Source: Pseudomonadota bacterium
GTDB lineage: Bacteria; Desulfobacterota; Desulfovibrionia; Desulfovibrionales; Desulfomicrobiaceae
Assembly (NCBI GenBank): GCA_018902545.1
Contig: JAHIQM010000007.1
Location: 62,001 to 126,000 of the forward strand
Direction of reading: 5' to 3'
DNA: 64,000 bases
The notes beneath the pieces are model-generated. The model did not search any database. It had not been told where the DNA came from and was given only the letters and a program-made list of their open reading frames with translations. The translations under genes were made by a program, and so were the position numbers. Positions 1 to 64,000 of the stretch are shown piece by piece. Within the stretch, counting starts at the first letter, position 1. The number at the start of each line of letters is the position of its first letter.

Positions 1-465
1 GCTCACGAGGCCGACCTCGCGCGAAGAAAAATGCGAGACAAGCCGGCGCACGGCGTCAGGCTCGAACATGGAATTGGCGTCCGTAAAAACCAAAATCTCG
101 CCCTGAGCCTCCAAGGCTCCCCGGTTGAGGGCCAGGGTCTTTCCGCCCCGTTCTTCCTGAACCAGCAGGCGCACCCGATTCGAAGCCAATGAACGGACAA
201 TCTCCTCTGTCTGATCCGAACATCCGTCTGAAATGACCAGCAACTCGATGCGATCAGGGTAGTCTAGTTGCAGAAAATTCTCGATCTTCAGGCGGATGAC
301 CTGCTCTTCATTATATACGGACAAAAGCACGCTCACCGTGGGAGTGTGGTTCTTGTCGCGCTGTGCCTTTCGCCCCCACAAAGCCGCTGCCAGCCGGACA
401 ATCACCGGATAGCCGATAAAAGCATAAAGGAGAGTGAGCAGAGAAAACCAGAACAGGAAGGTCAT
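1..465 (-). CDS. GT2 family glycosyltransferase, N-terminal part (cut by window edge)
   Basis: Partial gene: 155 codons are visible and the frame is open through base 1. It starts with a hydrophobic segment (MTFLFWFSLLTLLYAFIGYP) and continues with a GT-A fold typical of family 2: VSVLLSVYNEEQVI, ELLVISDGCSDQT, RGGKTLALNRGA and a DxN-type motif in LVFTDANSMFEPDA. Such enzymes use a nucleotide sugar at the inner face of the cytoplasmic membrane to extend a lipid-linked repeat unit. The ATG overlaps the TGA of the aminotransferase upstream (ATGA), so it is translationally coupled and belongs to the EPS operon. The acceptor and sugar cannot be read from the sequence. Confidence 0.88.
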   Translation of the reverse strand, partial: MTFLFWFSLLTLLYAFIGYPVIVRLAAALWGRKAQRDKNHTPTVSVLLSVYNEEQVIRLKIENFLQLDYPDRIELLVISDGCSDQTEEIVRSLASNRVRLLVQEERGGKTLALNRGALEAQGEILVFTDANSMFEPDAVRRLVSHFSSREVGLVS

Positions 466-1724
466 ACCTTGTTCTCCATGATGGTGTGCCTGGAGCAACC
501 GGGTAACCAATCCGCTATGTTGTCCGCCTTCTTAAAAATTTCCTTCAAAACAGCTGTCATGGCCATCATATCGGCATCCTCTACAAAACTGTGTGTGGGC
601 AGGGTCAGAAGGTTATTGGCCAGCAGGGCAGACACAGGACAACTTCCCGATCCGACGATGTGCGGCTTCAGGGTCGCGATGTCCTGCAACGCCAGCGGAT
701 ACGATCGGACAACACCAAGTTCCGGAATTTCGGGCACGCGTCCGTGAGGCCACGCCCCTTTCTGGGGCAAGAGCGGGAGGCGCAGAAAGACCGGCTCTGC
801 TTGCGGCAGCGGGCGAATAGCGCATACTTCATCGAGCTTATCGAGCCTGGACAGAAGAGAAGCGGCAACTTTCCTGCGACCGTCGTTCAAAGCATCAAGA
901 CGCTGCAGGACACTCCCCGCCAAACCTGCACGCCAGTGGTCCAAACTCTCCACCCGGAAAACCGGATCAAAGATGGAGACCCCTATGTTCAAAAAAGGCA
1001 GAGACGCGGGCAGCCAGTATGCCCTGGGGCGGAGCATGGCCAGAAGCATGAGCGACTCAATTACGTGTTTGGTGTTGAATCCGACCGGCTCCGGCACCAA
1101 GGCGGTCAGACCCTCGGCTACGTCGTCTCGATCTGTGAGCACGATCCCGCCATCCACCGCCGTCATGTTCTTGCCCCGGCTGAGGCTGAAAAGCCCCACA
1201 TCGCCCATGGTCCCGGCCAATTTTCCGTTTATGCTCGCCCCCATGGCCTGAGCCGCGTCGTCGAACAGCTGCGCCCCGTGCTGCCGGCACATTTCCCTCA
1301 AGGATCGCAGATCGAGCGGATAGCCGAAGAGATGGCAGGCCACCACGCACAGCGTCCTGGAGTTCAGGGATTTTTCCAGGCTGGCCAGATCCGGAGTCAG
1401 GGTCTCGGGGTGCAGGTCGTAGAGGCTGATCTTGAGGCCCGCATTGACCACGGCCGAAGGCACGGAAAATGACGTGAAGGCCGGCAAGAGTACCTCGTCC
1501 CGTTCGGGGTTCAATGCTCGCAGGGCTTGCAAACCCGCCGACAACCCGGCGCGGCCCGAGGTCGAAAAAAAAACATGGCGCACCTTGAACCTGACCTGGA
1601 GTTTCTGCCGCAGTGTCTCCAAGGTTTCTCGTCCAACGCGCCAGCCGAGAAGCCCGGCCATTATGTCGTGGGGTACAAGGGGAGCGGCGCTGGGCGGGAG
1701 CATCCTGAATCGTTGGGGCATCAT
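462..1724 (-). CDS. DegT/DnrJ/EryC1-family PLP aminotransferase of the EPS operon
   Basis: 420 residues. PLP-dependent sugar aminotransferase fold: FSTSGRAGLSAGLQAL near residue 50, the VVACHLFGYPLDL stretch, DDAAQAMGA (Asp that contacts the PLP ring) and FSLSRGKNMTAVDGG with the Schiff-base lysine. Family members transfer an amino group to a keto-sugar nucleotide, or act as PLP-dependent dehydratases. The open frame reaches further upstream, but ATGATG at 1719-1724 is the likely start because it overlaps the TGA of the FemAB gene (ATGA at 1721-1724) and the conserved fold begins there. Probably supplies an amino sugar for the exopolysaccharide; the substrate is not determinable. Confidence 0.85.
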   Translation of the reverse strand: MMPQRFRMLPPSAAPLVPHDIMAGLLGWRVGRETLETLRQKLQVRFKVRHVFFSTSGRAGLSAGLQALRALNPERDEVLLPAFTSFSVPSAVVNAGLKISLYDLHPETLTPDLASLEKSLNSRTLCVVACHLFGYPLDLRSLREMCRQHGAQLFDDAAQAMGASINGKLAGTMGDVGLFSLSRGKNMTAVDGGIVLTDRDDVAEGLTALVPEPVGFNTKHVIESLMLLAMLRPRAYWLPASLPFLNIGVSIFDPVFRVESLDHWRAGLAGSVLQRLDALNDGRRKVAASLLSRLDKLDEVCAIRPLPQAEPVFLRLPLLPQKGAWPHGRVPEIPELGVVRSYPLALQDIATLKPHIVGSGSCPVSALLANNLLTLPTHSFVEDADMMAMTAVLKEIFKKADNIADWLPGCSRHTIMENKV

Positions 1725-2752
1725 GGGATGCACCTCACGATCCCAGGTCCAAGGACGCGGGTCAGAGCCAGGGGCAGATGTTGCCAAGCGGTGATGGCCA
1801 GGGAATATTTGGGATTTTGGTTGGTCAAATCCGGCAGGCTCTGCCCGGGAGGGAGGATATAGTGCCATTGCAGGCCTTCGGGCCTCGCTCCCCACTGCTC
1901 CTTGAACTTGAAGGTCCCGGCGCCCAAGGTGGACCTGCCCAGATCAAAGCGCGCAAGGCCCAGGGAGACCCCGTGGCGAATGGCTTCCCAGTACATCAGA
2001 TTGTTGGGGCAAAGCCCGTTATGTTCACGGATGGATGAGGCCCAGGGGATTTCCAGGGTGTCTCCGTGCCAGTAGAGAAGCCCGGCAGCAATGGGCCGGC
2101 CCTGGAGGCGCACCGAAATGATCCTGGTATTGTTCGGCATCCCGGCCAGGACATTGGCAAAAAAAGATTTCGCATAAACCGGAGTGCCCAGGTCGCGCAT
2201 GTTGCGCACAAACACCCCGTAAAAATCATCCAGCAGCTCCCGGCCGCCCCAGACGACCTCAAGGCCCGCTTTTTGCGCCTTGCGAATCTGGTTGCGCAAC
2301 TTGGCGTTAAAGCCTGTCCACATCTCCTCTTCGCCTTGAACCAAGGGCAGAACCATGGCCACCTTGTGCCGCTTCGCAGGCAGATCAAGCTGCACGGCAT
2401 CCGTGTGGCGCAGCTCGACATGTCGTGCCCCAACCTTGCCGCGCAGTTCCTCGGCGGCTTCCAGAAGAGCCATAGCTGAATCCTGGTCCCGGCACAGTAG
2501 ACCGCCATAAGACACAAAGGGCAGGGACACCAAAAAATTACCGAAAAGAAGGCTGCGCATGTGCACCAGAGGCAGGATCCCAGTCATTATGCCATTTGTC
2601 CTGGCAGCCAGAAAATGGGTTTCATGCCCGAAACTGCGCTCCAGAATAGCCCGCCAGGCATGACTGTAATATCCCGCCGCGCACGGCATGGATGCGACAA
2701 ACCGATCCCAGTCCGCTGCCGCGCCCTGAAAAGTTTCCGTACACACGCTCAT
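1721..2752 (-). CDS. FemAB family XrtA/PEP-CTERM system-associated protein
   Basis: 343 residues, the usual size for the PEP-CTERM-associated FemAB family (TIGR03019). It has a duplicated GNAT-like fold with characteristic stretches: YYSHAWRAILERSFGHE near the N terminus, NAKLRNQIRKAQKAGLEV in the middle and FDLGRSTLGAGTFKFKEQWGA near the C terminus. FemAB proteins use aminoacyl-tRNA to attach amino acids to peptidoglycan precursors; the role in XrtA systems is not established, and amino-acylation of the polysaccharide is a guess. Start and stop overlap both neighbours by ATGA, so expression is coupled to the deacetylase and the aminotransferase. Confidence 0.9.
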   Translation of the reverse strand: MSVCTETFQGAAADWDRFVASMPCAAGYYSHAWRAILERSFGHETHFLAARTNGIMTGILPLVHMRSLLFGNFLVSLPFVSYGGLLCRDQDSAMALLEAAEELRGKVGARHVELRHTDAVQLDLPAKRHKVAMVLPLVQGEEEMWTGFNAKLRNQIRKAQKAGLEVVWGGRELLDDFYGVFVRNMRDLGTPVYAKSFFANVLAGMPNNTRIISVRLQGRPIAAGLLYWHGDTLEIPWASSIREHNGLCPNNLMYWEAIRHGVSLGLARFDLGRSTLGAGTFKFKEQWGARPEGLQWHYILPPGQSLPDLTNQNPKYSLAITAWQHLPLALTRVLGPGIVRCIP

Positions 2753-3645
2753 GGCTGCAAAGCCTCCAGGCTGGCCTCACGTCCGCTTTCATCGCCGTTT
2801 CTCCCATCCAGCCCGAGCACCCTGGCCATGGTGTCAAAGCGCAACTCGCTCAGAAGACTGCGGACCTTGTCTTCCGTCGTGTCCAGATTGAGATAGTGCC
2901 GGAACCGGGACCTTAGCCCAGCCTTGATCCGCGGCTGATCGGGGTCCAGCTCCCAGGGGTGGAAATACAGAACTACGGGCTGCTTATCTGCGGAATTGAT
3001 GCTGCGCATCCCCCACAGCACAATTCCGGCGGGGAGAAGTCGCAGATAGCCGCCTCCGGCGATGGGCAGGATAATCCTGCGGCCCGCGAAGTTCACCGCC
3101 AGAGTGGTCAGGGGAAATTCACGGATGCTGCCGCCGGGGCGAACGATGTCGTACGGAAATCGCTGGGAGCCCGGGATGCCGTAATTGTCGTGGACAATGG
3201 GAAAGATGCTCGAATCATAGGTGAAGCCCTCCTCGATGAGGATGTCCAGAGCCCACATGGAGTTGCTGGTGATGGAATAGCTCGGAGCGCGGTAGCCAAG
3301 GACAGGGACGCCGGTCAGGTCTTCGAGCAGGGCCTTGCACCTGCGCACGTCGGCACGGAAAGCATCAGGCTGCAGATTGTAGACGAGGTCATGGCCATAG
3401 CCGTGGCAGGCCACTTCGTGACCGCCGTTTGCAATGGCCCGCACAACACCCGGATAGTGCTCCGCCACCCAACCCAGGACGAAGAATGTGCCTGACAGGG
3501 AAAATTCGGCGAGCAAGTCCAGTACCCTCCTGGTGTTGTTCTCGACCCGGGACGGATAGACCATCCAATCCTGTCGCTTCACAACGCCGTCAAAGGCCGT
3601 GACTTGAAAATAATCTTCCACATCTATGGTCAAGGCGTTTCTCAT
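2749..3645 (-). CDS. XrtA system polysaccharide deacetylase (NodB fold, DUF3473)
   Basis: 298 residues. The start MRNALTIDVEDYFQV is typical of the XrtA-associated deacetylases (TIGR03006). NodB-type metal-site residues are visible in TIDVEDYF and in the HxxxH-like ACHGYGHDLVY, followed by RAPSYSIT. The C-terminal YFHPWELDPDQPRIK belongs to the DUF3473 part. Expected to remove N-acetyl groups from the exopolysaccharide. No signal peptide is seen, as is usual for the family. It lies between the outer-membrane barrel gene and femAB, with an 80-bp gap upstream and an ATGA overlap downstream. Confidence 0.93.
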   Translation of the reverse strand: MRNALTIDVEDYFQVTAFDGVVKRQDWMVYPSRVENNTRRVLDLLAEFSLSGTFFVLGWVAEHYPGVVRAIANGGHEVACHGYGHDLVYNLQPDAFRADVRRCKALLEDLTGVPVLGYRAPSYSITSNSMWALDILIEEGFTYDSSIFPIVHDNYGIPGSQRFPYDIVRPGGSIREFPLTTLAVNFAGRRIILPIAGGGYLRLLPAGIVLWGMRSINSADKQPVVLYFHPWELDPDQPRIKAGLRSRFRHYLNLDTTEDKVRSLLSELRFDTMARVLGLDGRNGDESGREASLEALQP

Positions 3646-3725
3646 GCATCCCCGTTCATCGTTACAGATCCTTCGTGCCGCAAGCCTCTGTCGTCATCAT
3701 CTTCACGTCCCTCTCCCGCCAGCCC

Positions 3726-4949
3726 CTAGAATGTCATCGTAATCTGCACTCCGACCCGGTTCACCTGATATTCTTCCTCTTCGTTATCCGATGAGGAATC
3801 CTTGAAACGATACCAGCAGCCAAGTCTCACGCGTTCGCTCAGGGCATAGTTCAGTCCGATATTTGCGTACCACCGGCGAGTGTCGTCATCCGAGCGATCC
3901 TGAAAATCGTGACTCAGCCCCATGGTGGCGGTCAGGCGCGGGCTCAATTCATGGGACAGGTTCATTCCCAGCAGCGTTCTGCGCACCTCCTCTCCGTCCC
4001 CGCCTTCATCGCTCCTGTCTTCGTACTCTTCGAGCGTGGAGAACACGCTGGCCGTGGTCCGCGACCAGGTCTTGGTCAGCCGCAGGGTGCCGAACATGCG
4101 CTCATAGGTCTCGCCCGTGTCCGGATCGTCCTCGAAGGAGACGCCCGTGCCGAGGTGCAGGAGCACGGCCCCAAAATCATGATCCAGCCCCGCATCCCAG
4201 AACAGGCTTGAAGAACTGGTGTCGCGATCCCGGTAGCGGGTATACTGAGGACCGGCCTTCAGGTACACGACGCCGTTTTCGGCGTAGGCGTACCGGCCGC
4301 CGAGATAGAAGATGTTGCGGTCCAGAGTCTCGTCTTCCCAGAGCTCGTGGGTGTAGGAGTAGCCGCTGAGCAGGGAGGTCCGTCCGGAAAGCTCATATTC
4401 CGCGTCCGCAAATCCCCGATGGATGTTCTTGGAGTCCCGGTCATCCTCGTCGTACCAGATGTTGGTGAAGGCGTAGCCGACCTTGGCCTGGGCGCGCTCC
4501 CCGAAACGCGGGGTGATGTAGGGAGAAAAAATGAAGGTGTTCTGCTGCAACTGGTCGATGGTCGAGTCCTCTTCCAAGGCCTCGCCACGTGTCCGATCCT
4601 GGTTGACCAGGCGGTATGTGTCGCGGACGTCCAGGAACAAAAATCCTTCCCAGGCTTCCAGCAGGCCATGGATCATGGCGTCGTGATTGAATTCCTGATC
4701 CCGGGTTCCGTACGCGTAATGACTCCACGCCCCCCGGTAGCTCGTCTCCAAGAGAGTGCGCGCGCCCTCGTGTTTGTAGCTCAAGCCCGGGCGGACGGTT
4801 GTCACGAAATCGTCTTTGCCGTGGCGCTCTTCCCTTGTGTTGTCGTTGTATTCTTCGCTCACGCTTAAAGATGCCGTCCACTCGGGTTCTGCCCAGGCAG
4901 GGGACACGGCGCTCATCAGAAAAAAGGCTGCAATCAGATAGTTTTTCAT
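3726..4949 (-). CDS. TIGR03016 family PEP-CTERM-associated outer-membrane beta-barrel
   Basis: 407 residues with a clear signal peptide (MKNYLIAAFFLMSAVSPAWA, cleavage before EPEW). The rest alternates short beta-strands rich in Tyr, Arg and Asp with acidic loops, and ends in VGVQITMTF; a terminal Phe is the usual outer-membrane insertion signal. Placement directly downstream of the secretion ATPase matches the conserved order of XrtA loci, where this family (pepcterm_hypo_1) sits. A role as outer-membrane channel or anchor for EPS export is inferred from position; no enzyme motif is present. Confidence 0.85.
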   Translation of the reverse strand: MKNYLIAAFFLMSAVSPAWAEPEWTASLSVSEEYNDNTREERHGKDDFVTTVRPGLSYKHEGARTLLETSYRGAWSHYAYGTRDQEFNHDAMIHGLLEAWEGFLFLDVRDTYRLVNQDRTRGEALEEDSTIDQLQQNTFIFSPYITPRFGERAQAKVGYAFTNIWYDEDDRDSKNIHRGFADAEYELSGRTSLLSGYSYTHELWEDETLDRNIFYLGGRYAYAENGVVYLKAGPQYTRYRDRDTSSSSLFWDAGLDHDFGAVLLHLGTGVSFEDDPDTGETYERMFGTLRLTKTWSRTTASVFSTLEEYEDRSDEGGDGEEVRRTLLGMNLSHELSPRLTATMGLSHDFQDRSDDDTRRWYANIGLNYALSERVRLGCWYRFKDSSSDNEEEEYQVNRVGVQITMTF

Positions 4950-5012
4950 GGTGCGGTCTCACGTTGAAGTGCGGAATTAAAATGGCCCGTTAGGTCCCAA
5001 GGCCGGTTTCAA

Positions 5013-6200
5013 TCAGTTCCCCCACAGATAATTCCAGATGCTTCTCATGGCCCCGTTGCGCTTCTTCACATCGACCTCGACCGGCAGGGGATCGAGTTGC
5101 TGTACGATTTCACTGCGCAGCTGTTGCTGCATCGATCGCAACTCCCGGATTTTGGCATCCATGGACTTTTCCAGACCATCCACCCGCTCCTGCATGTCGA
5201 GCATGGCCGCATGGTCCCAGACGGGCATGAATTCCAGTTCCTCGATACGCTTGTTCATGGACCCGATGACGCTCAAAATCTTGGACTGCGCGGCCGCATT
5301 TCGGGCCACGTCAGGGAGGTCCCGTTTCTCTTCAGGCCGCGCAATCGCCGCAGCGACCTCCGATTTTTCAGACGGCTCGGGGTTCCAGTACTGAGCCTCA
5401 AAGGACAGATCCGCTGCCAGTTCGTGAATTGCACTTCCCTCTATGTTCCTGGTCTGGGAGGAATACGCATCGATCATGATGTAATCGCAGAGGATGTTGA
5501 CAAGCCGTGGAATGCCGCGACTGTATGTAGCGATGGCCTCTACGGCATCATCGTCAAAGACCAGAGCCGTCTTGTTGCCAGCCTTCTCCAGACGGAAAAG
5601 AATGTACTCACGAACCTCCGCTGCGCTCAGAGGCTGCAAATGGCAGCTGATCTGGATGCGCTGCCGCAACTGCAGGAGGCCAGGTCGGGCCAGGATTTCG
5701 CGCAACTCCGGCTGACCGACGAGAATGATCTGCAGGAGCTTGTCCCGGTCCGTCTCCAGGTTGGAGAGCATGCGCACCTCTTCCAGGATTTCGGCGGACA
5801 GATTCTGGGCCTCGTCGATAATCAGCACAGCCTGGTGGCGCTGGGCGTATTGCTCGATGAGAAAATCGTTCAGGTCCCGCAGCAGCGTGGCCTTGTCCCG
5901 ACCTTCCGTATCCAGCCCGAAATCACCGTTGATCTGCATGAGGAGTTGCAGAGAATCGACACGGGTGTTGAACACCTTGGCCAGAACGCTATCGCGCAAC
6001 TGAGACCGGATCATGTTGCGGATCAGGGTCGTCTTCCCCGAACCCACTTCGCCGGTCAGGAGAATGAACCCCGCCCGCTCCTTGATTCCATGGGTCAGAT
6101 AGGTCAGCGCCCGCTTGTGAGCCCGACTTGGATACAGAAAGTCGGGGTTGGGAAGAAGATCGAAGGGTTTCTCACGTAACCCGAAGAATGCTGTGTACAC
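5013..6200 (-). CDS. XrtA/PEP-CTERM system-associated ATPase (ExeA-like)
   Basis: 395 residues. The N terminus MYTAFFGLREKPFDLLPNP is diagnostic of ExeA/GspA-like AAA ATPases and of TIGR03015. Walker A is LTGEVGSGKTTLIRN near residue 50, Walker B is AVLIIDEAQNL near 130, and sensor residues follow in ILVGQPELR. The last 70 residues form a coiled coil (LDMQERVDGLEKSMDAKI). In XrtA loci it accompanies the chain-length protein and autokinase; a motor or assembly role in EPS secretion is inferred. It starts 8 bp after the autokinase stop. Confidence 0.93.
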   Translation of the reverse strand: MYTAFFGLREKPFDLLPNPDFLYPSRAHKRALTYLTHGIKERAGFILLTGEVGSGKTTLIRNMIRSQLRDSVLAKVFNTRVDSLQLLMQINGDFGLDTEGRDKATLLRDLNDFLIEQYAQRHQAVLIIDEAQNLSAEILEEVRMLSNLETDRDKLLQIILVGQPELREILARPGLLQLRQRIQISCHLQPLSAAEVREYILFRLEKAGNKTALVFDDDAVEAIATYSRGIPRLVNILCDYIMIDAYSSQTRNIEGSAIHELAADLSFEAQYWNPEPSEKSEVAAAIARPEEKRDLPDVARNAAAQSKILSVIGSMNKRIEELEFMPVWDHAAMLDMQERVDGLEKSMDAKIRELRSMQQQLRSEIVQQLDPLPVEVDVKKRNGAMRSIWNYLWGN

Positions 6201-6208
6201 GGGACAAG

Positions 6209-7009
6209 CTACTCCGCGTAATAGTAGGACGTCCTGCTTTGCAGGCGAGCCCCGTTGTAAACAATACCCAAAACCTTGTGATCCAGGGCTTCAATGGCCT
6301 CCTCGATCTGATCCAGGCTTGGCATCCCCTCTTTCACGACCAGAATCACCCCGTCGACGATGCTGGCGATGGACCGCGTCTCGGCAAAGGGCAATGCTGG
6401 CGGGGTGTCGACAATAATGTAGCGGTCCCCGTAGCGTATCTTCAGTTCCCGAAACAGACTGCGCATGGCGTCGGAAGAGAACAGCTCCACGGGATTGGGG
6501 GTAGGGGTGCCCGCAGGCAGGACCGAGAGCTTGCCGATCCCCGTCTTGACCAGCAGTTCTCCCACGTCCAGGCCTTCGCGCATGCAATCCGAGAGCCCCT
6601 TGCCCGCGCCCAGACCGAGGTATTTGTGCACGACGGGCCGCCGCAGGTCGGCATCGACGAGCAGAACCGTGTGATCGTATTCGCCCGCAAGACTTACGGC
6701 CAGATTGATTGCGGTCATGCTCTTGCCCTCTCCCGCGACGGAACTGGTCACGGCAATGAGGTTGTCGAAACGTTCGCGTTTCGTCATCTTGACCAGCGCC
6801 TCCTTCAACTTGCGATACTCCTCCGCCATGGGCGACAAAGGCGCGTTGATGACCACCATGGTCTCCTCGGCCAAGCGAGCCCCGCCGACGCTGGTCGACT
6901 CGCCCATGGGCTCCCGGACAATACCGGCCACTGCGGCCCTGTTTCCCTTGCTCTGCACCCCGGCTTGCATCCCGGCCGCTTTGGCCAGTGCGTCCTCGAT
7001 TCTGCTCAT
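6209..7009 (-). CDS. XrtA-associated tyrosine autokinase (BY-kinase)
   Basis: 266 residues. Walker A is SSVAGEGKSMTAINLA, the Walker A' motif typical of bacterial tyrosine kinases is TVLLVDADLRRP, and Walker B is YIIVDTPPALPF. The C-terminal tail SRTSYYYAE carries the tyrosine cluster that is phosphorylated in Wzc/CapB-type kinases. Works with the membrane chain-length protein encoded immediately upstream to set polymer length and export. The N terminus MSRIEDALAKA is typical of TIGR03018 kinases. Confidence 0.93.
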   Translation of the reverse strand: MSRIEDALAKAAGMQAGVQSKGNRAAVAGIVREPMGESTSVGGARLAEETMVVINAPLSPMAEEYRKLKEALVKMTKRERFDNLIAVTSSVAGEGKSMTAINLAVSLAGEYDHTVLLVDADLRRPVVHKYLGLGAGKGLSDCMREGLDVGELLVKTGIGKLSVLPAGTPTPNPVELFSSDAMRSLFRELKIRYGDRYIIVDTPPALPFAETRSIASIVDGVILVVKEGMPSLDQIEEAIEALDHKVLGIVYNGARLQSRTSYYYAE

Positions 7010-7045
7010 TGGTTTTACGTATCCTCTCGTATTCAGGTTTCCGGG

Positions 7046-8515
7046 CTACAGCCAAGGACCGAGCGCACGGGTAATCATTGCGTCGATGGGTGATTGGCCC
7101 AGGGCCTCCATGATAACGACGGTCACCAGCAGAAGAAAATAGAGCGCCGCACCGGACAGGAAAATACGGTCCCCTCTCACGCGGAGCCTCTCCTCCTTTG
7201 GCTTGGGAATGGCTGGCAGAACGGCCAGCACCCGCTGGTTGAGTGTCCGCAGGTCGGACAGGCTCTCCACCGATCCGCGCATAATGTACGGCACCATGAT
7301 GACGGCTATGCCGATCCCGATTCCGGCCAGGGCCGACAAAAGCATGATCGGCACGCGTTTGGGACTGACCGCGGTGTCGGGCATGACAGCCGGATCCACG
7401 ACCCGAAAGTTCATGGACTTGTTTTCCATCTCCATTTGTTTGGAAACCTCTGACTGGCCGTAGCGGGTCACGAGCTGACTGTAGATCAGGGTCTCGTTTT
7501 CCTTCTTGCGCAAGAGCTCGTTCAGCCCCGTGCGGAGCGCGGGAATCCGGCGCAGAAGCGCTGTCTTTTCATCAATGGTCGCAAGCCCGGCCGTCTCCTG
7601 AAGCGTGGCGGCATCGATCTCGGCCTGGATCAGGGTTTTGGCCGCGCCCCCCGAATTCCCTGTCATTCCGCCCGCCGGACTGCTTTTCACCGCACTTATC
7701 TGGCCCTGCAGCCGGACCACCTTTGGATGCTGGTCCGTATAGGCCGTCATAAGGGCTGCCAATTGGCGCTCCATGTCGGTCAGGTGCGTGGACCGGCCCG
7801 ATCCGGAGGGCATGAGCTGCAACCTGGTCTCAAGCTCAAGCCTGCGCGCCCGAATGGCCTCCAGCTTTCTCTCGGCATCGGCTATCTCGAAACGGATGGT
7901 GGTCTCGTCCGTCGCCAGTTGGAGGCCATGCTCGGCCTTGTACTGATTGATCTCCTCCTCCACCGCGTCGAGGCGTTTCTTGAAGCTCTCTATCTGGTCG
8001 GATAAAAAGCGGGTCGCTTCGAGGGATTCGTCCCGCTTGGAGGCCGTATTCGACTCGATGTAGACTTGGGTGATCGTGTTGACGAAATCGCGGGCATAGC
8101 GCGGGTCGCTGTCCAGAAAGGAGATGAAGAAGATGCCCCGCTTTTCGTCCAGCCTGATGGAAATTCGCTTTCGCAAATCCGTGATGTATGCCTCCCGTTC
8201 CATATCAGAAGAAAACTCGACATCCTTATCCATGATGCGCATCACCTTTAAGAGCGTTTCCCGGCTCAGCATGGCCACGCCCAGAACCTTGATCTTGGCC
8301 TCCATGGACGGAGTGGTGGCAATGCCCTTGACCAATTCGCTGATAACGCTCTGTTCGATGAAAACCGTGGACTGCGCCTCGTATTTCTTGGGCAGGACAT
8401 AGCTGATCACAACACCCAGGGTCATGACCAGCAGAGCCACGACGACCACGACACGTTTATGCTGCAGGAAGATCCTCGCATACCTTTCAAATTGCTGATA
8501 GAGTTCATGATTCAT
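7046..8515 (-). CDS. XrtA system polysaccharide chain-length determinant (Wzz/GumC type)
   Basis: 489 residues. A transmembrane helix lies at about 24-44 (VVVVVALLVMTLGVVISYVL) and the Wzz domain follows. Long coiled coils at roughly 165-245 and 310-345 would extend into the periplasm, and there are two C-terminal hydrophobic segments (ALAGIGIGIAVIMVPYIM and AALYFLLLVTVVIMEALG). It has no kinase domain of its own, consistent with the separate autokinase gene downstream. AGGAG precedes the ATG. Controls EPS chain length in the inner membrane. Confidence 0.92.
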   Translation of the reverse strand: MNHELYQQFERYARIFLQHKRVVVVVALLVMTLGVVISYVLPKKYEAQSTVFIEQSVISELVKGIATTPSMEAKIKVLGVAMLSRETLLKVMRIMDKDVEFSSDMEREAYITDLRKRISIRLDEKRGIFFISFLDSDPRYARDFVNTITQVYIESNTASKRDESLEATRFLSDQIESFKKRLDAVEEEINQYKAEHGLQLATDETTIRFEIADAERKLEAIRARRLELETRLQLMPSGSGRSTHLTDMERQLAALMTAYTDQHPKVVRLQGQISAVKSSPAGGMTGNSGGAAKTLIQAEIDAATLQETAGLATIDEKTALLRRIPALRTGLNELLRKKENETLIYSQLVTRYGQSEVSKQMEMENKSMNFRVVDPAVMPDTAVSPKRVPIMLLSALAGIGIGIAVIMVPYIMRGSVESLSDLRTLNQRVLAVLPAIPKPKEERLRVRGDRIFLSGAALYFLLLVTVVIMEALGQSPIDAMITRALGPWL

Positions 8516-8536
8516 GTGTGGCTCTGCTCCTGCGGC

Positions 8537-9382
8537 TTAAAAAAAGCTTTCCGCGGCAATAATGTAGTCCCCGCGACGCAAGACCACATTCTGGGACAGA
8601 TCGCGGCCCTCGGCCAAATCCTGGGCCCGGACATTGATCCGCGTCTCAGCCCCGTTCTCCCGCCGAACCACGGTCGTGTCGTTCTTCTTGGCGAATTTGT
8701 TGAATCCTCCACACGCCAGCAGAGCATCGAGCACTGTCATCCCGTCCTTGTAAGGCAACGCCTGGGGCGTGTTCACGGCACCGACGACATAGACATACGG
8801 TTCAGGCAGCGCCGGAAAGACAATGATGTCGTTGTTGCGAAGGACAAGGTCCTGCTTTAAGTCGCCGCTGCGCAGCAGAAGGTCGAAGTCCCTCTCCACC
8901 TGGACTCCGTCGCGCATGACATGGGCTCCATGCAGGTCGGCCCGGGCCAAATCCATGCCCGCCAAGAGATGCAGAAGCGAGGTCTTCTGCTTTAAGGGGT
9001 AGACGCCTGTGACAACGCCCCCGCCGATGATGTAAACTTTGCTGTTCTCGATGCCGACCATGGACACCGTGACCATAGGATCCTTGACCAGAGCCGAAAG
9101 ACGCCCGGCGATCTCCTTCTGCAGGGCCACGGGGGTCAAACCCTCGGCCATGAGCTCTCCGGCTCCGGGAAGGGAGATGCGGCCGTCGGGACGAACGAGG
9201 GCGGGAACCGTCAGATCCGGCTCGCCCCACACGAAGACATGCACGCTGTCTCCCGCGCCGATGATGTAATCGCTGGCGAACCCTGTCCCACCAAGAAGCA
9301 TCGCACCGAAAATCAGCACAGCAACTTTGGCCATGAAACATTTTTTCCACATAATGGATACAACTCCGGTATCAGGAAACAT
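8537..9382 (-). CDS. Polysaccharide export protein (Poly_export + SLBB)
   Basis: 281 residues. After a signal-like segment (MAKVAVLIFGAMLLGGTGFAS) comes the Poly_export domain (YIIGAGDSVHVFVWGEPDLT, VRPDGRISLPGAGELMAEG) and then two SLBB-type domains (VYIIGGGVVTGVYPLK and VYVVGAVNTPQALPYKDG). This is the Wza/GumB-like outer-membrane exit for the polymer. Unlike Wza there is no obvious lipobox cysteine. The ATG at 9382 has a strong GGGAGG Shine-Dalgarno five bases away; a second Met 16 codons in would also leave a good signal peptide. Confidence 0.9.
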   Translation of the reverse strand: MFPDTGVVSIMWKKCFMAKVAVLIFGAMLLGGTGFASDYIIGAGDSVHVFVWGEPDLTVPALVRPDGRISLPGAGELMAEGLTPVALQKEIAGRLSALVKDPMVTVSMVGIENSKVYIIGGGVVTGVYPLKQKTSLLHLLAGMDLARADLHGAHVMRDGVQVERDFDLLLRSGDLKQDLVLRNNDIIVFPALPEPYVYVVGAVNTPQALPYKDGMTVLDALLACGGFNKFAKKNDTTVVRRENGAETRINVRAQDLAEGRDLSQNVVLRRGDYIIAAESFF

Positions 9383-9384
9383 CT

Positions 9385-10761
9385 CTACCTCCCTTTTCCA
9401 AGCAATACGACTTTAAATGTTTTGAGAACAATATATATATCAAGTATAATTGATATATTTTTAATGTAATACATGTCATATCTAAGCTTTTCAATTGCAT
9501 CATCTACCGTTGATCCATACGGATAGAGAACTTGCGCCCACCCTGTCAGCCCCGGCTTCACGTAATGACGCTCCGAATAGTATGGAATCACTTCCTTCAG
9601 CTCACTTACGAACTCAGGGCGTTCCGGTCTGGGACCGACCAGGCTCATGTCGCCTTTGAGAATGTTGAGCAGTTGCGGAATCTCGTCCATACGGGAACGG
9701 CGCAGGAAGTTGCCGACCATGGTTATGCGCGGATCGTCCTTCTGGGACCAGACGGCTCCGGTACCTGCTTCGGCGTCCTCGCGCATGGTGCGGAACTTCA
9801 TGAGCACAAAGGGCCTGTCGCCCCTGCCGACCCGGACCTGCCGAAACAGCGTGGGGCCGGGGGTGTCCAGTTTGATGGCGAGCGCGATGAGCGGCAGGAG
9901 CGGCGACAGGCAGATCAGACCGACGCTGGCGGCGCTCAGGTCAAAGACGCGCTTGCACAGGCGCAGCATCCAGTTCACCTTGAACCCATGGCTGAATATG
10001 AACCAGCTGGGTGAAATGTTCTCGATGAGCAGCTTTTGCGTTGCGCTTTCATAAAATGAGGGGGCGTCCACGACCTCGATCCCCGCCATCTTGCAGTTAA
10101 GGAGCTCCTCCACCGGGAAAAAACCCCGCCGCTCGGCCAGGGCGACCACGACCTTGTCGGCCCCGAAATTCTGGGCCAGGCGCAACAACCTGCCGATCCT
10201 GTCAGGAGCTTCTTCCTGGCCGCCCTCTTCTTCCGCCGGGGGAAAAACCGTCGAAGTGCAGCGGACCCTGCCCAGCATGACATAGCTCTCCCGGTTGGCG
10301 TGCATGAACTCCTCCATCTGCTCGGCCAGAGGACCGTCGCCGACGATAAGCACACGCTTGAGCACCCCGGGGATGACCCGGCGATACTTGGCGAACAGAA
10401 ATTCGGCGGACTTGAGCCCGGCAAAGACGCCAAGCCCCAGCACGACAAGGCGGATCTCGCTTCCGAGCACACCCGACGACCTGTCCACGACATAAAGGGT
10501 CGCCATGCTCAGCGAGGTCGCCACGGCTTGATAATACAAGGCTCTCGGCGCCCTCGGCCTGCGGCCTGTGAACCAGAAGACCGACCAGACCGCGACCGAT
10601 GGCAGGATTGTGATGAGCAGAACACTGCTGGCTCCGCGCACGAATTCGAAGTCCCCGGACAGTGATGCGATGGACGGTGCGAGGATGGCCAGGGACGCGC
10701 TGAGGGCCAGCAACGCCCAGACGATGTCGTGGGCAAGATTTCGAAATATCAATTGAGCCAT
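9385..10761 (-). CDS. XrtA system undecaprenyl-phosphate sugar phosphotransferase (TIGR03013 type)
   Basis: 458 residues. Four to five hydrophobic N-terminal segments are followed by a Rossmann-like region (VLIVGDGPLAEQMEEFMH). The C-terminal bacterial sugar transferase domain starts at about 265: KRVFDLSAASVGLICLSPLL, LDTPGPTLFRQVRVG, FVLMKFRTMR, RRSRMDEIPQLLNILKGDMS and LVGPRPERPEF. This is the priming enzyme that moves a sugar-1-phosphate onto undecaprenyl phosphate, the first committed step of the repeat unit. GGGAGG lies just upstream of the ATG. It sits between the TPR lipoprotein and export genes in the conserved XrtA order. Confidence 0.94.
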   Translation of the reverse strand: MAQLIFRNLAHDIVWALLALSASLAILAPSIASLSGDFEFVRGASSVLLITILPSVAVWSVFWFTGRRPRAPRALYYQAVATSLSMATLYVVDRSSGVLGSEIRLVVLGLGVFAGLKSAEFLFAKYRRVIPGVLKRVLIVGDGPLAEQMEEFMHANRESYVMLGRVRCTSTVFPPAEEEGGQEEAPDRIGRLLRLAQNFGADKVVVALAERRGFFPVEELLNCKMAGIEVVDAPSFYESATQKLLIENISPSWFIFSHGFKVNWMLRLCKRVFDLSAASVGLICLSPLLPLIALAIKLDTPGPTLFRQVRVGRGDRPFVLMKFRTMREDAEAGTGAVWSQKDDPRITMVGNFLRRSRMDEIPQLLNILKGDMSLVGPRPERPEFVSELKEVIPYYSERHYVKPGLTGWAQVLYPYGSTVDDAIEKLRYDMYYIKNISIILDIYIVLKTFKVVLLGKGR

Positions 10762-10770
10762 ACTTCCTCC

Positions 10771-13425
10771 CTACTTCCCGCTCAAGGAGCGCAGTAGTTT
10801 TTCGGCGTCCTCGCGTTCGGCGAAATCGGTCTCGGCCAGAGCCACTTCAAGCGTTGCTCTGGCTTCGTCCGTTCGGCCCAGTTCGGCCTGGGCCAAGCCC
10901 TGATGATAAAGGATCCCGGGATTGCCCGGAGCAAGAAGCAAGGCCCGCGCGAGTACATCCAGGGCCTCTTCTGAGCGATTGTTGCGGATCAGGGCGTAAC
11001 CGAGCGTGTCGAGGATGGCGGGGTCGCTGCTGGCGAGAACAAAAGCCGCCATGGCAAGATTCACGGCCTGGGCACTTTTCGTCTTGTCATCGGCCCAGAT
11101 CATGGCCAGATTATTGAGGGCCGGAACGTGGTCGTGCCTGGCCTGGACGGCCTGGAGATACATCCTGGCGGCTTCGTCATTTTTGCCAAGCAGCTGCAAG
11201 GCCATGCCCTTTCCGGTCAGGGCATGGGCGTTGGCGGGGGAATTCGTCAAAACCTGATCAAAGGTGGCCAGCGCCTTCTGCGCCTCCCGGCCACGCAGCT
11301 GGAACTCGCCCAGCACGACGCCGACCTGGTCGTCCGTGGGCTCCAGTGCCCATCCTTTGACCAGTACGCTTTCGGCTTCAGCCCGATTCTTGCGCATCTC
11401 AAGGATGTTCGCCAACGGCAGGCATGACTGGGCCTTGTCCGGCCTAAGCTGCATCAGGCGTCGGGCGCTTTCCTCGGCCTTGTCCAGATCCCCGGCAGCC
11501 ACCCACGCCCGCATCCGCTCCACCGTCCCGCCATAGAGGTCGAGCTGCTCAAGCCGGCCGTACAAGGTCATGGCCTTGTCCATTTCCTTGCGTGCGACAT
11601 GCAGCTTGGCCATGGCCTGGACAATGACCATATTCTCGGGTTGCTGGACTCGCTCCTGCTCCAGAACCGCCAGGGCCTCGTCGCTCTTGCCGTTTCGCTG
11701 CAGGAAACTCGAAAGCATCAGAATCGCCCCTGTGTCCTTGGTGGAACGAGCCTTTTCGAGCCGGACCTGGGCCTCGTCGAGCTTGCCCTGTTTCTCAAGG
11801 ACCGCCGCCGAGGCAATCAGGGCTCGCAAATCGTTCGGAGCAAAGCCCAGAGCCAGATCATACTGCGTCACGGCCTCATCGAGCTTGTTCTGGAAGAGTT
11901 TGGCGATGGCGCCGTGATAATAGGTCTGCAGAAAAGCGGGATCTGCGCCACGCGCCTTGGCCAGATACTCCTCGGCCTCCTCAGCGTTCTTGCGTCCCAA
12001 TGAAGCCTTGGCCAGGGCGTTGTAGAGAACGGCGTCATTCATGCTCCCGTTCAGGCCTTCGGTCAGCACGGCCAAGGCCTCGTCCAGCCGACCATTTCTG
12101 AAATAATACGTGTGCAGGGCCATGCGCGCATCAACGCCCTCGGGCGAAATTTTGATCGCGCTCAACAGATCGTCCTCTCCGCTGCGGTCCCCCAGGGAGA
12201 GCTTGAGCAGCGCCGTCTTGAGCAGCAATCCGTAATGGGATGGCGCCAGCCCCATGGCCAGGTTGAATTCGGCCAGCGCCTCATGAGCTTTGCCCTGCAT
12301 CAGCAGGGCGTCGGCTTTCAGGACATGTCCGCGAAAATCTTCCGGGCTGCCGTCGATCAGCTTATCCGCCACAACCATCGCTTCCGGTCCACGACCCTGA
12401 CGCAGGAAAATCTCGCCCTGCATGATCCTGGCCTGCACAAAACCGGGGCTGTAATCGAGCACGGTCTGGAATTGGGTCACCGCCAGCTCCAGATTTTCGA
12501 GATTGTAATAGACAAGACCCAACAGATAGTATGTTTCCAGATCCGGCGTGATGCGCAGGGATTTGCCAAGGTACGTTGCGGCCTCGTCGAATTTGCCCTC
12601 ACGGAAGAGATACAGCCCCATGAGCCGGTGCCCTTCGGCACTTTCAGGGTAATCTCTCAACATGGCCTCAGCCGAAGTTTTGACCTTGTCCCCTTCGCCC
12701 TTGTTCATGAGGAGGCTGCCTTCCTTGTAGCGGGCAAAAAGATCGGAAGGGTAGATGGAAGAGATGCGCGAATACGCATCAAGCATGGCTTCGGGATTCT
12801 TCCCCTGAGCCTCAAGCTGCGCCAGGGCGTGCAGACCCGTCCTGTTTTCGGGATCCTCGGTCAGCACCTCGTCAAGCATTGTGCGAGCCGCAGCCCTGTC
12901 CCCCTGACCCATAAGAATCTGGACCAGGCCAAGCTTGGCCGAAATCCGCCCGGGCTCGACGGCCAGAGCTTTGTTCAGGTGCGCCCGGGCGCTGGCGGGA
13001 TCTCCGGAAATCGTGGCCGATATGGCCAACTGCTCCAGGGCGGCGGCATCATCCGGATGCTTCTTCAAATAGTCCATCAGCAAGGGCACGGCCAAGGCTG
13101 GCTTGTTCTGGAAGTTGGCGATCCGCCCCAGCTGGAAATTCACTCGTTCGTCATAGGGACTCTGAAGCAGGACTTTCTGGAATTCCTTCTCGGCCTGATC
13201 CATCTTGCCTGTCTCGATATAGGCCAGCCCAAGGTTGAAACGCGCCGCGACGAAATTTGGATTCTTCTCCAGGGCGTTCTTGTAGTGGACAATCGCCCCG
13301 TTATAGTTGCCCTGCTTAAACAGCGACTCTCCCTCGGTATTGAGGGATTCACTGGTATGTCCTTTGCAACCCGCAAGCCCAACACAGAGCATGAGCGCAA
13401 CCGCGTATACCGTACATCTGATCAT
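10771..13425 (-). CDS. prsT: PEP-CTERM system TPR-repeat lipoprotein PrsT
   Basis: 884 residues, close to the usual ~900 of the family (TIGR02917). A lipoprotein signal is present (MIRCTVYAVALMLCVGLAGC), then about twenty tetratricopeptide repeats fill the rest (for example GNYNGAIVHYKNALEKNPNF and KAHEALAEFNLAMGLAPSHY). In XrtA systems this is a periplasm-facing scaffold needed for EPS/PEP-CTERM function; the exact partners are unknown. First gene of the operon, with GGAGG four bases before the ATG. The minus-strand sigma-54 site at 13722-13736 would give it a leader of about 285 nt. Confidence 0.95.
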   Translation of the reverse strand: MIRCTVYAVALMLCVGLAGCKGHTSESLNTEGESLFKQGNYNGAIVHYKNALEKNPNFVAARFNLGLAYIETGKMDQAEKEFQKVLLQSPYDERVNFQLGRIANFQNKPALAVPLLMDYLKKHPDDAAALEQLAISATISGDPASARAHLNKALAVEPGRISAKLGLVQILMGQGDRAAARTMLDEVLTEDPENRTGLHALAQLEAQGKNPEAMLDAYSRISSIYPSDLFARYKEGSLLMNKGEGDKVKTSAEAMLRDYPESAEGHRLMGLYLFREGKFDEAATYLGKSLRITPDLETYYLLGLVYYNLENLELAVTQFQTVLDYSPGFVQARIMQGEIFLRQGRGPEAMVVADKLIDGSPEDFRGHVLKADALLMQGKAHEALAEFNLAMGLAPSHYGLLLKTALLKLSLGDRSGEDDLLSAIKISPEGVDARMALHTYYFRNGRLDEALAVLTEGLNGSMNDAVLYNALAKASLGRKNAEEAEEYLAKARGADPAFLQTYYHGAIAKLFQNKLDEAVTQYDLALGFAPNDLRALIASAAVLEKQGKLDEAQVRLEKARSTKDTGAILMLSSFLQRNGKSDEALAVLEQERVQQPENMVIVQAMAKLHVARKEMDKAMTLYGRLEQLDLYGGTVERMRAWVAAGDLDKAEESARRLMQLRPDKAQSCLPLANILEMRKNRAEAESVLVKGWALEPTDDQVGVVLGEFQLRGREAQKALATFDQVLTNSPANAHALTGKGMALQLLGKNDEAARMYLQAVQARHDHVPALNNLAMIWADDKTKSAQAVNLAMAAFVLASSDPAILDTLGYALIRNNRSEEALDVLARALLLAPGNPGILYHQGLAQAELGRTDEARATLEVALAETDFAEREDAEKLLRSLSGK

Positions 13426-13721
13426 TCTTCCTCCGTCGAACGATCCATTTGAAGAGCGGATCGCTCCGTATGCTGAAATAATGCGCCCTGGTCCGGACTG
13501 AGGAGTCAGTCCCGAACAAATCGACCGCGCCCGACCGTCAGGCTTCGTGAAAAATCCGATGCGCAGGACAACGCGACCACTCGTCTTTCAAAGCGTCGGG
13601 AACATCTCGCCCCGCCCGCCCGCTTGGCCGACGCCGATGATGTCCTTGCGGAAAATCACCCTGGCCGCCTCATCAGAGGCATGCCCGACAGGTATCCTTC
13701 GCGCCTGTCGAGCCCCCTAAA

Positions 13722-13736
13722 GCAAGTTCAATGCCC
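13722..13736 (-). promoter_or_regulatory. Sigma-54 promoter of the EPS operon
   Basis: Read on the minus strand: GGGCATTGAACTTGC then TTT. The GG and GC elements are exactly 10 nt apart and TTGCT fits the -12 consensus. The GGCAT start is the same as in the three PEP-CTERM gene promoters of this window. It is the best of several GG-N10-GC hits I scanned between the divergent operons. Not tested experimentally. Confidence 0.7.
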
Positions 13737-13958
13737 GGAGGAGAGTTTCCTGTTTTTATTTAATTTATTACATGAATTCGATAAGATAGTGAACAAAAAG
13801 AGACGTCGGCAGGGGCACTGGATCGCGCAAAAGCGTTGCACGCAGCAGAAGTGTTGCATCAACATGTAACAGACATCAAATCTCTATTTTTATCTCCATA
13901 TGTTGTCAGACGACGCAAGCCAAAAATGGAGTCAAGTGTTAAAAATATCTAAATATAC

Positions 13959-13975
13959 TGTCGAAAAAATTTACA
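13959..13975 (-). promoter_or_regulatory. Putative activator site, TGTAA-N7-CGACA motif (EPS operon)
   Basis: On the minus strand this reads TGTAAATTTTTTCGACA, the motif also found upstream of all three PEP-CTERM genes. Here it is 222 bp upstream of the sigma-54 -24 element rather than 52-61 bp, and it could also serve the divergent plus-strand operon, for which I found no sigma-54 promoter. Confidence 0.5.
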
Positions 13976-14147
13976 TATGACAGAATTAATCCGGAATAAC
14001 TCGCATAACAGCCATCAACGATTACTGTTGCATCAATTTTTTTTCATCTCTTCCAACATATCATTGACACTTCGGACAATATCCCTGAAAAAACGCACCA
14101 TATGGAGGAGGCGATCTGAAACAATCAAAAATCAGTGAGTGTCGATC

Positions 14148-14942
14148 ATGCATGTCCGCACCCTGTTCCCGAAATATTTCCTTCTCTGCTCGATCCTTGT
14201 CTGGGGTTTTGCCAACCCGGCCATTCAGGCCCACGCCCAGCCTTCAGGCCGGGAACTGGCCCAACTGGTCCATGACCGCTATGTGGGCGACGACTCCGTC
14301 TCCCAGCAAACCATGGAACTCATTCCGGCCGTGGGGCAAAAGCGCGTTCGCCAGTTGAACATTTCCGTTTTGGAAAAAAACGGCGCGCGCTCGATCCTGC
14401 TTCGTTTCATATCCCCTGCGGATATCCAGGGGACAGGCTTTCTGGCCGTTGAGGACGGACAGGGGGGAACGGCCCAATTCCTGTATCTGCCGGCCCTGAA
14501 CAGAACCCGACGCATCGTGGCAGGACAGAAGAGCCGCAGCTTCGTGAACACCGATTTCACTTACGAAGACATGGAGCGCAGGCCCGTTGATGACTCCGAA
14601 CACACCATTGTGGGCGAGGAATCACTGAACAACGTACGCTGCTGGATCATGGAGAGCCGCCCCAAAACCGGCACAACCTCCCAGTACACCCTGGTTAGAT
14701 CCTGGGTAGCACAGGATATGCTTCTGCCTTTGCGGGCGGATTTTTTTGCCGGCGGCGAGAACCCGATCAAACGCTTCTCCGTGCTCCAACTGGAAAACAT
14801 CCAGAACATCTGGACCGAGACCAAAGTGATCATGGAAGACCTTGCGTCCGGTCATAAAACAGCCCTGGAGACTACAAATATCCAATACAATACAGGCATC
14901 TCAGACAGCATATTTACACAACAGGCTCTCGAGCGCTGGTAA
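14148..14942 (+). CDS. LolA-like outer-membrane lipoprotein-sorting protein
   Basis: 264 residues from the ATG (a GTG three codons earlier, at 14139, is possible; neither has a strong Shine-Dalgarno). The signal peptide ends at QAHA before QPSGRELAQL. The mature part resembles the LolA-like family PF17131: QTMELIPAVGQKRVRQL, LLRFISPADIQGTGFLAVE, FLYLPALNRTRRIV and FTYEDMERRPVDD. Members are typically encoded with MMPL/RND exporters and are thought to carry lipophilic molecules across the periplasm. This is the first gene of a six-gene plus-strand set that also holds an MMPL exporter, which fits such a role. Confidence 0.85.
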   Translation: MHVRTLFPKYFLLCSILVWGFANPAIQAHAQPSGRELAQLVHDRYVGDDSVSQQTMELIPAVGQKRVRQLNISVLEKNGARSILLRFISPADIQGTGFLAVEDGQGGTAQFLYLPALNRTRRIVAGQKSRSFVNTDFTYEDMERRPVDDSEHTIVGEESLNNVRCWIMESRPKTGTTSQYTLVRSWVAQDMLLPLRADFFAGGENPIKRFSVLQLENIQNIWTETKVIMEDLASGHKTALETTNIQYNTGISDSIFTQQALERW

Positions 14943-14999
14943 CGTTAAATCATGTACATACGTACAAATTGAAGAGCGGTTCCGGGAGATTTGATACCT

Positions 15000-16874
15000 A
15001 TGAAAATTCGAAAAAAAAGGCTGTCCTCATCGTGCACATGGGCGCACCGCCAACCTGGATCGACGCTGCCGCCATTTCTGCACGCCGCCCTGCTGTTCAT
15101 GTCGCTCCTCTTCCCGATCCTGGCCTTTGCGAACCCGCCCACCCTGGTCTCCTCTTTTGATTTAAATCCGGCAGAGTCGCCGCAAACCGTGGGCATTCTT
15201 CTGTCCGGGGCACCTCAAAATGTGGACTCTTTTGTTTTGGACAACCCCACGCGTCTGGTGCTCGACATCACCGAGGCGCGGCTTTTTGGCCCGGCGGCCA
15301 CTCTTCCCGCGCAGCACCCGTTAATCCTTCGCGTTCGCGCGGCGCAGTTCAACCCAACAACCGTGCGGGTAGTCCTGGACTTGAAACGCAACGTGACGCA
15401 CCGGATCGACACGCTTCCCCCAAACGCGGAACACGCCGCACACAGGATCATGGTCAGCCTGGCCCCGACGAACACGGCAACGCAATCCCCGGAGCCCACT
15501 CTTTCCGCCCCGCCATCGCAGGCCGTCGAGCCAGGCACCGGAGTGGTTCATCCGGCATATACAGTGGCCCAGGCAGGCACAGGCGGCGCTGCTGACAATA
15601 AAATACTGTTCTTTGGAGACTCCAAAGCTCCAGACGAGAACCAGGAAGAGCCATCACCCTGGGGGCAACTCGAAATTTCGGGATTTGTCCTCGCAAAAAT
15701 CGCGCAGGAGATGCATGAATCAGGAGGCTCCGAGCAGGCGCGAAACTTCCGCAACACGGTCAGGCTTGAAGGAAAATGGACTCCGCCTTTGCCCGGCAAC
15801 GATTCCGCAGCCGTCCCCGGCGCATCGACCACCTTTCTTTTGGCCTCGCTGCAGTCCGACTACCTCTGGTTTGGTCCAGAACATTCAACGGACGACTATG
15901 ACCTGAACCTTTATGAAGGCTATCTCTCCCACGCCACCCCCGACTGGGACCTGCGCCTGGGCAGACAGATCGTGCGCTGGGGCAAGACGGACCAGGTCAG
16001 CCCCGCTGACAACATCAACCCGCAGGACCTGCGCGAATTCTTCATCCCGGAACTCGAAGACCGCAAGATTCCCAATTGGATGGCCAGAATTCGCCTGTTC
16101 CCCGGCGACTTCACCCTCGAAGGCATCTTCATCCCCTTTTTCGAGGAAAACGAATTCGACTACTCCGGGACCACCTGGGCGCTTCTGGGCAATCAGCCGA
16201 GCGATCTGCGGATCAAGGAATCAACGCCCGGCAAGGGACTGGACAATGCCGACCTGGGCCTGCGTACCTCTGCGACCCTGGGGGGATGGGACCTGGCGGC
16301 GAGCTACCTGTACGCGACGGAAAAATCGCCCCGCCTGCGCTTTGAGCCAGCCAATCCCGCAGGGCCGACCCTGCATGCCGACTACCACAGGCAACACATC
16401 TGGGCCGTGGAGTTTGAAACCACTGCGGACAAGTTCGGGTTTCGGGGCGAAGGAGCCTATTTCGACAAACAGAGCCTGCACACAGAGTCCCTCAATTCCG
16501 TGGCCAAGCCCGTAACCCACTCTGTCATCGGGGTGGATTATCTGGGCGAACAGGACTGGTACGCGAACGTGCAGCTCTCGCACCAGCACGTCTTCGACTA
16601 CGAATCCGACATCCTGTACCTGCGGCGTGACAATTTTTACCTCAGCGGCGAGATCAACCGCGAGTTCTGGCGGGGAAACGCCATGCTGAAGCTGCGCTAT
16701 GCCCTGGACTTAAACGATGGAGGCTCGTTTCTGACCCCGGAAGCCATCTTGAGCTACTACAAAAACCTCGAACTCATCTTGGGAGCAAACGTCTTTTTCG
16801 GCCCGGAGGATTCCCTGTTCGGACGCTACCGGGACAATGACCAGATCTTTTGCAAAGCCAAATACTATTTTTAA
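15000..16874 (+). CDS. AMIN-domain / DUF1302-like outer-membrane barrel protein
   Basis: 624 residues from the ATG at 15000 (an in-frame TTG at 14991 is too close to the GGGAG). After a signal segment ending SLLFPILAFA, residues ~45-145 match an AMIN domain (LVSSFDLNPAESPQTVGILL, VLDNPTRLVLDI, ILRVRAAQFNPTTVRVVLDL). A Pro-rich linker to ~215 follows. From about 225 a beta-barrel of the DUF1302 type contains LRLGRQIVRWGKTDQVSPAD, INPQDLREFFIPELEDRKIP and a C-terminal FCKAKYYF. DUF1302 proteins commonly neighbour LolA-like and MMPL genes; AMIN domains bind cell-wall or polysaccharide components. The fusion suggests a wall-anchored exit channel. Confidence 0.8.
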   Translation: MKIRKKRLSSSCTWAHRQPGSTLPPFLHAALLFMSLLFPILAFANPPTLVSSFDLNPAESPQTVGILLSGAPQNVDSFVLDNPTRLVLDITEARLFGPAATLPAQHPLILRVRAAQFNPTTVRVVLDLKRNVTHRIDTLPPNAEHAAHRIMVSLAPTNTATQSPEPTLSAPPSQAVEPGTGVVHPAYTVAQAGTGGAADNKILFFGDSKAPDENQEEPSPWGQLEISGFVLAKIAQEMHESGGSEQARNFRNTVRLEGKWTPPLPGNDSAAVPGASTTFLLASLQSDYLWFGPEHSTDDYDLNLYEGYLSHATPDWDLRLGRQIVRWGKTDQVSPADNINPQDLREFFIPELEDRKIPNWMARIRLFPGDFTLEGIFIPFFEENEFDYSGTTWALLGNQPSDLRIKESTPGKGLDNADLGLRTSATLGGWDLAASYLYATEKSPRLRFEPANPAGPTLHADYHRQHIWAVEFETTADKFGFRGEGAYFDKQSLHTESLNSVAKPVTHSVIGVDYLGEQDWYANVQLSHQHVFDYESDILYLRRDNFYLSGEINREFWRGNAMLKLRYALDLNDGGSFLTPEAILSYYKNLELILGANVFFGPEDSLFGRYRDNDQIFCKAKYYF

Positions 16875-17050
16875 AAAAATTCCACTCCACCCGCGCCGCG
16901 ACCATCAGGGACAAGCAGACAACTTGAGCCCCGGCAGCTTGCGACGGAGATATTCGCCGACAAGAGCGCCTCGCATCCTTGGCTCCATCGAACCAAGGTT
17001 GGCGACTCTTTTGCGGGCAACGCACAAAAGCACATTCGTCTGGAGATATA

Positions 17051-17917
17051 ATGACACTGGAAAGACATCGATGGCTTAACTTTACAAACTCAATCTCACG
17101 AGAAAATGAATGCCTTCAGCAAACCGAGGAGATTGATTATCTGTTTAAGGTTGCCGATTCAGCATGCGAATTGCTTGAATCATACCATCTTTTGTATCAC
17201 GAATATGTAAACGCAGGATACGCGCGAGAAAACAAAAACGAAATATTAGTTACAAAACACCATTTACATCCCAAAACAACTGTCCTTTTGGCCAAATCCG
17301 AAAGCAGCGTAATATCCACCGCGACACTTGTCCCCGACTCCAACCAGTTCGGCCTGCCCATGGATGACCTGTATGGCAAGGAACTGGGGTCACTGCGCAG
17401 GCAGCGGCGCAAGGTGGTGGAAGTGTGCTCCCTGGCGTCCAGCACGCAGAGATTTTCGAGAAGCGGCATTCAGAATTTCACCAGACTGCTCTTCCTGTAT
17501 TGCGTATTTCAGGACGTCGACGACGTCTGCGTGATGGTCAACCCGAAGCATGTCCCCATTTACAAGAGGCTCTGCGAACTGGAACTCTTCGGAGCCGAGA
17601 AACACTATCACAAGGTCAACGCCCCGGCCGTAGCGCTTCGCGCGGACGTTGCCGCCGTAAGGGAGCGACTCGGCAGCAATGGTCTCTTGAACTCGTACCG
17701 CAACACGCTTGACTCGCATTACCAGTCCCTGCGGATCGCCCTCTGCGAACGGATCACCGGCGTCTTCAAAGACCAACATTTCCCCCGGTTCCGCCCCAAC
17801 CCCCTGGACACGAGCCTGATCAACCACATCCTGTCCGACATCATCGAGGACCTGCAGGATCTTTCCCTGGAATGCAAAATCCTGCTCCGGAGTTCGTATC
17901 CCGGCCTGCAGATCTGA
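17051..17917 (+). CDS. PEP-CTERM/exosortase-associated acyltransferase (FeeM/autoinducer-synthase fold), copy 1
   Basis: 288 residues from the ATG at 17051, chosen because GGAG sits six bases upstream; the frame extends further but lacks a site. GNAT-like N-acyl amino acid synthase features: ATLVPDSNQFGLPMDDLYG, VVEVCSLASS (acidic residue before the SLA turn), FLYCVFQDVDDVCVMVNPKH and FGAEKHYHKVNAPAVALRA. Relatives transfer a fatty acyl group from acyl-ACP to an amino compound. It matches the exosortase-associated acyltransferase family (TIGR03694) in layout. A ~75-residue C-terminal helical extension ends near LLRSSYPGL. The substrate is unknown. Confidence 0.85.
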   Translation: MTLERHRWLNFTNSISRENECLQQTEEIDYLFKVADSACELLESYHLLYHEYVNAGYARENKNEILVTKHHLHPKTTVLLAKSESSVISTATLVPDSNQFGLPMDDLYGKELGSLRRQRRKVVEVCSLASSTQRFSRSGIQNFTRLLFLYCVFQDVDDVCVMVNPKHVPIYKRLCELELFGAEKHYHKVNAPAVALRADVAAVRERLGSNGLLNSYRNTLDSHYQSLRIALCERITGVFKDQHFPRFRPNPLDTSLINHILSDIIEDLQDLSLECKILLRSSYPGLQI

Positions 17918-18091
17918 ACCGCCCAAAACGGGTTCAGGCATGGCATATGCAGTGAACATTTGCGTCTCTTTAAGCGCCGCTGCCAGGAGGATACACCATA
18001 GCGAGCAGAGCCGCTCTTTCGCCGCCAAGGCCGTGACGCGCGCCGCGTCGGCTTTCCCTCTTATTTTCGTGCTCGCGAATATGGAGACCCC

Positions 18092-18991
18092 ATGACCGAT
18101 CTCTCCGAAAATACGCGCCAGGATCGCCGAAGATCCGTCCGACTTCGCCGCTCCGCCATGCTGAGGGCCAAGCTCGATGAAATAGACCGACCAAACATCA
18201 AGATTGCGGAAGCCCGCGATGAGTGGGCTCAGTCTTTTGCCCTCGTCTACAGAGAATACCTTGACTCGGGGTACATCCAGCAGCCGCACCCTTCGGGGAT
18301 GCACTTAAACGTTTACAATCTCCTGCCGGCGACCTGCGTCTTCATTTTCAGAACCTATGTCACGGTCATATCCACCCTGACCCAGATCTTCGACAGCGAA
18401 CTCTTCGGCCTGCCCATGGACGCGCTGTATCGTCCTGAACTCGATGCACTGCGTTCCAAGGGAAGAAAGATCACCGAGCTATCGGCCTTGGCTACACCCA
18501 GGGAAACACGCTGGTGCAATCTCATGGTATTTTTGTCAAAGGCCATGTTTGAATATTCGATGATGAACAACATCGACGACATATGCATCATGGTCAACCC
18601 GAAGCACCTCAATTTTTACAAAACAATGTTTCTGTTCGAGGAATTCGGAGAAGAGCGTTTCTACCCGGGAGTGGGCGCTCCGGCAGTCGCCTTGCGCATC
18701 AATATGGAGCACATTGAAGACAAGGCATCGGAAAAATACAAGGATTTTGAAGTGGATGACAATATCCATGAGTTCTTCTATAAAATGAAAAGCACCTTGG
18801 TGGAATTGAACAACGGCTGGACGTTCTATGAAAAAAGGCCTCCCATGAATGAAGAGGATGCACGGTTCTTCTTCGACACCCGACAGGAAATTTGCAAAAA
18901 TCTGTCCCCGCGCCAAATGGAGCATCTGACGCGTCTGTATCCGTTCCTTGGAAGCATCCCCGCATTCCCCATGCACCCGGACCATCCATGA
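18092..18991 (+). CDS. FeeM-like/exosortase-associated acyltransferase, copy 2
   Basis: 299 residues with GGAG five bases before the ATG. A paralogue of the upstream gene: ELFGLPMDALYRPELDAL, KITELSALATPRET, NIDDICIMVNPKHLNFYK and YPGVGAPAVALRINM align with copy 1 throughout, while the termini differ. It also keeps the C-terminal extension ending LTRLYPFLGS. Two copies in tandem suggest two acylations, two acceptors or two chain lengths in one pathway. Its TGA overlaps the ATG of the MMPL gene, so it is coupled to the exporter. A 174-bp gap with no gene separates the copies. Confidence 0.85.
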   Translation: MTDLSENTRQDRRRSVRLRRSAMLRAKLDEIDRPNIKIAEARDEWAQSFALVYREYLDSGYIQQPHPSGMHLNVYNLLPATCVFIFRTYVTVISTLTQIFDSELFGLPMDALYRPELDALRSKGRKITELSALATPRETRWCNLMVFLSKAMFEYSMMNNIDDICIMVNPKHLNFYKTMFLFEEFGEERFYPGVGAPAVALRINMEHIEDKASEKYKDFEVDDNIHEFFYKMKSTLVELNNGWTFYEKRPPMNEEDARFFFDTRQEICKNLSPRQMEHLTRLYPFLGSIPAFPMHPDHP

Positions 18992-21255
18992 AACACATCG
19001 CCAGTCTGGTCACCCGCTTCCCCATTCTCTGCTTCGTGCTGGCCCTGTGTCTGGCCGCCCCGTTCCTGATCCAGCTCCCCGGCATCCAGACCGTGGACAA
19101 TGTGGATTACTTCACCGTCGAGGACGATCCGGACGTCGCCTTTTATCAAAGCATCAAGGATACCTTCGGAGACGACGAATTCTTCGTTATCGCCTTTTCG
19201 AGTCCGGACCTGTTCACCTCCCCCCGCTTGCACATGATCGCGGCCATCACGCAGGAGCTGGAAACCATTCCTGAAGTTCGGGAGGTGCAGAGCCTGGCCA
19301 ATGTGGACTACATCCACGGCGAGGAGGAATATTTCGAAGTCCGCCCCTTCCTGGAGCGCATCCCGGAAGACGCCCCGGGCCTCGGTATCCTGCGGAAGCA
19401 GGCGCTGGACAACCCGCTGTATGTCGGCAACCTCATCTCTGCCGACGGTGAGACCACTGCCCTGGTGGTCTTTCCCAAAGCGCACGACGCTGAGGATGGG
19501 AGCTTTCGCAAAAGGCTCCTTGACCAGACCGAGGCGGTGCTTTCCAAACACGAAGAGCTCGCCGGCCGGTTCCATCTGGCCGGGTGGACCGTGACCAACC
19601 TCAGTCTCAGCCAGTACATGAAGTCGGATGTGGCCGTGTTCATCCCGGTGACCTACCTGTTCATCACCCTGACGATCTGGCTTTTTTTCCGCAATATACG
19701 CCTGACCCTGCTGGCCCTCGCTAACATCTCCGTTTGTACGGGGGCGACCATGGGACTCTTTCCCCTGCTCGGCATTACCCTGAACAACGTGACCACCATC
19801 GTCCCGCCACTCGTCATGGCCCTGGCCCTGGCCGATTCCGTGCATATTTTCGCCCATTTGGACAAAAAACTGCTGGATAATGACCGCTCCCCCGCCAAGG
19901 CCCTGGAGATCATCCTGCAACGGGTCATCACCCCCTGCTTCCTGACCAGTGTGACCACGGCCGTTGGCTTCATCTCCCTTACCGTGAGCGACATCCCGCC
20001 CATCAAAGAATTCGGGTATGTCGCTTCGGTAGGAATGATCTTCGAGTTTCTGTTTTCCTTCTTGCTGCTGCCGCCGCTCATGCTCATGTGCAAGCCCGAA
20101 ACCATATACTCCGACCAGCGCCAGGAAGTCGGCATGAGCGCCTTTCTGAACCGCCTCTCCACTTTCGTGCAGAACCACGCCCGAGCCATTACCGCCGTCG
20201 TCGCACTCCTGGTCCTGGGCGCGGTGTGGGCAGCCTCGACGATCCGGGTCGAGACCAACCTGCTCGAATACTTCAAGTCCTCAAGTCCCCTGCGGCAGGA
20301 GCTCTCGTACATCGAGCCCCGCCTGAGCGGGGTCGGCACGGTGGACATTTCCGTCAAGGCCGATGAGCGGGATGCCCTGCGCGACCCGGCCAAACTGGCC
20401 GTGATCGAGAGCGTACAAAACTTTGCCCTGACGCTGCCGGGCGTCGACCGAACCATGTCCTTTGTGGATTTCCTCAAAGACATGAACATGTCCTTTCACA
20501 ACGAGGACCAGGCTTTTTACATCATCCCCGAAAGCCGGGAACTGGTGTCCCAGTACCTGCTGCTCTACGACTCCGATGACATGGACGAGTTCATCACCCC
20601 GGAATACGATCAGGCCCGCATCCTGATCCGCATCTCCGAGCACAGCTCCGCGGGACAGGCCAAGCTCATAGACGCCCTGCGCACCTTCATCGACCAGCAC
20701 GAGCACGACGGCCTGCAAATCCGCGTCACCGGCCGGGCGGTACAGGACGTGAACACCATCGACGTCCTGGTGTGGGGACAGGTGGAGAGCCTGGCCCTGG
20801 CCGCCGCCGTGATCACGTTCATCATGTTCCTGGCCCTGCGCTCGCTTGTGACAGGGGCCTTAAGCCTGATCCCGAACTTATTTCCGATCATCATCAACTT
20901 CGGGATCATGGGCCTGCTTGGTATCCCGCTGAACACCTCCACAGCCCTGATTTCCGTAGTCGCCCTGGGCATCGCCGTGGACGACACCATCCATTTTCTG
21001 ACCGAGTACAACCGAAGGCGCGCCGAGAATCTGCCCATGCGGGAGGCGCTGCGACGGACCACCGTGGAAAAAGGCACGGCCATCTGCGCCTCGTCGCTGA
21101 TCCTGGTCATCGGCTTCAGCGTGCTTATGCTCAGCAGCTTTGTGCCCACCATCAGCTTCGGGGGCCTCAGCGCCGTGATCATGATCACTGCCTTGATAGG
21201 CGACCTGATCGTTTTGCCGGCGGCCATGCTTTCCTTTCAAGGCAAGAGCGGCTGA
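18988..21255 (+). CDS. MMPL/RND family exporter
   Basis: 755 residues from the ATG that overlaps the upstream TGA (ATGA). Two repeats are visible, each with one helix, a periplasmic loop of ~200 residues and a five-helix bundle: FPILCFVLALCLAAPFL, then TYLFITLTIWLFF to FLFSFLLLPPLMLM; and ARAITAVVALLVLGAVWAAS, then LAAAVITFIMFLAL to LIGDLIVLPAAML. Conserved Asp in ALALADSVHIFAHL and LGIAVDDTIHFLTEY fit the proton-relay positions. Such pumps export lipids and lipopeptides from the inner membrane. Together with the LolA-like and barrel genes it makes a possible envelope-spanning export route. Confidence 0.93.
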   Translation: MKHIASLVTRFPILCFVLALCLAAPFLIQLPGIQTVDNVDYFTVEDDPDVAFYQSIKDTFGDDEFFVIAFSSPDLFTSPRLHMIAAITQELETIPEVREVQSLANVDYIHGEEEYFEVRPFLERIPEDAPGLGILRKQALDNPLYVGNLISADGETTALVVFPKAHDAEDGSFRKRLLDQTEAVLSKHEELAGRFHLAGWTVTNLSLSQYMKSDVAVFIPVTYLFITLTIWLFFRNIRLTLLALANISVCTGATMGLFPLLGITLNNVTTIVPPLVMALALADSVHIFAHLDKKLLDNDRSPAKALEIILQRVITPCFLTSVTTAVGFISLTVSDIPPIKEFGYVASVGMIFEFLFSFLLLPPLMLMCKPETIYSDQRQEVGMSAFLNRLSTFVQNHARAITAVVALLVLGAVWAASTIRVETNLLEYFKSSSPLRQELSYIEPRLSGVGTVDISVKADERDALRDPAKLAVIESVQNFALTLPGVDRTMSFVDFLKDMNMSFHNEDQAFYIIPESRELVSQYLLLYDSDDMDEFITPEYDQARILIRISEHSSAGQAKLIDALRTFIDQHEHDGLQIRVTGRAVQDVNTIDVLVWGQVESLALAAAVITFIMFLALRSLVTGALSLIPNLFPIIINFGIMGLLGIPLNTSTALISVVALGIAVDDTIHFLTEYNRRRAENLPMREALRRTTVEKGTAICASSLILVIGFSVLMLSSFVPTISFGGLSAVIMITALIGDLIVLPAAMLSFQGKSG

Positions 21256-21336
21256 CAAGGCAGGAACAAGCCGCGCAGTAAACACTCCGGAGACACCCCG
21301 CGACCCAGGGGCTTCTCCTCCAAAAGGGGATCAAGC

Positions 21337-23376
21337 ATGAAACGAGATGAACACCTGGCAACGCTAAAGACCCTCGGCATTTCCGGCGCGACGACCTACC
21401 GCGAGGCCGCCTTTTCCCGCAACATCGGGCTGTTTTCGCCGGGCGAACAGGATCGACTGGCCGAGGCCAGGGTCGCCATCCCGGGGATGGGCGGAGTGGG
21501 CGGGGTACACCTGATCAATCTCGTGCGCACCGGAATCGGCCGCTTCAACCTGGCCGACTTCGACCAGTTCGAGCCAGTCAACGTGAACCGCCAGTTCGGG
21601 GCCAAAGTTCCATCCTTCGGCCGCCCCAAGCTTGAGGTCATGATCGAAGAGGCGCTCAGCATCAATCCGTTCCTGGATATCACCCCCTATCCCGCAGGGT
21701 TGACTGCGGACACCATGGAAGCCTTTCTGACGGGTGTGGATGTCGTCCTGGACGGACTGGACTTCTTCCAGTTCGAAATCCGCCGCTCCCTGTTCAACAT
21801 GGCCCGGTCCATGGGCGTACCCGTGATCACTGCCGGACCCTTGGGGTTCAGCTCGGCCCTCCTGGTCTTTACCCCGCAAGGCATGGGTTTTGACGACTAT
21901 TTCGATGTGGGCGGGGAACTGCCGGAAGAGCAGAAATATCTGCGTTTCGCCATGGGTCTGGCCCCCAGACCAACACATATCGGATACATGGACCTGTCCA
22001 GGGTGGACCTCAAAGGCGGCAAAGGTCCCTCCCTGAACATCGCCTGCCAGCTGTGCGCGTCTCTGGCCGGCACCGAAGCGGTACGCATCATTCTTGGCAA
22101 ACCGGGACTCAAACCGGCCCCCAGTTTCATGCAGTTCGACCCCTTCCTGCAGATACTCCGCAAAGGGCGACTGGCACGGGGCAATCGCTCCTTAAGCCAG
22201 CGCGCCAAACTCTGGTACGTGCAGAACGTACTGATAAACGCTGCAGACAAGGCCCGGGTGCGCATACCGGATCAACCTGTTTTAAGCGTCTCGCAGTTTG
22301 ATTCCCTCCCCCAGGGAGTCGGCACCTATCTGGTGCAGGCCGCAATCCAGGCTCCCTCCGGGGATAATGCCCAGCCATGGCAATTCCGCCTGACGGGCAA
22401 CGACATCCACGTCTTCCTGAATCCACAAGCCGACATGTCCTTTTTCAATATCCGCCAGACCGCTTCCATCATCGCCTGCGGGGCAGCAATGGAAAACATT
22501 CGCCTCGCTGCCCCAGCCATGGGCCTGGACGCAGCCACGCAGATCCTGCCGGATGCCGCCCAGGAAAATCTGATGGCCACTGTGCACATCCAGCCGGGCG
22601 ATCAAGGTGTAGACCCACTTGCCCAGCACATCTGGACGCGCTGCACCAACCGCAGGCCGTACAGCAAGCGTCCTCTGCCGGATTGGGTGCAGGCCGACCT
22701 CAAAGCGCGCATCCGCAATATTCCCGAAGCGCAGTTGCACCTGCTCACCGGCAGCTCCAAGCTTCGAAAGCTTGCCAAGGTGATCTACCTGGCCGACAGG
22801 ATCCGCACCGAGCACCAGGGCTTGCACGAGCATTTCACATCCATGATCCGCTTCAACGTCCAGGAGGCGCAGCAGCGCCGCGACGGCCTGCCCCTCAAAA
22901 ACCTGGAAGCCGGATTGCCGGGGGAAGCATTCCTGCGCCTGACAAAACCGTGGCCCGCAATGCGCCTTGCAAACCGCATTGGCCTTGGCCGCATGGTGGC
23001 TTTACACTCGGCTCAGGGCATCCTGGCCAGTGGAGCTGCCGGGATGGTGGTGGTCGATGGACTTGAAGCAAAGGACTTTCTGCTCGGTGGCCAGGCCTTG
23101 CAGCGCATCTGGCTGGCATTGGAGCACCACGGCCTGCAAATGCAGCCGATGACCGCGGTGACCCTTTTTTGGCTGCGCTGGCAGTGGGAAGGCCCCGCGA
23201 GTTTTTCCGAAAAGCACCAAAAACTGCTGGAACGGGTCTGGCAGGATTTAAAAGGATTGTTCGTCAACGTGGATTTCGAAAAGCAGGGCCTGGTCATGCT
23301 CTTTCGCACAGGCTACGGTCCCGGAATCCGGCACCGCACCTTGCGCCGGGGCGCCGGTGACTCTCTGATGAAATAG
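21337..23376 (+). CDS. ThiF-type adenylyltransferase fused to nitroreductase (Rv1355c-like)
   Basis: 679 residues, two enzymes in one chain. Residues ~20-300 are an E1/ThiF fold: nucleotide loop RVAIPGMGGVGGVHLINLV, acidic switch LADFDQFEPVNVNRQFGA, and CQLCASLAGTEAVRIILG. Residues ~325-660 are a nitroreductase: APSGDNAQPWQFRLTG (FMN-binding start), IACGAAMENIRLAA, TNRRPYSKRPLP and a C-terminal FRTGYGPG. The architecture recalls the mycobacterial Rv1355c/MoeY family of unknown function. ThiF folds activate carboxylates as adenylates; nitroreductase-type flavoproteins oxidise or reduce. Last gene of the acyltransferase/MMPL set, 81 bp after the exporter, with AAGGGG before the ATG. Confidence 0.88.
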   Translation: MKRDEHLATLKTLGISGATTYREAAFSRNIGLFSPGEQDRLAEARVAIPGMGGVGGVHLINLVRTGIGRFNLADFDQFEPVNVNRQFGAKVPSFGRPKLEVMIEEALSINPFLDITPYPAGLTADTMEAFLTGVDVVLDGLDFFQFEIRRSLFNMARSMGVPVITAGPLGFSSALLVFTPQGMGFDDYFDVGGELPEEQKYLRFAMGLAPRPTHIGYMDLSRVDLKGGKGPSLNIACQLCASLAGTEAVRIILGKPGLKPAPSFMQFDPFLQILRKGRLARGNRSLSQRAKLWYVQNVLINAADKARVRIPDQPVLSVSQFDSLPQGVGTYLVQAAIQAPSGDNAQPWQFRLTGNDIHVFLNPQADMSFFNIRQTASIIACGAAMENIRLAAPAMGLDAATQILPDAAQENLMATVHIQPGDQGVDPLAQHIWTRCTNRRPYSKRPLPDWVQADLKARIRNIPEAQLHLLTGSSKLRKLAKVIYLADRIRTEHQGLHEHFTSMIRFNVQEAQQRRDGLPLKNLEAGLPGEAFLRLTKPWPAMRLANRIGLGRMVALHSAQGILASGAAGMVVVDGLEAKDFLLGGQALQRIWLALEHHGLQMQPMTAVTLFWLRWQWEGPASFSEKHQKLLERVWQDLKGLFVNVDFEKQGLVMLFRTGYGPGIRHRTLRRGAGDSLMK

Positions 23377-23420
23377 CCGGCCATTGCGTGCAGGAAAAGA
23401 TGACCTCATAGAACGAGAAA

Positions 23421-23448
23421 TGGCCGGGAAGCATGTGCTCCCCGGCCT
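23421..23448. terminator. Hairpin between convergent genes
   Basis: GGCCGGG-A-AGC / GCT-C-CCCGGCC stem with a four-base loop between the ThiF fusion gene and the first PEP-CTERM gene. The same stem recurs at 27340-27365 after the paralogous PEP-CTERM gene. Here it lacks a T run, so termination strength is uncertain. Confidence 0.55.
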
Positions 23449-23470
23449 AACTCTGATGAGATCAGCGTGA

Positions 23471-24262
23471 TCAGTTCTTCTTGTTGCGGCGTACTGCTAT
23501 GCCAAGACCAAGCAGGCCGGCACCGAGAAGAAGCATGGTGGCAGGTTCTGGAACAGGAGAGGCCATAATGCTCAGTTCGAATTGAGCCATGCTGTTGCCG
23601 TCTTCAGTTGTAAGCCAACCAAAATAGTTTGTGTTCACTCCCAACTGACTGACAATGAAATCATGATAAGCGCCAGTGATGAGTCCGAAGCCTTCGCCAA
23701 AGAAAGAATAGTCATACGTAAAGCCATCATAGTCAAACGAACCCTGGGTCAGACCTGGGTCGGTAAGGATAAAAATATCCATTGGTGTTACAGCATTATT
23801 CGGAGTTTCGAAAAACAGAAACTCCAGGTAGGCTGTGCGGACATCCTGCGGGGCTCCGGCAGGATCAAAAGGCGTAAACAGAATAGTAGCCTCGACTTTT
23901 CCATATGCAAGAGTTGGAAACAGTGAAGAAAGAACATAGTTATAATGTGTAATTGAAACAACATCTACGGCAGGTCCATACTCCAACCAGCCAGTCATGA
24001 GGTCGTTACCGCTTACAGGAGCGTCAAGTACAAGAGAGCTTTGCTGGCCGGTTGTACTAGAGAAGGACGGAACGCCCCAGGACAGAGTGTTCAGATCCGC
24101 GCTTACGCTCATGTAGTCTTGGTTTCCCTCATCATTGAGCCAATCAACGAAATTTGCGTCATTGGTATACGACCACTGAGTCACCAAGGCCGCAGAGGCG
24201 AACGTCGCCGAGAAAAAAAACGCCACAGCTAAAAGACATGTTACAACTAAATTCTTCCTCAT
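23471..24262 (-). CDS. THxN family PEP-CTERM protein, copy 1
   Basis: 263 residues from the ATG at 24262, chosen for the GGGAGG just upstream and the signal peptide that follows (MRKNLVVTCLLAVAFFFSAT, cleaved after FASA). The C-terminal sorting signal is complete: VPEPAT, a hydrophobic helix (MLLLGAGLLGLGIAV) and basic RRNKKN. The SITHYN motif near residue 110 marks the THxN group. Exosortase A cuts at the PEP motif; the mature protein goes to the surface or EPS matrix. Close paralogue of 27392-28171. Preceded by a sigma-54 promoter at 24312-24326. Confidence 0.95.
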   Translation of the reverse strand: MRKNLVVTCLLAVAFFFSATFASAALVTQWSYTNDANFVDWLNDEGNQDYMSVSADLNTLSWGVPSFSSTTGQQSSLVLDAPVSGNDLMTGWLEYGPAVDVVSITHYNYVLSSLFPTLAYGKVEATILFTPFDPAGAPQDVRTAYLEFLFFETPNNAVTPMDIFILTDPGLTQGSFDYDGFTYDYSFFGEGFGLITGAYHDFIVSQLGVNTNYFGWLTTEDGNSMAQFELSIMASPVPEPATMLLLGAGLLGLGIAVRRNKKN

Positions 24263-24311
24263 GATAATCCTCCCAATGTTAAAATAAATTTCTTGTGTTG
24301 ATTGGGTATTA

Positions 24312-24326
24312 GCATGGACCATGCCA
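24312..24326 (-). promoter_or_regulatory. Sigma-54 promoter of PEP-CTERM gene 1
   Basis: Minus strand: TGGCATGGTCCATGC followed by TAAT. GG and GC are 10 nt apart. It is placed about 50 bp before the ATG. Confidence 0.75.
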
Positions 24327-24386
24327 AGATTTATAATAATAATATCGGCAACTTAAACGCACGCACAGCAATAAGAGCTCAAAAAA

Positions 24387-24403
24387 TGTAAATTCCGCCG
24401 ACA
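24387..24403. promoter_or_regulatory. Putative activator site, TGTAA-N7-CGACA motif (PEP-CTERM gene 1)
   Basis: Plus strand TGTAAATTCCGCCGACA, 60 bp upstream of the -24 element. A second, inverted half (AATTTACA, near 24417) follows, giving an inverted repeat of TGTAAATT. Confidence 0.6.
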
Positions 24404-24482
24404 TTCTTCCAGTTTAAATTTACAGACAAAGAATGCCCCCTCATCGCAGAGTTGGCATCACGGTGGTCCCGCCCGAAGTAAA

Positions 24483-24505
24483 AAGGGCACCCTCATCGGT
24501 GCCCA
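24483..24505 (-). terminator. Second hairpin downstream of PEP-CTERM gene 2
   Basis: On the minus strand GGGCACC / GGTGCCC with a six-base loop followed by TTTTT. It lies 35 bp beyond the stronger terminator at 24540-24576 and could be a backup. Confidence 0.5.
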
Positions 24506-24539
24506 ACACATATGTTTCATAATTATCAGGAAGATACAT

Positions 24540-24576
24540 AAAAAAGACTCGGAACATCCTTGGGATGTTCCGAGTC
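24540..24576 (-). terminator. Rho-independent terminator of PEP-CTERM gene 2
   Basis: A perfect 14-bp stem (GACTCGGAACATCC / GGATGTTCCGAGTC) with a three-base loop, followed on the minus strand by TTTTTT, 24 bp after the stop codon. Confidence 0.88.
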
Positions 24577-24600
24577 CATTTTCGTCAAGAGCGGTTTAAT

Positions 24601-25509
24601 TTACTTGCGCAGCTTACGACTTGTGAAGGCCAAAGCTACCATGCCGAGTCCGAGCAGAGCCACTGTGGCCGGTTCAGGCACAGGAGGCGGAGGAGGACTA
24701 TCGCTTCTGTACCCCAGGATGAAGAAATCTTCAAAACCGTTGCTCAAAAGCTGATACTGGAATGTAGCGGTGAAGAAAAGGCCCTGATCAATGAACTGGG
24801 ACAGGTCCATTGTCGGAGCATACACAAGAAAGTCCACGTTGTTCGTTCCGGTCGTGTCGAACGAGTACTCCACACCCATGAATTCTACGATCCGGGTGTT
24901 CGGCACTTCAACAAGAGCTTCCGCGTCAAATTGACCATTATTAATATCGTCAAATGCCCATTCTGCAAGTTCGACTGCATCAGACGCATAAGGAACAACG
25001 GTTCCGAATTCATCGACTATCGTAACGTATCCGTTACCAAGCATGTTCGGCTGATTGCCTACCTGATTGATATCAAAAGCAAAAACAGGTATATTTGATC
25101 CTTCAAATTCGCTTTGAAGAAAATCATAAAGTAAATCTACGGGAACTACCCAACTGATCATCAGGTCAGTGTTAAACTCCGTAGTCGACCCGTCATTTGG
25201 AAATGCCAGCGGATCAGGAAAATCATATCCGCCTCTGATGTCCTCATTGTCCCCAGCAGCCTTTTCCGCGCTCTCACTGCCACCCCACCATATCTTGAGT
25301 TCATCTTTGAGCGAACCCTGATTTGATGGATAGATCGCATAGGCTGGATAAAGTTGCTTCAGTATGCTTGTTGAATAGGAATAATATTCGTCGTACTGTA
25401 TTGCATTAGGAAATGATGGTTCCGGCAACCAGATGCTCGCCCATGACGGCGAGGCCAAAAATAACACCAGCACTGTCGTGCAAAGACTCCTCTTCGCAAA
25501 TGATTTCAT
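24601..25509 (-). CDS. PEP-CTERM sorting domain protein 2
   Basis: 302 residues. A signal peptide (MKSFAKRSLCTTVLVLFLAS, cleaved after SWA) and a C-terminal PPPPPVPEPATVALLGLG-type PEP-CTERM tail ending in basic SRKLRK are clear. The 230-residue middle is acidic and aromatic (DEYYSYSTS, FDDINNGQFDAEA) and has no family I recognise; it is unrelated to the two THxN proteins. Expected to be processed by XrtA and delivered to the EPS matrix or surface. It has its own sigma-54 promoter at 25566-25580 and terminator, so it is monocistronic. Confidence 0.92.
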   Translation of the reverse strand: MKSFAKRSLCTTVLVLFLASPSWASIWLPEPSFPNAIQYDEYYSYSTSILKQLYPAYAIYPSNQGSLKDELKIWWGGSESAEKAAGDNEDIRGGYDFPDPLAFPNDGSTTEFNTDLMISWVVPVDLLYDFLQSEFEGSNIPVFAFDINQVGNQPNMLGNGYVTIVDEFGTVVPYASDAVELAEWAFDDINNGQFDAEALVEVPNTRIVEFMGVEYSFDTTGTNNVDFLVYAPTMDLSQFIDQGLFFTATFQYQLLSNGFEDFFILGYRSDSPPPPPVPEPATVALLGLGMVALAFTSRKLRK

Positions 25510-25565
25510 AATTCTTTCCTCCGGTTGTTTTCTCTATGATGCCCTTTAACTGCCTATCTCCTTGA

Positions 25566-25580
25566 GCAGAAACAATGCCA
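25566..25580 (-). promoter_or_regulatory. Sigma-54 promoter of PEP-CTERM gene 2
   Basis: Minus strand: TGGCATTGTTTCTGC followed by TC. GG and GC are 10 nt apart, about 57 bp before the start codon. Confidence 0.75.
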
Positions 25581-25632
25581 ACACGCACAATCCTTTAATC
25601 ATTCAAATTATTATAAATGCATGACCGAACAC

Positions 25633-25649
25633 TGTAAGATTATTCGACA
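25633..25649. promoter_or_regulatory. Putative activator site, TGTAA-N7-CGACA motif (PEP-CTERM gene 2)
   Basis: Plus strand TGTAAGATTATTCGACA, 52 bp upstream of the -24 element of the minus-strand promoter. Same two conserved arms and spacing as at 24387 and 28293. Confidence 0.6.
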
Positions 25650-25702
25650 ACGCAACGCTATATTTTCCAGTTCCCGACCTACGGTTGCCCCAATGAAGGA
25701 TG

Positions 25703-25790
25703 CTACTGTAAAAACAATGGATTTCGCGCCATTGCCCAGCATGGCCCGCCTACCCATGCAGGGCGCACGTTCGCGGGAATGACTTTTGAC
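25703..25790 (+). repeat. Interspersed palindromic repeat, copy A
   Basis: Contains AATGGATTTCGCGCCATTGC and TTCGCGGGAATGACTTTTG, which recur inverted in copy C (40050-40195) and partly in copy B (26689-26794). Non-coding and intergenic. Confidence 0.65.
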
Positions 25791-25906
25791 AATGCTTCGA
25801 GACTTTTTGCGGGAAATTCAGGTCATCACCGAAGTATTCAATACAACCCTTAAATTCGGTGAATAGCGCCAATATCTTTTTCAACTCGTCATGACACATT
25901 GCAAAC

Positions 25907-25921
25907 AGGCACACTTTTAGC
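25907..25921 (+). promoter_or_regulatory. Possible sigma-54 promoter of the CPBP protease gene
   Basis: AGGCACACTTTTAGC followed by TT: GG-N10-GC spacing is exact, and the -12 has TAGC instead of TTGC. The predicted transcription start would fall within a few bases of the ATG at 25936, implying a leaderless message; treat as tentative. Confidence 0.4.
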
Positions 25922-25935
25922 TTAACAGCCAGCCA

Positions 25936-26622
25936 ATGAACGACAAAGCCTGGCCACGCGTATTGCCTTTTGCCCTCTTCATGGCCGTCATCGGCATGGA
26001 GGAGGGCTTGCGTTTCATGGATGGCAAAGCCTGGATCAGCGTCCAGGACTCCACCTTTGCCCTGTTTTACCCGCTCAAACCTCTGCTGGCCGGCATTGCG
26101 CTCTTCATGTGTCGCCGGGCCTACACGGAGCTGCGCTGGGCCGATCTGATTAGGGGCATGCAAACTCTGGGGAGCATCGCACTGGGGCTCACGGTCTTTG
26201 CACTGTGGATCAACATGGACTGGACCTTCGGGGCGCTGAGCGAGCCTCCGGGCTTCAATCCGGGCATCTTTGCGGACCCGGACCTGCGCCTGGCCATGAC
26301 CTTCATCCGTATCGGCAGCGCGGTGATCATTGTCCCGATCATGGAAGAACTCTTCTGGCGATCCTTTATTCTGCGCTATGTCATTAACCCGGATTTCACC
26401 AAAGTCCCTCTGGGGACGTTCACCTGGATTTCATTTCTGGTCGGCGCCGTGCTCTTTGGCCTGGGGCACCACTTCATCCTCGCCGGAATCATGGCCGGCA
26501 TGGCCTATTCCTGGCTGCTCTACAGAACCAGGAGCCTGGCTCAGTGCATCCTGTCCCACGCCGTGACCAATCTGGCCCTGGCCGCATTTGTGCTGAACAC
26601 GGAAAAGTGGTGGTTTTGGTAA
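25936..26622 (+). CDS. PEP-CTERM-associated CAAX-protease-related protein (CPBP, TIGR03008 type)
   Basis: 228 residues and about six hydrophobic segments. The CPBP/Rce1 active-site motifs are present: EE followed by R in IMEELFWRSFILRY (near residue 136), FGLGHHFILAGIMAG, and the late His/Asn pair in ILSHAVTNLALA. The N terminus (NDKAWPRVLPFALFM, GMEEGLRF) matches the exosortase-linked subfamily. Function in PEP-CTERM systems is unproved; an intramembrane endopeptidase acting on lipobound or sorted proteins is the family expectation. No Shine-Dalgarno precedes the ATG. It sits between PEP-CTERM genes, supporting the assignment. Confidence 0.9.
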   Translation: MNDKAWPRVLPFALFMAVIGMEEGLRFMDGKAWISVQDSTFALFYPLKPLLAGIALFMCRRAYTELRWADLIRGMQTLGSIALGLTVFALWINMDWTFGALSEPPGFNPGIFADPDLRLAMTFIRIGSAVIIVPIMEELFWRSFILRYVINPDFTKVPLGTFTWISFLVGAVLFGLGHHFILAGIMAGMAYSWLLYRTRSLAQCILSHAVTNLALAAFVLNTEKWWFW

Positions 26623-26688
26623 ATCGTGGGGAAATGGTTCGGCAGACTCGCCACAGCGAGATGTTTCACAGCGTAGCTGGTTCAAAAT

Positions 26689-26794
26689 GTCACCGCAAAA
26701 AAGTCGTCATCCCGTTCTTCAAGGGGATGACGACTTTTTTGCGGTGACGCCTGAAAGGATGGATTCCCGCCTTCGCGGGAATGACTTTTGGCGT
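26689..26794. repeat. Interspersed palindromic repeat, copy B, with perfect 25-bp stem
   Basis: 26689-26713 and 26724-26748 are perfect inverted repeats (GTCACCGCAAAAAAGTCGTC on one arm), loop of 10. A second hairpin ATTCCCGC/GCGGGAAT follows at 26763-26782. Shared pieces occur in copies A, C and D. It may also end transcription of the protease gene 66 bp upstream. Confidence 0.75.
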
Positions 26795-26874
26795 TACTCA
26801 CGATTATTTCCAGTGGACGCATAGCTTAAGGGAGGCGACTCGCAAGCGCCAGCATCCGCGAGAAGCGTGACGCC

Positions 26875-27186
26875 TCACATCAGTGAGATTCCGCCATACA
26901 CAAGGCCGACGAGAACTCCGAAATTAAAGGCAAAGACCCATCGGCTTCCGAAGCGATGGATCTTGTACAGGGATACGCCCACGCTCGCGATGCAGATCAG
27001 GACAACGACCGTCCAGCCCAGGCTCGACCCGCCCCATTCAACAATGGTTTTGGCCACAAACATCTGACCATAGCCGAGCAGCATCCCGTGAGCCAAAGAG
27101 ACGCCCCCTACCCGGCTCAAGAAATCGTCCAAGGCCTGCATGCCCTGACAAACAAGAATTGCGGCAATCGCCAGCAATATCTGCAT
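26875..27186 (-). CDS. Small hypothetical membrane protein
   Basis: 103 residues from the ATG at 27186, selected because GGGAG lies nine bases upstream; the frame extends upstream but runs through the terminator of the PEP-CTERM gene. Three hydrophobic stretches: MQILLAIAAILVCQGMQAL, WTVVVLICIASVGVSLY and WVFAFNFGVLVGLVYGGISL. I do not recognise a family. It lies convergent to the CPBP protease and downstream of a THxN PEP-CTERM gene, but the terminator between suggests separate transcription. Confidence 0.55.
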   Translation of the reverse strand: MQILLAIAAILVCQGMQALDDFLSRVGGVSLAHGMLLGYGQMFVAKTIVEWGGSSLGWTVVVLICIASVGVSLYKIHRFGSRWVFAFNFGVLVGLVYGGISLM

Positions 27187-27333
27187 CAGCCAACTCTCCC
27201 TCGTGGTTGCGCGGGCACCAAAAACACCGCCGGTCCGCCTGCCGCCATGCAAAATCCACGACAGCCGCTGCAGCTGCATTAAGCCATTTTCAGCTCGACG
27301 TGCCTTGAATAGTGCTGCCATGGATACGGAATC

Positions 27334-27365
27334 AAAAAAGGCCGGGTAGCTCATGCTCCCCGGCC
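27334..27365 (-). terminator. Rho-independent terminator of THxN PEP-CTERM gene copy 2
   Basis: GGCCGGG-T-AGC / GCT-C-CCCGGCC stem, then TTTTTT on the minus strand. Stem nearly identical to 23422-23447. Confidence 0.85.
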
Positions 27366-27391
27366 TTTCTCTGATGATCGTAAGCGCGTGA

Positions 27392-28171
27392 TCAGTTCTT
27401 CTTGTTGCGTCGCACTGCCAGACCCAGGCCAAGCAGGCCGGCGCCAAGAAGAAGCAGGGTGGCCGGTTCGGGGACAGACGCCACCGAGATACCTAGGTAG
27501 AACTGAGCCGACGTGCTGCCGTCTTCACTTGCAAGCCAGCCATAATAGTCTGTGTCCACTCCCAACTGACTGACAATGTAATCATGGTAAGCACCAGTAA
27601 GGAGCCCGAAGCCGTCGCTCAAGAAGGAGAAGTCATATGTATACCCATCGTAGTAGAATGAACCACTAGTTGCGCCTGGATCGGTGAGGACGAAGATGTC
27701 CATTGGCGTCTCAATATTTCTGTTCGGAGTCTCGAAGAACAGAAACTCAAGAGATGTTGTTTCGGCAGGAAGAGGCTGCCCTGCAGGTATGAAAGGCGTA
27801 AAAATAACACTCGCCTCGACTTTCCCGTATGCAAGGTTAGGGTGCAGCGAACTCATTAAATAATTGTAGTGTGTAATCGATACAACCTCAACAGCATCCC
27901 CAGAAGTCATCAGATTGTTGCCGCCGACAGGGCCATCGATCACAAGTGAGCTTTGCAGTCCTGTATTAGAAAAACGGGATGGAACTCCCCAGGACAGAGT
28001 TCTGCTGTCTGAACTCACCACCATATAATCTTGATTGCCGTCTTCGTTGCTCCATTCTACAAAAGTAGCATCGTTGACATAAGACCACTGCGTAACCAGC
28101 GCTGCGGATGCAAATGTCGCCGAAAAGATGAAAGCAACCGCCAAACATGTCGCTGCTAGTTTTTTATTCAC
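27392..28171 (-). CDS. THxN family PEP-CTERM protein, copy 2
   Basis: 259 residues with a GTG start (GGAG seven bases upstream). Signal peptide ends FASA before ALVTQWSY. The body repeats copy 1 almost motif for motif (QDYM, TLSWGVPS, SITHYNYLMSSL, TPMDIFVLTDPG, GAYHDYIVSQLGV) and the C terminus VPEPATLLLLGAGLLGLG-type helix ends RRNKKN. Exosortase A substrate, exported to the surface or matrix. Its sigma-54 promoter (28217-28231) and upstream motif match those of copy 1, so the duplication carried the control region along. Confidence 0.95.
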   Translation of the reverse strand: MNKKLAATCLAVAFIFSATFASAALVTQWSYVNDATFVEWSNEDGNQDYMVVSSDSRTLSWGVPSRFSNTGLQSSLVIDGPVGGNNLMTSGDAVEVVSITHYNYLMSSLHPNLAYGKVEASVIFTPFIPAGQPLPAETTSLEFLFFETPNRNIETPMDIFVLTDPGATSGSFYYDGYTYDFSFLSDGFGLLTGAYHDYIVSQLGVDTDYYGWLASEDGSTSAQFYLGISVASVPEPATLLLLGAGLLGLGLAVRRNKKN

Positions 28172-28216
28172 AGTAGTACTCCAAAGTTAAAAATTGTTTC
28201 GTTCAACCTTTACTTT

Positions 28217-28231
28217 GCACCGAACATGCCA
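28217..28231 (-). promoter_or_regulatory. Sigma-54 promoter of THxN PEP-CTERM gene copy 2
   Basis: Minus strand: TGGCATGTTCGGTGC followed by AAA. GG and GC are 10 nt apart, about 45 bp before the GTG start. Confidence 0.78.
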
Positions 28232-28292
28232 AAACGCAACTTACTAATATTATTATATTATCTTCCAAAGAAACCTCAAGATAAACATGTCC

Positions 28293-28309
28293 TGTAAAGT
28301 TATCCGACA
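28293..28309. promoter_or_regulatory. Putative activator site, TGTAA-N7-CGACA motif (PEP-CTERM copy 2)
   Basis: Plus strand TGTAAAGTTATCCGACA, 61 bp from the -24 element. An inverted partner (minus strand TGTAAACTTGCGCCGG) starts 16 bp further on. Confidence 0.6.
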
Positions 28310-28462
28310 TACTCCCGGCGCAAGTTTACATACCAAGAGACACAATCCAGGAATCTGCAAGACCTTCGAACATGCCAGCGAGTCTCTTTGCAAAAATTCG
28401 CGCGGCACCATTGTAAAATCATTCACCCGTGAGGATGAGTCCATTCGTCTTTTCAGATGGTT

Positions 28463-28513
28463 GGAAAAAGCATGGAGCCTTTTTTCGTGGGAATGGCGGC
28501 TTTTTGCAGTGAC
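28463..28513 (+). repeat. Interspersed palindromic repeat, partial copy D
   Basis: AAAAAGCATGGA and CGGCTTTTTGCAGTGACA align with the right half of copy C (40141-40193). Middle diverged. Confidence 0.5.
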
Positions 28514-28557
28514 ATCTACCCTGCGAAAAGCCGTTTTTGATTGGTGCGCTGCAAAGA

Positions 28558-28908
28558 TCAGTTTGACCTCTGCGCCTCCACTTCCGGGGAAGCGATGGGA
28601 ACGGCGAGCTCTACGCCTACGGAATAGGCCCCCATGAGCGAAGACGTATCGGTCTGCCCCCAGCGAACGAGGCCCTGATAGCTGTCGCTCAAATCATAAC
28701 CATCCACTTCTCTCCCGGGGCTTGCGATAATCGACAAGGTATCGCCAACACTGAAGACGCAATCGGTCTCAATGAGAAACCCTTGTCTACTCATGTTGAG
28801 GATACGGCCCAGCACGATCGTGTCCTCTTTTTTCCCGCAGATAATCCCGCAGGGAAACAGGCAGGCGTGACGCTTCCATTTTCTGATTTTCTGCTCTTTC
28901 GTCGACAT
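28558..28908 (-). CDS. PilZ domain protein
   Basis: 116 residues from the ATG at 28908 (AGGA eight bases upstream; the frame extends 14 codons further without a site). PilZ fold: KRHACLFPC at the start stands for the RxxxR arm, here degenerate, and ILNMSRQGFLIET carries the conserved (D/N)xSxxG. GLVRWGQTD and YSVGVEL follow as in other PilZ proteins. A c-di-GMP receptor role is plausible given the GGDEF/EAL gene nearby and the EPS locus, but the imperfect first motif leaves binding in doubt. Confidence 0.8.
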   Translation of the reverse strand: MSTKEQKIRKWKRHACLFPCGIICGKKEDTIVLGRILNMSRQGFLIETDCVFSVGDTLSIIASPGREVDGYDLSDSYQGLVRWGQTDTSSLMGAYSVGVELAVPIASPEVEAQRSN

Positions 28909-29444
28909 GGCTTGTCCTGCCTTGAGGTATTTTGCATAAATTTCAAACATTCAGTGCGCAGTCATGATAAAAATTCTGATAACAAGCGCAATTTAACAAT
29001 CACATTTAGCAACGAACGTACCAGCAGGCCACAACCGCATCGGCACGGTCAGGATGCGTATCCCATGATGGGCATACGCAACCTGAAGTTGAACTCGCGC
29101 ACATCAGAAAAATTTCGGAGAATTGTAAGGTATTACGTACGGACATGTCGGAAAAGATTACACATGGGCCATCACTTTTTCGTTTCAGGCAATGCCGCAA
29201 CACAAGTTTGGAGTTGCGTGACACTGCTTGCCGTTGAGTTTCGCACGACGATTCAGAGCCGCGCCGAGGGCCTCAAAAGACGCCCTCGGGCCTTAAAATG
29301 GATCGCACAGGCTGACCTGGTTATGGCAGGCGGAAATGGCGGTTAAAGAAGCCGCTTTTTGGCATAAAACATGAAACAAAAGAATCACGAAAAGCAGTTC
29401 CCGGTTCCGGCAACCACTCGTGACATGCCCGGCGGCGCGGACAA

Positions 29445-29567
29445 ATGGCGGAAGCCTCTCCTTGCTAACGATGACGCCACCCCGTCATTTATTGCGGCGC
29501 CAGGCAACGAAACCACGAGTTGAGCATACCCCTCCCTGGCAAGCCACAGGGGGGGGGATTTTTTTGG
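29445..29567 (+). ncRNA. Candidate small RNA, locus 1
   Basis: Shares CCTTGCTA (29460-29467) and GAGTTGA followed by ATACCCCTCCC (29517-29536) with locus 2 at 43937-44050, in the same order and at similar distance (49 versus 44 nt), and both end in a C-rich/G-rich terminator. The 5' end is a guess, as no clear promoter is visible here. Confidence 0.4.
29529..29565 (+). terminator. Rho-independent terminator
   Basis: CCCCTCCCTG / CAGGGGGGGG stem with one T-G wobble, then ATTTTTTT. Ends sRNA candidate locus 1 and meets the convergent GGDEF-EAL gene. Confidence 0.75.
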
Positions 29568-29572
29568 GGGGA

Positions 29573-31240
29573 TTACGAATAATTTCTTTTACTGGCGAGG
29601 GCCGTAAAGGCTGCGGTCGCCATCGGCCGACCCAGGTAGTATCCTTGTCCCTCGGCACAGTGATGATCTTTAAAGAAGGTATGTTGCGTCTTCGTTTCAA
29701 TACCTTCGGCAACGATTTTATGATTGAAGCCCCGCGCCATCGCCATGAGGGCGCTGGCGACAGCCTTCCCGGACTTGGCCTCGATGTTGTGCACGAACGA
29801 CTTGTCAATCTTAACCGTGCCGATTGGAAATTCCCGTAAAAAACTCAGACTCGTATACCCTGTGCCAAAGTTGTCCACGGCGATCTGCACGCCAAGGTTC
29901 TTGAGCGCATGCAAAGCAGGCAGAGCATGATGCGAATCCCGCGACAGGCCGTTTTCACTCATTTCAATTTGCAGATATTGCGGAGGAAGACCCGTGTCGT
30001 CCAGGATGGCACGGACTCCAGCCAAAAAATTCTGGTCGCTGAATTCCACCGCCGAGACATTGACCGCGATCCGGCTCAGCTTAAGCCCAGCCTGCAGCCA
30101 AACCTGCGCCTGCCTGCAAGCCTCACGGATCACCCACTGCCCAATCGGCAGAATGAGCCCGCAACTCTCCGCAACTGCGAGGAATTGCGCCGGCAAGCTC
30201 AGCTCACGATCGGAGCGCTCCCAGCGCAGCAATACCTCGGCGCCGGTGATGACGCCGGTCTCAAGATGTAACGTCGGCTGGTAGTGCAGGATGAATTCGC
30301 CTTGCTCGAGCGCGCGCTTCAGCGCCAGCTCGGCGGACTTGCGCATGATTGAAGTGGAACTGGGGTTCATGCTTGGAGTGTAGATCTCGTAGCTGTTGCG
30401 ACCGCTTCTTTTGGCTTGATACATCGCCATGTCCGCGTTGCGCATCAGCGCGTCGGCGTCAGCGCCGTCATCCGGATACATGCTGATGCCAATGCTCAAG
30501 GTGACACGCAGTTCGTGCCCGGAAATGACATGCGGCTCCCCCACGCTGTGAATCAGTTTTTCCGCGAAATGAGTGACGCTTTGCTCATCCCCGATTTCCG
30601 GAAGCAGGACCACGAATTCGTCACCACCGTGACGGCTGACCGTATCCGAGGTGCGGATGTTTGCCTGCAGACGCTTTGCGACGGATTGCAGCAACTGGTC
30701 CCCAATCGCATGGCCCATCGAATCGTTGATGTGCTTGAAGTGGTCTATGTCCAGAAACATCAGCGCCAGTTTGCTGCCGTGGCGCTTTGCGAGCAAGATC
30801 GACTGCAACAGACGGTCGGTCAAAAGCGACCGGTTCGGCAGTCCCGTGAGCAGGTCATGCTCGGCCAAGTAGGACAAATGAACCGAAACCCTCTCGACCG
30901 CCTCGGTCATCATGTGCGCGTTGACCGAAGCAACGACGAGGTTTTCGTTTGCTTCCCGGAGCGTAGTTTCCATTTGCGAACAGAATTCGACCTTGACCTT
31001 TTCGGCACTTTTGCGCACCCGAAACGCCTTCTTGACCACCTTTGGAACGTCCTCGCGCCGGTCAGAAAACGCCTCGCCATGACTGTCTGATTGTGCTTCT
31101 CGCACCATCATTTCGACAGTCTTCTGTTTGCTTTTAGGATGCGATTCCAGCGCCTTAAAGCTCGACGGCAAGGCGTACGCACGTCTCTTGAGCGATAGTT
31201 TGGACGTATAACGCCTGTACTTCAATCCAGCTTTTAGCAT
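29573..31240 (-). CDS. GGDEF-EAL c-di-GMP enzyme
   Basis: 555 residues. A basic N-terminal third and a helical linker lead to GGDEF at ~130-290 with intact RHGGDEF near 203 (diguanylate cyclase A-site) and LPNRSLLTDRL at its start. The EAL domain (~305-550) has EVLLRW in place of EALLRW; the later motifs QIEMSEN, VDNFGTGYTSLSFL and AEGIETKTQ are present. An EVL-type first motif is compatible with phosphodiesterase activity but cannot be assumed. Its ATG lies inside the stop region of the kaiC-like gene (ATGCTAA overlap), so the two are coupled. No signal peptide. Confidence 0.9.
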   Translation of the reverse strand: MLKAGLKYRRYTSKLSLKRRAYALPSSFKALESHPKSKQKTVEMMVREAQSDSHGEAFSDRREDVPKVVKKAFRVRKSAEKVKVEFCSQMETTLREANENLVVASVNAHMMTEAVERVSVHLSYLAEHDLLTGLPNRSLLTDRLLQSILLAKRHGSKLALMFLDIDHFKHINDSMGHAIGDQLLQSVAKRLQANIRTSDTVSRHGGDEFVVLLPEIGDEQSVTHFAEKLIHSVGEPHVISGHELRVTLSIGISMYPDDGADADALMRNADMAMYQAKRSGRNSYEIYTPSMNPSSTSIMRKSAELALKRALEQGEFILHYQPTLHLETGVITGAEVLLRWERSDRELSLPAQFLAVAESCGLILPIGQWVIREACRQAQVWLQAGLKLSRIAVNVSAVEFSDQNFLAGVRAILDDTGLPPQYLQIEMSENGLSRDSHHALPALHALKNLGVQIAVDNFGTGYTSLSFLREFPIGTVKIDKSFVHNIEAKSGKAVASALMAMARGFNHKIVAEGIETKTQHTFFKDHHCAEGQGYYLGRPMATAAFTALASKRNYS

Positions 31241-32721
31241 GTTCGTTCCTGATCATTTGCTGTGAGCGTCAGCGTCGGGCTTCCGCTCAAAATTCCACCA
31301 TATTCGGACAGCGTCTCGCCGATGACAATGCCGCCATCGTCGATTTCAAATTCCCGCAGCTCATTGCTATGGGCGCTGGCGCGGACCTTGACGACCGCCA
31401 TGACCCGCTTCAGGCGGCTCTCGACCTCGATGTAGCGCTGTACGATAATCGCGTCAGTGAGAAATGCGGATCCATTCGGGCTGAAACGCAGATCGGTGTA
31501 TCTGTCTTCAAGTTCCGAGGTCATGAGCACCGTCACCCCAAGATTGGACAGCGCGGCGATCATGCGAAACAGCGACTCCCGAAAATCCTCGCGAAAAGTC
31601 GGGGCCACGGCGAGCTCGAAACCGGACAGGGAATCGATCACCACACGCGTCGCTTTCATGCTTTGAATGAGGCTTATGAGATGCTGAATAACCTCGTCCA
31701 TGGACAGATCGAGGGAACGGGTATTGATCAGACCAATGCTCCCGGCCCGGACCAGATCGTCGATGGTGTGCGTCCGGGACTGGCTCGGGGTCTGCTCAAA
31801 GGCGACAATCACTCCCGGCTCGCCCCGCCGTACTCCCTCGACCAGAAAGGCCGTGGCCAGGATGGTCTTGCCTGAGCCCGACGGTCCGGCGACCAGCAGC
31901 GAATACCCCGGCGGCAATCCCCCGCCCATCATCTCATCAAGACGCGGCACGCCCATGGACAGACGCTTCTGCGCATGCTCCCTGCGGCGGGACGTGGGCG
32001 AAAGGTTGCCGTCATCACGAACTTCCACTGCCGGGAAGACGACGACCCCGTCGCCGGTGATACGGAACGTATGCATCCCGGGTCGGGTGGCCTGACCGCG
32101 CATTTTCATGATCTGAATCTTGCGCACCATTGAATTCCGGTAAACGCTTTGTTCCAGCGCTATCAGCCCATCGGCCATGGCGAAAATCGGCGGGGGGCTT
32201 GCGTCTGAAGAATACTCACCAATCAGAAAAGTTGAAGTCTCCCAGCCCATAAGTTGCATGCCCAGCTGCTGGATGAATTGCTGCTGACTGATCGCGCCGT
32301 CGCCCTGGCGCTGCGCCTCCAGCATGACCGAACGGAACGAATCGATGAAGACCAGCGCTGGAGCGGTGCTTTCGACCTCATGCGAGATTCGCTGCAAAAC
32401 CTGGGCGAACGTCCCTGTCGCGATGTCATCACCCAGGCTGACGAAGCGGATCGTATCGTTGATTTTGTCCGGATCGAAAAACGAAAATTGCTGCTGGTAA
32501 CGCAACATCTTCATGGGCGATTCGCCGAGCACGGTAAAAAAGAGTGCAGGACGCTCAGGTGATGCCATGGCGAACAGGAGTTGATGCGCAAGGGTCGTCT
32601 TGCCGCAACCCGGAGCCCCCAAAATGAGGTTGAACGAAAACTCCGGAATCCCGCCGCCAAGAATCGCATCAAGCCCGGGAACGCCGGTGGCAAGGCGGGC
32701 GATGCTCACTTTTCGGCTCAT
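31234..32721 (-). CDS. KaiC-like double RecA ATPase
   Basis: 495 residues with two tandem RecA/RAD55 domains. Walker A motifs: LGAPGCGKTTLAHQLL near 35 and AGPSGSGKTILATAFL near 280. The second half begins RLDEMMGGGLPPGYSLLVAG, typical of KaiC CII. KaiC homologues outside cyanobacteria act as phospho-switches in signalling rather than clocks. No kaiA or kaiB is visible. It is bracketed by an unknown helical protein (ATGA overlap) and a GGDEF-EAL gene (7-base overlap), suggesting a signalling unit that feeds into c-di-GMP. Confidence 0.9.
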   Translation of the reverse strand: MSRKVSIARLATGVPGLDAILGGGIPEFSFNLILGAPGCGKTTLAHQLLFAMASPERPALFFTVLGESPMKMLRYQQQFSFFDPDKINDTIRFVSLGDDIATGTFAQVLQRISHEVESTAPALVFIDSFRSVMLEAQRQGDGAISQQQFIQQLGMQLMGWETSTFLIGEYSSDASPPPIFAMADGLIALEQSVYRNSMVRKIQIMKMRGQATRPGMHTFRITGDGVVVFPAVEVRDDGNLSPTSRRREHAQKRLSMGVPRLDEMMGGGLPPGYSLLVAGPSGSGKTILATAFLVEGVRRGEPGVIVAFEQTPSQSRTHTIDDLVRAGSIGLINTRSLDLSMDEVIQHLISLIQSMKATRVVIDSLSGFELAVAPTFREDFRESLFRMIAALSNLGVTVLMTSELEDRYTDLRFSPNGSAFLTDAIIVQRYIEVESRLKRVMAVVKVRASAHSNELREFEIDDGGIVIGETLSEYGGILSGSPTLTLTANDQERTC

Positions 32722-33155
32722 GATATCTTCTCCTGCTCCACCACCCCTGGCGCGGCCGCCCAGAGCGGGTCCAGAAGGCGCCTGGTCAGGGAATTTCCGA
32801 TCAAGGTGGCGAGCAATTCAGTGAACGTTATCAGCAGAGAACTGCTTGCCTGCGCCGCCGCAACCGGGTCGCGCCCTGCCAAACGCATGCTGATTCGGAC
32901 TGGAAGGGATTCGTGGTCTATCTGCTCGTCCGGGCTTGCCAGCCAAGGGAAGGCGGCGCTCGTCAGATAAAGGGATCGCTTGAGAATGGCGTCGACGCCA
33001 TTGCCGCCAATCACAGGCGTCAACTGCGCGGACATCTGGAGCCATATCTCAGCGGTCGCCCTGGCGATGACGAGTGCGTCAGGGGAATCCCCCGCGCGTT
33101 GCCGCAAGGTTCTTCGGATCGCCTCGCGGCAAAGGTCGCGATCTGTAAACGGCAT
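32718..33155 (-). CDS. Hypothetical protein coupled to KaiC-like ATPase
   Basis: 145 residues from the ATG at 33155; AGGAG six bases upstream favours this over the longer frame, whose first 64 codons read like non-coding sequence. Almost entirely helical, no membrane segment, no cysteine; stretches such as FTDRDLCREAIRRTLRQRAG and ILKRSLYLTSAAFPWLASPD give no family I know. Its TGA overlaps the kaiC ATG, so it should be made in step with that ATPase and may be a partner or input protein. Confidence 0.7.
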   Translation of the reverse strand: MPFTDRDLCREAIRRTLRQRAGDSPDALVIARATAEIWLQMSAQLTPVIGGNGVDAILKRSLYLTSAAFPWLASPDEQIDHESLPVRISMRLAGRDPVAAAQASSSLLITFTELLATLIGNSLTRRLLDPLWAAAPGVVEQEKIS

Positions 33156-33271
33156 CAGAACTCCTGAAACCTGATAGCGGGCTTGCTGTGCGGAATCGAA
33201 CGACTCATCAGCACGACATGAACGATTATCGTATGGTAACACGCGAGAAATCGAACCATGGCAGAACTCCA

Positions 33272-33502
33272 TCAAACGCGACTTCTCAGAATATAGATCG
33301 CCATATAAACCACGAATGAAATCCCAAGAACCAAAATCCATGTCCATCCGATCCTTCCAAATTCCTTATGTCGCGGGGCAATCCGCCACCTCTGGTCTTC
33401 CTGCAAATAATCAAACTTGAGCGAGTGCAATTTTCCCATATCTCCAGACCTCAAAATGTTATTAAAAATGCCTTGCCGCTTATTGATTTTCTGCAATAAC
33501 AT
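33272..33502 (-). CDS. Small membrane protein, hypothetical
   Basis: 76 residues with GGAG five bases before the ATG (an internal ATG at 33439 with GAGGT is also possible). Soluble basic N terminus, WRIAPRHKEFGRIGW, then a single helix WILVLGISFVVYMAIYIL and RSRV. No family recognised. It lies 116 bp upstream of the KaiC operon in the same direction. Confidence 0.5.
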   Translation of the reverse strand: MLLQKINKRQGIFNNILRSGDMGKLHSLKFDYLQEDQRWRIAPRHKEFGRIGWTWILVLGISFVVYMAIYILRSRV

Positions 33503-33660
33503 CTGTTCTCCATGTTTGGATATTTGCCGATTTTATCACTCGAGCGAACACGAAAACATCAGAAAGCGTTTCTGCTCAGCAACAAGTCGATTTTGCAACG
33601 ATCGCGCCAAGACGATCCTGCGAAGATTATTTCACACCAAACTGATTATATAGAGGAAGT

Positions 33661-33798
33661 ATGTATATCGAGGCCGCAGCCGAGGACCACCAAATCCGTC
33701 GCATACACCACAAACTGTGCAATATGACGGTTAAGGCCCAAGAGGATGCCAGCCCTCGGGCGAGTCCTTTTCCAAAAAAAAATATATTTGGAGCATAG
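33661..33798 (+). CDS. Possible 45-residue small protein
   Basis: ATG with GAGGAAG four bases upstream; starts MYIEAAAEDHQIRRIHHKLC and ends KKNIFGA. No family recognised and the composition is unremarkable. Reported because it is the only open frame with a good ribosome site in the 520-bp gap 33503-34022, which is otherwise AT-rich and shows no clear promoter or terminator. Confidence 0.25.
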   Translation: MYIEAAAEDHQIRRIHHKLCNMTVKAQEDASPRASPFPKKNIFGA

Positions 33799-34022
33799 AT
33801 CCATAATTCGAATACGTTAAAAATTACCAATAGTGATAAAATAATCTCAGCAGCGCTGCTTGAATGCTCACGGATTCTCTATAAATTACTCTTGCGCGTC
33901 GCACATAAACACGCGAACAGTATCTTCAATGCGTGTCGAGCCACAAACCCATCCCAGGCCAGGATTCTCACATTGCCAAATTATCATTGGCACATTTTTT
34001 GATATGGTGTCATAAACAAAAT

Positions 34023-36668
34023 ATGAATAATAAGTCAAAAGCCAAGCATAGCGACTCGCCTGCTACAAATCCGGAATCCGCTCTGCCAGCGAAAGAAGTC
34101 CCGAATCCCGCTTTCCCCATAGTCGGAGTCGGGGCTTCCGCCGGTGGACTGGAAGCCCTCGAGCAATTTTTGCGGCACGTGCCTGAAAAGAGCGGGCTGG
34201 CCTTTGTTGTCGTCCAGCACCTCGACCCGACGCACAAGGCGCTCCTGCCGGAACTGCTCCAGCGCGCCACCGCGATGCCGGTGCAGCAGGTCAAGGACAG
34301 GATGCGGGTCGAGCCGGACTGCGTGTACGTGATTCCGCCCAACCATGACATGTCCATCCTGCACGGGGTGCTGCACCTTTTCAAACCGGCTGCCCCGCGC
34401 GGCCTGCGTCTGCCCATTGATTTTTTCTTTCGCTCGCTGGCCGAAGACATGCAGGAACGCAGCATCGGCATCATCCTTTCCGGCATGGGCTCCGATGGCA
34501 CGCAGGGACTGCGGGCCATCAAGGAAATGGCTGGGCTGGCCCTGGTTCAGGAGCCCGCCTCGGCCAAATTCGACAGCATGCCCAGAAACGTCATCAATGC
34601 CGGACTGGCCGATGTGGTGGCTCCGGTGGAAGAATTGCCTGTAAAGCTCCTCGGCTTGATGCGGCATGCACGGGTTGTCGCCTCGTTCGCCACCCCTCTG
34701 GAGGAGAAGACCCAGAGCGGCCTCGAAAAAATCATCCTCCTGCTGCGCACGAAGACCGGTCATGATTTTTCCCTGTACAAGAAGAACACCTTGTACCGCC
34801 GCATCGAACGGCGCATGTGCATTCACCAGATCGACAGGATCATGTCCTATGTCCGCTTTCTGCAGGAAAATTCCCAGGAAACGGAAATTCTGTTCAAGGA
34901 GCTTCTGATCGGAGTGACCAGCTTTTTTCGCGATCCGGCAGCGTGGGAGCATCTGCAGGAAAATGTCCTCCCGCTTCTTGTGAAGGCGTGTCCGCCGAAT
35001 GGCATTCTGCGGGCGTGGACACCGGGCTGCTCCACAGGGGAAGAAGCCTATTCGCTGGCCATCCTCTTCAAGGAAACCGTGGCTAGGTTGGCGCTGGAAT
35101 CAAACATCAAGCTGCGCATCTTTGCCACCGACCTGGACAAGGACGCCATCGACAAGGCTCGCTACGGCCTCTATCCGCAAAGTATCGCCGCGGATGTTTC
35201 TGCCGAACGACTGGACCGTTTTTTCGTGCAGGACGGTAACGGCTACCGGGTCGGCCAGGATATCCGGCAAGTGATCACCTTCGCCAAGCAGAATGTCATC
35301 ATGGACTCGCCGTTCACCAAACTTGATATCCTTATCTGCCGCAATCTCTTGATCTATCTCGCGCCCGAGCTGCAGCAGCGGCTGCTGTCGCTTTTTCATT
35401 ACAGCCTGAACCCGAACGGAGCCCTGTTTTTAGGAAGCTCGGAGTCGATCAATTTCAGCTCCGATCTCTTTGCTCCCATAGACAACAAATCGAGGCTGTT
35501 CCGGCGACGCGATTCAATCCTGACGGCCGCGAAGGTTGCATTTCCGCCGTCATTCATCCCGGTCTTGCCGGGCGTTTCACAGGAGACCACAATGCTCAAA
35601 CCGGCGGTCAATATCCAGTCCCTGGCGGATCAGGTGCTGCTGCAGCATTTTGCGCCGCCCGCCGTGCTGGTCAACAGCAAGGGCGATATCCTCTACATCA
35701 GCGGCAGGACGGGAAAATACCTTGAACCTCCGGCGGGCAAGGCCAATTGGAACATCCACGCCATGGCTCGGGAAGGATTGCGTTTTGACCTGGGGGCCGC
35801 CTTTCTGAAAGCCTTGAGGCACAAGGAAGCGATTACAGTCAAGGGACTCAAAATCACCGAAGGCGAAACGGTTCAGACCGTGGATCTCTCCATAAAGGAA
35901 ATCCAGGAGCCCGATGCGCTGCGCGGCATGGTCATGATCATCTTCACCGACGTGGTGACCCCTCCAAAACTAAAAGCAACTCGCCGTTCAAAGTCTGGTG
36001 ATATTGACAACGCCAGGATCATGGAGCTGGAACAGGATCTGCATCTTTGCCGCGAAGAACTTCGGACTGCCCGGGAAGATATGCAGGCTTCAGAGGAAGA
36101 GCTCAAATCCTATAACGAAGAGATGCAGTCTACAAACGAGGAGCTGCAGTCTACAAATGAGGAATTGACCACCTCTCGCGAAGAGATGCAATCACTCAAC
36201 GAGGAGCTGCAGACAGTAAACGCCGAGCAGCAATCAAAGATGGACGAGCTCGCGCGGATCAATGACGACATGCGAAACCTCCTCAACAGCACGGAGATCG
36301 TCACGATTTTTCTCGACAACGACCTCCACGTTCGACGCTTCACTCCCGGTGCCAACAAAATCTTCAAACTCATCCCCGGTGATGTGGGCCGGCCCCTCTC
36401 AGATATCACAAGCGACCTGATCTATCCCGAAATGCCAGAGCAGGCCCAGGATGTGCTCCGGACGCTGGCATTTTCGGAAAAACAGGTTTGCACCGCCGAC
36501 GGTCGCTGGTATGCAGTGCGCATCATGCCCTACAGGACCATGAACGATGTCATCGCAGGCCTGGTCATGACCTTCACGAACATCACCTCGGCCAAGAAGC
36601 TCGAAAGGGAACTGCGCGAGGAAAATGACAAGCTCATACTGCAGCTCAGCGCAGGAGGATCGTCTTGA
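34023..36668 (+). CDS. CheB-CheR-PAS fusion protein
   Basis: 881 residues from the ATG at 34023 (a GTG at 33933 is possible; neither has a good Shine-Dalgarno). Order: CheB methylesterase (GVGASAGGLEALEQFL with catalytic Ser, VVVQHLDPTHKA with His, LSGMGSDGTQGL with Asp); CheR methyltransferase (TSFFRDPAAWEHL, WTPGCSTGEEAYSLAI for S-adenosylmethionine binding); a long coiled coil of NEE/STNEEL repeats at ~680-770; and a C-terminal PAS (IVTIFLDNDLHVRRFTPGAN). No receiver domain. No methyl-accepting protein is encoded in the window. Overlaps the next gene by TTGA. Confidence 0.9.
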   Translation: MNNKSKAKHSDSPATNPESALPAKEVPNPAFPIVGVGASAGGLEALEQFLRHVPEKSGLAFVVVQHLDPTHKALLPELLQRATAMPVQQVKDRMRVEPDCVYVIPPNHDMSILHGVLHLFKPAAPRGLRLPIDFFFRSLAEDMQERSIGIILSGMGSDGTQGLRAIKEMAGLALVQEPASAKFDSMPRNVINAGLADVVAPVEELPVKLLGLMRHARVVASFATPLEEKTQSGLEKIILLLRTKTGHDFSLYKKNTLYRRIERRMCIHQIDRIMSYVRFLQENSQETEILFKELLIGVTSFFRDPAAWEHLQENVLPLLVKACPPNGILRAWTPGCSTGEEAYSLAILFKETVARLALESNIKLRIFATDLDKDAIDKARYGLYPQSIAADVSAERLDRFFVQDGNGYRVGQDIRQVITFAKQNVIMDSPFTKLDILICRNLLIYLAPELQQRLLSLFHYSLNPNGALFLGSSESINFSSDLFAPIDNKSRLFRRRDSILTAAKVAFPPSFIPVLPGVSQETTMLKPAVNIQSLADQVLLQHFAPPAVLVNSKGDILYISGRTGKYLEPPAGKANWNIHAMAREGLRFDLGAAFLKALRHKEAITVKGLKITEGETVQTVDLSIKEIQEPDALRGMVMIIFTDVVTPPKLKATRRSKSGDIDNARIMELEQDLHLCREELRTAREDMQASEEELKSYNEEMQSTNEELQSTNEELTTSREEMQSLNEELQTVNAEQQSKMDELARINDDMRNLLNSTEIVTIFLDNDLHVRRFTPGANKIFKLIPGDVGRPLSDITSDLIYPEMPEQAQDVLRTLAFSEKQVCTADGRWYAVRIMPYRTMNDVIAGLVMTFTNITSAKKLERELREENDKLILQLSAGGSS

Positions 36669-38392
36669 ACACACCCCAAAACCGGAAAAAAGCCTCTCCC
36701 GGGCTGACGCAGCCCGCGAATAAGCCGGTACGCACCGAGAATGACAACACGTGTCCCCTGAAACCCGAAATGGAGTTGAAGCGACTCGTGCAGGAACTTG
36801 AAGTTTACCAGCTCGAACTGGAGATGCAGAACGAAGAGTTGCGCCAGGCCCAGGTAGCGCTCGAGACCTCGCGCAATGCCTACGCCGAGCTGTATGACTT
36901 TGCTCCAGCGGGCTACTTTTCCTTTGATCCACAAGGACTGGTACGCAGCGTCAACCTTCCGGGCGCCCAACTGCTTGGCATTGAGCGGCAGCGCCTGCTG
37001 GATAAGCCCATGAGCCGGTGGATCGTCGACGCGGATGGACGGAAGCTGTTTGTAAAGCACTGCGCGGAAGTTTTACGCAGAGAGGGAGACGATTGCTGCG
37101 AAGTCTGGCTGCAAAGCTCTGCCGGGGCAAAGTTTTTTGCCCGGCTGCGAAGCATCGCCAAGGACCCGGTTGAAGGGACGCACGGTGTCATCCGGTCCAT
37201 GATCATTGACGTTACCGAACAGGTTAAACTGAAGACCGACCTGCAAGACGCGAATGACCTGCTTGAGCAGAAGGTCGTGGAGCGAACACAAGAACTGCTC
37301 ATGGCCAACGATCATCTTGTGCTGGAAATCGGTGTGCGCAAAGACACTGAAGAATCCCTGCGCATGGCGTTAAAGGAAGTCAAGCAGCTCAAAGACCGCC
37401 TCGAGGCCGAGAACGTCTACCTTCAGCACGAGGTTGCCCGAAAGTTCAACTTCGGCGAGATCATCGGCCAGAGCAGCGCCATCTCGCAAGTCTTCGACAA
37501 GGTCGAACAGATTGCCCTCCTGAACACGACCGTGCTCCTCCAAGGCGAGACGGGAACCGGCAAGGGTGTCGTGGCGCGGGCCATCCATGCCCGGAGTTCC
37601 CGCAAGGATCGGCCGATGGTCACCATCAACTGCACGGCGTTGCCGGCAAACCTCATTGAAAGCGAACTCTTCGGACGGGAAAAGGGAGCCTTTACCGGAG
37701 CCAGCGCCCGGCAGATGGGGCGCTTCGAACTCGCCGACGGAGGAACCATCTTTTTGGATGAAATCGGCGAGATGCCGATGGAACTGCAATGCAAGCTCCT
37801 GCGGGTGATTCAGGACGGCGAGTTCGAGCGCCTGGGAAGCCCGCGCACCATCAAGGTCGACGTGCGAATCATCGCGGCCAGCAATCGCAAACTGGAAGAG
37901 GAAATCAAAAAGGGCAGTTTTCGCGAGGATCTCTACTACCGGCTCAATGTCTTCCCCATCACGATCCCCCCCCTCAGAGCCCGCAAGGAAGACATCCGCA
38001 TGCTCGTCAATTTTTTCGTCGCCAAGTTCAACAAGAAGATCGGCAAGAATATCGAAACCATTCCCAAGGAATCCCTCGAAGCCCTTGAGAATTACGACTG
38101 GCCCGGCAACGTGCGAGAACTGGAAAGCGTGGTCGAACGAGCGACAATAATCAGCCCGGGATCTTCACTGCGGATTCATGATCAATTCAATCCGGCGCTC
38201 AATGCGAGCGAGACACCCGGCGTGGACTTGAAGGGCCTGGCGGACCTGGAGCGCGACCACATCCTCCATGTGCTTCAGAAAACTAATTGGCGTGTTGAAG
38301 GAAAAAATGGCGCAGCGGCCATCCTCGACATCAATCCGAGCACGCTTCGTGCACGCATGAGAAAGTTCGGGGTTCATCGTAACAATTCCTGA
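36665..38392 (+). CDS. PAS-domain sigma-54-dependent activator (AAA+, Fis-type HTH)
   Basis: 575 residues starting at TTG; AGGAGG six bases upstream and overlap with the upstream TGA (TTGA) decide this start. A coiled coil (VYQLELEMQNEELRQAQVAL) leads into PAS (~75-200), a second coiled coil, then the AAA+ domain: Walker A GETGTGKGVVARAIH near 293, GAFTGA near 340 for sigma-54 contact, FLDEIGEM, and RLNVFPITIPPLRAR. C-terminal HTH: NGAAAILDINPSTLRARMRK. No receiver domain, so input should come through PAS or the CheB-CheR partner. Proposed regulator of the sigma-54 promoters at 38701, 40376, 44302, 59634 and 63584. Confidence 0.93.
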   Translation: MNTPQNRKKASPGLTQPANKPVRTENDNTCPLKPEMELKRLVQELEVYQLELEMQNEELRQAQVALETSRNAYAELYDFAPAGYFSFDPQGLVRSVNLPGAQLLGIERQRLLDKPMSRWIVDADGRKLFVKHCAEVLRREGDDCCEVWLQSSAGAKFFARLRSIAKDPVEGTHGVIRSMIIDVTEQVKLKTDLQDANDLLEQKVVERTQELLMANDHLVLEIGVRKDTEESLRMALKEVKQLKDRLEAENVYLQHEVARKFNFGEIIGQSSAISQVFDKVEQIALLNTTVLLQGETGTGKGVVARAIHARSSRKDRPMVTINCTALPANLIESELFGREKGAFTGASARQMGRFELADGGTIFLDEIGEMPMELQCKLLRVIQDGEFERLGSPRTIKVDVRIIAASNRKLEEEIKKGSFREDLYYRLNVFPITIPPLRARKEDIRMLVNFFVAKFNKKIGKNIETIPKESLEALENYDWPGNVRELESVVERATIISPGSSLRIHDQFNPALNASETPGVDLKGLADLERDHILHVLQKTNWRVEGKNGAAAILDINPSTLRARMRKFGVHRNNS

Positions 38393-38575
38393 GTACGACC
38401 ACTTGCCACCCGGAGTCGCATTCTAACCTGGCACCGGTACGGTCGCGCCGCGACTATAACAGCTCGCCCGGCCACTTCTTGTAATCTCTGTTTCAAATTC
38501 CATGCTCCCCGGTTTGTGGCATCATCCACAAACCACTCGGCCAACATGACAGCCCTCATCCAACGACCGCAACTG

Positions 38576-38587
38576 TCATATACGGTA
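38576..38587. promoter_or_regulatory. Putative activator site, GTCATATACGGT
   Basis: Member of the GYCATATAYSGY set, 113 bp upstream of the -24 element at 38701, the same distance as at 40251/40376. Confidence 0.55.
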
Positions 38588-38700
38588 TTTGCGCCGCATG
38601 TGACGATTCGCGGTGACGGATTAATCATCCCCGCGCCCATTATAATATTTTTTTTGTTTTATAGTCAGATAGTTAAATACACAAAAACACAATGTGCTTC

Positions 38701-38715
38701 AGGCACGAAAGTTGC
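38701..38715 (+). promoter_or_regulatory. Sigma-54 promoter of the baeRF3 gene
   Basis: AGGCACGAAAGTTGC: GGCACG at -24, TTGC at -12, spacing 10. Only the first T of the consensus is missing. Confidence 0.78.
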
Positions 38716-38869
38716 CAATCTCATTATGCCAGGGCCCTCGCAAACTTGGGTTAATGGAATTTTGGGCACTCATCCTGAACTGGATTGATCATAACCAATC
38801 GGCTTCTATATGGAACCGAACACTCCATGACCGCCTGGTCGTATCAGACCAATAACAGGAGGCATAAAA

Positions 38870-40033
38870 GTGTTACAAATCAGATCTTCACCCACCATTG
38901 AATCTCTAGCCGAACTGACCGCGCCACATCAACCGCCGTGTCTTTCCCTCTATCAACCCACGCACCGTCACAGCCCTGATAACCAGCAGGACCTGATCAG
39001 ATTCCGCAACCTGGTCAAGATATTGGAAACATCGCTCAGGCAGAGATATCCCGAACCGGAGACCAGGCATTTTCTGGAGCCCTTCGAAGCGCTCGCGCTT
39101 GATCACGAATTCTGGAACCAGACGCTGGATGGACTCGTCATATTGAGTGGCGCGGGCGTGTTTCGGGTCTTCCGGCTCAGACGACCGGTCGCCGAATTGG
39201 CTGTCATCGGCAACAGATTTCACGTCAAGCCCTTGCGACGTTTTTTGCAGCATGTCGGCCGTTACCAGATCCTTGGACTGAGCTTGACCAAAATCAAACT
39301 CTTTGAAGGCGATCTTGGCACGCTGGAAGAGATCGAACCCACCAAGGGAGTGCCGCGGACAATTTCCGATGCTCTCGGCGCAGAACTGACCGACCCGCAT
39401 CAGACCGTCGCTTCATACGGCGGTGTGGGTGGAGGAAACGGGGCCGCGCGACATGGTCATGGCGGCAAGAAAGACGAGGCCGACAAGGATGCGCAGCGGT
39501 TCTTCCGGGCCGTCGATCGCGCAGTGCTCGAGCATCACTCACGCCCCTCCGGACTGCCGCTGATCCTGGCCGCATTGCCGGAGCATCATCACCTTTTCCG
39601 GAGCGTCAGTCACAACACGTTCCTCATGAAGGACGGCCTTGATCTCAACCCCTTTGCCTTGACGACCTCCGAAATTCGCGAACGCGCCAGGGCAATACTC
39701 GAACCGCAGTACCAGTCCTGGCTGACCACGTTGATCGATGAATACATGGAGGCGCAGTCTCGCGGAATCAGCAGCGATGACCTGGGAGAGGTCTTTAAAG
39801 GGGCGGCCGACGGACGGCTGTCGAAGCTCATGATCGCATCCACTCTCGAAATTGCCGGACGAATCGTGGGTGACAGGGGCAACTACGAACTGGAGGACGG
39901 GAGCAAAGCCGGCGCCAATGATCTGCTCGAAGATCTGGGGGAGCTGGTGGACAGAATGGGAGGTCAGGTTCTGGTCATGCCGGCCGATCAGGTACCCGGC
40001 AAAATGGGATTGGCCGCCACATTCCGGTATTGA
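38870..40033 (+). CDS. baeRF3-type eRF1-related protein
   Basis: 387 residues, GTG start with AGGAGG seven bases upstream. Resembles the bacterial archaeo-eukaryotic release factor family 3: PCLSLYQPTHRHSPDNQQD near the start, LVILSGAGVFRVFRL, a His/Gly-rich loop (GGVGGGNGAARHGHGGKKDE) and LPLILAALPEHHHLFRSVS; the end LVDRMGGQVLVMPADQVPG is like a family terminus. These proteins are predicted ribosome- or RNA-associated stress factors with no proven biochemistry. First gene after the sigma-54 activator and preceded by a sigma-54 promoter, which suggests it is under that activator. Confidence 0.8.
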   Translation: MLQIRSSPTIESLAELTAPHQPPCLSLYQPTHRHSPDNQQDLIRFRNLVKILETSLRQRYPEPETRHFLEPFEALALDHEFWNQTLDGLVILSGAGVFRVFRLRRPVAELAVIGNRFHVKPLRRFLQHVGRYQILGLSLTKIKLFEGDLGTLEEIEPTKGVPRTISDALGAELTDPHQTVASYGGVGGGNGAARHGHGGKKDEADKDAQRFFRAVDRAVLEHHSRPSGLPLILAALPEHHHLFRSVSHNTFLMKDGLDLNPFALTTSEIRERARAILEPQYQSWLTTLIDEYMEAQSRGISSDDLGEVFKGAADGRLSKLMIASTLEIAGRIVGDRGNYELEDGSKAGANDLLEDLGELVDRMGGQVLVMPADQVPGKMGLAATFRY

Positions 40034-40049
40034 TCTGCCTGATGATGCC

Positions 40050-40195
40050 ACTGCAAAAGTCGCGAAAGAACCTGAGTGTCATTCCCGCGAAGACGGGCCA
40101 AGTCGGGCAATGGCGCGAAATCCATTCTTTTCAGATAGTTAAAAAAGGCATGGATCCCCTTCTTCAAGGGGATGACGACTTTTTGCAGTGACGTC
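40050..40195. repeat. Interspersed palindromic repeat, copy C (full length, MITE-like)
   Basis: About 146 bp with terminal inverted repeats CACTGCAAAAGTCG / CGACTTTTTGCAGTG. The interior holds ATTCCCGCGAAGACGGGCC and GGCAATGGCGCGAAATCC, inverted relative to copy A, and a small GGATCCCC/GGGGAT hairpin. No transposase inside. Confidence 0.75.
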
Positions 40196-40250
40196 CCTGA
40201 TGGGCCTTACAGGGATGCACATCCGTTGAAGCATCCAAGGCGTGTACGCC

Positions 40251-40262
40251 GTCATATATCGC
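40251..40262. promoter_or_regulatory. Putative activator site, GTCATATATCGC
   Basis: 113 bp upstream of the -24 element at 40376. GYCATATAYSGY set. Confidence 0.55.
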
Positions 40263-40375
40263 GGATGCAGGACATATGATGGATTAAATGAATGGATTTG
40301 CACGCTCGATTTTTAATTCAAATTTTTATAATAATTAATTCAAAATATTAATATAAAAAAATAATTAAAACACAA

Positions 40376-40390
40376 AGGAACGCTTATTGC
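40376..40390 (+). promoter_or_regulatory. Sigma-54 promoter of the exported-protein/SYLF operon
   Basis: AGGAACGCTTATTGC followed by TT; spacing 10, -12 TTGCT perfect. Preceded by a long AT-rich stretch (40290-40375). Confidence 0.72.
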
Positions 40391-40433
40391 TTCAGCTATT
40401 ACACGTCGCCAATATATAACAAAAGAGGTGGAT

Positions 40434-40817
40434 ATGAAAATTTTTAGATACCTGACCGTTTTTCTACTCGCAGGACTTCTTTTTACTGGCACGTCATCCT
40501 GCTTTGCCCAGGGCACAACAGCAAGTCCATCACCTGATGTCGATGGATTTGTGTGGATGAAATCAACCGATCCCGAAAAAAAGGCATTTTTATTCGGGGC
40601 AGGAACAGCCATCGCCCTTGAATACCAGATGCGGGCAAAACTCTCTGAGGAGCCCTCCAGGTTCATCAAGGGCTGGATAGAGGTTTTCGACAACATGAGC
40701 TGGGCGGAAATGGCATCCAAGCTCGACACATACTATGCATCAAACCCTGACAAGCAAAACAAACTTGTATTTGATGTACTGTGGCATGAAATGATCAAAC
40801 CTAACCTGAAAAACTAA
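40434..40817 (+). CDS. Exported protein, hypothetical
   Basis: 127 residues from the ATG at 40434 (GAGGTG just upstream; a GTG two codons earlier overlaps the site). The signal peptide ends CFAQ before GTTASPSPDV. The mature part includes WMKSTDPEKKAFLFGAGTAI and KGWIEVFDNMSWAEMASKLD, loosely recalling small periplasmic Rap1a-like helical proteins, but I cannot name the family. First gene after the sigma-54 promoter at 40376 and only 10 bp from the glycine-zipper lipoprotein gene, so probably one operon with it and the SYLF gene. Confidence 0.75.
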   Translation: MKIFRYLTVFLLAGLLFTGTSSCFAQGTTASPSPDVDGFVWMKSTDPEKKAFLFGAGTAIALEYQMRAKLSEEPSRFIKGWIEVFDNMSWAEMASKLDTYYASNPDKQNKLVFDVLWHEMIKPNLKN

Positions 40818-40827
40818 GGAACTTGAT

Positions 40828-41049
40828 ATGCAAAAATTACTTCTCGCCCTCATGATACTAATGTTTCTGAGTGCTTCCGCCTGCACAAACATGTCCCGCA
40901 CGCAACAGGGAGCCTTGTCCGGCGGAGCCATTGGAGCAGGTGCAGGCCTTGGGATCAGCGCGCTGACTGGCGGCTCCCTTGGAGCAGGAGCCCTGATAGG
41001 CGGCGCACTGGGCGGAGTTGCAGGCGGCATTTACGGCAATCAGAAATAA
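40828..41049 (+). CDS. Glycine-zipper lipoprotein
   Basis: 73 residues. Lipoprotein signal with lipobox LSASAC at residues 14-19, then TNMSRTQQGALSGGAIGAGA and repeated GxxxG runs to the C terminus (GALIGGALGGVAGGIYG). Such small glycine-zipper lipoproteins insert in or lie on the outer membrane and are common in envelope-stress regulons. Second gene of the 40434-41661 operon. Confidence 0.85.
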   Translation: MQKLLLALMILMFLSASACTNMSRTQQGALSGGAIGAGAGLGISALTGGSLGAGALIGGALGGVAGGIYGNQK

Positions 41050-41085
41050 TGACTTGTAACTGTGCAATGAACAAAGGAAGTTACC

Positions 41086-41661
41086 ATGAACAAATTTATT
41101 GAAAAGCACATGCCGGGCATCACACACGGCGTATTTCTGTTCGTAATGCTGGCGATGATGTGCATGTTCGCAAGCGCCGCGTTGGCACGAACAGCCGAAG
41201 AAATCGACACGCATGCCGACATGACGCTGCAGCGTTTTTACAAAGAGGTAAACGGAGGCAAGGAAATTGCCCAGGAAGCCAAAGCGCTCCTCATCATGTC
41301 CGAGGTCACCAAGGCAGGCTTTGTCCTCGGCGGAACCTACGGCCAGGGAGCCCTTCGTGTCGGCGGCAAGACCACCGGATACTATAATCTCATCGCCGGT
41401 TCCTATGGATTCACCTTTGGCGCGCAACGGATGGACATCATCCTCGCCTTCATGACCCAGCAGGCTCTTGACGAGTTTGTGAAGATTGACGGCTGGGAAG
41501 TCGGCGTTTCCGGCAACGTCGCGTTCATCGATGTCGGCGGTGGCAAGAGGCTGGACACCACGTCGCTTAAAGACCCTGTCGTGGCTTTTGTGTTCAGTCC
41601 TGAAGGATTGATGGTCGATGCTTCACTGAAGGGTGCGAAGTTCACTAAGCTCAATAAATAA
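41086..41661 (+). CDS. SYLF/YSC84 lipid-binding domain protein
   Basis: 191 residues. A signal peptide (cleavage after AALA) precedes the SYLF domain: AEEIDTHADMTLQRFYKEV, AKALLIMSEVTKAGFVLGG, GAQRMDIILAFMTQQAL, WEVGVSGNVAFIDVGGG and VAFVFSPEGLMVDASLKGAK. The family binds phosphoinositides in eukaryotes; bacterial members are periplasmic and linked to envelope stress. Follows the glycine-zipper lipoprotein by 36 bp in the same operon. Confidence 0.9.
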   Translation: MNKFIEKHMPGITHGVFLFVMLAMMCMFASAALARTAEEIDTHADMTLQRFYKEVNGGKEIAQEAKALLIMSEVTKAGFVLGGTYGQGALRVGGKTTGYYNLIAGSYGFTFGAQRMDIILAFMTQQALDEFVKIDGWEVGVSGNVAFIDVGGGKRLDTTSLKDPVVAFVFSPEGLMVDASLKGAKFTKLNK

Positions 41662-41741
41662 ATTGCCTTTCACCGCGCAAGGCAGGATCGCGTGCTCGCA
41701 AGGCGCGATCCGGGTTTGCCGGGCAAGGTAGGAGAAAAATC

Positions 41742-41894
41742 ATGGGCCTCATACTCATCATCATTCTGGTTCTCATACTTATCGGAGCCTTCCCGGCATG
41801 GCCACACAGCAAAAGTTGGGGATATTACCCCAGCGGCGGGCTTGGGCTCATCCTTGTGATCGTGCTCATTCTGATGCTTATGGGAAGGATTTGA
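41742..41894 (+). CDS. DUF3309 small membrane protein
   Basis: 50 residues: MGLILIIILVLILIGAFPAW, then PHSKSWGYYPSGGLG and a second hydrophobic stretch LILVIVLILMLMGRI. This is the complete DUF3309 pattern (two helices joined by a WGYYPSGG turn). GGAG precedes the ATG by about eight bases. Function unknown; commonly found beside CsbD, BON and similar stress genes. Confidence 0.85.
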   Translation: MGLILIIILVLILIGAFPAWPHSKSWGYYPSGGLGLILVIVLILMLMGRI

Positions 41895-41981
41895 ACCACT
41901 GCATGGAGGCCTCTTCAATTTGGCCGCCAGTACAGCACGTGACGTCATTTTAAGAGATTTGTAAAATTTTGGGGGGCCACC

Positions 41982-42536
41982 ATGCACACACAACAGACGG
42001 ACGACGCAACCTTGCAATCCCTGATGAAAATGCTCGAAAGCAAAGATGGTCTGGTGCGCCAGAAAGCGCGGATAGCACTGGTGGAAATGGGCGACCCCGC
42101 CGTCATCCCCCTCTCGGAGGCGTTAGCGCATTCCAAGCTGGATCATACCCGCTGGGGCGCCGCAAAAGCGCTGGGCGAGATGGTCGATGTCAGATCAATA
42201 TCCGCCCTTGTGAACGCACTCGACGATACTGACGCCGACGTGGCCTGGCTTGCGGGTTTGGCATTGAAAAAATTCGAAAAAGGCGCCTGGAGACTCCTGC
42301 TGCAAAAACTGATTGAAAGCGGCGTGGATTCCGTAAGACTGCGCAACGGGGCTCGTCATGTGTTCAGTGGTCAAAAGGTGGAAGGGTTCAATGACCTGCT
42401 GGAGGAGCTCATGACAGCCTTGGAAGACTCGGCGCTCCCGGAGGCAGGGGGAATCGCTGCGGGAGAAATTTTGAAGCGCATTAGGAGCGATAAAGCGAAT
42501 ACCTGGGACATAAGTCCCGATCAGGACTTTTCCTAG
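41982..42536 (+). CDS. HEAT-repeat protein
   Basis: 184 residues with at least three HEAT/PBS-lyase repeats: LVRQKARIALVEMGDPAVIP, HTRWGAAKALGEMVDVRSIS and DVAWLAGLALKKFEKGAWRL. No catalytic residues; likely a protein-interaction scaffold. GGGGGG lies upstream of the ATG. It is followed after a short gap by the BON lipoprotein gene and may be co-transcribed with it. Confidence 0.8.
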   Translation: MHTQQTDDATLQSLMKMLESKDGLVRQKARIALVEMGDPAVIPLSEALAHSKLDHTRWGAAKALGEMVDVRSISALVNALDDTDADVAWLAGLALKKFEKGAWRLLLQKLIESGVDSVRLRNGARHVFSGQKVEGFNDLLEELMTALEDSALPEAGGIAAGEILKRIRSDKANTWDISPDQDFS

Positions 42537-42572
42537 AACAACATGTCACCGACAAATTATGGAGATAAGACA

Positions 42573-42887
42573 ATGAAACCTTTCGTGAATATTTTCAAAA
42601 TCATTCTATGCACGCTGCTGCTTGCTTCATTCATGAGCTGTGCCGGCACAGACACCAAGCAAAGCACCGGACAGTATGTTGACGATTCCGCCATTACCGC
42701 TAAAGTCAAGGCCGCCATTTTTGATGAGGATTCCTTGAAATCACGGCAGATCAACGTGGAGACATTCAAGGGAGTCGTTCAGCTCAGCGGATTTGTCGAT
42801 TCCTCAAAGAACTCCCGTAAAGCCGAACAGCTTGCCGAAGAGGTAGATGGTGTGAAGTCGGTGATAAACAATATTGTGGTCAAGTGA
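42573..42887 (+). CDS. BON domain lipoprotein
   Basis: 104 residues from the ATG at 42573 (GGAG eight bases upstream; the frame extends 10 codons further). Lipobox LLASFMSC; then a single BON domain: DDSAITAKVKAAIFDEDSLK, INVETFKGVVQLSGFVDSS and AEEVDGVKSVINNIVV. BON proteins such as OsmY bind phospholipid and stabilise the envelope under osmotic stress. Confidence 0.88.
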   Translation: MKPFVNIFKIILCTLLLASFMSCAGTDTKQSTGQYVDDSAITAKVKAAIFDEDSLKSRQINVETFKGVVQLSGFVDSSKNSRKAEQLAEEVDGVKSVINNIVVK

Positions 42888-43017
42888 ACTGTTATTACAA
42901 CACAGATTCGTTCTTTATTTAACACGACATGCGCAATGCAATGAAGACCGGTGATTCATCAAGCAGGAGCAGATCCGAAGAGCGATCTTCGGATCAATGG
43001 CAAACGGAGTAACAAAA

Positions 43018-43224
43018 ATGACCGACACTTTTGACAACAACAAACAAATTATAAAGAGGGAATTGCGCCACATGATGGAACATGCCGAAGCCCTCATGGA
43101 CGCGACAGCAGGCGAGTTTGACGAGCGCATCACAACAGCCAGAACCCTGCTCCAGGATCGCCTTGATTCAGCCAAGGATGATTATGACAAACTGGAAGAC
43201 AACGTCATGGACAAAGTCCAGTAA
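43018..43224 (+). CDS. Small helical DUF883/YqjD-like protein
   Basis: 68 residues from the ATG at 43018, favoured by GGAG nine bases upstream. Helical and acidic (NKQIIKRELRHMMEHAEALM, LLQDRLDSAKDDYDKLED), like the N-terminal part of ElaB/YqjD proteins but without their C-terminal membrane helix. A ribosome- or membrane-associated stress role is a family guess only. Confidence 0.6.
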   Translation: MTDTFDNNKQIIKRELRHMMEHAEALMDATAGEFDERITTARTLLQDRLDSAKDDYDKLEDNVMDKVQ

Positions 43225-43453
43225 ATATTTGATTTAATTCACTATAGTAATCGGAGAAGCCTTCATCTCCTGCCTGCTCCCGGGCAGGATGATTACCAGA
43301 AAATAGCGTGAACAGGCTCTCCACAAGGTTTTTAAATTCCTTGGCACGGCAACCCGGTTCGGCGGGGTTGCCGCCCAGATACCGCAGGACAGCCTGGAAC
43401 TGCTGGTGCCTGAATTACGTGAGGCATAAAGACACCACTGAAGAAGAAAAATT

Positions 43454-43894
43454 ATGGAAAAAAACCATGCAGCACTAGGTACATTTAGTACCAATATCGA
43501 AGCGGAAGCGATCATTAGAGAGCTCCAGCAGTCTGTATCTGCCATGAAAAAACTGTCCATAGTGGGCAAGGGCTATCAAACTGAAGAACAAATGGTCGGC
43601 TCTTACAATAGCGGCGATCGCGCGATGGACTGGCGGCGACACGAGGCATTTTGGGGCGGCCTGTGGGGCATGTTGTTTGGCTCGACCCTTTTTGTTGTTG
43701 GCTCGGCCCTTTTTGTTCTGCCAGGCATCGGCCCCCTCCTCGTATTTGGCCCATTGTTTGGGTGGGTTGTCGGAATTCTGGGAGGTGCAATTGTTATTGG
43801 AGGACTGAGCACCTTGGGTGCGGCGTTGCTCAGTACCGGTATCCCCAAAAATAGCGGCCTGCGGCATGAGACAGCCCTCAACTCCGAAAAATAA
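43454..43894 (+). CDS. General-stress-protein-17M-like membrane protein
   Basis: 146 residues. An N-terminal region typical of YflT/GSP17M folds (GTFSTNIEAEAIIRELQQS, MKKLSIVGKGYQTEEQMVGS) precedes two hydrophobic segments (WGMLFGSTLFVVGSALFVLP and WVVGILGGAIVIGGLSTLGA). Similar proteins are general-stress genes of unknown function. The 229 bp upstream holds no gene I can support. Confidence 0.65.
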   Translation: MEKNHAALGTFSTNIEAEAIIRELQQSVSAMKKLSIVGKGYQTEEQMVGSYNSGDRAMDWRRHEAFWGGLWGMLFGSTLFVVGSALFVLPGIGPLLVFGPLFGWVVGILGGAIVIGGLSTLGAALLSTGIPKNSGLRHETALNSEK

Positions 43895-43908
43895 TAATTT
43901 TCTCGCGA

Positions 43909-43936
43909 TTGCGACACCGCGTATGAATGGTATTTT
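43909..43936 (+). promoter_or_regulatory. Sigma-70-like promoter of candidate small RNA locus 2
   Basis: TTGCGA, 16-bp spacer, TATTTT. Would start transcription near 43943, just before the shared CCTTGCTA. Confidence 0.4.
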
Positions 43937-44050
43937 CATAACGCTTCCTTGCTAGGGTCCGCGTAGTTCAATTCTCCATTCATGCGTGGCGTCGCCGCGA
44001 GTTGACGATACCCCTCCCGGCGTCAGCAAGCCGGGAGGGGAATTTTTTTT
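43937..44050 (+). ncRNA. Candidate small RNA, locus 2
   Basis: About 105-110 nt from the predicted start to the terminator. Shares CCTTGCTA (43947-43954), GAGTTGA (43999-44005) and the following ATACCCCTCCC with locus 1 at 29445-29567. No open frame with a ribosome site lies inside. Function unknown. Confidence 0.45.
44011..44050 (+). terminator. Rho-independent terminator
   Basis: Perfect 11-bp stem CCCCTCCCGGC / GCCGGGAGGGG, then AATTTTTTTT. Ends the candidate small RNA; too far (117 bp) from the preceding gene to be its obvious own terminator. Confidence 0.85.
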
Positions 44051-44192
44051 ATCACTCTAAAAAAAAGTAACAAACAATAACCTTCTGCGCATACGCCAAT
44101 AGTAATACTGTAAAGAAATTTGAGCTCAAATTTTAACAGAATAATAATAACCACATAAGCTCGTTACGACCTTCGCGGCATATTACAGATGC

Positions 44193-44204
44193 GCCATATA
44201 TGGC
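44193..44204. promoter_or_regulatory. Putative activator site, perfect palindrome GCCATATATGGC
   Basis: 97 bp upstream of the -24 element at 44302. The only perfectly palindromic member of the GYCATATAYSGY set. Confidence 0.6.
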
Positions 44205-44301
44205 GGGATCAGCCCGGCAATCTCCTCGCTCAGCCCTCAGCGTGATTTAATTTCTCTCTTATAATCATATAGTTACATTGCGCGAATGATCGCGCCAAGT
44301 C

Positions 44302-44316
44302 TGGCACGTTCGTTGC
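44302..44316 (+). promoter_or_regulatory. Sigma-54 promoter of the csbD gene (full consensus)
   Basis: TGGCACGTTCGTTGC: every conserved base of the -24/-12 consensus. A hairpin (ACGCCCCAT / ATGGGGGCGT, 44346-44374) lies in the predicted leader. Confidence 0.88.
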
Positions 44317-44422
44317 GGTGCATATTATGCCCTCGTAAACGCGTCACGCCCCATTTCATAAAATATGGGGGCGTAAAAAAACGAGGATAATTTGGAGTTT
44401 CTTACAAAAACAGGAGAAGAGC

Positions 44423-44602
44423 ATGAAATCCAGCACAAAAAACAAGACGGAAGGCGTTTACCATGAAGGCAAAGGCAAGATCAAGGAAACCGTCGGAAAG
44501 ATCACCAACAATGCCTCGCTGGAAGCGGAAGGACGCGCGGAAAAGATAGGGGGCAAGGTGCAGAAAAAAGTCGGCGAGGTGGAAAAGGTTTTGGAAGAAT
44601 AG
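44423..44602 (+). CDS. CsbD family stress protein
   Basis: 59 residues: MKSSTKNKTEGVYHEGKGKI, KETVGKITNNASLEAEGRAE, KIGGKVQKKVGEVEKVLEE. This is the full CsbD pattern (G-x-G-K-x-K-E-x-x-G then A-E-G-x-x-x-K). GGAGAAG precedes the ATG. CsbD-like proteins are abundant, disordered and induced by general stress; biochemical role unknown. Directly under the consensus sigma-54 promoter at 44302, an unusual arrangement since csbD in Bacillus is under sigma-B. Confidence 0.9.
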   Translation: MKSSTKNKTEGVYHEGKGKIKETVGKITNNASLEAEGRAEKIGGKVQKKVGEVEKVLEE

Positions 44603-44739
44603 CTGGGCGCAGGCCTACCTGTTGCCCCTCATTCGGCCACCACGAATCCACGCCATGCCGAGACGGTGATCAACACCCCGGAGAGTGAAGGTGCTCTTCG
44701 GGCAACCTCCTCCCTTAAAATTTAAAAGGTTACATTTTC

Positions 44740-45507
44740 ATGAAAACGACATTTATTCGATCCCTGCTTTTCACAGCGGCGGTGCTTTTGGTCTTCGGCA
44801 TGCCTTTGCAGGCGGCTGAGTCGGATCGCGATATAGAAGCATCCGCCAAACAGTCGCATGTATTCAAAAAATACCTGCAGAATGATGACATCAAGATAGA
44901 GTCCAAGGATGGCGTCGTCACCATGACAGGAGTTGTCTCCGGAAACTACCACAAAACCCTGGCTCAGGAAACCGTCGCCAATCTTCCCGGAGTCAAAAGT
45001 GTGGATAACAAGCTCGAACTCAAGGGCACCCCACCTTCCGCAAACACCGACGCATGGGTGCTCGACAATGTAGTCGCGACACTTTTGTTTCACCGCAGCG
45101 TCAGCCCAACAACAACACAGGTCAATGTTAAAGACGGTGTCGTGACTTTAAAAGGTAAAGCATCCAGTCAGGCTCAAAAGGAATTGACCACTGAATACGC
45201 AATGGATGTCGAAGGCGTGAAGGAAGTCAAGAATGAAATGACCGTTGAGGGGGCTCAAGAACAGGCTGACGACAAGAAGCAGACCATCAGCGAAACAATT
45301 GATGACGCATCAATTACCACCCAGGTCAAGATGACGCTCCTCTATCACCGCTCGACCAGCGCCCTCAACACCAAGGTCGAGACCATGGACGGCGTCGTCA
45401 CTCTGACTGGCGAGGCACAGAACGCGGCAGAAGCGACTCTGGCCACCAAGCTTGCCTCCGACGTGAATGGTGTGAAGGAAGTCAAAAACCAGATGAGCGT
45501 CAAATAA
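44740..45507 (+). CDS. Triple BON domain periplasmic protein (OsmY-like)
   Basis: 255 residues. The signal peptide (cleavage after PLQA) is followed by three BON domains, each with the GVVT(M/L)xG core: SKDGVVTMTGVVSG, VKDGVVTLKGKASS and METMDGVVTLTGEAQN, each closing with a GVKxVxN strand. OsmY-type proteins act as periplasmic chaperones or lipid binders under osmotic shock. Shares an operon-like stretch with the DUF3185 gene 33 bp downstream. A weak GG-N10-GC site at 44611 is not convincing as its promoter. Confidence 0.92.
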   Translation: MKTTFIRSLLFTAAVLLVFGMPLQAAESDRDIEASAKQSHVFKKYLQNDDIKIESKDGVVTMTGVVSGNYHKTLAQETVANLPGVKSVDNKLELKGTPPSANTDAWVLDNVVATLLFHRSVSPTTTQVNVKDGVVTLKGKASSQAQKELTTEYAMDVEGVKEVKNEMTVEGAQEQADDKKQTISETIDDASITTQVKMTLLYHRSTSALNTKVETMDGVVTLTGEAQNAAEATLATKLASDVNGVKEVKNQMSVK

Positions 45508-45539
45508 CGCTAAACGCGTTGCAACAAACTGGAGTTGTC

Positions 45540-45761
45540 ATGAAAACATTGAGCATAGTGGGAATCCTGCTGATCGTTCTGGGCATAGCGGCCTTTGCAT
45601 ATCAAGGCATAACCTACACGACCCAGGAAAAAGTTGTTGATCTCGGCCCTCTCCAGATGACGGCTGAAAAAACACGGACGATCCCCCTGCCCCCGATCAT
45701 GGGCGCGATCGCTCTTGTGGGCGGCATCGCACTTCTGATTGTGGGAAAAAGAAGCGCTTAG
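45540..45761 (+). CDS. DUF3185 small membrane protein
   Basis: 73 residues from the ATG at 45540 (GGAG close upstream). Two helices (LSIVGILLIVLGIAAFAYQG and GAIALVGGIALLIVGKRSA) flank the conserved YTTQEKVVDLGPLQMTAEKT loop that defines DUF3185. Function unknown; regularly found in osmotic-stress gene groups. Confidence 0.88.
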   Translation: MKTLSIVGILLIVLGIAAFAYQGITYTTQEKVVDLGPLQMTAEKTRTIPLPPIMGAIALVGGIALLIVGKRSA

Positions 45762-45833
45762 CGGAATATCTGTCCTATTCACAAAGCAGCCATGCCTTCT
45801 TTCATCGGCAACAGAGGCCGCTGCAATTAATAA

Positions 45834-45853
45834 TGTCACTGCAAAAGCCGCCA
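45834..45853 (+). repeat. Fragment of the interspersed repeat, copy E
   Basis: ATGTCACTGCAAAAGCCGCC matches the end of copy D inverted. Too short to be functional alone. Confidence 0.35.
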
Positions 45854-45882
45854 ACATCATCAACACGCAATGGAGAGAAGAA

Positions 45883-46032
45883 ATGTTATACACTATCGCC
45901 GGAGTTCTCATAATTTTGTGGCTACTTGGAATCGTCAGTGGTTACACAATGGGTTCGTTTATCCATATACTCCTTGTTGTTGCCGTCATTGTCATCCTCG
46001 TAAATTTAATTCAGGGAAGACGAGTACTTTAA
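45883..46032 (+). CDS. lmo0937-family small membrane protein
   Basis: 49 residues from the ATG at 45883 (GGAGAGAAGAA upstream): MLYTIAGVLIILWLLGIVSG, then YTMGSFIHILLVVAVIVILV and NLIQGRRVL. This two-helix pattern with a basic end is a widespread family of unknown function. The longer open frame around it starts inside the DUF3185 gene and is not the real start. Confidence 0.82.
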   Translation: MLYTIAGVLIILWLLGIVSGYTMGSFIHILLVVAVIVILVNLIQGRRVL

Positions 46033-46050
46033 CTAATAAGGAGATCTGAT

Positions 46051-47067
46051 ATGAATAAATACATTTTAGGCGTTGCATTATTGCTTTTTTCACTTAGTGT
46101 TGGAAACTTTGCCTCTGCGCAGGAACCAGAGTTATCATACTTCATAACTCCATATGTTGGATATACTTGGTTTGATAATGACCAAGACGTAGACGATAAT
46201 CCTGCTTACGGACTGCGTCTTGGATACAATTTTACAAAGTATTTTGGATTGGAGACTTCCGTAGAATACATCAACACGAACTACGATAAAGACGGCAATT
46301 CCCGATCAGTCAACATCGGCAATTATCGACTGGACGGCATTTTCAATCTGCTCCCAGACAGTCAGCTCGTTCCCTTTGTTTTCGCCGGAGTCGGTGGACA
46401 GTATATTGATTATCCCAGCGGGACTAGCAACAGACACGCCGCAACAGTCAACTACGGCGCAGGGTTGAAGTATTTTCTATCCGAATACGTAGCACTTAGG
46501 GCTGACGTACGCCAGATCCATGTTTTCCAGAACATTGATGACATCGACGACAGGCGCGATATAGAAGCAACTTTGGGAGTCACCTATTATTTTGGTGGGC
46601 CTGAAGTGCAGCCGACTCCAGATCCGGTCCCAGTCACCCAGGCACCTGCCGCCCCCATGGTCGCCCAGCAAACTGTGGTTGCCGAGCCCCAGCCCGAGCC
46701 CGAAGTCGTGGTGCTCGTTTTTGAAGACATCCACTTCGACTTCGATTCATCGACCCTCAAACCGGAAGCCAAAACAATTCTGAAAAGAAACATTCAACTT
46801 CTGAAAGACAATCCGAGAACGCACGTCCGCATTGCAGGCTACACGTCCGCCTCGGGCTCCGAAGAGTACAACCAACGGCTCAGTGAACGCAGGGCGAATG
46901 CGGTCAAGGATTACCTCATAAATGAAGGAATCATCACCGAAAATCGGCTTTCCATAATTGGATACGGAGACAATCGTCCCGCCGAACATGAAGTTTCACC
47001 GCAGGACATCTTGTCTGAAGCGGCGAAGGCAAACATGCGGGTTCTCTTTGAAATCATCGTCAAATAG
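46051..47067 (+). CDS. OmpA-family outer-membrane protein
   Basis: 338 residues. Signal peptide (cleavage after FASA), eight-stranded OmpA-like barrel (SYFITPYVGYTWFDND, GLRLGYNFTKYFGLETSVEY, LPDSQLVPFVFAGVGGQYID), a Pro-rich linker at ~190-215 and a C-terminal OmpA domain: IHFDFDSSTLKPEAKTIL, VRIAGYTSASGSEEYNQRLS and RANAVKDYLINEGI. Anchors outer membrane to peptidoglycan through the C-terminal domain. AGGAG lies upstream. Last small gene of the envelope-stress block. Confidence 0.92.
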   Translation: MNKYILGVALLLFSLSVGNFASAQEPELSYFITPYVGYTWFDNDQDVDDNPAYGLRLGYNFTKYFGLETSVEYINTNYDKDGNSRSVNIGNYRLDGIFNLLPDSQLVPFVFAGVGGQYIDYPSGTSNRHAATVNYGAGLKYFLSEYVALRADVRQIHVFQNIDDIDDRRDIEATLGVTYYFGGPEVQPTPDPVPVTQAPAAPMVAQQTVVAEPQPEPEVVVLVFEDIHFDFDSSTLKPEAKTILKRNIQLLKDNPRTHVRIAGYTSASGSEEYNQRLSERRANAVKDYLINEGIITENRLSIIGYGDNRPAEHEVSPQDILSEAAKANMRVLFEIIVK

Positions 47068-47127
47068 AAATTTGCACGGACTAAAAGCCCTGCGCGTGAG
47101 AAAGTCTATCCTCGATGGAGAAGTCTG

Positions 47128-49245
47128 ATGAAGAGCCGAATCGGTCATTCCGGAAGCCCGGATCTGCTTCGCCGCAAGGCTGAAGAACTCAGCCGGAAGA
47201 GCGAAGCAGATTCGCCGGAGAGCCTCGCCACGGCCCCCGCCGAAGAGGCATCGTGGATGGTTCATGAACTGCGCGTACACCAAATCGAGCTTGAGATGCA
47301 AAATGAGGAATTGCGCAGGACTCACGCAGAACTCGAAAAAGAAAACCAGAAGTATCTGGATCTCTACGACTTTGCTCCGGTGGGCTATTGCACGCTCTCG
47401 GAACAGGGGCAGATCATGGCAGCAAATCTCACTGCCACGACAATGATCGGCATGACCCGTAACACTCTCATCGGGCAGCAAATGAGCCGCTTCATCTGTG
47501 ATGAAGACCGGCACACCTTCGCCGACGAGATAAAACAACTGTTTGCAACCCAGGTCGCGCAGAGCTGCGCGCTGCGCATAAAAAAAACAGGCGGCGCGCA
47601 GTTCTGGGCCTACCTGGAATTGAATTTGAGGCCACGCAATGGCTTGCCCATGTGCCACGTCGTCATAAGCGACATAAGCGACCAAAAAAAGGCTGAAATC
47701 GCGCTGGCCGAGAGCGAACAGCATTTCAGAAACCTGGCCAATTGCGGCCAGGCACTGATCTGGACTGCCGGACAAGACAAGCTGTGCGATTATTTCAATG
47801 CACCCTGGCTCGACTTCACCGGGCGCACGCTGGACCAGGAACTCGGCAATGGCTGGTTCGAAGGAGTGCACGCGGAGGATAGGGACCGTTGCCTGAACAT
47901 CTATGTCACGGCCTTTGACCGGCACGAACCGTTCAGCATGGAGTACCGGCTGCGCCATGCCGACGGCGAATACCGCTGGCTGGTGGATCAGGGTACTCCA
48001 CTCTTCGATTCCGGGGGCGCATTCACCGGCTACATCGGCCATTGTCTGGACATCACTCCCCGCAAGCACATGGAAGAGGAGCTTGTGTCCATGAAAAACG
48101 CGGCGGAATCGGCAAATAAGGCCAAGAGCGCATTTCTGACCAACATGAGTCATGAAATCAGGACCCCGTTAAATGGCCTGCTGGGCATGATGCAACTGCT
48201 GGAAATGACAGAGACAAGCGACGAACAGCGCACGTATATCGAGATGGCTATTCGCTCAGGAGGCAGACTTACCCGCCTTTTAAGCGACATCCTGGACCTG
48301 TCCCGCATCGAGGCCGGCCGGATGCCCATCAATGAGGAACCGTTCAACCTGTCCGAAACGTTTTCCGCCATCACCGACAGTTTTGGCCCGCTGAGCCTGC
48401 AAAAGAACCTGCCTGTCCGTATCGACGTTGCGCCGGATGTGCCCCGGGACGTGTTCGGGGATGAGGTCCGCGTCCGGCAGGTGCTGTTCAATCTTGTCGG
48501 CAACGCCATGAAGTTTAGCGGCCAGGGAGAGGTCCGGATCGAGGTCTCGACCCTGCTGCCCCTGCCGCCGGACACGATTCGCATACTGTTCTGCGTCACC
48601 GACACAGGCGCGGGAATGGGCGACACGACGCTTGCGACCTTGGGATCTCCGTTCACCCAGGCCTCCGAGGGATTCACGCGCACGCATCAGGGCGCGGGCC
48701 TCGGGCTCTCCATATGTAAGCGTCTTGTATCCACCATGGGCGGCACGCTGACCTTTGACAGCACCCTGGGAGTCGGAACCACCGCGTACCTGATGCTCCC
48801 ATTCAGGCGGCGGGCGTATTCAACCCTCCCGGATCAGCCCGGCGCCGTCTCCGCCACGCCATCGCTACGCATTCTGCTCGTCGAAGACGACGAAACAAGC
48901 CTTGTGGCAGAAACGCAGATGCTCAAAAAAATGGGACACACCGTGCAAACGGCGACCAACGGGATTGAAGCGCTCGAAAGCATGCGGCGCAATACCTTTG
49001 ATTGCGTGCTGATGGATGTGCAGATGGAAGTCATGGACGGTTTGGAGGCCACCAAAAACATCAGGGCGGACGTTTCCAAATTCTTTGACCCAAAAATCCC
49101 CATTGTCGCCATGACGGCATATGCAATGCGTGGCGATCGGGAGCGATTCATACTGGCAGGCATGGATAACTACATAGCAAAACCCTTCGACCGCACTAAT
49201 CTGGCGCAAGTGCTGGGCGGCATTGACGTCAATAACAGGAAATGA
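47128..49245 (+). CDS. PAS hybrid histidine kinase with receiver domain
   Basis: 705 residues. N-terminal coiled coil/PAS (HQIELEMQNEELRRTHAELE, LYDFAPVGYCTLSEQGQI), a second PAS/PAC (~190-315), HisKA with MSHEIRTPLNGLLGM (His near 341), HATPase with NLVGNAMKFSGQGEV and GAGLGLSICKRLV, then a receiver from ~580 (LRILLVEDDETS, phospho-acceptor in CVLMDVQM near 630, AKPFD). No membrane segment, so probably cytoplasmic. The first PAS module closely resembles that of the sigma-54 activator at 36665. The output partner is not visible in the window. Confidence 0.93.
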   Translation: MKSRIGHSGSPDLLRRKAEELSRKSEADSPESLATAPAEEASWMVHELRVHQIELEMQNEELRRTHAELEKENQKYLDLYDFAPVGYCTLSEQGQIMAANLTATTMIGMTRNTLIGQQMSRFICDEDRHTFADEIKQLFATQVAQSCALRIKKTGGAQFWAYLELNLRPRNGLPMCHVVISDISDQKKAEIALAESEQHFRNLANCGQALIWTAGQDKLCDYFNAPWLDFTGRTLDQELGNGWFEGVHAEDRDRCLNIYVTAFDRHEPFSMEYRLRHADGEYRWLVDQGTPLFDSGGAFTGYIGHCLDITPRKHMEEELVSMKNAAESANKAKSAFLTNMSHEIRTPLNGLLGMMQLLEMTETSDEQRTYIEMAIRSGGRLTRLLSDILDLSRIEAGRMPINEEPFNLSETFSAITDSFGPLSLQKNLPVRIDVAPDVPRDVFGDEVRVRQVLFNLVGNAMKFSGQGEVRIEVSTLLPLPPDTIRILFCVTDTGAGMGDTTLATLGSPFTQASEGFTRTHQGAGLGLSICKRLVSTMGGTLTFDSTLGVGTTAYLMLPFRRRAYSTLPDQPGAVSATPSLRILLVEDDETSLVAETQMLKKMGHTVQTATNGIEALESMRRNTFDCVLMDVQMEVMDGLEATKNIRADVSKFFDPKIPIVAMTAYAMRGDRERFILAGMDNYIAKPFDRTNLAQVLGGIDVNNRK

Positions 49246-49331
49246 GTCGCCCCGTCTGCATGCCGAATCATCCTTCCGCTTCCTTGCTGAAGACAACATG
49301 TAACCGTTAAATTCCACCAAATCCGCAACCA

Positions 49332-49346
49332 GGGCAAGTCTCATGC
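49332..49346 (+). promoter_or_regulatory. Possible sigma-54 promoter of ndvB
   Basis: GGGCAAGTCTCATGC followed by TTT; GG-N10-GC spacing correct, 30 bp before the ATG. No GYCATATAYSGY site is present at the usual distance, so it is weaker evidence than the others. Confidence 0.4.
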
Positions 49347-49375
49347 TTTCGCTCTAACTCAAGGGGACACCGCGC

Positions 49376-52300
49376 ATGAAGACGACGAGCGACATTGGCA
49401 AGAGCTCCTTTTTGAATCGCTGGAAACGTCTGGCCGGACGCGGCCCGTCTGAAAAGAGCATCGACGCGGAGCACCCCCTCCGGGCGGAACTGTTCAGTGC
49501 CTCTCAGATGGAGCAGCACGGCAAGATCCTGGCAAGCATGCATCAGCTCACCGGCAGGCGCACGCAAAATCGCCTCCTGTCGCGCCTGGCCGAAAACGAG
49601 CACGTGTTGCGGGGCGTGCACCGCCTGCTGACGGAGGATGTCAAGCAAGATCAGCGCATGACTCCGGCCGGAGAATGGCTGCTCGACAATTTCTATGTCA
49701 TCGAAGAACAGATCCGCACCGCAGCCAAACACTTTCCCAAGGGCTACAGCCGCGAGCTGCCACAACTGCACGGCGGGCATTCGTCCGGTCTGCCGCGCGT
49801 GTACGACCTCGCCCTGGAGGCGATCTCGCACGGCGACGGCCGCGTGGATCCGGAATATCTGAGCCGATTTGTAGCCGCCTACCAGACCATTACGCCCTTA
49901 AAACTCGGCGAGCTGTGGGCCATCCCCATCATGCTGCGCCTGGCCCTGATCGAGAACCTGCGCCGGGTCGCTGCCCGCCTCCTCGTACGCAGGAAGGACC
50001 GCAACAGAGCCGATTATTGGGCTAATCTGATGACCGAGGTGGCCACCACCGACCCCAAGAGCCTGATCCTGACCATCGCCGACATGGCCAGGTCCGATCC
50101 GCCCATGGCCAGCTCCTTTGTCGCGGAACTGACCCGCCGTCTACAAGGTCAGGGCCCGGCTCAATCCCTCCCGCTGTCCTGGATCGAACGTCGCCTGTCC
50201 GAATCCGGCCAGACCATCGATCAGCTGGTGCGCCTGGAAAACCAGCAGCAGGCCTCCGACCAGATCTCCATCAGCAACAGCATCGGCAGCCTGCGCTCCT
50301 TGACCGCCACGAACTGGAACGATTTTGTCGAGTCGCTAAGCGCGGTCGAGGGTATTCTTGGGCAAGACCCCATTTCCATCTACAGCAAGATGAATTTTTC
50401 CACCCGGGACCGCTATCGGCATGTCGTTGAAACAATAGCTAAAAAAAGCCCGCATTCCGAGCCCGAGGTGGCGCGCAGGGCACTGGAATTGGCGCGGGAG
50501 GGCGCGGCAGGTCAGGACGAAGAACGCAAGGCCCATGTCGGGTTCTACCTGGTCGGGGACGGGCTGGCTCAGCTTGAGCGACTGGTGGAGGTACGCCGGT
50601 CGCCCGCTGCGGCGCTGTGCGCTCTTGGTCGGCGATTTTTCTGCTATGGCGGCGGCATCGTACTCCTGACGGCCATACTGACCGCGCTGCTTGCGGCCAA
50701 GGCCCATGGTGACGGGCTGAGCGGCTGGCATCTCGGCTTTTTTTGTCTGCTCCTCGTGCTCTGCAGCGGCCACCTGTCGGTGTCGCTCGCGAATTGGATG
50801 GCCACGCTGCTGGCCACTCCGCACCTGCTGCCGCGCATGGACTTTTCCAAGGGCATTCCGCCCGAAGCGCGGACCCTGGTCGTGGTCCCGACGATGCTCA
50901 CCTGCACACGCGGCATCGAGGAACTGATCAACGATCTCGAAGTGCGATTTCTGGGGAATCGTGACCAGCACCTCCACTTTGCCCTGCTCACGGATCTGGC
51001 CGACGCAGCCCAGCAAGTCCTGCCTGAGGACGAGGAACTGGTCAGCCTGGCCAGTGGCATGATCGAAGTGTTGAACGCCAAATACCCAGGCGATGCGGGC
51101 AGCACGTTCTTTCTGCTCCATCGCCCGCGCAGTTACAACACGGCCGAACGCAAATGGATGGGCTTTGAACGCAAGCGCGGAAAACTCGGGGATTTGAACG
51201 CCCTGCTCAGCGGGGGCACGGCTGATGCGGCGGATCGCTTCGCGCTCATCGTCGGCGACACGTCCATCCTGCCGGACATCAGGTTCGTCATCACCCTGGA
51301 CACCGACACGCAGTTGCCCCGCGACTCGGCGCGCCAGTTCGTGGGCGCCCTGTGCCATCCCCTGAATCGCGCCCGCTACGACACGGCGCGCGGGCGCGTT
51401 GTGGACGGCTACGGCATCCTGCAGCCACGGGTTGCGGTCAGCCTGCCCGGTGCGAATCGTTCGCGATATGCGCGGATGTGCGCCAGCGAGGTCGGCATCG
51501 ACCCCTACACCAGCGCTGTCTCCGATGTGTATCAGGACCTGTTCGGCGAAGGATCCTTCATCGGCAAGGGCATCTATGACGTGGAAGTGTTCAGGCAGGC
51601 CCTGGACGGCCGGTTTCCAGACAACCGAATTCTGAGCCACGATCTTCTGGAAGGCTGTTATGCCAGGGCAGGGCTTTTGAGCGATGTGGAACTGTATGAA
51701 CAGTACCCGACCCGCTACAGCGAGGACGTGGCCCGCAGGCATCGCTGGATCCGCGGCGATTGGCAGATTGCCCGCTGGCTGATGCCCCGGGTTCCCGGCG
51801 CGGAAGGGCGGCTGCGCAAAAACCCCATCTCCATGCTGTCCCAATGGAAAATTCTCGACAATCTGCGGCGGAGCCTCAGCGCCGCGGCGTTGACCCTGCT
51901 TCTGCTCCTGAGCTGGACGGTCCTGCCTGACGCCCTGTTCTGGACCACGGTGGTACTCGGCATCATTCTGGTTCCGTGCCTGGTGGACTCGCTTTCAAAC
52001 GTGTTCAAAAAACCCGATGACGTATCCCTGTGGCAGCACCTCGCCGCGTCAACAGTTCTGGCCCGCCAGCATTTCGGGCGGGCGCTCTTCACCCTTGCCT
52101 GCCTGCCCTACGAGGCCTTCTTCAGCCTGGACGCGATCCTGCGGACCATCTGGAGGATGCTGATCTCGCATCGGGGCCTGCTGGAGTGGAATCCGTCAAA
52201 CTGCGCCCAAAACGTCCACGTCGGTTTCGGCAGCTCACTCAAGGCCATGTGGATCGGGCCACTGCTGGCCATCAGTGTGGCGGCAGGGCTCGCCGTATCA

Positions 52301-55300
52301 ACGCCGCAGATGCTGCCGGTGGCCGGGCCGCTGCTCGCGCTCTGGTTTTTATCCCCGGCCATAGTCTGGTGGATCAGCCGCGCCATTCCACCCCGCCAGG
52401 ACGCCCTGACCAGGGACCAGACTCTCTTTCTGCGCAGGACGGCCCGCAAGACCTGGGCCTTCTTTGAAACATTCGTCGGCCCCGAGGACCAGTGGCTCCC
52501 TCCCGACAACTTTCAGGAGCACCCCTTCCCCGTGGTTGCGCACCGCACCTCTCCGACCAACATGGGCCTTGCGCTGCTCGCCAACCTGGCGGCTCTGGAC
52601 TTCGGGATCATCTCGACCGGAAAGTTTCTGGATCGCACCATGAAGACGCTGCGCACCATGGGCACGCTGGAACGGTATCGAGGTCATTTCTTCAACTGGT
52701 ACGACACCCTGACCCTGGTCCCGCTCCCTCCGCGCTACATCTCCTCCGTGGACAGCGGCAACCTGGCCGGGCATCTGTTGACGTTAAAGCCGGGCCTGCT
52801 CGAACTTGCGGACCGCAAGATTCTGGAACCCCGCACTTTCGAGAGTTTGCGCGACACCCTTGAAATTCTGGCCGAGGCCTTGAAATCTTTTCCGAAAGCG
52901 GCCGTGGACCCGCTCGCCGCCCTCGGACTCGACCTGACCGCCGCGCCACGCTCCGAGCCGATGACCCTGATCGCTTCACGGCAGCGGCTTGAACGGCTGG
53001 CGGCATCGGCCGCGGTCCTGATCGACAGGTTAAGCGCCTCGGGCGTGGACCCGGACTCCGACGCCTTCTGGTGGGCAGGCACCTTTGCCCAGCAATGCCG
53101 CGACGCGCTGACGGAGCTGTCCAGCCTTGCCCCATGGGCGGAACTCGCGATTGTGCGCAAAAATCTTGCGGATCTTCCCACTCTCGACCAGGTCCCGACC
53201 TTGAACGAACTGACGTCCCTGGCCGCGACAATCCTGCCGGACATCGTGCGGCGCCAGGAAACGGCGTCCTCCTCAGACTATAACGCGTGGGGAGAACTGC
53301 AAAGCCGTGTCACCAAGGCCGGCCAACACGCCGAGGCACGGATCAAGACCTGTGAACGCCTCGCCCTGCAATGCAACGGACTGGCCCAAATGGAATTCGG
53401 GTTCCTGTGCGACGAGACAAGCCATCTACTGGCCATCGGCTACAATGCCTTTGAATGTCGAAGGGACAACAGCTTCTACGATCTTTTGGCCTCGGAAGCG
53501 AGGCTGGCCGCCTTCGTGGCCATTGCCCAGGGACAGCTCCCGCAGCAGAGCTGGTTCGCGCTGAGCCGCCTTTTGACCACCGCCGGAGGCGAGCCGGTCC
53601 TTCTGTCCTGGAGCGGCTCCATGTTCGAATACCTGATGCCGATGCTGGTCATGCCCACCTTCGAATCCACCCTTCTTGACCAGACCAGCAACGCCTCCGT
53701 GGCCAGGCAGATCGAATACGGCAAGAAGCGCTCCGTGCCCTGGGGCATTTCGGAGTGCGGTTACAACGCCATCGACGTACACCACAACTATCAATACAGG
53801 GCCTTTGGCGTACCGGGGCTTGGGCTCAAGCGCGGGCTCGCCGAGGATCTGGTCATCGCGCCCTACGCCACGGCCCTGGCACTCATGGTCGCGCCGGGTG
53901 AAGCATGCCGAAACCTCCTGCGTCTCGAGAGCGAAGGTTTTGGCACCAGGTACGGCTTCTACGAAGCCATTGACTATACGCCCTCGCGCCTGCCGCGCGG
54001 CCAATCAAGCGCCGTGGTCCGATCTTTCATGGCCCACCATCAGGGCATGAGCCTGCTCTCCATGGCCTACCTGCTGCTTGATCGCCCCATGCAGAAACGA
54101 TTTGCGTCCGACCCGCAGTTCCAGGCGACCATGCTGCTCCTGCAGGAGCGCATCCCCAAGACCACCGCATTCTTTGCGCACACCTCCGAGCTTTCCGAAC
54201 ACCAGATGGAATCGAATAACGAAGGTTCACACATCCGCGTGTTCTCACGTCCGGACACGCCCGATCCGGAAGTGCAGCTGCTGTCAAACGGCCGTTACCA
54301 CGTCATGGTCACCAATGCCGGTGGCGGGTACAGCCGCTGGAATGATCTGTCCGTGACCAGATGGCGTGAAGACCGCACCCGCGACAACTGGGGCACGTTC
54401 TGTTTCCTGCGTGATCTGGACACCCGGGAATATTGGTCCACGGCGTATCAGCCGACACGCAAACAGGCGCAGCGCTATGAAGCCATCTTCTCGGAAGGCC
54501 GGGCCGAGTTCCGCGTGCAGAACCACAATTACGACACCCACACGGAGATCACGGTATCACCCGAAGACGATATCGAACTGCGCCGGGTGCGCATCACCAA
54601 CCGCGCCCGGACGCGACGGGCGCTTGACCTGACCAGTTACGCCGAGGTGATCCTGGCCAGCGCTGCCTCGGACGACCTGCACCCCGCTTTCAGCAACCTT
54701 TTTGTCCAGACCGAGATCATTCCTGAACAGCAGGCCATCCTCTGCACCAGACGGCCGCGCTCCCGAGGCGAAAAGCCGCCCTGGATGCTGCACATGATGA
54801 TCGTGCACGATGTGCGTCCCGTCGACATCTCCTTTGAAACGGACCGCATGCAATTCATCGGGCGCGAAAACACCGTCGCCGACCCACTGGCCATGTGCTG
54901 CAAGGGCGAATATTTCTCCGGCGCGCTCTCGGGCAGCGAGGGCTCTGTTCTCGACCCCATTGTCTCCATCCGCTGCCGCATCTTCCTTGAGCCTGAAGAA
55001 TCGGTAACGCTCAACATCATCTCCGGCATCGGCGAAACCCGTGAAGAAGTCCTGCAACTGGTTGAAAAATACCAGGACCGCCGCATTGCGGACAGGGTCT
55101 TCGACCTGGCCTGGACCCACGGTCAGGTGCTTTTGCGGCAGCTCAACGCCTCCGAGGCCGACGCGCAGCTCTATGCCCGCCTCGCGGGATCGATCATTTA
55201 CGCCAATGCTGCGCTCAGAGCCGAGCCGGGCATTCTCATGAAAAACCGGCGAGGACAGTCCGGACTCTGGAGTCACGCGATTTCCGGGGATTTGCCTATC

Positions 55301-58123
55301 GTGCTGCTGCAGATCCAGGACATCGTCAACATCGATCTGGTCCGCCAGCTCGTACAGGCTCACGCCTACTGGCGGCTCAAAGGGCTCAAGGTCGATCTGG
55401 TCATCTGGAACGAAGATCAGACCGGATATCGTCAGCTCCTGTATGATCAAATCATGGGCCTCGTCGCAGCCGGGGTCGAATCCGGCGGAACCGAACAGCC
55501 CGGCGGGATCTTCGTGCGTTCAGGCAATCGTTTCGCGGAAGAGGACCGCATCCTGATCCAGACGGTTGCACGCGTCGTCATCTCCGACACGCTCGGAACC
55601 CTGGCGCAGCAGATTGACGGCCGCACCTTGACGCGCATCCGGATTCCCCAGCTTGTGCCGAGCAGAACGCATCGCTCCGAGCCGCTGCCGTCAGCTCCGC
55701 AGCCCCGCCACGACCTGACCTTTTTCAACGGCCAGGGCGGATTCACCCCGGACGGACGCGAGTATGTCATCACCACCGCCCACGACATGGCCACGCCCGC
55801 CCCCTGGATCAATGTGCTTGCAAACCCGCTCTTTGGGAGCGTGATCTCCGAAAGTGGCAGTTCCTGCACCTGGAGCGAAAACGCCCACGAATTCCGCCTC
55901 ACGCCCTGGGACAATGACCCGGTCACGAACGAAGGCGGGGAGGCCTTCTACCTGCGCGATGAGGAGCGCGGGCATTACTGGTCGCCCACGCCGCGCCCCT
56001 GTCGCGGGGCGGAGCCGTATGTCAGCAGGCACGGGTTCGGATACAGCGTCTTCGAACATACCGAACGGGGGATCCGCTCGGAGCTTATGGTCTATGTCGC
56101 CCTCGACGCGCCGATCAAGTTTTCGGTGCTGAAAGTGTCCAACGTTTCCGAACGCTCCCGGCGCATTTCCGCTACCGGCTATGTGGAATGGGTACTCGGC
56201 GACCTGCGTCCCAAATCCGCTTTTCACGTGATCACGGAAATTGATCAGCACAGCGGAGCCATTTTTGCGAGCAATGCCTACAATCCCGAATTCGGGAGCC
56301 GGACGGCGTTTTTCGATGTCGACGATGTTTCCCGCACGATCACCGCCGACCGCACGGAATTTCTGGGCCGCAACGGCTCGCTCCGAGCGCCCGTCGCCAT
56401 GACCCGCACCCGGCTCTCCGGCAAGACGGGAACGGCCATGGACCCGTGCGCGGCGATCCAGGTCGATTTTGAACTTGAAGTCGGAGAGGAACGGGAGATC
56501 ATCTTCAAGCTGGGCGTGGGAACTGACACCGCAGATGCGCAAAAAATCATCCATCGTTTCAGGGGAGCGCCCGCAGCCCGGCACGCCCTCGATAATGTGT
56601 GGCAGCATTGGACCCATACTCTTGGGGCCATTCATGTCGAGACCCCGGACCAGGCGCTCAACGTGCTCGCCAACGGCTGGCTCCTGTACCAGACCCTGGC
56701 CTGCCGCCTGTGGGCACGCTGTGCCACCTACCAGTCGGGAGGGGCGTTTGGTTTCCGCGACCAGCTCCAGGACGTCATGGCGCTTATCCATGCCAGACCG
56801 GGTCTGGTGCGCGAGCATCTCCTGCTCTGCGCTTCCCGGCAATTCGAGGAAGGCGACGTGCAACACTGGTGGCATCCGCCCGTGGGCCGGGGCGTTCGCA
56901 CCAAATGCTCGGACGACTATCTGTGGCTGCCCCTGGCTACCTGCCGTTACGTCACCGCCATCGGGGACACCGGCGTGCTGGATGAAAGCGCCCCGTTCCT
57001 GCGAATGCGCGCGCTGAATGCCGACGAAGAATCCTGTTACGACCTGCCCGAGCACTCGGACCAGAGCGCGAGCCTCTACGAGCACTGCGTCCGGGCCATC
57101 CGTCACGGCTTGCGCTTTGGAATACACGGATTGCCGCTCATCGGCTCCGGCGACTGGAACGACGGCATGAATCTGGTGGGAGAACACGGCAAAGGCGAGA
57201 GCGTCTGGCTCGGCTTCTTCCTTCATCATGTGCTGGAGGCTTTTGCCCCGCTGGCTCACTCGCGCGGGGATGTCACGTTTTCCGAAGAGTGCCTGCAGGA
57301 AGCCGCCAAACTGAGCCGCATTATCGAGGAAAGCGGTTGGGATGGAAATTGGTACCGCCGAGCGTACTTTGATGACGGCACACCGCTGGGCTCAGCGAAA
57401 AACGACGAATGCCGCATCGACTCCATCGCCCAGAGCTGGTCCGTGCTCTCGGGGGCAGGAGACCCGCATCGGGCGCACACGGCCATGCAGTCCCTGGACA
57501 GGCATCTGGTTCGCCGCGAACACGGACTGGTTCAACTCCTGGACCCGCCTTTCGACACGTCCGAGCTCAACCCCGGCTATATCAAGGGCTATGTGCCCGG
57601 AGTGCGTGAAAATGGAGGCCAGTACACCCACGCCGCCATCTGGGCCGCCATGGCCTTTGCCCGGCTAGGGGATTCGAAACGCGCCTGGGAGATCTTCGAC
57701 ATGATCAACCCGGTCAACCATGGCCGCACCTCCGAAGAGACGGCCATATACAAGGGCGAACCCTACGTCGTCGCCGCTGATGTCTATGGCGCGCCGCCGC
57801 ATACAGGCCGTGGCGGCTGGACATGGTACACGGGCTCGGCCGCGTGGATGTATCGTCTCATCGTGGAATCGCTGCTGGGGCTTAGCCTTGAAGTGGACAG
57901 ATTGCGCATCACTCCGTGCCCGCATCCGCAATGGAAGGAATTCACGGTACACTACCGCTTTTTGGAAACTGTCTATCACATCACAGTGACGCAGTTTAAA
58001 GGCAAAAAAAACAGCACGAGCCTGACTCTCGATAATGTTGCGCAGACAGGCCAAACAATTGCGCTGGTTAACGACCATCAGGAACACTGGATCAAGGTGC
58101 GCATTGACGTAAAAAGCGTTTAA
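49376..58123 (+). CDS. ndvB: Cyclic beta-1,2-glucan synthase
   Basis: 2915 residues, the size of NdvB/ChvB/Cgs. Hydrophobic segments near 425-470, 835-890 and 960-1010 bracket the GT84 glycosyltransferase domain, where DTDTQLP (~641) and RHRWIRGDWQ (~787) are the metal- and substrate-binding motifs. A glucoamylase-like region (WSGSMFEYLMPMLVMPTFES, ~1420) follows, then the C-terminal GH94 phosphorylase: NEDQTGYRQLLYDQ (~2015), GFRDQLQDVMAL (~2458) and GSGDWNDGMN with the catalytic Asp (~2589). The enzyme makes and cyclises periplasmic beta-1,2-glucan for osmoadaptation. AAGGGG precedes the ATG. Intact, with no frameshift seen. Confidence 0.96.
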   Translation: MKTTSDIGKSSFLNRWKRLAGRGPSEKSIDAEHPLRAELFSASQMEQHGKILASMHQLTGRRTQNRLLSRLAENEHVLRGVHRLLTEDVKQDQRMTPAGEWLLDNFYVIEEQIRTAAKHFPKGYSRELPQLHGGHSSGLPRVYDLALEAISHGDGRVDPEYLSRFVAAYQTITPLKLGELWAIPIMLRLALIENLRRVAARLLVRRKDRNRADYWANLMTEVATTDPKSLILTIADMARSDPPMASSFVAELTRRLQGQGPAQSLPLSWIERRLSESGQTIDQLVRLENQQQASDQISISNSIGSLRSLTATNWNDFVESLSAVEGILGQDPISIYSKMNFSTRDRYRHVVETIAKKSPHSEPEVARRALELAREGAAGQDEERKAHVGFYLVGDGLAQLERLVEVRRSPAAALCALGRRFFCYGGGIVLLTAILTALLAAKAHGDGLSGWHLGFFCLLLVLCSGHLSVSLANWMATLLATPHLLPRMDFSKGIPPEARTLVVVPTMLTCTRGIEELINDLEVRFLGNRDQHLHFALLTDLADAAQQVLPEDEELVSLASGMIEVLNAKYPGDAGSTFFLLHRPRSYNTAERKWMGFERKRGKLGDLNALLSGGTADAADRFALIVGDTSILPDIRFVITLDTDTQLPRDSARQFVGALCHPLNRARYDTARGRVVDGYGILQPRVAVSLPGANRSRYARMCASEVGIDPYTSAVSDVYQDLFGEGSFIGKGIYDVEVFRQALDGRFPDNRILSHDLLEGCYARAGLLSDVELYEQYPTRYSEDVARRHRWIRGDWQIARWLMPRVPGAEGRLRKNPISMLSQWKILDNLRRSLSAAALTLLLLLSWTVLPDALFWTTVVLGIILVPCLVDSLSNVFKKPDDVSLWQHLAASTVLARQHFGRALFTLACLPYEAFFSLDAILRTIWRMLISHRGLLEWNPSNCAQNVHVGFGSSLKAMWIGPLLAISVAAGLAVSTPQMLPVAGPLLALWFLSPAIVWWISRAIPPRQDALTRDQTLFLRRTARKTWAFFETFVGPEDQWLPPDNFQEHPFPVVAHRTSPTNMGLALLANLAALDFGIISTGKFLDRTMKTLRTMGTLERYRGHFFNWYDTLTLVPLPPRYISSVDSGNLAGHLLTLKPGLLELADRKILEPRTFESLRDTLEILAEALKSFPKAAVDPLAALGLDLTAAPRSEPMTLIASRQRLERLAASAAVLIDRLSASGVDPDSDAFWWAGTFAQQCRDALTELSSLAPWAELAIVRKNLADLPTLDQVPTLNELTSLAATILPDIVRRQETASSSDYNAWGELQSRVTKAGQHAEARIKTCERLALQCNGLAQMEFGFLCDETSHLLAIGYNAFECRRDNSFYDLLASEARLAAFVAIAQGQLPQQSWFALSRLLTTAGGEPVLLSWSGSMFEYLMPMLVMPTFESTLLDQTSNASVARQIEYGKKRSVPWGISECGYNAIDVHHNYQYRAFGVPGLGLKRGLAEDLVIAPYATALALMVAPGEACRNLLRLESEGFGTRYGFYEAIDYTPSRLPRGQSSAVVRSFMAHHQGMSLLSMAYLLLDRPMQKRFASDPQFQATMLLLQERIPKTTAFFAHTSELSEHQMESNNEGSHIRVFSRPDTPDPEVQLLSNGRYHVMVTNAGGGYSRWNDLSVTRWREDRTRDNWGTFCFLRDLDTREYWSTAYQPTRKQAQRYEAIFSEGRAEFRVQNHNYDTHTEITVSPEDDIELRRVRITNRARTRRALDLTSYAEVILASAASDDLHPAFSNLFVQTEIIPEQQAILCTRRPRSRGEKPPWMLHMMIVHDVRPVDISFETDRMQFIGRENTVADPLAMCCKGEYFSGALSGSEGSVLDPIVSIRCRIFLEPEESVTLNIISGIGETREEVLQLVEKYQDRRIADRVFDLAWTHGQVLLRQLNASEADAQLYARLAGSIIYANAALRAEPGILMKNRRGQSGLWSHAISGDLPIVLLQIQDIVNIDLVRQLVQAHAYWRLKGLKVDLVIWNEDQTGYRQLLYDQIMGLVAAGVESGGTEQPGGIFVRSGNRFAEEDRILIQTVARVVISDTLGTLAQQIDGRTLTRIRIPQLVPSRTHRSEPLPSAPQPRHDLTFFNGQGGFTPDGREYVITTAHDMATPAPWINVLANPLFGSVISESGSSCTWSENAHEFRLTPWDNDPVTNEGGEAFYLRDEERGHYWSPTPRPCRGAEPYVSRHGFGYSVFEHTERGIRSELMVYVALDAPIKFSVLKVSNVSERSRRISATGYVEWVLGDLRPKSAFHVITEIDQHSGAIFASNAYNPEFGSRTAFFDVDDVSRTITADRTEFLGRNGSLRAPVAMTRTRLSGKTGTAMDPCAAIQVDFELEVGEEREIIFKLGVGTDTADAQKIIHRFRGAPAARHALDNVWQHWTHTLGAIHVETPDQALNVLANGWLLYQTLACRLWARCATYQSGGAFGFRDQLQDVMALIHARPGLVREHLLLCASRQFEEGDVQHWWHPPVGRGVRTKCSDDYLWLPLATCRYVTAIGDTGVLDESAPFLRMRALNADEESCYDLPEHSDQSASLYEHCVRAIRHGLRFGIHGLPLIGSGDWNDGMNLVGEHGKGESVWLGFFLHHVLEAFAPLAHSRGDVTFSEECLQEAAKLSRIIEESGWDGNWYRRAYFDDGTPLGSAKNDECRIDSIAQSWSVLSGAGDPHRAHTAMQSLDRHLVRREHGLVQLLDPPFDTSELNPGYIKGYVPGVRENGGQYTHAAIWAAMAFARLGDSKRAWEIFDMINPVNHGRTSEETAIYKGEPYVVAADVYGAPPHTGRGGWTWYTGSAAWMYRLIVESLLGLSLEVDRLRITPCPHPQWKEFTVHYRFLETVYHITVTQFKGKKNSTSLTLDNVAQTGQTIALVNDHQEHWIKVRIDVKSV

Positions 58124-58149
58124 CGACCAACCTTTTCAGAGGAAAAAAA

Positions 58150-58428
58150 ATGAGTACGTCCCCTCATCAAAATTCGAGTTCAGACATGAACAGAACAACG
58201 CAGAGCAATGAACGCAGGCAGCAGACGGACAGACGGCGTGGAAACAGCCGGCGGGAAACGGATCGACAGCATCCTGAGCAATACTTACAACTTGAGATAG
58301 AAAGCAATGCACAAACGGAAGAGCAATCCGGCAATACCGCGCGCAATCGCCGAAAGATCTCTAACAACAGACCCGTCGTGCAAGCCCTGAGCGAGGATGA
58401 AATCAGATTTCTTCTGGACGACAACTGA
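58150..58428 (+). CDS. Hypothetical charged protein downstream of ndvB
   Basis: 92 residues; GAGG eight bases before the ATG and only 26 bp after ndvB, so probably the same transcript. Very polar, with an Arg/Gln/Asn-rich middle (ERRQQTDRRRGNSRRETDRQ) and an ordered-looking end VVQALSEDEIRFLLDDN. No cysteine, no membrane segment, no family recognised; likely disordered. Confidence 0.6.
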   Translation: MSTSPHQNSSSDMNRTTQSNERRQQTDRRRGNSRRETDRQHPEQYLQLEIESNAQTEEQSGNTARNRRKISNNRPVVQALSEDEIRFLLDDN

Positions 58429-58633
58429 AAGAAAAGGTCGAGAATACGATTTTTTTCGAGAGCAAGAAGACTACCTGCGGCTCGATAGCGCAGGCCGAAT
58501 CGCTGAAAAGTGGAAGTCGGCCTGTAATAAATTTCGCATAACTTTCCGGGGTAACTTTTGAACAAAAAAATAACATCCATTGCCAGATGGATTTGTGTTT
58601 TTCGAATAATCGAAGAATACGGACGATCAAGAA

Positions 58634-58665
58634 AAAGGGCTTAATACGTTTAAGCCCTTTTCTTT
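58634..58665. terminator. Bidirectional rho-independent terminator
   Basis: AAAGGGCTTAA / TTAAGCCCTTT stem with a five-base loop; TTTTCTTT follows on the plus strand and TTTTTCTT on the minus. Serves the ndvB transcript and the convergent BON gene. Confidence 0.85.
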
Positions 58666-58749
58666 AGCGTTGCCCGCCAATATTCATACTGATTTTTCCC
58701 GGTCCGATCGGCGTGTTTTGCCGCAAACGCCTCTTGTTCGATTTTGTGA

Positions 58750-59373
58750 CTAAGGAGCGATATTAATTTCGCTCTTCATGTTATCCTTTCCGGCTAACTG
58801 GGTTGCCAATTCCTCCACGGCCTTTTTCTCCTGCTCGGATGCCACCGGCCCTTTCAGTGTAACCACTCCGTCAACAGTAATGATTTTTACATTATGGGCG
58901 TTCATGGAGAGGTCTTTGTCCTTCATGACGGCTTGACGGATTTTTTCAGTCAACTCACGATCCTGTACGCTTTCGCCCTGCTGGTCAGCGGTGACTCCGC
59001 CTGGGGACATGTATCCCGTATCCTGTTTGTTCATGTTCTGCTGGCCAGCATTGACTCCGCCCATGTTTTGCTTATTCTTCATGGTGTTGTCGTTCTGCTC
59101 AGCATTGACTCCGGTCGACGTATATCCTTTGTCCTGTTTGTTCATGTTCTGCTGGTCAGCATTGTTTCCACCAGGCGAGATATATTTCTGATTATGTATG
59201 TTATTGTTATTCTGATCAGCATTGACTCCGCCTGGAGTCATTTCTTGTTTATTCATTTTGGTACTATTGTCAGCAGACTGTGCCAAAGATGTACCTGAAA
59301 TAGTCATTCCGCCGAGAAATACGACCGATGATAGCAAAGCCATTGAAAATAATGCTTTATGAGACATACTCAT
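58750..59373 (-). CDS. BON domain protein with N-terminal tandem repeats
   Basis: 207 residues. Signal peptide (cleavage after TSLAQ region), then at ~35-130 about five degenerate copies of an ~18-residue unit resembling NMNKQDxGYxSPGGVNADQQ, polar and probably extended. The C-terminal BON domain (~135-205) contains EKIRQAVMKDKDLSMNAHNV, ITVDGVVTLKGPVASEQEK and ELATQLAG. AAAGGAGATG precedes the ATG. An envelope-stress protein of the OsmY type; the repeats could be a wall- or matrix-contact arm. The consensus sigma-54 promoter at 59634-59648 points towards it. Confidence 0.88.
   Translation of the reverse strand: MSMSHKALFSMALLSSVVFLGGMTISGTSLAQSADNSTKMNKQEMTPGGVNADQNNNNIHNQKYISPGGNNADQQNMNKQDKGYTSTGVNAEQNDNTMKNKQNMGGVNAGQQNMNKQDTGYMSPGGVTADQQGESVQDRELTEKIRQAVMKDKDLSMNAHNVKIITVDGVVTLKGPVASEQEKKAVEELATQLAGKDNMKSEINIAP
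58975..59265 (-). repeat. Tandem repeats inside the BON gene
   Basis: In-frame repeats of about 54-66 bp; CAGCATTGACTCCGCC-like and TTGTTCATGTTCTGCTGG blocks recur on the plus strand. Copy number is likely to vary between strains. Confidence 0.7.
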
Positions 59374-59484
59374 CTCCTTTCGTTATAGGGTTATTTGTTG
59401 CAAGATTGTCATGGTAGGTCTTATTGTTGCGGCAAAAACAAACCGCGCGGGCCGGGAGAAATCATTACGAATATTGGCCTAACC

Positions 59485-59590
59485 ACCGCGCACAGGGCCA
59501 AGGTATTCAAGGACCACTGCCATTCGCATAACTCCAACGCTGTGGTGTTCGTCGAGAGATCCGTGTCCTTGATGACGGCTTGACGTTTGC
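59485..59590 (-). pseudogene. Decayed BON-domain fragment
   Basis: Minus-strand translation gives RQAVIKDTDLSTN (59547-59585), then, in a different frame, VGVMRMAVVLEYLGPV (59491-59538). These align in order with RQAVMKDKDLSMN and VKIITVDGVVTLKGPV of the intact gene at 58750. The frame change and lack of a start or stop mark it as a remnant. It lies between a consensus sigma-54 promoter and the intact BON gene. Confidence 0.6.
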
Positions 59591-59633
59591 TTGTGCGAGT
59601 TCACTTAAATTGTGCGACTTCACTTATCATGTC

Positions 59634-59648
59634 GCAAAGCGCGTGCCA
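59634..59648 (-). promoter_or_regulatory. Sigma-54 promoter facing the BON pseudogene and gene (full consensus)
   Basis: Minus strand: TGGCACGCGCTTTGC, a complete -24/-12 match. About 260 bp upstream of the intact BON start, with the decayed copy in between. Confidence 0.82.
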
Positions 59649-59748
59649 GACCGGAATTGTGAGCAAGTATCTCTGCAACAGGTCGACTTTATAATTAAAA
59701 TTTGCGTGAGAAGGTAACTGCAAAAAATGGTAATCGCTAACAGAATCT

Positions 59749-59760
59749 GCGATATCTAAC
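59749..59760. promoter_or_regulatory. Putative activator site, degenerate GYCATATAYSGY
   Basis: Plus strand GCGATATCTAAC matches the reverse complement of the motif at 10 of 12 positions, 100 bp from the -24 element. Confidence 0.35.
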
Positions 59761-60072
59761 AATTGTGTTGAATCTTGAGGATATTTTTAAATGATGAGCT
59801 TGTTTGATGAGATTGTCGGAAAAGAGGAAGTAAAATATTCTCGACGAAACGTCGCATACATCGTAACAGTGACATATTACTAGACAAAATTTGTATTGTA
59901 ACGACTATCTTGCAAATCATTTTCAAGAAATATAAATTTAAATCAAAGTAGTGAAAATTTGCAGGTTTTAGAAAATACTAACTTGATTTCGAATAAATAT
60001 TTGGGCGTGCATAAATTATGATCAATTTCTGAGATTTGTCCGACTGCAACAGCGTCTCTGGCGCCCCGGGAC

Positions 60073-60924
60073 CTATACGGCACGGCGTTTTTTCCCGCGT
60101 CCGGCCGCGGTCTTGACACCCTTACTCGGGGCGGGCTCCGATCCGCCGCTGGCCTTCAGGCTGCGCCGCAACGCCTCCATCAAGTCGATCACCTTGCCAT
60201 CTTCCTTATCCACCGGCGGGGCGTTCACAGGTGTCTGGCCTTCTTTCTTGCGCGCGATCAGATCGTGCACGGCGTCTTCGTAGCTATCCCTGAAGGTCTG
60301 TGGGTCGAAAGCTCCCTCTTTTTGCGTGATGATCTTCCCGGCGATCTCCAGCATGTCCCGGTCGGGCTTGGGCAAGTCGGTCACACCCCCGATGCCGGTC
60401 GCCTCCACGATGTCCTCGTGCGTGCGCAGCGTGGTCAGGAGGATGGCGTCGCCCCTTGCTTCAAGGGCGCAGATGCGTTCCCGCATGTTCAGGACCAGCT
60501 TGCCGATGCCGACCCGGTTCTTTTCGCGCATCGCCTCCAAAATTACGCTAAACGCCTCGACGCCAGCAGGTTCGGACGGAGCGAGATAATAGGGCTCGTC
60601 CCAATAGATGCGGTCGATGGTCGCGGCGTCGACGAAGCGCTCCAGATCGAGCAGTTGCGTGGACTCGGTGCGCAGCGCCTTCAACTCCGCGGGGTCGATG
60701 AGGACATACTGGTTCTTGGCCACCTCGTACCCTTTGACCAGGGTCTTGCGGTCGAGCTCCTCGCCGGTGGTCGGGTCCTTCACCACCTGCACGATGCGGC
60801 TCCCGGTTTCGGGGTTGATCAGGTTGAAGCTGACGCCGTTCTTGGTGCTTGTCGCCTTGAAGAGTGCGACCGGACAGGTCACCAGGGAGAGCCGCAGGTG
60901 CCCTTGCCAAACTGAATGTGCCAT
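60073..60924 (-). CDS. ku: Ku protein (bacterial NHEJ)
   Basis: 283 residues from the ATG at 60924 (AAGGAG eight bases upstream; the longer frame overlaps ligD). Starts MAHSVWQGHLRLSLVTCPVA, the usual Ku entry, and continues with FNLINPETGSRIVQVVKDPT, VLIDPAELKALRTESTQLLD, YWDEPYYLAPSEPAG and KNRVGIGKLVLNMRERICAL, ending in a lysine/arginine-rich tail (GRGKKRRAV). Homodimeric DNA-end-binding ring that recruits LigD. Starts 11 bp after the ligD stop, so one transcript. Confidence 0.96.
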   Translation of the reverse strand: MAHSVWQGHLRLSLVTCPVALFKATSTKNGVSFNLINPETGSRIVQVVKDPTTGEELDRKTLVKGYEVAKNQYVLIDPAELKALRTESTQLLDLERFVDAATIDRIYWDEPYYLAPSEPAGVEAFSVILEAMREKNRVGIGKLVLNMRERICALEARGDAILLTTLRTHEDIVEATGIGGVTDLPKPDRDMLEIAGKIITQKEGAFDPQTFRDSYEDAVHDLIARKKEGQTPVNAPPVDKEDGKVIDLMEALRRSLKASGGSEPAPSKGVKTAAGRGKKRRAV

Positions 60925-60935
60925 ATGTTGTCTCC

Positions 60936-63506
60936 TTATCCGCTCTGGAGGAGCAGTTCGATGGCTTGGCGCAAAGGTTTTGCGGAGCCTGCATAATCCT
61001 TCCAGGGCCGGTTCTTGCGCAAGAGCGCCGGGGCCGTGCGCATCGTAAATTTTTTTGGGTCGAGCCCCGCGCGCACCTGCGGCCAGTCGAGCGGCATGGA
61101 GACCGTGGCACCCTCGCGGGCACGCGGCGAGAGCGGCGCCACCGCCGTGGCCATGCGATCGTTGCGCAGATAGTCGAGGTAGATGCGGCCGGGGCGGGCC
61201 TTCTTGGCCATGCTCATGGTGAAGCGGTCCGGGTGCTCCAGCGCGAGGCGCCTGCAGACCTCCTGGGCGAAGGTCTTGGCGGCCCACCAGTCCGGGCTCC
61301 GGGCATCGGATGTCAACGGGGCCACGACATGCAGCCCCTTGCCGCCGGTTGTCTTGCAAAAGGCGCGTAACCCGAAACTTTCCAGGCGCTCGCGCAGCAT
61401 GACGGCGGCCTCGATCACCAGGCCAAACGGCACGTCGGGCGCCGGGTCGAGGTCGAAGACCAAGCGGCCCGGAAGGTCAGGATTGCCGGGCTGGCAGTTC
61501 CACGGGTGCAATTCCACGCCGCCGAATTGGGCAATGGCGGCCAGGCCCTGGACTCGGTCGATTTGCAGATACGGCTTGCGATCGCCCGAGACCGTCACGA
61601 GTTCAAACAGCTCGGAAGAGCCGGGCATGGCGTGGCGTTGAAAGAACGTCTCCGCGCCGATCCCGTCCGGCGCGCGGACTACGGAGCAGGGTCGCCCCTT
61701 GATGTGCTCTATCAGCCAATCGCCCACCGCTTCGTAGTAGCGGGCAAGATCAGCCTTGGTGACCGGCGGGTCCTGGTCCGGCCACAAGGGCTTGTCGGGG
61801 CTCGAGATCGGCACGCCCATCACATCCACATCACCCACGGCCTTTGCCTTTGAAGCGGGCGTGTCGACGCTGATTTTGACCGCAACAGGCCGTCCCTCCC
61901 CCACGATCTCATCCGGAAACCTGTCCTCGCGCAGGCCCTTGAAAGAAGCTTGGCGCACCATGCCCGCATCGCTCCAGCCGGCGAACTCTATCTCGGCCAC
62001 GAGCTCGGGGCGCGCCCAATGCAGGTTGTCTTTTTTGACCGGGACGGCATCATCGGCAAAGGGACTCGCCGGGATCTCAACTTCCGTCAGCTTCGGCATG
62101 ATCCGCCGTACGGTTTCGGCGGAAAAGCCGGTGCCGACCCGTCCGACATAGACCAGCCTCCCGTCGTGATAGACACCGGCCAGCAGTGAACGGAAACGTC
62201 CGCCCGAGTTGACCCAGCCTCCGATTACGACCTCCTGCCCGGCGCGACATTTGGCCTTGGTCCAGTTTGCGCCGCGACCGGACGTGTAGGGCGCATCAAG
62301 GCGCTTGGAGACAATGCCCTCAAGGTGCATCAGGCAGGCCGACTGAAGCATCGCTTCACCGGGAGTCTCGAAGTGATCGACATAGCGCACTCCCAGAGTC
62401 CGCGTCGTCTCGATCAGGCTCTTCAGCCGCTCCTTGCGCTCGCGGAGTGGCAACGCACGCAGGTCCTCGCCGCCAATGAACAAAAGATCGAAGGCGAAGT
62501 AGATCAGCCCGCCGGTCGCATTGTCCTTCAAGGCCGTCTGCAGCGCCGCGAAGTCTGGCAGACCCTGCGCGTCCAGCGCCACGACCTCGCCGTCGAGCAA
62601 ACAGTCGGGGAGCGCGCTTGCGGCCGTGGCGAGAGTCTCGAACCTGGCGGTCCAGTCGAGCCCTTTGCGCGTATTCAGCTTGCCAACACCGTTTTCCACG
62701 CGCAGTTGCATACGATAGCCGTCGAACTTGACCTCGTGCGCCCAGCCCGGGGCGGACGTGGCACGCACGACCAGCGTGCAGAGCTGCGGTTCTATGAAGC
62801 CCGGCATGGCCGCCCTGGTTTTCTTCGCTCTCGCGGGTGCGCGTACGGCATCAGGAGCGAGCGTGGCATCGGAACCTGTGGACGTGGCCGTAATGAATGG
62901 TTGTGGTTTCTTGCCCTTGCCGGCTGCGATGGTGCCCAGGCTGCGGCCGGAGGCGACGGAGCCGGGCTCCTGCAGAAAGGCATCGCCTTCTGCTTCGAGA
63001 GCATGCTCGTCGCGATGCTTGATCAGCAGCCAGTTGGTGCGCGTGCCGCCCCGGTTGTCTTTCTTCATGCGCACAAGCACCCAGGAGCCCTTGAGGCGCT
63101 CACCCTCCAAGGTGAACTTCAACTCGCCGCGCTCCAAACCGTCATGCGGATCGCCTTCGGCAGTCCAGAATCCCCTGTCCCAGATTTGCACCGTGCCGCC
63201 CCCGTATTGGCCCTTGGGGATGGTGCCTTCGAAATCTCCGTATTCCAAGGGATGGTCCTCGACCTCGACCGCCAGGCGCTTGTCGCGCGGATTGAGCGAC
63301 GGACCGCGCGTCACGGCCCAGGACTTGAAGACGCCGCCCAGCTCCAGCCGTAAATCATAGTGCAGACGCCTGGCGTCGTGGCGCTGGATGACGAAGCGCA
63401 GGCCGGAGGAAGAGGGCAACGCCTCATCCCCGGCCGGTTCTTCGGTCCTGGCAAAATTCCGCTTCCCGCGATATGTGCCCAGGTTTGATTTCGCGCGTGC
63501 CGCCAT
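60936..63506 (-). CDS. ligD: DNA ligase D (phosphoesterase-ligase-polymerase)
   Basis: 856 residues in the order PE, ligase, polymerase. PE (~30-190): [18 protein letters not shown] and [19 protein letters not shown] with the metal-binding His/Asp/Glu. Ligase (~235-540): nucleotidyl lysine in [14 protein letters not shown] (~258), [31 protein letters not shown]. Polymerase/primase (~570-850): [20 protein letters not shown], metal site in [16 protein letters not shown], and [13 protein letters not shown]. Repairs double-strand breaks with Ku, chiefly in non-growing cells. GGAG three to five bases before the ATG. A near-consensus sigma-54 promoter at 63584-63598 precedes it. Confidence 0.97.
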
Positions 63507-63583
63507 TCTCTCCTCACTTCATGCAAAACTGGCCGCCACCCAATGTCGAGGCATGGCAAAGCAGTTATAAGGTCTATCTCAAG

Positions 63584-63598
63584 GCAACTCCCGTGCCG
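63584..63598 (-). promoter_or_regulatory. Sigma-54 promoter of ligD-ku
   Basis: Minus strand: CGGCACGGGAGTTGC. GGCACG at -24 and TTGC at -12, spacing 10; only the leading T is replaced. Predicted leader about 65 nt. Confidence 0.75.
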
Positions 63599-63633
63599 GA
63601 CGATGCCCGGATGCGCGCTGTTGATTATATTAG

Positions 63634-63870
63634 ATTAATCGGAAAAAGGGAGCAGCCCGGCGCAAGAAGTTCATCACCCGTTCCGCCAAATCCAACATAA
63701 TCGCCCTATATGACGACATCAGTCACCTGCCCAGCAGACCCCGGCAGCGGGTAGGTCGGGAAGCTGTGGCGGGCCAGCAGAGGTTGGATGCCGAGGGCTT
63801 TATCAACGCCACAAATCTGGCAGAAGTCCTGGCCCGACATCCCAATTTGATCCGGCTCGCACAGCACTGA
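63634..63870 (+). pseudogene. Possible gene remnant
   Basis: A start-less open frame of 78 codons with protein-like composition (KFITRSAKSN, IALYDDISHLPSRPRQRVG, EGFINATNLAEVLARHPNLI) ending in TGA. No family recognised. It runs against ligD and overlaps that gene's predicted upstream control region, so it may be a relic rather than a gene. Confidence 0.3.
63703..63714. promoter_or_regulatory. Putative activator site upstream of ligD
   Basis: Plus strand GCCCTATATGAC, 11 of 12 matches to the reverse complement of GYCATATAYSGY, 104 bp from the -24 element of the ligD promoter. Confidence 0.5.
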
Positions 63871-63921
63871 AATAAATTGAAACAACTCAGGAAGATTACG
63901 GCGAGGATTTGTGCGGGGATG

Positions 63922-63954
63922 AAAAAAGGCTTACAGAATGATTTCCTGTAAGCC
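63922..63954 (-). terminator. Terminator of the tRNA transcript
   Basis: GGCTTACAG / CTGTAAGCC stem with a nine-base loop, TTTTTT on the minus strand, directly after the tRNA CCA end. Confidence 0.85.
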
Positions 63955-63965
63955 TTTGCTTTTCC

Positions 63966-64000
63966 TGGTCGGGGCGACTGGACTCGAACCAGCGGCCCTC
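63966..64000 (-). tRNA. tRNA 3' half, probably tRNA-Pro (cut by window edge)
   Basis: Minus strand ends ...CGCCCCG-A-CCA with a T arm GCTGG-TTCGAGT-CCAGT. The encoded CCA, discriminator A and a G72 that would pair with C1 fit bacterial tRNA-Pro (genes beginning CGGGGCG). The anticodon lies outside the window, so the identity is an inference. Confidence 0.8.

Follow-up and report, generated by a model that had tools for sequence, protein, structure and literature searches.

A six-gene locus beside an exosortase-type exopolysaccharide operon is predicted to produce and export N-acyl oxazolones

Introduction

Acyl-oxazolones are produced by OxzAB of Pseudoalteromonas rubra and by TyzABC and TrzAS of Mycobacterium tuberculosis, with an acyltransferase, a ThiF cyclase and a nitroreductase-fold oxidase (PMC10404671, PMC12856293). 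In OxzAB and TrzAS (Rv1356c-Rv1355c) an N-acyltransferase gene is paired with a ThiF-oxidase fusion; in TyzABC (Rv2336, Rv2338c, Rv2337c) the ThiF protein and the oxidase are separate, and an MMPL gene (mmpL9), whose transport role is unproven, lies nearby. Full cyclase and desaturase activity of TrzS requires D217, R540 and Q651 (PMC12856293). The known oxidases TyzC and TrzS use O2.

Craig et al. reportedly connected exosortase with the synthases of N-acyl amino acids in 2011. Among export systems, AmeABCD of Castellaniella defragrans is a monoterpene exporter that combines a DUF1302 outer-membrane protein, a DUF1329 protein of the LolA superfamily and an HAE3 pump (PMC6394551), while the LolCDE-LolA pathway couples an inner-membrane extractor to a LolA-fold carrier.

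The locus described here lies in a 64,000-nt stretch of DNA (the window) from a sulfate-reducing host. It has an N-acyltransferase gene and a ThiF-oxidase fusion of the same cyclase and oxidase families as OxzAB and TrzAS, and shares with TyzABC the three enzyme types and a neighboring MMPL gene, although neither a LolA-like carrier nor an outer-membrane barrel has been reported for TyzABC. It differs from OxzAB and TrzAS in having two FeeM-type synthases, a LolA-like/barrel/MMPL set, an adjoining XrtA exopolysaccharide (EPS) operon and a sulfate-reducing host. The initial annotation of this DNA knew of no characterized product for such a combination; acyltransferase, ThiF and nitroreductase-fold oxidase are, however, the enzymes of the acyl-oxazolone pathway (PMC10404671, PMC12856293).

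Results

Six open reading frames, all on the plus strand between 14148 and 23376, match named families far above cut-off, as initially annotated. Gene starts are likely starts read from the sequence.

14148-14942, plus strand: LolA-like periplasmic lipid carrier (PF17131, 4.5e-59, 199.6 bits; likely start ATG 14148)
15000-16874, plus strand: outer-membrane protein with N-terminal AMIN domain (PF11741, 1.7e-11, 44.5 bits) and DUF1302 beta-barrel (PF06980, 2.3e-18, 67.0 bits; likely start ATG 15000)
17051-17917, plus strand: acyltransferase 1, FeeM-type N-acyl amino acid synthase (PF21926, 2.3e-42, 144.9 bits; likely start ATG 17051, with GGAG ahead)
18092-18991, plus strand: acyltransferase 2, FeeM-type (PF21926, 1e-46, 159 bits; likely start ATG 18092)
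18988-21255, plus strand: MMPL/HAE3-type RND inner-membrane pump (PF03176, 8e-32, 110.9 bits; likely start ATG 18988)
21337-23376, plus strand: ThiF-type cyclase (PF00899, 2.1e-44, 152 bits) fused to an Acg-type flavin-dependent oxidase of nitroreductase fold (PF00881, 4.3e-9), hereafter ThiF-NTR (likely start ATG 21337)

The ATGA coupling of acyltransferase 2 to the pump, also noted initially, is present at 18988-18991. The remaining gaps between the six genes measure 57-176 bp, so a single transcript is likely. Promoter and terminator scans of the DNA gave chance-level results, and a sigma-54 consensus scan returned 29 sites against 27.9 expected by chance, with no good site upstream of the locus.

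Both acyltransferases resemble the FeeM structure 2g0b (1.8e-11 for acyltransferase 1, 5.9e-11 for acyltransferase 2). Acyltransferase 1 keeps the Arg, the catalytic Glu and the His; in acyltransferase 2, E129 aligns to the catalytic Glu, and E129, R121 and H172 are invariant among 62 aligned sequences. Acyltransferase 2 also matches positions 5-293 of NF011425, a FeeM-ThiF-NTR fusion family (2.8e-87). Neither protein matches TIGR03694, the exosortase-associated acyltransferase, at E values up to 0.01. The exosortase-linked synthases of the 2011 work share with the window the FeeM family, its catalytic Glu and the exosortase-bearing host and neighborhood; the window genes differ in being tied to a cyclase-oxidase and an export set.

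ThiF-NTR passes NF011424 (PRK14851) over residues 1-676, with 1236 bits against a curated cut-off of 1170, and matches NF005901, the family of Rv1355c (TrzS), across both domains (4.4e-84). Its score in that family, 283 bits against a cut-off of 476, makes it a homologue of TrzS rather than an orthologue, and sequence similarity to the TrzS family is distant (25-31% in plasmid relatives). The catalytic residues are shared: D142, R490 and Q603 align to TrzS D217, R540 and Q651, with R490 and Q603 spaced 113 residues apart compared with 111 in TrzS. Counting against the oxazolone model, R490 is replaced by Leu or Val in 9/32 related NTR sequences, and D142 by Glu in 6/38. The oxidase domain matches the Acg family NF047509 (7.1e-48) and the Acg structure 2ymv (2.2e-12). 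The locus therefore places a FeeM/LuxI-fold synthase gene beside a cyclase gene with the ThiF adenylation Asp and an Acg-type oxidase carrying both TrzS residues, and ThiF-NTR is accordingly a predicted oxazolone synthase. The structures predicted for ThiF-NTR from four alignment rows (pLDDT 43.6) and for the barrel from its single sequence (pLDDT 29.5) were too poor for use.

The ThiF/MoeB fold and adenylation Asp would also suit a true E1 enzyme whose substrate is a sulfur carrier or another ubiquitin-like protein, on the pattern of ThiF/ThiS and MoeB/MoaD. This is very improbable and was rejected: the protein has a single CxxC where MoeB and ThiF have two, no small ORF ending in Gly-Gly was found in 13000-24600, and the closest characterized relatives work on small molecules. 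The ThiF domain most likely closes an oxazolone ring. For the nitroreductase-fold domain, the sulfate-reducing host and the use of O2 in the desaturations studied so far speak for a reductive role in place of desaturation, with the activated acid converted to an aldehyde or alcohol. We give this equally little credence, as TyzC and OxzB, the two characterized FDO-A members, both desaturate (PMC10404671), and ThiF-NTR retains the Arg and Gln that were tested in TrzS. Of the initially proposed pathway, in which an N-acylated small molecule would be made and its acid end activated and then oxidized or reduced, the dedicated acylation, activation and oxidation are supported; the oxidase most likely desaturates the C-alpha/C-beta bond of the amino acid and does not act at the acid end. 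The host genome contains dsrA and the host is presumably a strict anaerobe, so the O2 use of the known oxidases counts against the oxazolone model.

Recurrence of the set was investigated across genomes. A search with a single window protein gave only two relatives among the genome contigs, and a genome-wide family search was used instead. Thirteen further genomes, belonging to six bacterial families of the phylum, have all six gene families within ~13 kb; in four genomes of one genus, ThiF lies away from the other genes, which counts against the model. Both FeeM genes and the sole LolA_like (PF17131) gene of the 3.7-Mb host genome sit in this locus, with no further FeeM-type or LolA_like gene found elsewhere in that genome. 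Because these are the only such genes of the genome and other genera have the set as well, the grouping is not due to chance, the outcome that would have undone the initial proposal. ThiF was counted only at 300 bits or more (NF011424), since this search also reaches generic ThiF/MoeB in 365 of the 395 genomes; FeeM was counted as strong at 100 bits or more, both cut-offs being set by us. Strong ThiF was found in 23 genomes, strong FeeM in 26 and both in 18, and some FeeM match accompanied every strong ThiF (23/23). Exosortase, whose presence the initial annotation had proposed to compare, is found in 20/23 strong-ThiF genomes against 147/395 overall (p ~6e-7, a value that ignores shared descent), and in 21/26 strong-FeeM genomes against the same 147/395 (p values again ignoring shared descent).

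The LolA-like protein has a hydrophobic N-terminus and signal peptide, and its PDB relatives are 9tp6 (1.4e-38), 4z48 and 3bk5. The AMIN domain of the barrel protein matches that of AmiC in the PDB, and its C-terminus (...YYF) ends in an aromatic residue. The best NCBIfam match of the pump is TIGR00921 HAE3 (197.6 of 352 bits), and acidic residues lie in LADS (281-284) and VDDT (664-667). LolA_like and MMPL sets also exist in other places with no oxazolone genes beside them. Like the window, AmeABCD joins a DUF1302 outer-membrane protein, a LolA-superfamily periplasmic protein and an HAE3-type RND pump in one operon; the window has LolA_like PF17131 in place of a full DUF1329, an AMIN domain on the barrel and acyl-oxazolone genes attached, and AmeC, a COG4447-type periplasmic protein, has no counterpart, as no further large plus-strand gene was found in 14148-23376. 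The three proteins might form a separate pump that adjoins the oxazolone genes but handles other lipids or hydrophobic compounds of foreign origin, given that similar parts export monoterpenes in Castellaniella (PMC6394551). This appears unlikely, since in several families the set remains together with ThiF/NTR despite reordering and a pump swap, the pump gene overlaps acyltransferase 2, and no second LolA_like gene exists in the genome. In the distant relatives G378, G147 and G341 the LolA-like protein, AMIN-DUF1302 barrel, ThiF and NTR are kept, with a LolD-like ATPase and LolC/E-like permease in place of MMPL, extending the likeness to the LolCDE-LolA pathway. The window differs from that pathway in its expected cargo, a small lipid, in its RND pump, and in having a barrel where the Lol system has LolB. 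In G147 the FeeM-type acyltransferase is also replaced, by a member of TIGR03694 (209 bits against a cut-off of 112), and plasmid pBdHAGR2 of Bdellovibrio carries a LolA_like-ABC-ThiF arrangement.

The surroundings of the locus are as follows.

462-13425, minus strand: XrtA/PEP-CTERM EPS operon, divergent from the locus (TIGR03019, 03006, 03016, 03015, 03018, 03007, 03027, 03013 and 02917, all over cut-off)
23471-24322, 24601-25509 and 27392-28171, all minus strand: PEP-CTERM proteins (PF07589; NF038125 THxN family)
25936-26622, plus strand: CAAX-protease-related TIGR03008 gene (254.8 bits)

The operon encodes an aminotransferase, FemAB, deacetylase, outer-membrane protein, ATPase, tyrosine kinase, chain-length determinant, export protein, glycosyltransferase and PrsT. 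The window does not include the exosortase gene, which is found ~21 kb to its left (G000:C6:40364-41143; 214 bits, cut-off 208). With an XrtA-type EPS operon adjoining the locus, xrtA in the genome and exosortase genomes over-represented, gene neighborhood and co-occurrence support the link to an EPS/PEP-CTERM coat that had been suggested initially.

On plasmid pDVUL01 of Nitratidesulfovibrio vulgaris DP4, FeeM, ThiF and NTR form a single 989-aa protein (DVUL_RS15680; PRK14852/NF011425), whose acyltransferase part groups in the acyltransferase 2 clade (11 rows, support 94/87). As in the window, the same EPS operon lies beside the gene in divergent orientation, and THxN PEP-CTERM proteins come after it. 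N. vulgaris differs in having one polypeptide, a single acyltransferase and no adjoining LolA-like, barrel or MMPL gene; an ABC permease, ATPase and adaptor lie ~8 kb from the fusion gene. The genes after the fusion are similar to the PEP-CTERM/TIGR03008 stretch of the window (23471-28171). An N. vulgaris strain without the megaplasmid forms about three-fold less biofilm, many other genes being lost as well (PMC3333781).

Discussion

Gene families, conserved catalytic residues, natural fusions, conserved neighborhoods and co-occurrence suggest, with a probability of roughly 0.6, that the locus produces and exports N-acyl oxazolones (azlactones). Synthases 1 and 2 would acylate the alpha-amine of a probably aromatic amino acid with a fatty acyl group; the ThiF domain would adenylate the carboxylate with ATP, so that attack by the amide oxygen closes a 5(4H)-oxazolone; and the FMN domain of nitroreductase fold would desaturate the C-alpha/C-beta bond. 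The MMPL pump may then extract this lipophilic compound from the inner membrane, with the LolA-like protein ferrying it across the periplasm and the AMIN-DUF1302 barrel depositing it in or beyond the outer membrane. There it would probably belong to the XrtA exopolysaccharide/PEP-CTERM matrix, whether as a component, as a surfactant or as a signal. Acylation, cyclization and desaturation are established by others for homologues and are predicted here by analogy, while the export step, the role of the product and the identity of its amino acid and acyl chain are inferred. Outward delivery, as initially annotated, is probable.

The exported product could instead be an open-chain N-acyl dehydroamino acid, the oxazolone being only a transient, hydrolyzed intermediate. 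Producers of stieleriacine, thalassotalic acid and kyonggic acid carry NAS, ThiF and nitroreductase genes, and no oxazolone was observed from them (PMC12479983); tryptazolones are labile, and mycobacterial oxazolones are mostly retained by cells, with the linear acyl amino acid as the form outside (PMC12856293). Tyrazolones and tryptazolones were nevertheless detected in M. tuberculosis, M. smegmatis and R. jostii cells with the same enzyme types, and a LolA-type carrier and MMPL pump would be more apt for a neutral lipid than for a soluble acid. We regard the open-chain product as possible and clearly less probable than an exported oxazolone. A more speculative extension, to which we assign little likelihood, is that the oxazolone is a reactive acylating agent: surface amines, from the XrtA exopolysaccharide (perhaps provided by the deacetylase and FemAB genes of its operon) or from PEP-CTERM proteins, would open the azlactone, fixing acyl-dehydroamino-acid tails covalently to the coat. 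If true, the exopolysaccharide matrix would be lipidated without an enzyme.

The three-enzyme chemistry is already known from mycobacteria and marine bacteria; what appears new relative to known oxazolone pathways is the outer-membrane delivery set of LolA-like carrier, AMIN-DUF1302 barrel and MMPL pump, together with the link to the coat. What oxazolones do for the cell is described in the tryptazolone study as a major unresolved question (PMC12856293). The present locus suggests a destination for such lipids in Gram-negative bacteria, the outer membrane, reached by way of carrier and barrel and adjoining an exosortase coat. It also joins two lines that were unconnected in the literature searched: the exosortase link of N-acyl amino acid synthases, and the biosynthesis of oxazolones. 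The "hypothetical" families NF011424 and NF011425 gain a concrete predicted chemistry, and a puzzle is raised by a sulfate reducer running an oxidase whose known relatives need O2. N. vulgaris, which encodes all of these enzymes in a single plasmid gene, would lend itself to testing.

Gene content and surroundings of the locus

The six genes are encoded on one strand, as the initial annotation had described, and the ATGA coupling that it proposed between acyltransferase 2 and the pump was confirmed by direct reading of the sequence as an overlap at 18988-18991.

14148-14942, +, LolA-like periplasmic protein (PF17131)
15000-16874, +, barrel protein: AMIN domain (N-terminal) plus DUF1302 barrel
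17051-17917, +, FeeM-type acyltransferase 1 (PF21926)
18092-18991, +, FeeM-type acyltransferase 2 (PF21926)
18988-21255, +, MMPL pump
21337-23376, +, ThiF-nitroreductase (NTR) fusion

An XrtA-associated exopolysaccharide (EPS) operon (462-13425) runs divergently from the locus, and its genes score above the XrtA-system cut-offs of NCBIfam. Downstream of the locus, the window encodes PEP-CTERM proteins, including two THxN-family members, and a protein related to CAAX proteases. An exosortase gene lies ∼21 kb to the left of the window on the same contig. A second exosortase-like match in the host genome (G000:C2:87961-88728, L036; 156.6 bits, below the XrtA cut-off) falls within a 679-aa open frame. 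The host most likely reduces sulfate, since its genome (3.7 Mb in 22 contigs) contains a full dsrA.

Elsewhere, the window encodes a 2915-aa protein with glucoamylase and GH94 domains, similar to cyclic beta-glucan synthases (49376-58123), a two-domain KaiC-like ATPase (31234-32721) adjoining a GGDEF-EAL-like protein recognized by sequence reading (29573-31240), a CheB-CheR fusion protein and, behind it, an NtrC/NifA-type sigma-54 activator (33933-38392), and a LigD-type multidomain DNA ligase/primase (60936-63506, -). Exact matches to the sigma-54 -24/-12 consensus occur at 44302-44316 (+) and 59634-59648 (-), neither near the six-gene locus.

Acyltransferases and putative cyclase-oxidase

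The initial annotation knew of no characterised product for this gene combination; the chemistry predicted for it is in fact already known from mycobacteria and marine bacteria. The ThiF-NTR protein is a homologue of TrzS (Rv1355c), the oxazolone synthase of M. tuberculosis. TrzS closes N-acyl-tryptophan to an oxazolone in an ATP-dependent step and then desaturates it with O2; D217A abolishes the cyclase and R540A impairs the desaturase (PMC12856293). The window protein exceeds the NF011424 (PRK14851) cut-off and matches the Rv1355c family over both domains (4.4e-84), yet scores below that family's cut-off. In an alignment with three Rv1355c-family members encoded on actinobacterial plasmids, Asp142, Arg490 and Gln603 of the window protein align with the plasmid-protein Asp, Arg and Gln that were equated by spacing with TrzS D217, R540 and Q651. 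The Arg-Gln spacing is 111 in TrzS and the plasmid proteins and 113 in the window protein. Asp142 is conserved in 32/38 related sequences, and Arg490 in 23/32. FeeM is a PDB match of both acyltransferases, and each contains the catalytic Glu (its role is described in PMC4897644), which is invariant across 62 sequences. In a tree of these 62 acyltransferases, copies 1 and 2 fall in separate, well-supported clades and so do not stem from a recent duplication.

Recurrence and association with exosortase

Both FeeM-family genes and the sole LolA_like gene of the host genome are located in the six-gene locus. Four genomes of the same genus (G403, G409, G400 and G407) share the order LolA-barrel-FeeM1-FeeM2-MMPL-ThiF-NTR, likewise oriented divergently from PrsT and the EPS genes. 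Considering only loci covered by 14 kb or more of sequence, all six protein families lie within about 13 kb of ThiF in 13 genomes from six taxonomic families of the phylum (these four plus G211, G017, G055, G402, G406, G422, G416, G425 and G421); gene order is altered in several and the FeeM pair recurs in many. This recurrence, with the confinement of the host FeeM and LolA_like genes to the locus, upholds the view that the grouping is not due to chance.

Within a sample of 395 genomes from the phylum, strong ThiF matches (at least 300 bits) were found in 23, strong FeeM matches (at least 100 bits) in 26, and both in 18; a FeeM match, weak or strong, is present in every one of the 23 strong-ThiF genomes. 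Exosortase matches, present in 147/395 genomes overall, are over-represented among strong-ThiF (20/23, p about 6e-7) and strong-FeeM genomes (21/26, p about 3e-6), p values that ignore shared descent, nine of the genomes coming from two genera. In seven genomes an XrtA match lies on the same contig, 8 to 55 kb from the genes.

Natural fusions

Plasmid pDVUL01 of Nitratidesulfovibrio vulgaris DP4 carries an EPS operon like that of the window and, divergent from it, a single 989-aa FeeM, ThiF and NTR protein (NF011425, 2397 bits) followed by two THxN PEP-CTERM proteins; strain L2 has the same arrangement. In a Desulfobacteraceae metagenome-assembled genome, an acyltransferase-like segment is fused to ThiF with NTR behind (L003, 9425-11998). 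The NTR of L003 is in a second ORF that has no start codon at its expected beginning, and is either a separate gene or the result of a frameshift. Such natural fusions are strong evidence that FeeM, ThiF and NTR act in one pathway.

An ABC permease, an ATPase and an RND-type adaptor are encoded near the N. vulgaris fusion gene (L148, 24789-27707) and may replace the MMPL exporter there.

Putative export set and its variants

The LolA-like protein, barrel and pump are similar to AmeABCD of Castellaniella, a monoterpene exporter (PMC6394551) with a DUF1302 outer-membrane protein, a LolA-superfamily protein and an HAE3 pump, but the window set is without AmeC. We infer that this set carries out transport. 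Most informative is an exchange of the pump: three genomes (G378, G147 and G341) keep the genes for the LolA-like protein, AMIN-DUF1302 barrel, ThiF and NTR together in a single run, with a LolD-like ATPase and LolC/E-like permease where MMPL would be; this second architecture of the pathway spans L096 4986-11253, L097 8532-17157 and L076 8375-17725. Retention of the core while the inner-membrane extractor changes type fits the expectation for a lipid delivery route. A Bdellovibrio plasmid carries LolA_like-ABC-ThiF.

TIGR03694-type acyltransferases lie nearby in L097 and L076, and PEP-CTERM proteins in L096. The G147 acyltransferase belongs to TIGR03694, the exosortase-associated acyltransferase family (209 bits against a cut-off of 112), and proteins judged similar by eye occur in G341 and G343. 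Macrolide-type glycosyltransferases, one in L097 (8532-9740) and one adjoining a GNAT-like acyltransferase, ThiF and NTR in L098 (9412-13547), hint at glycosylated products. In G280 (L089, 3640-12878), LolA-barrel-FeeM-MMPL has an AMP-binding ligase in the position of ThiF-NTR, which is absent nearby; the product is possibly a related lipid that is tailored differently.

Product and possible role

N-acyl amino acid synthases were reportedly linked to exosortase in 2011. Our literature search found no report of oxazolone genes tied to exosortase/EPS loci, to the LolA-like/barrel/pump set or to its LolC/E-like alternative.

The known oxidases are O2-dependent, whereas the host respires sulfate; either another acceptor is used, or synthesis takes place upon contact with oxygen, or the pathway halts at the saturated ring. 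Since an oxazolone has not been observed in producers of stieleriacines, thalassotalic acid and kyonggic acid (PMC12479983), the locus may yield an open-chain end product. The megaplasmid of D. vulgaris influences the amount of biofilm (PMC3333781), although many genes are located on it. Possible roles for the product are those of a coat component, a surfactant or a signal.
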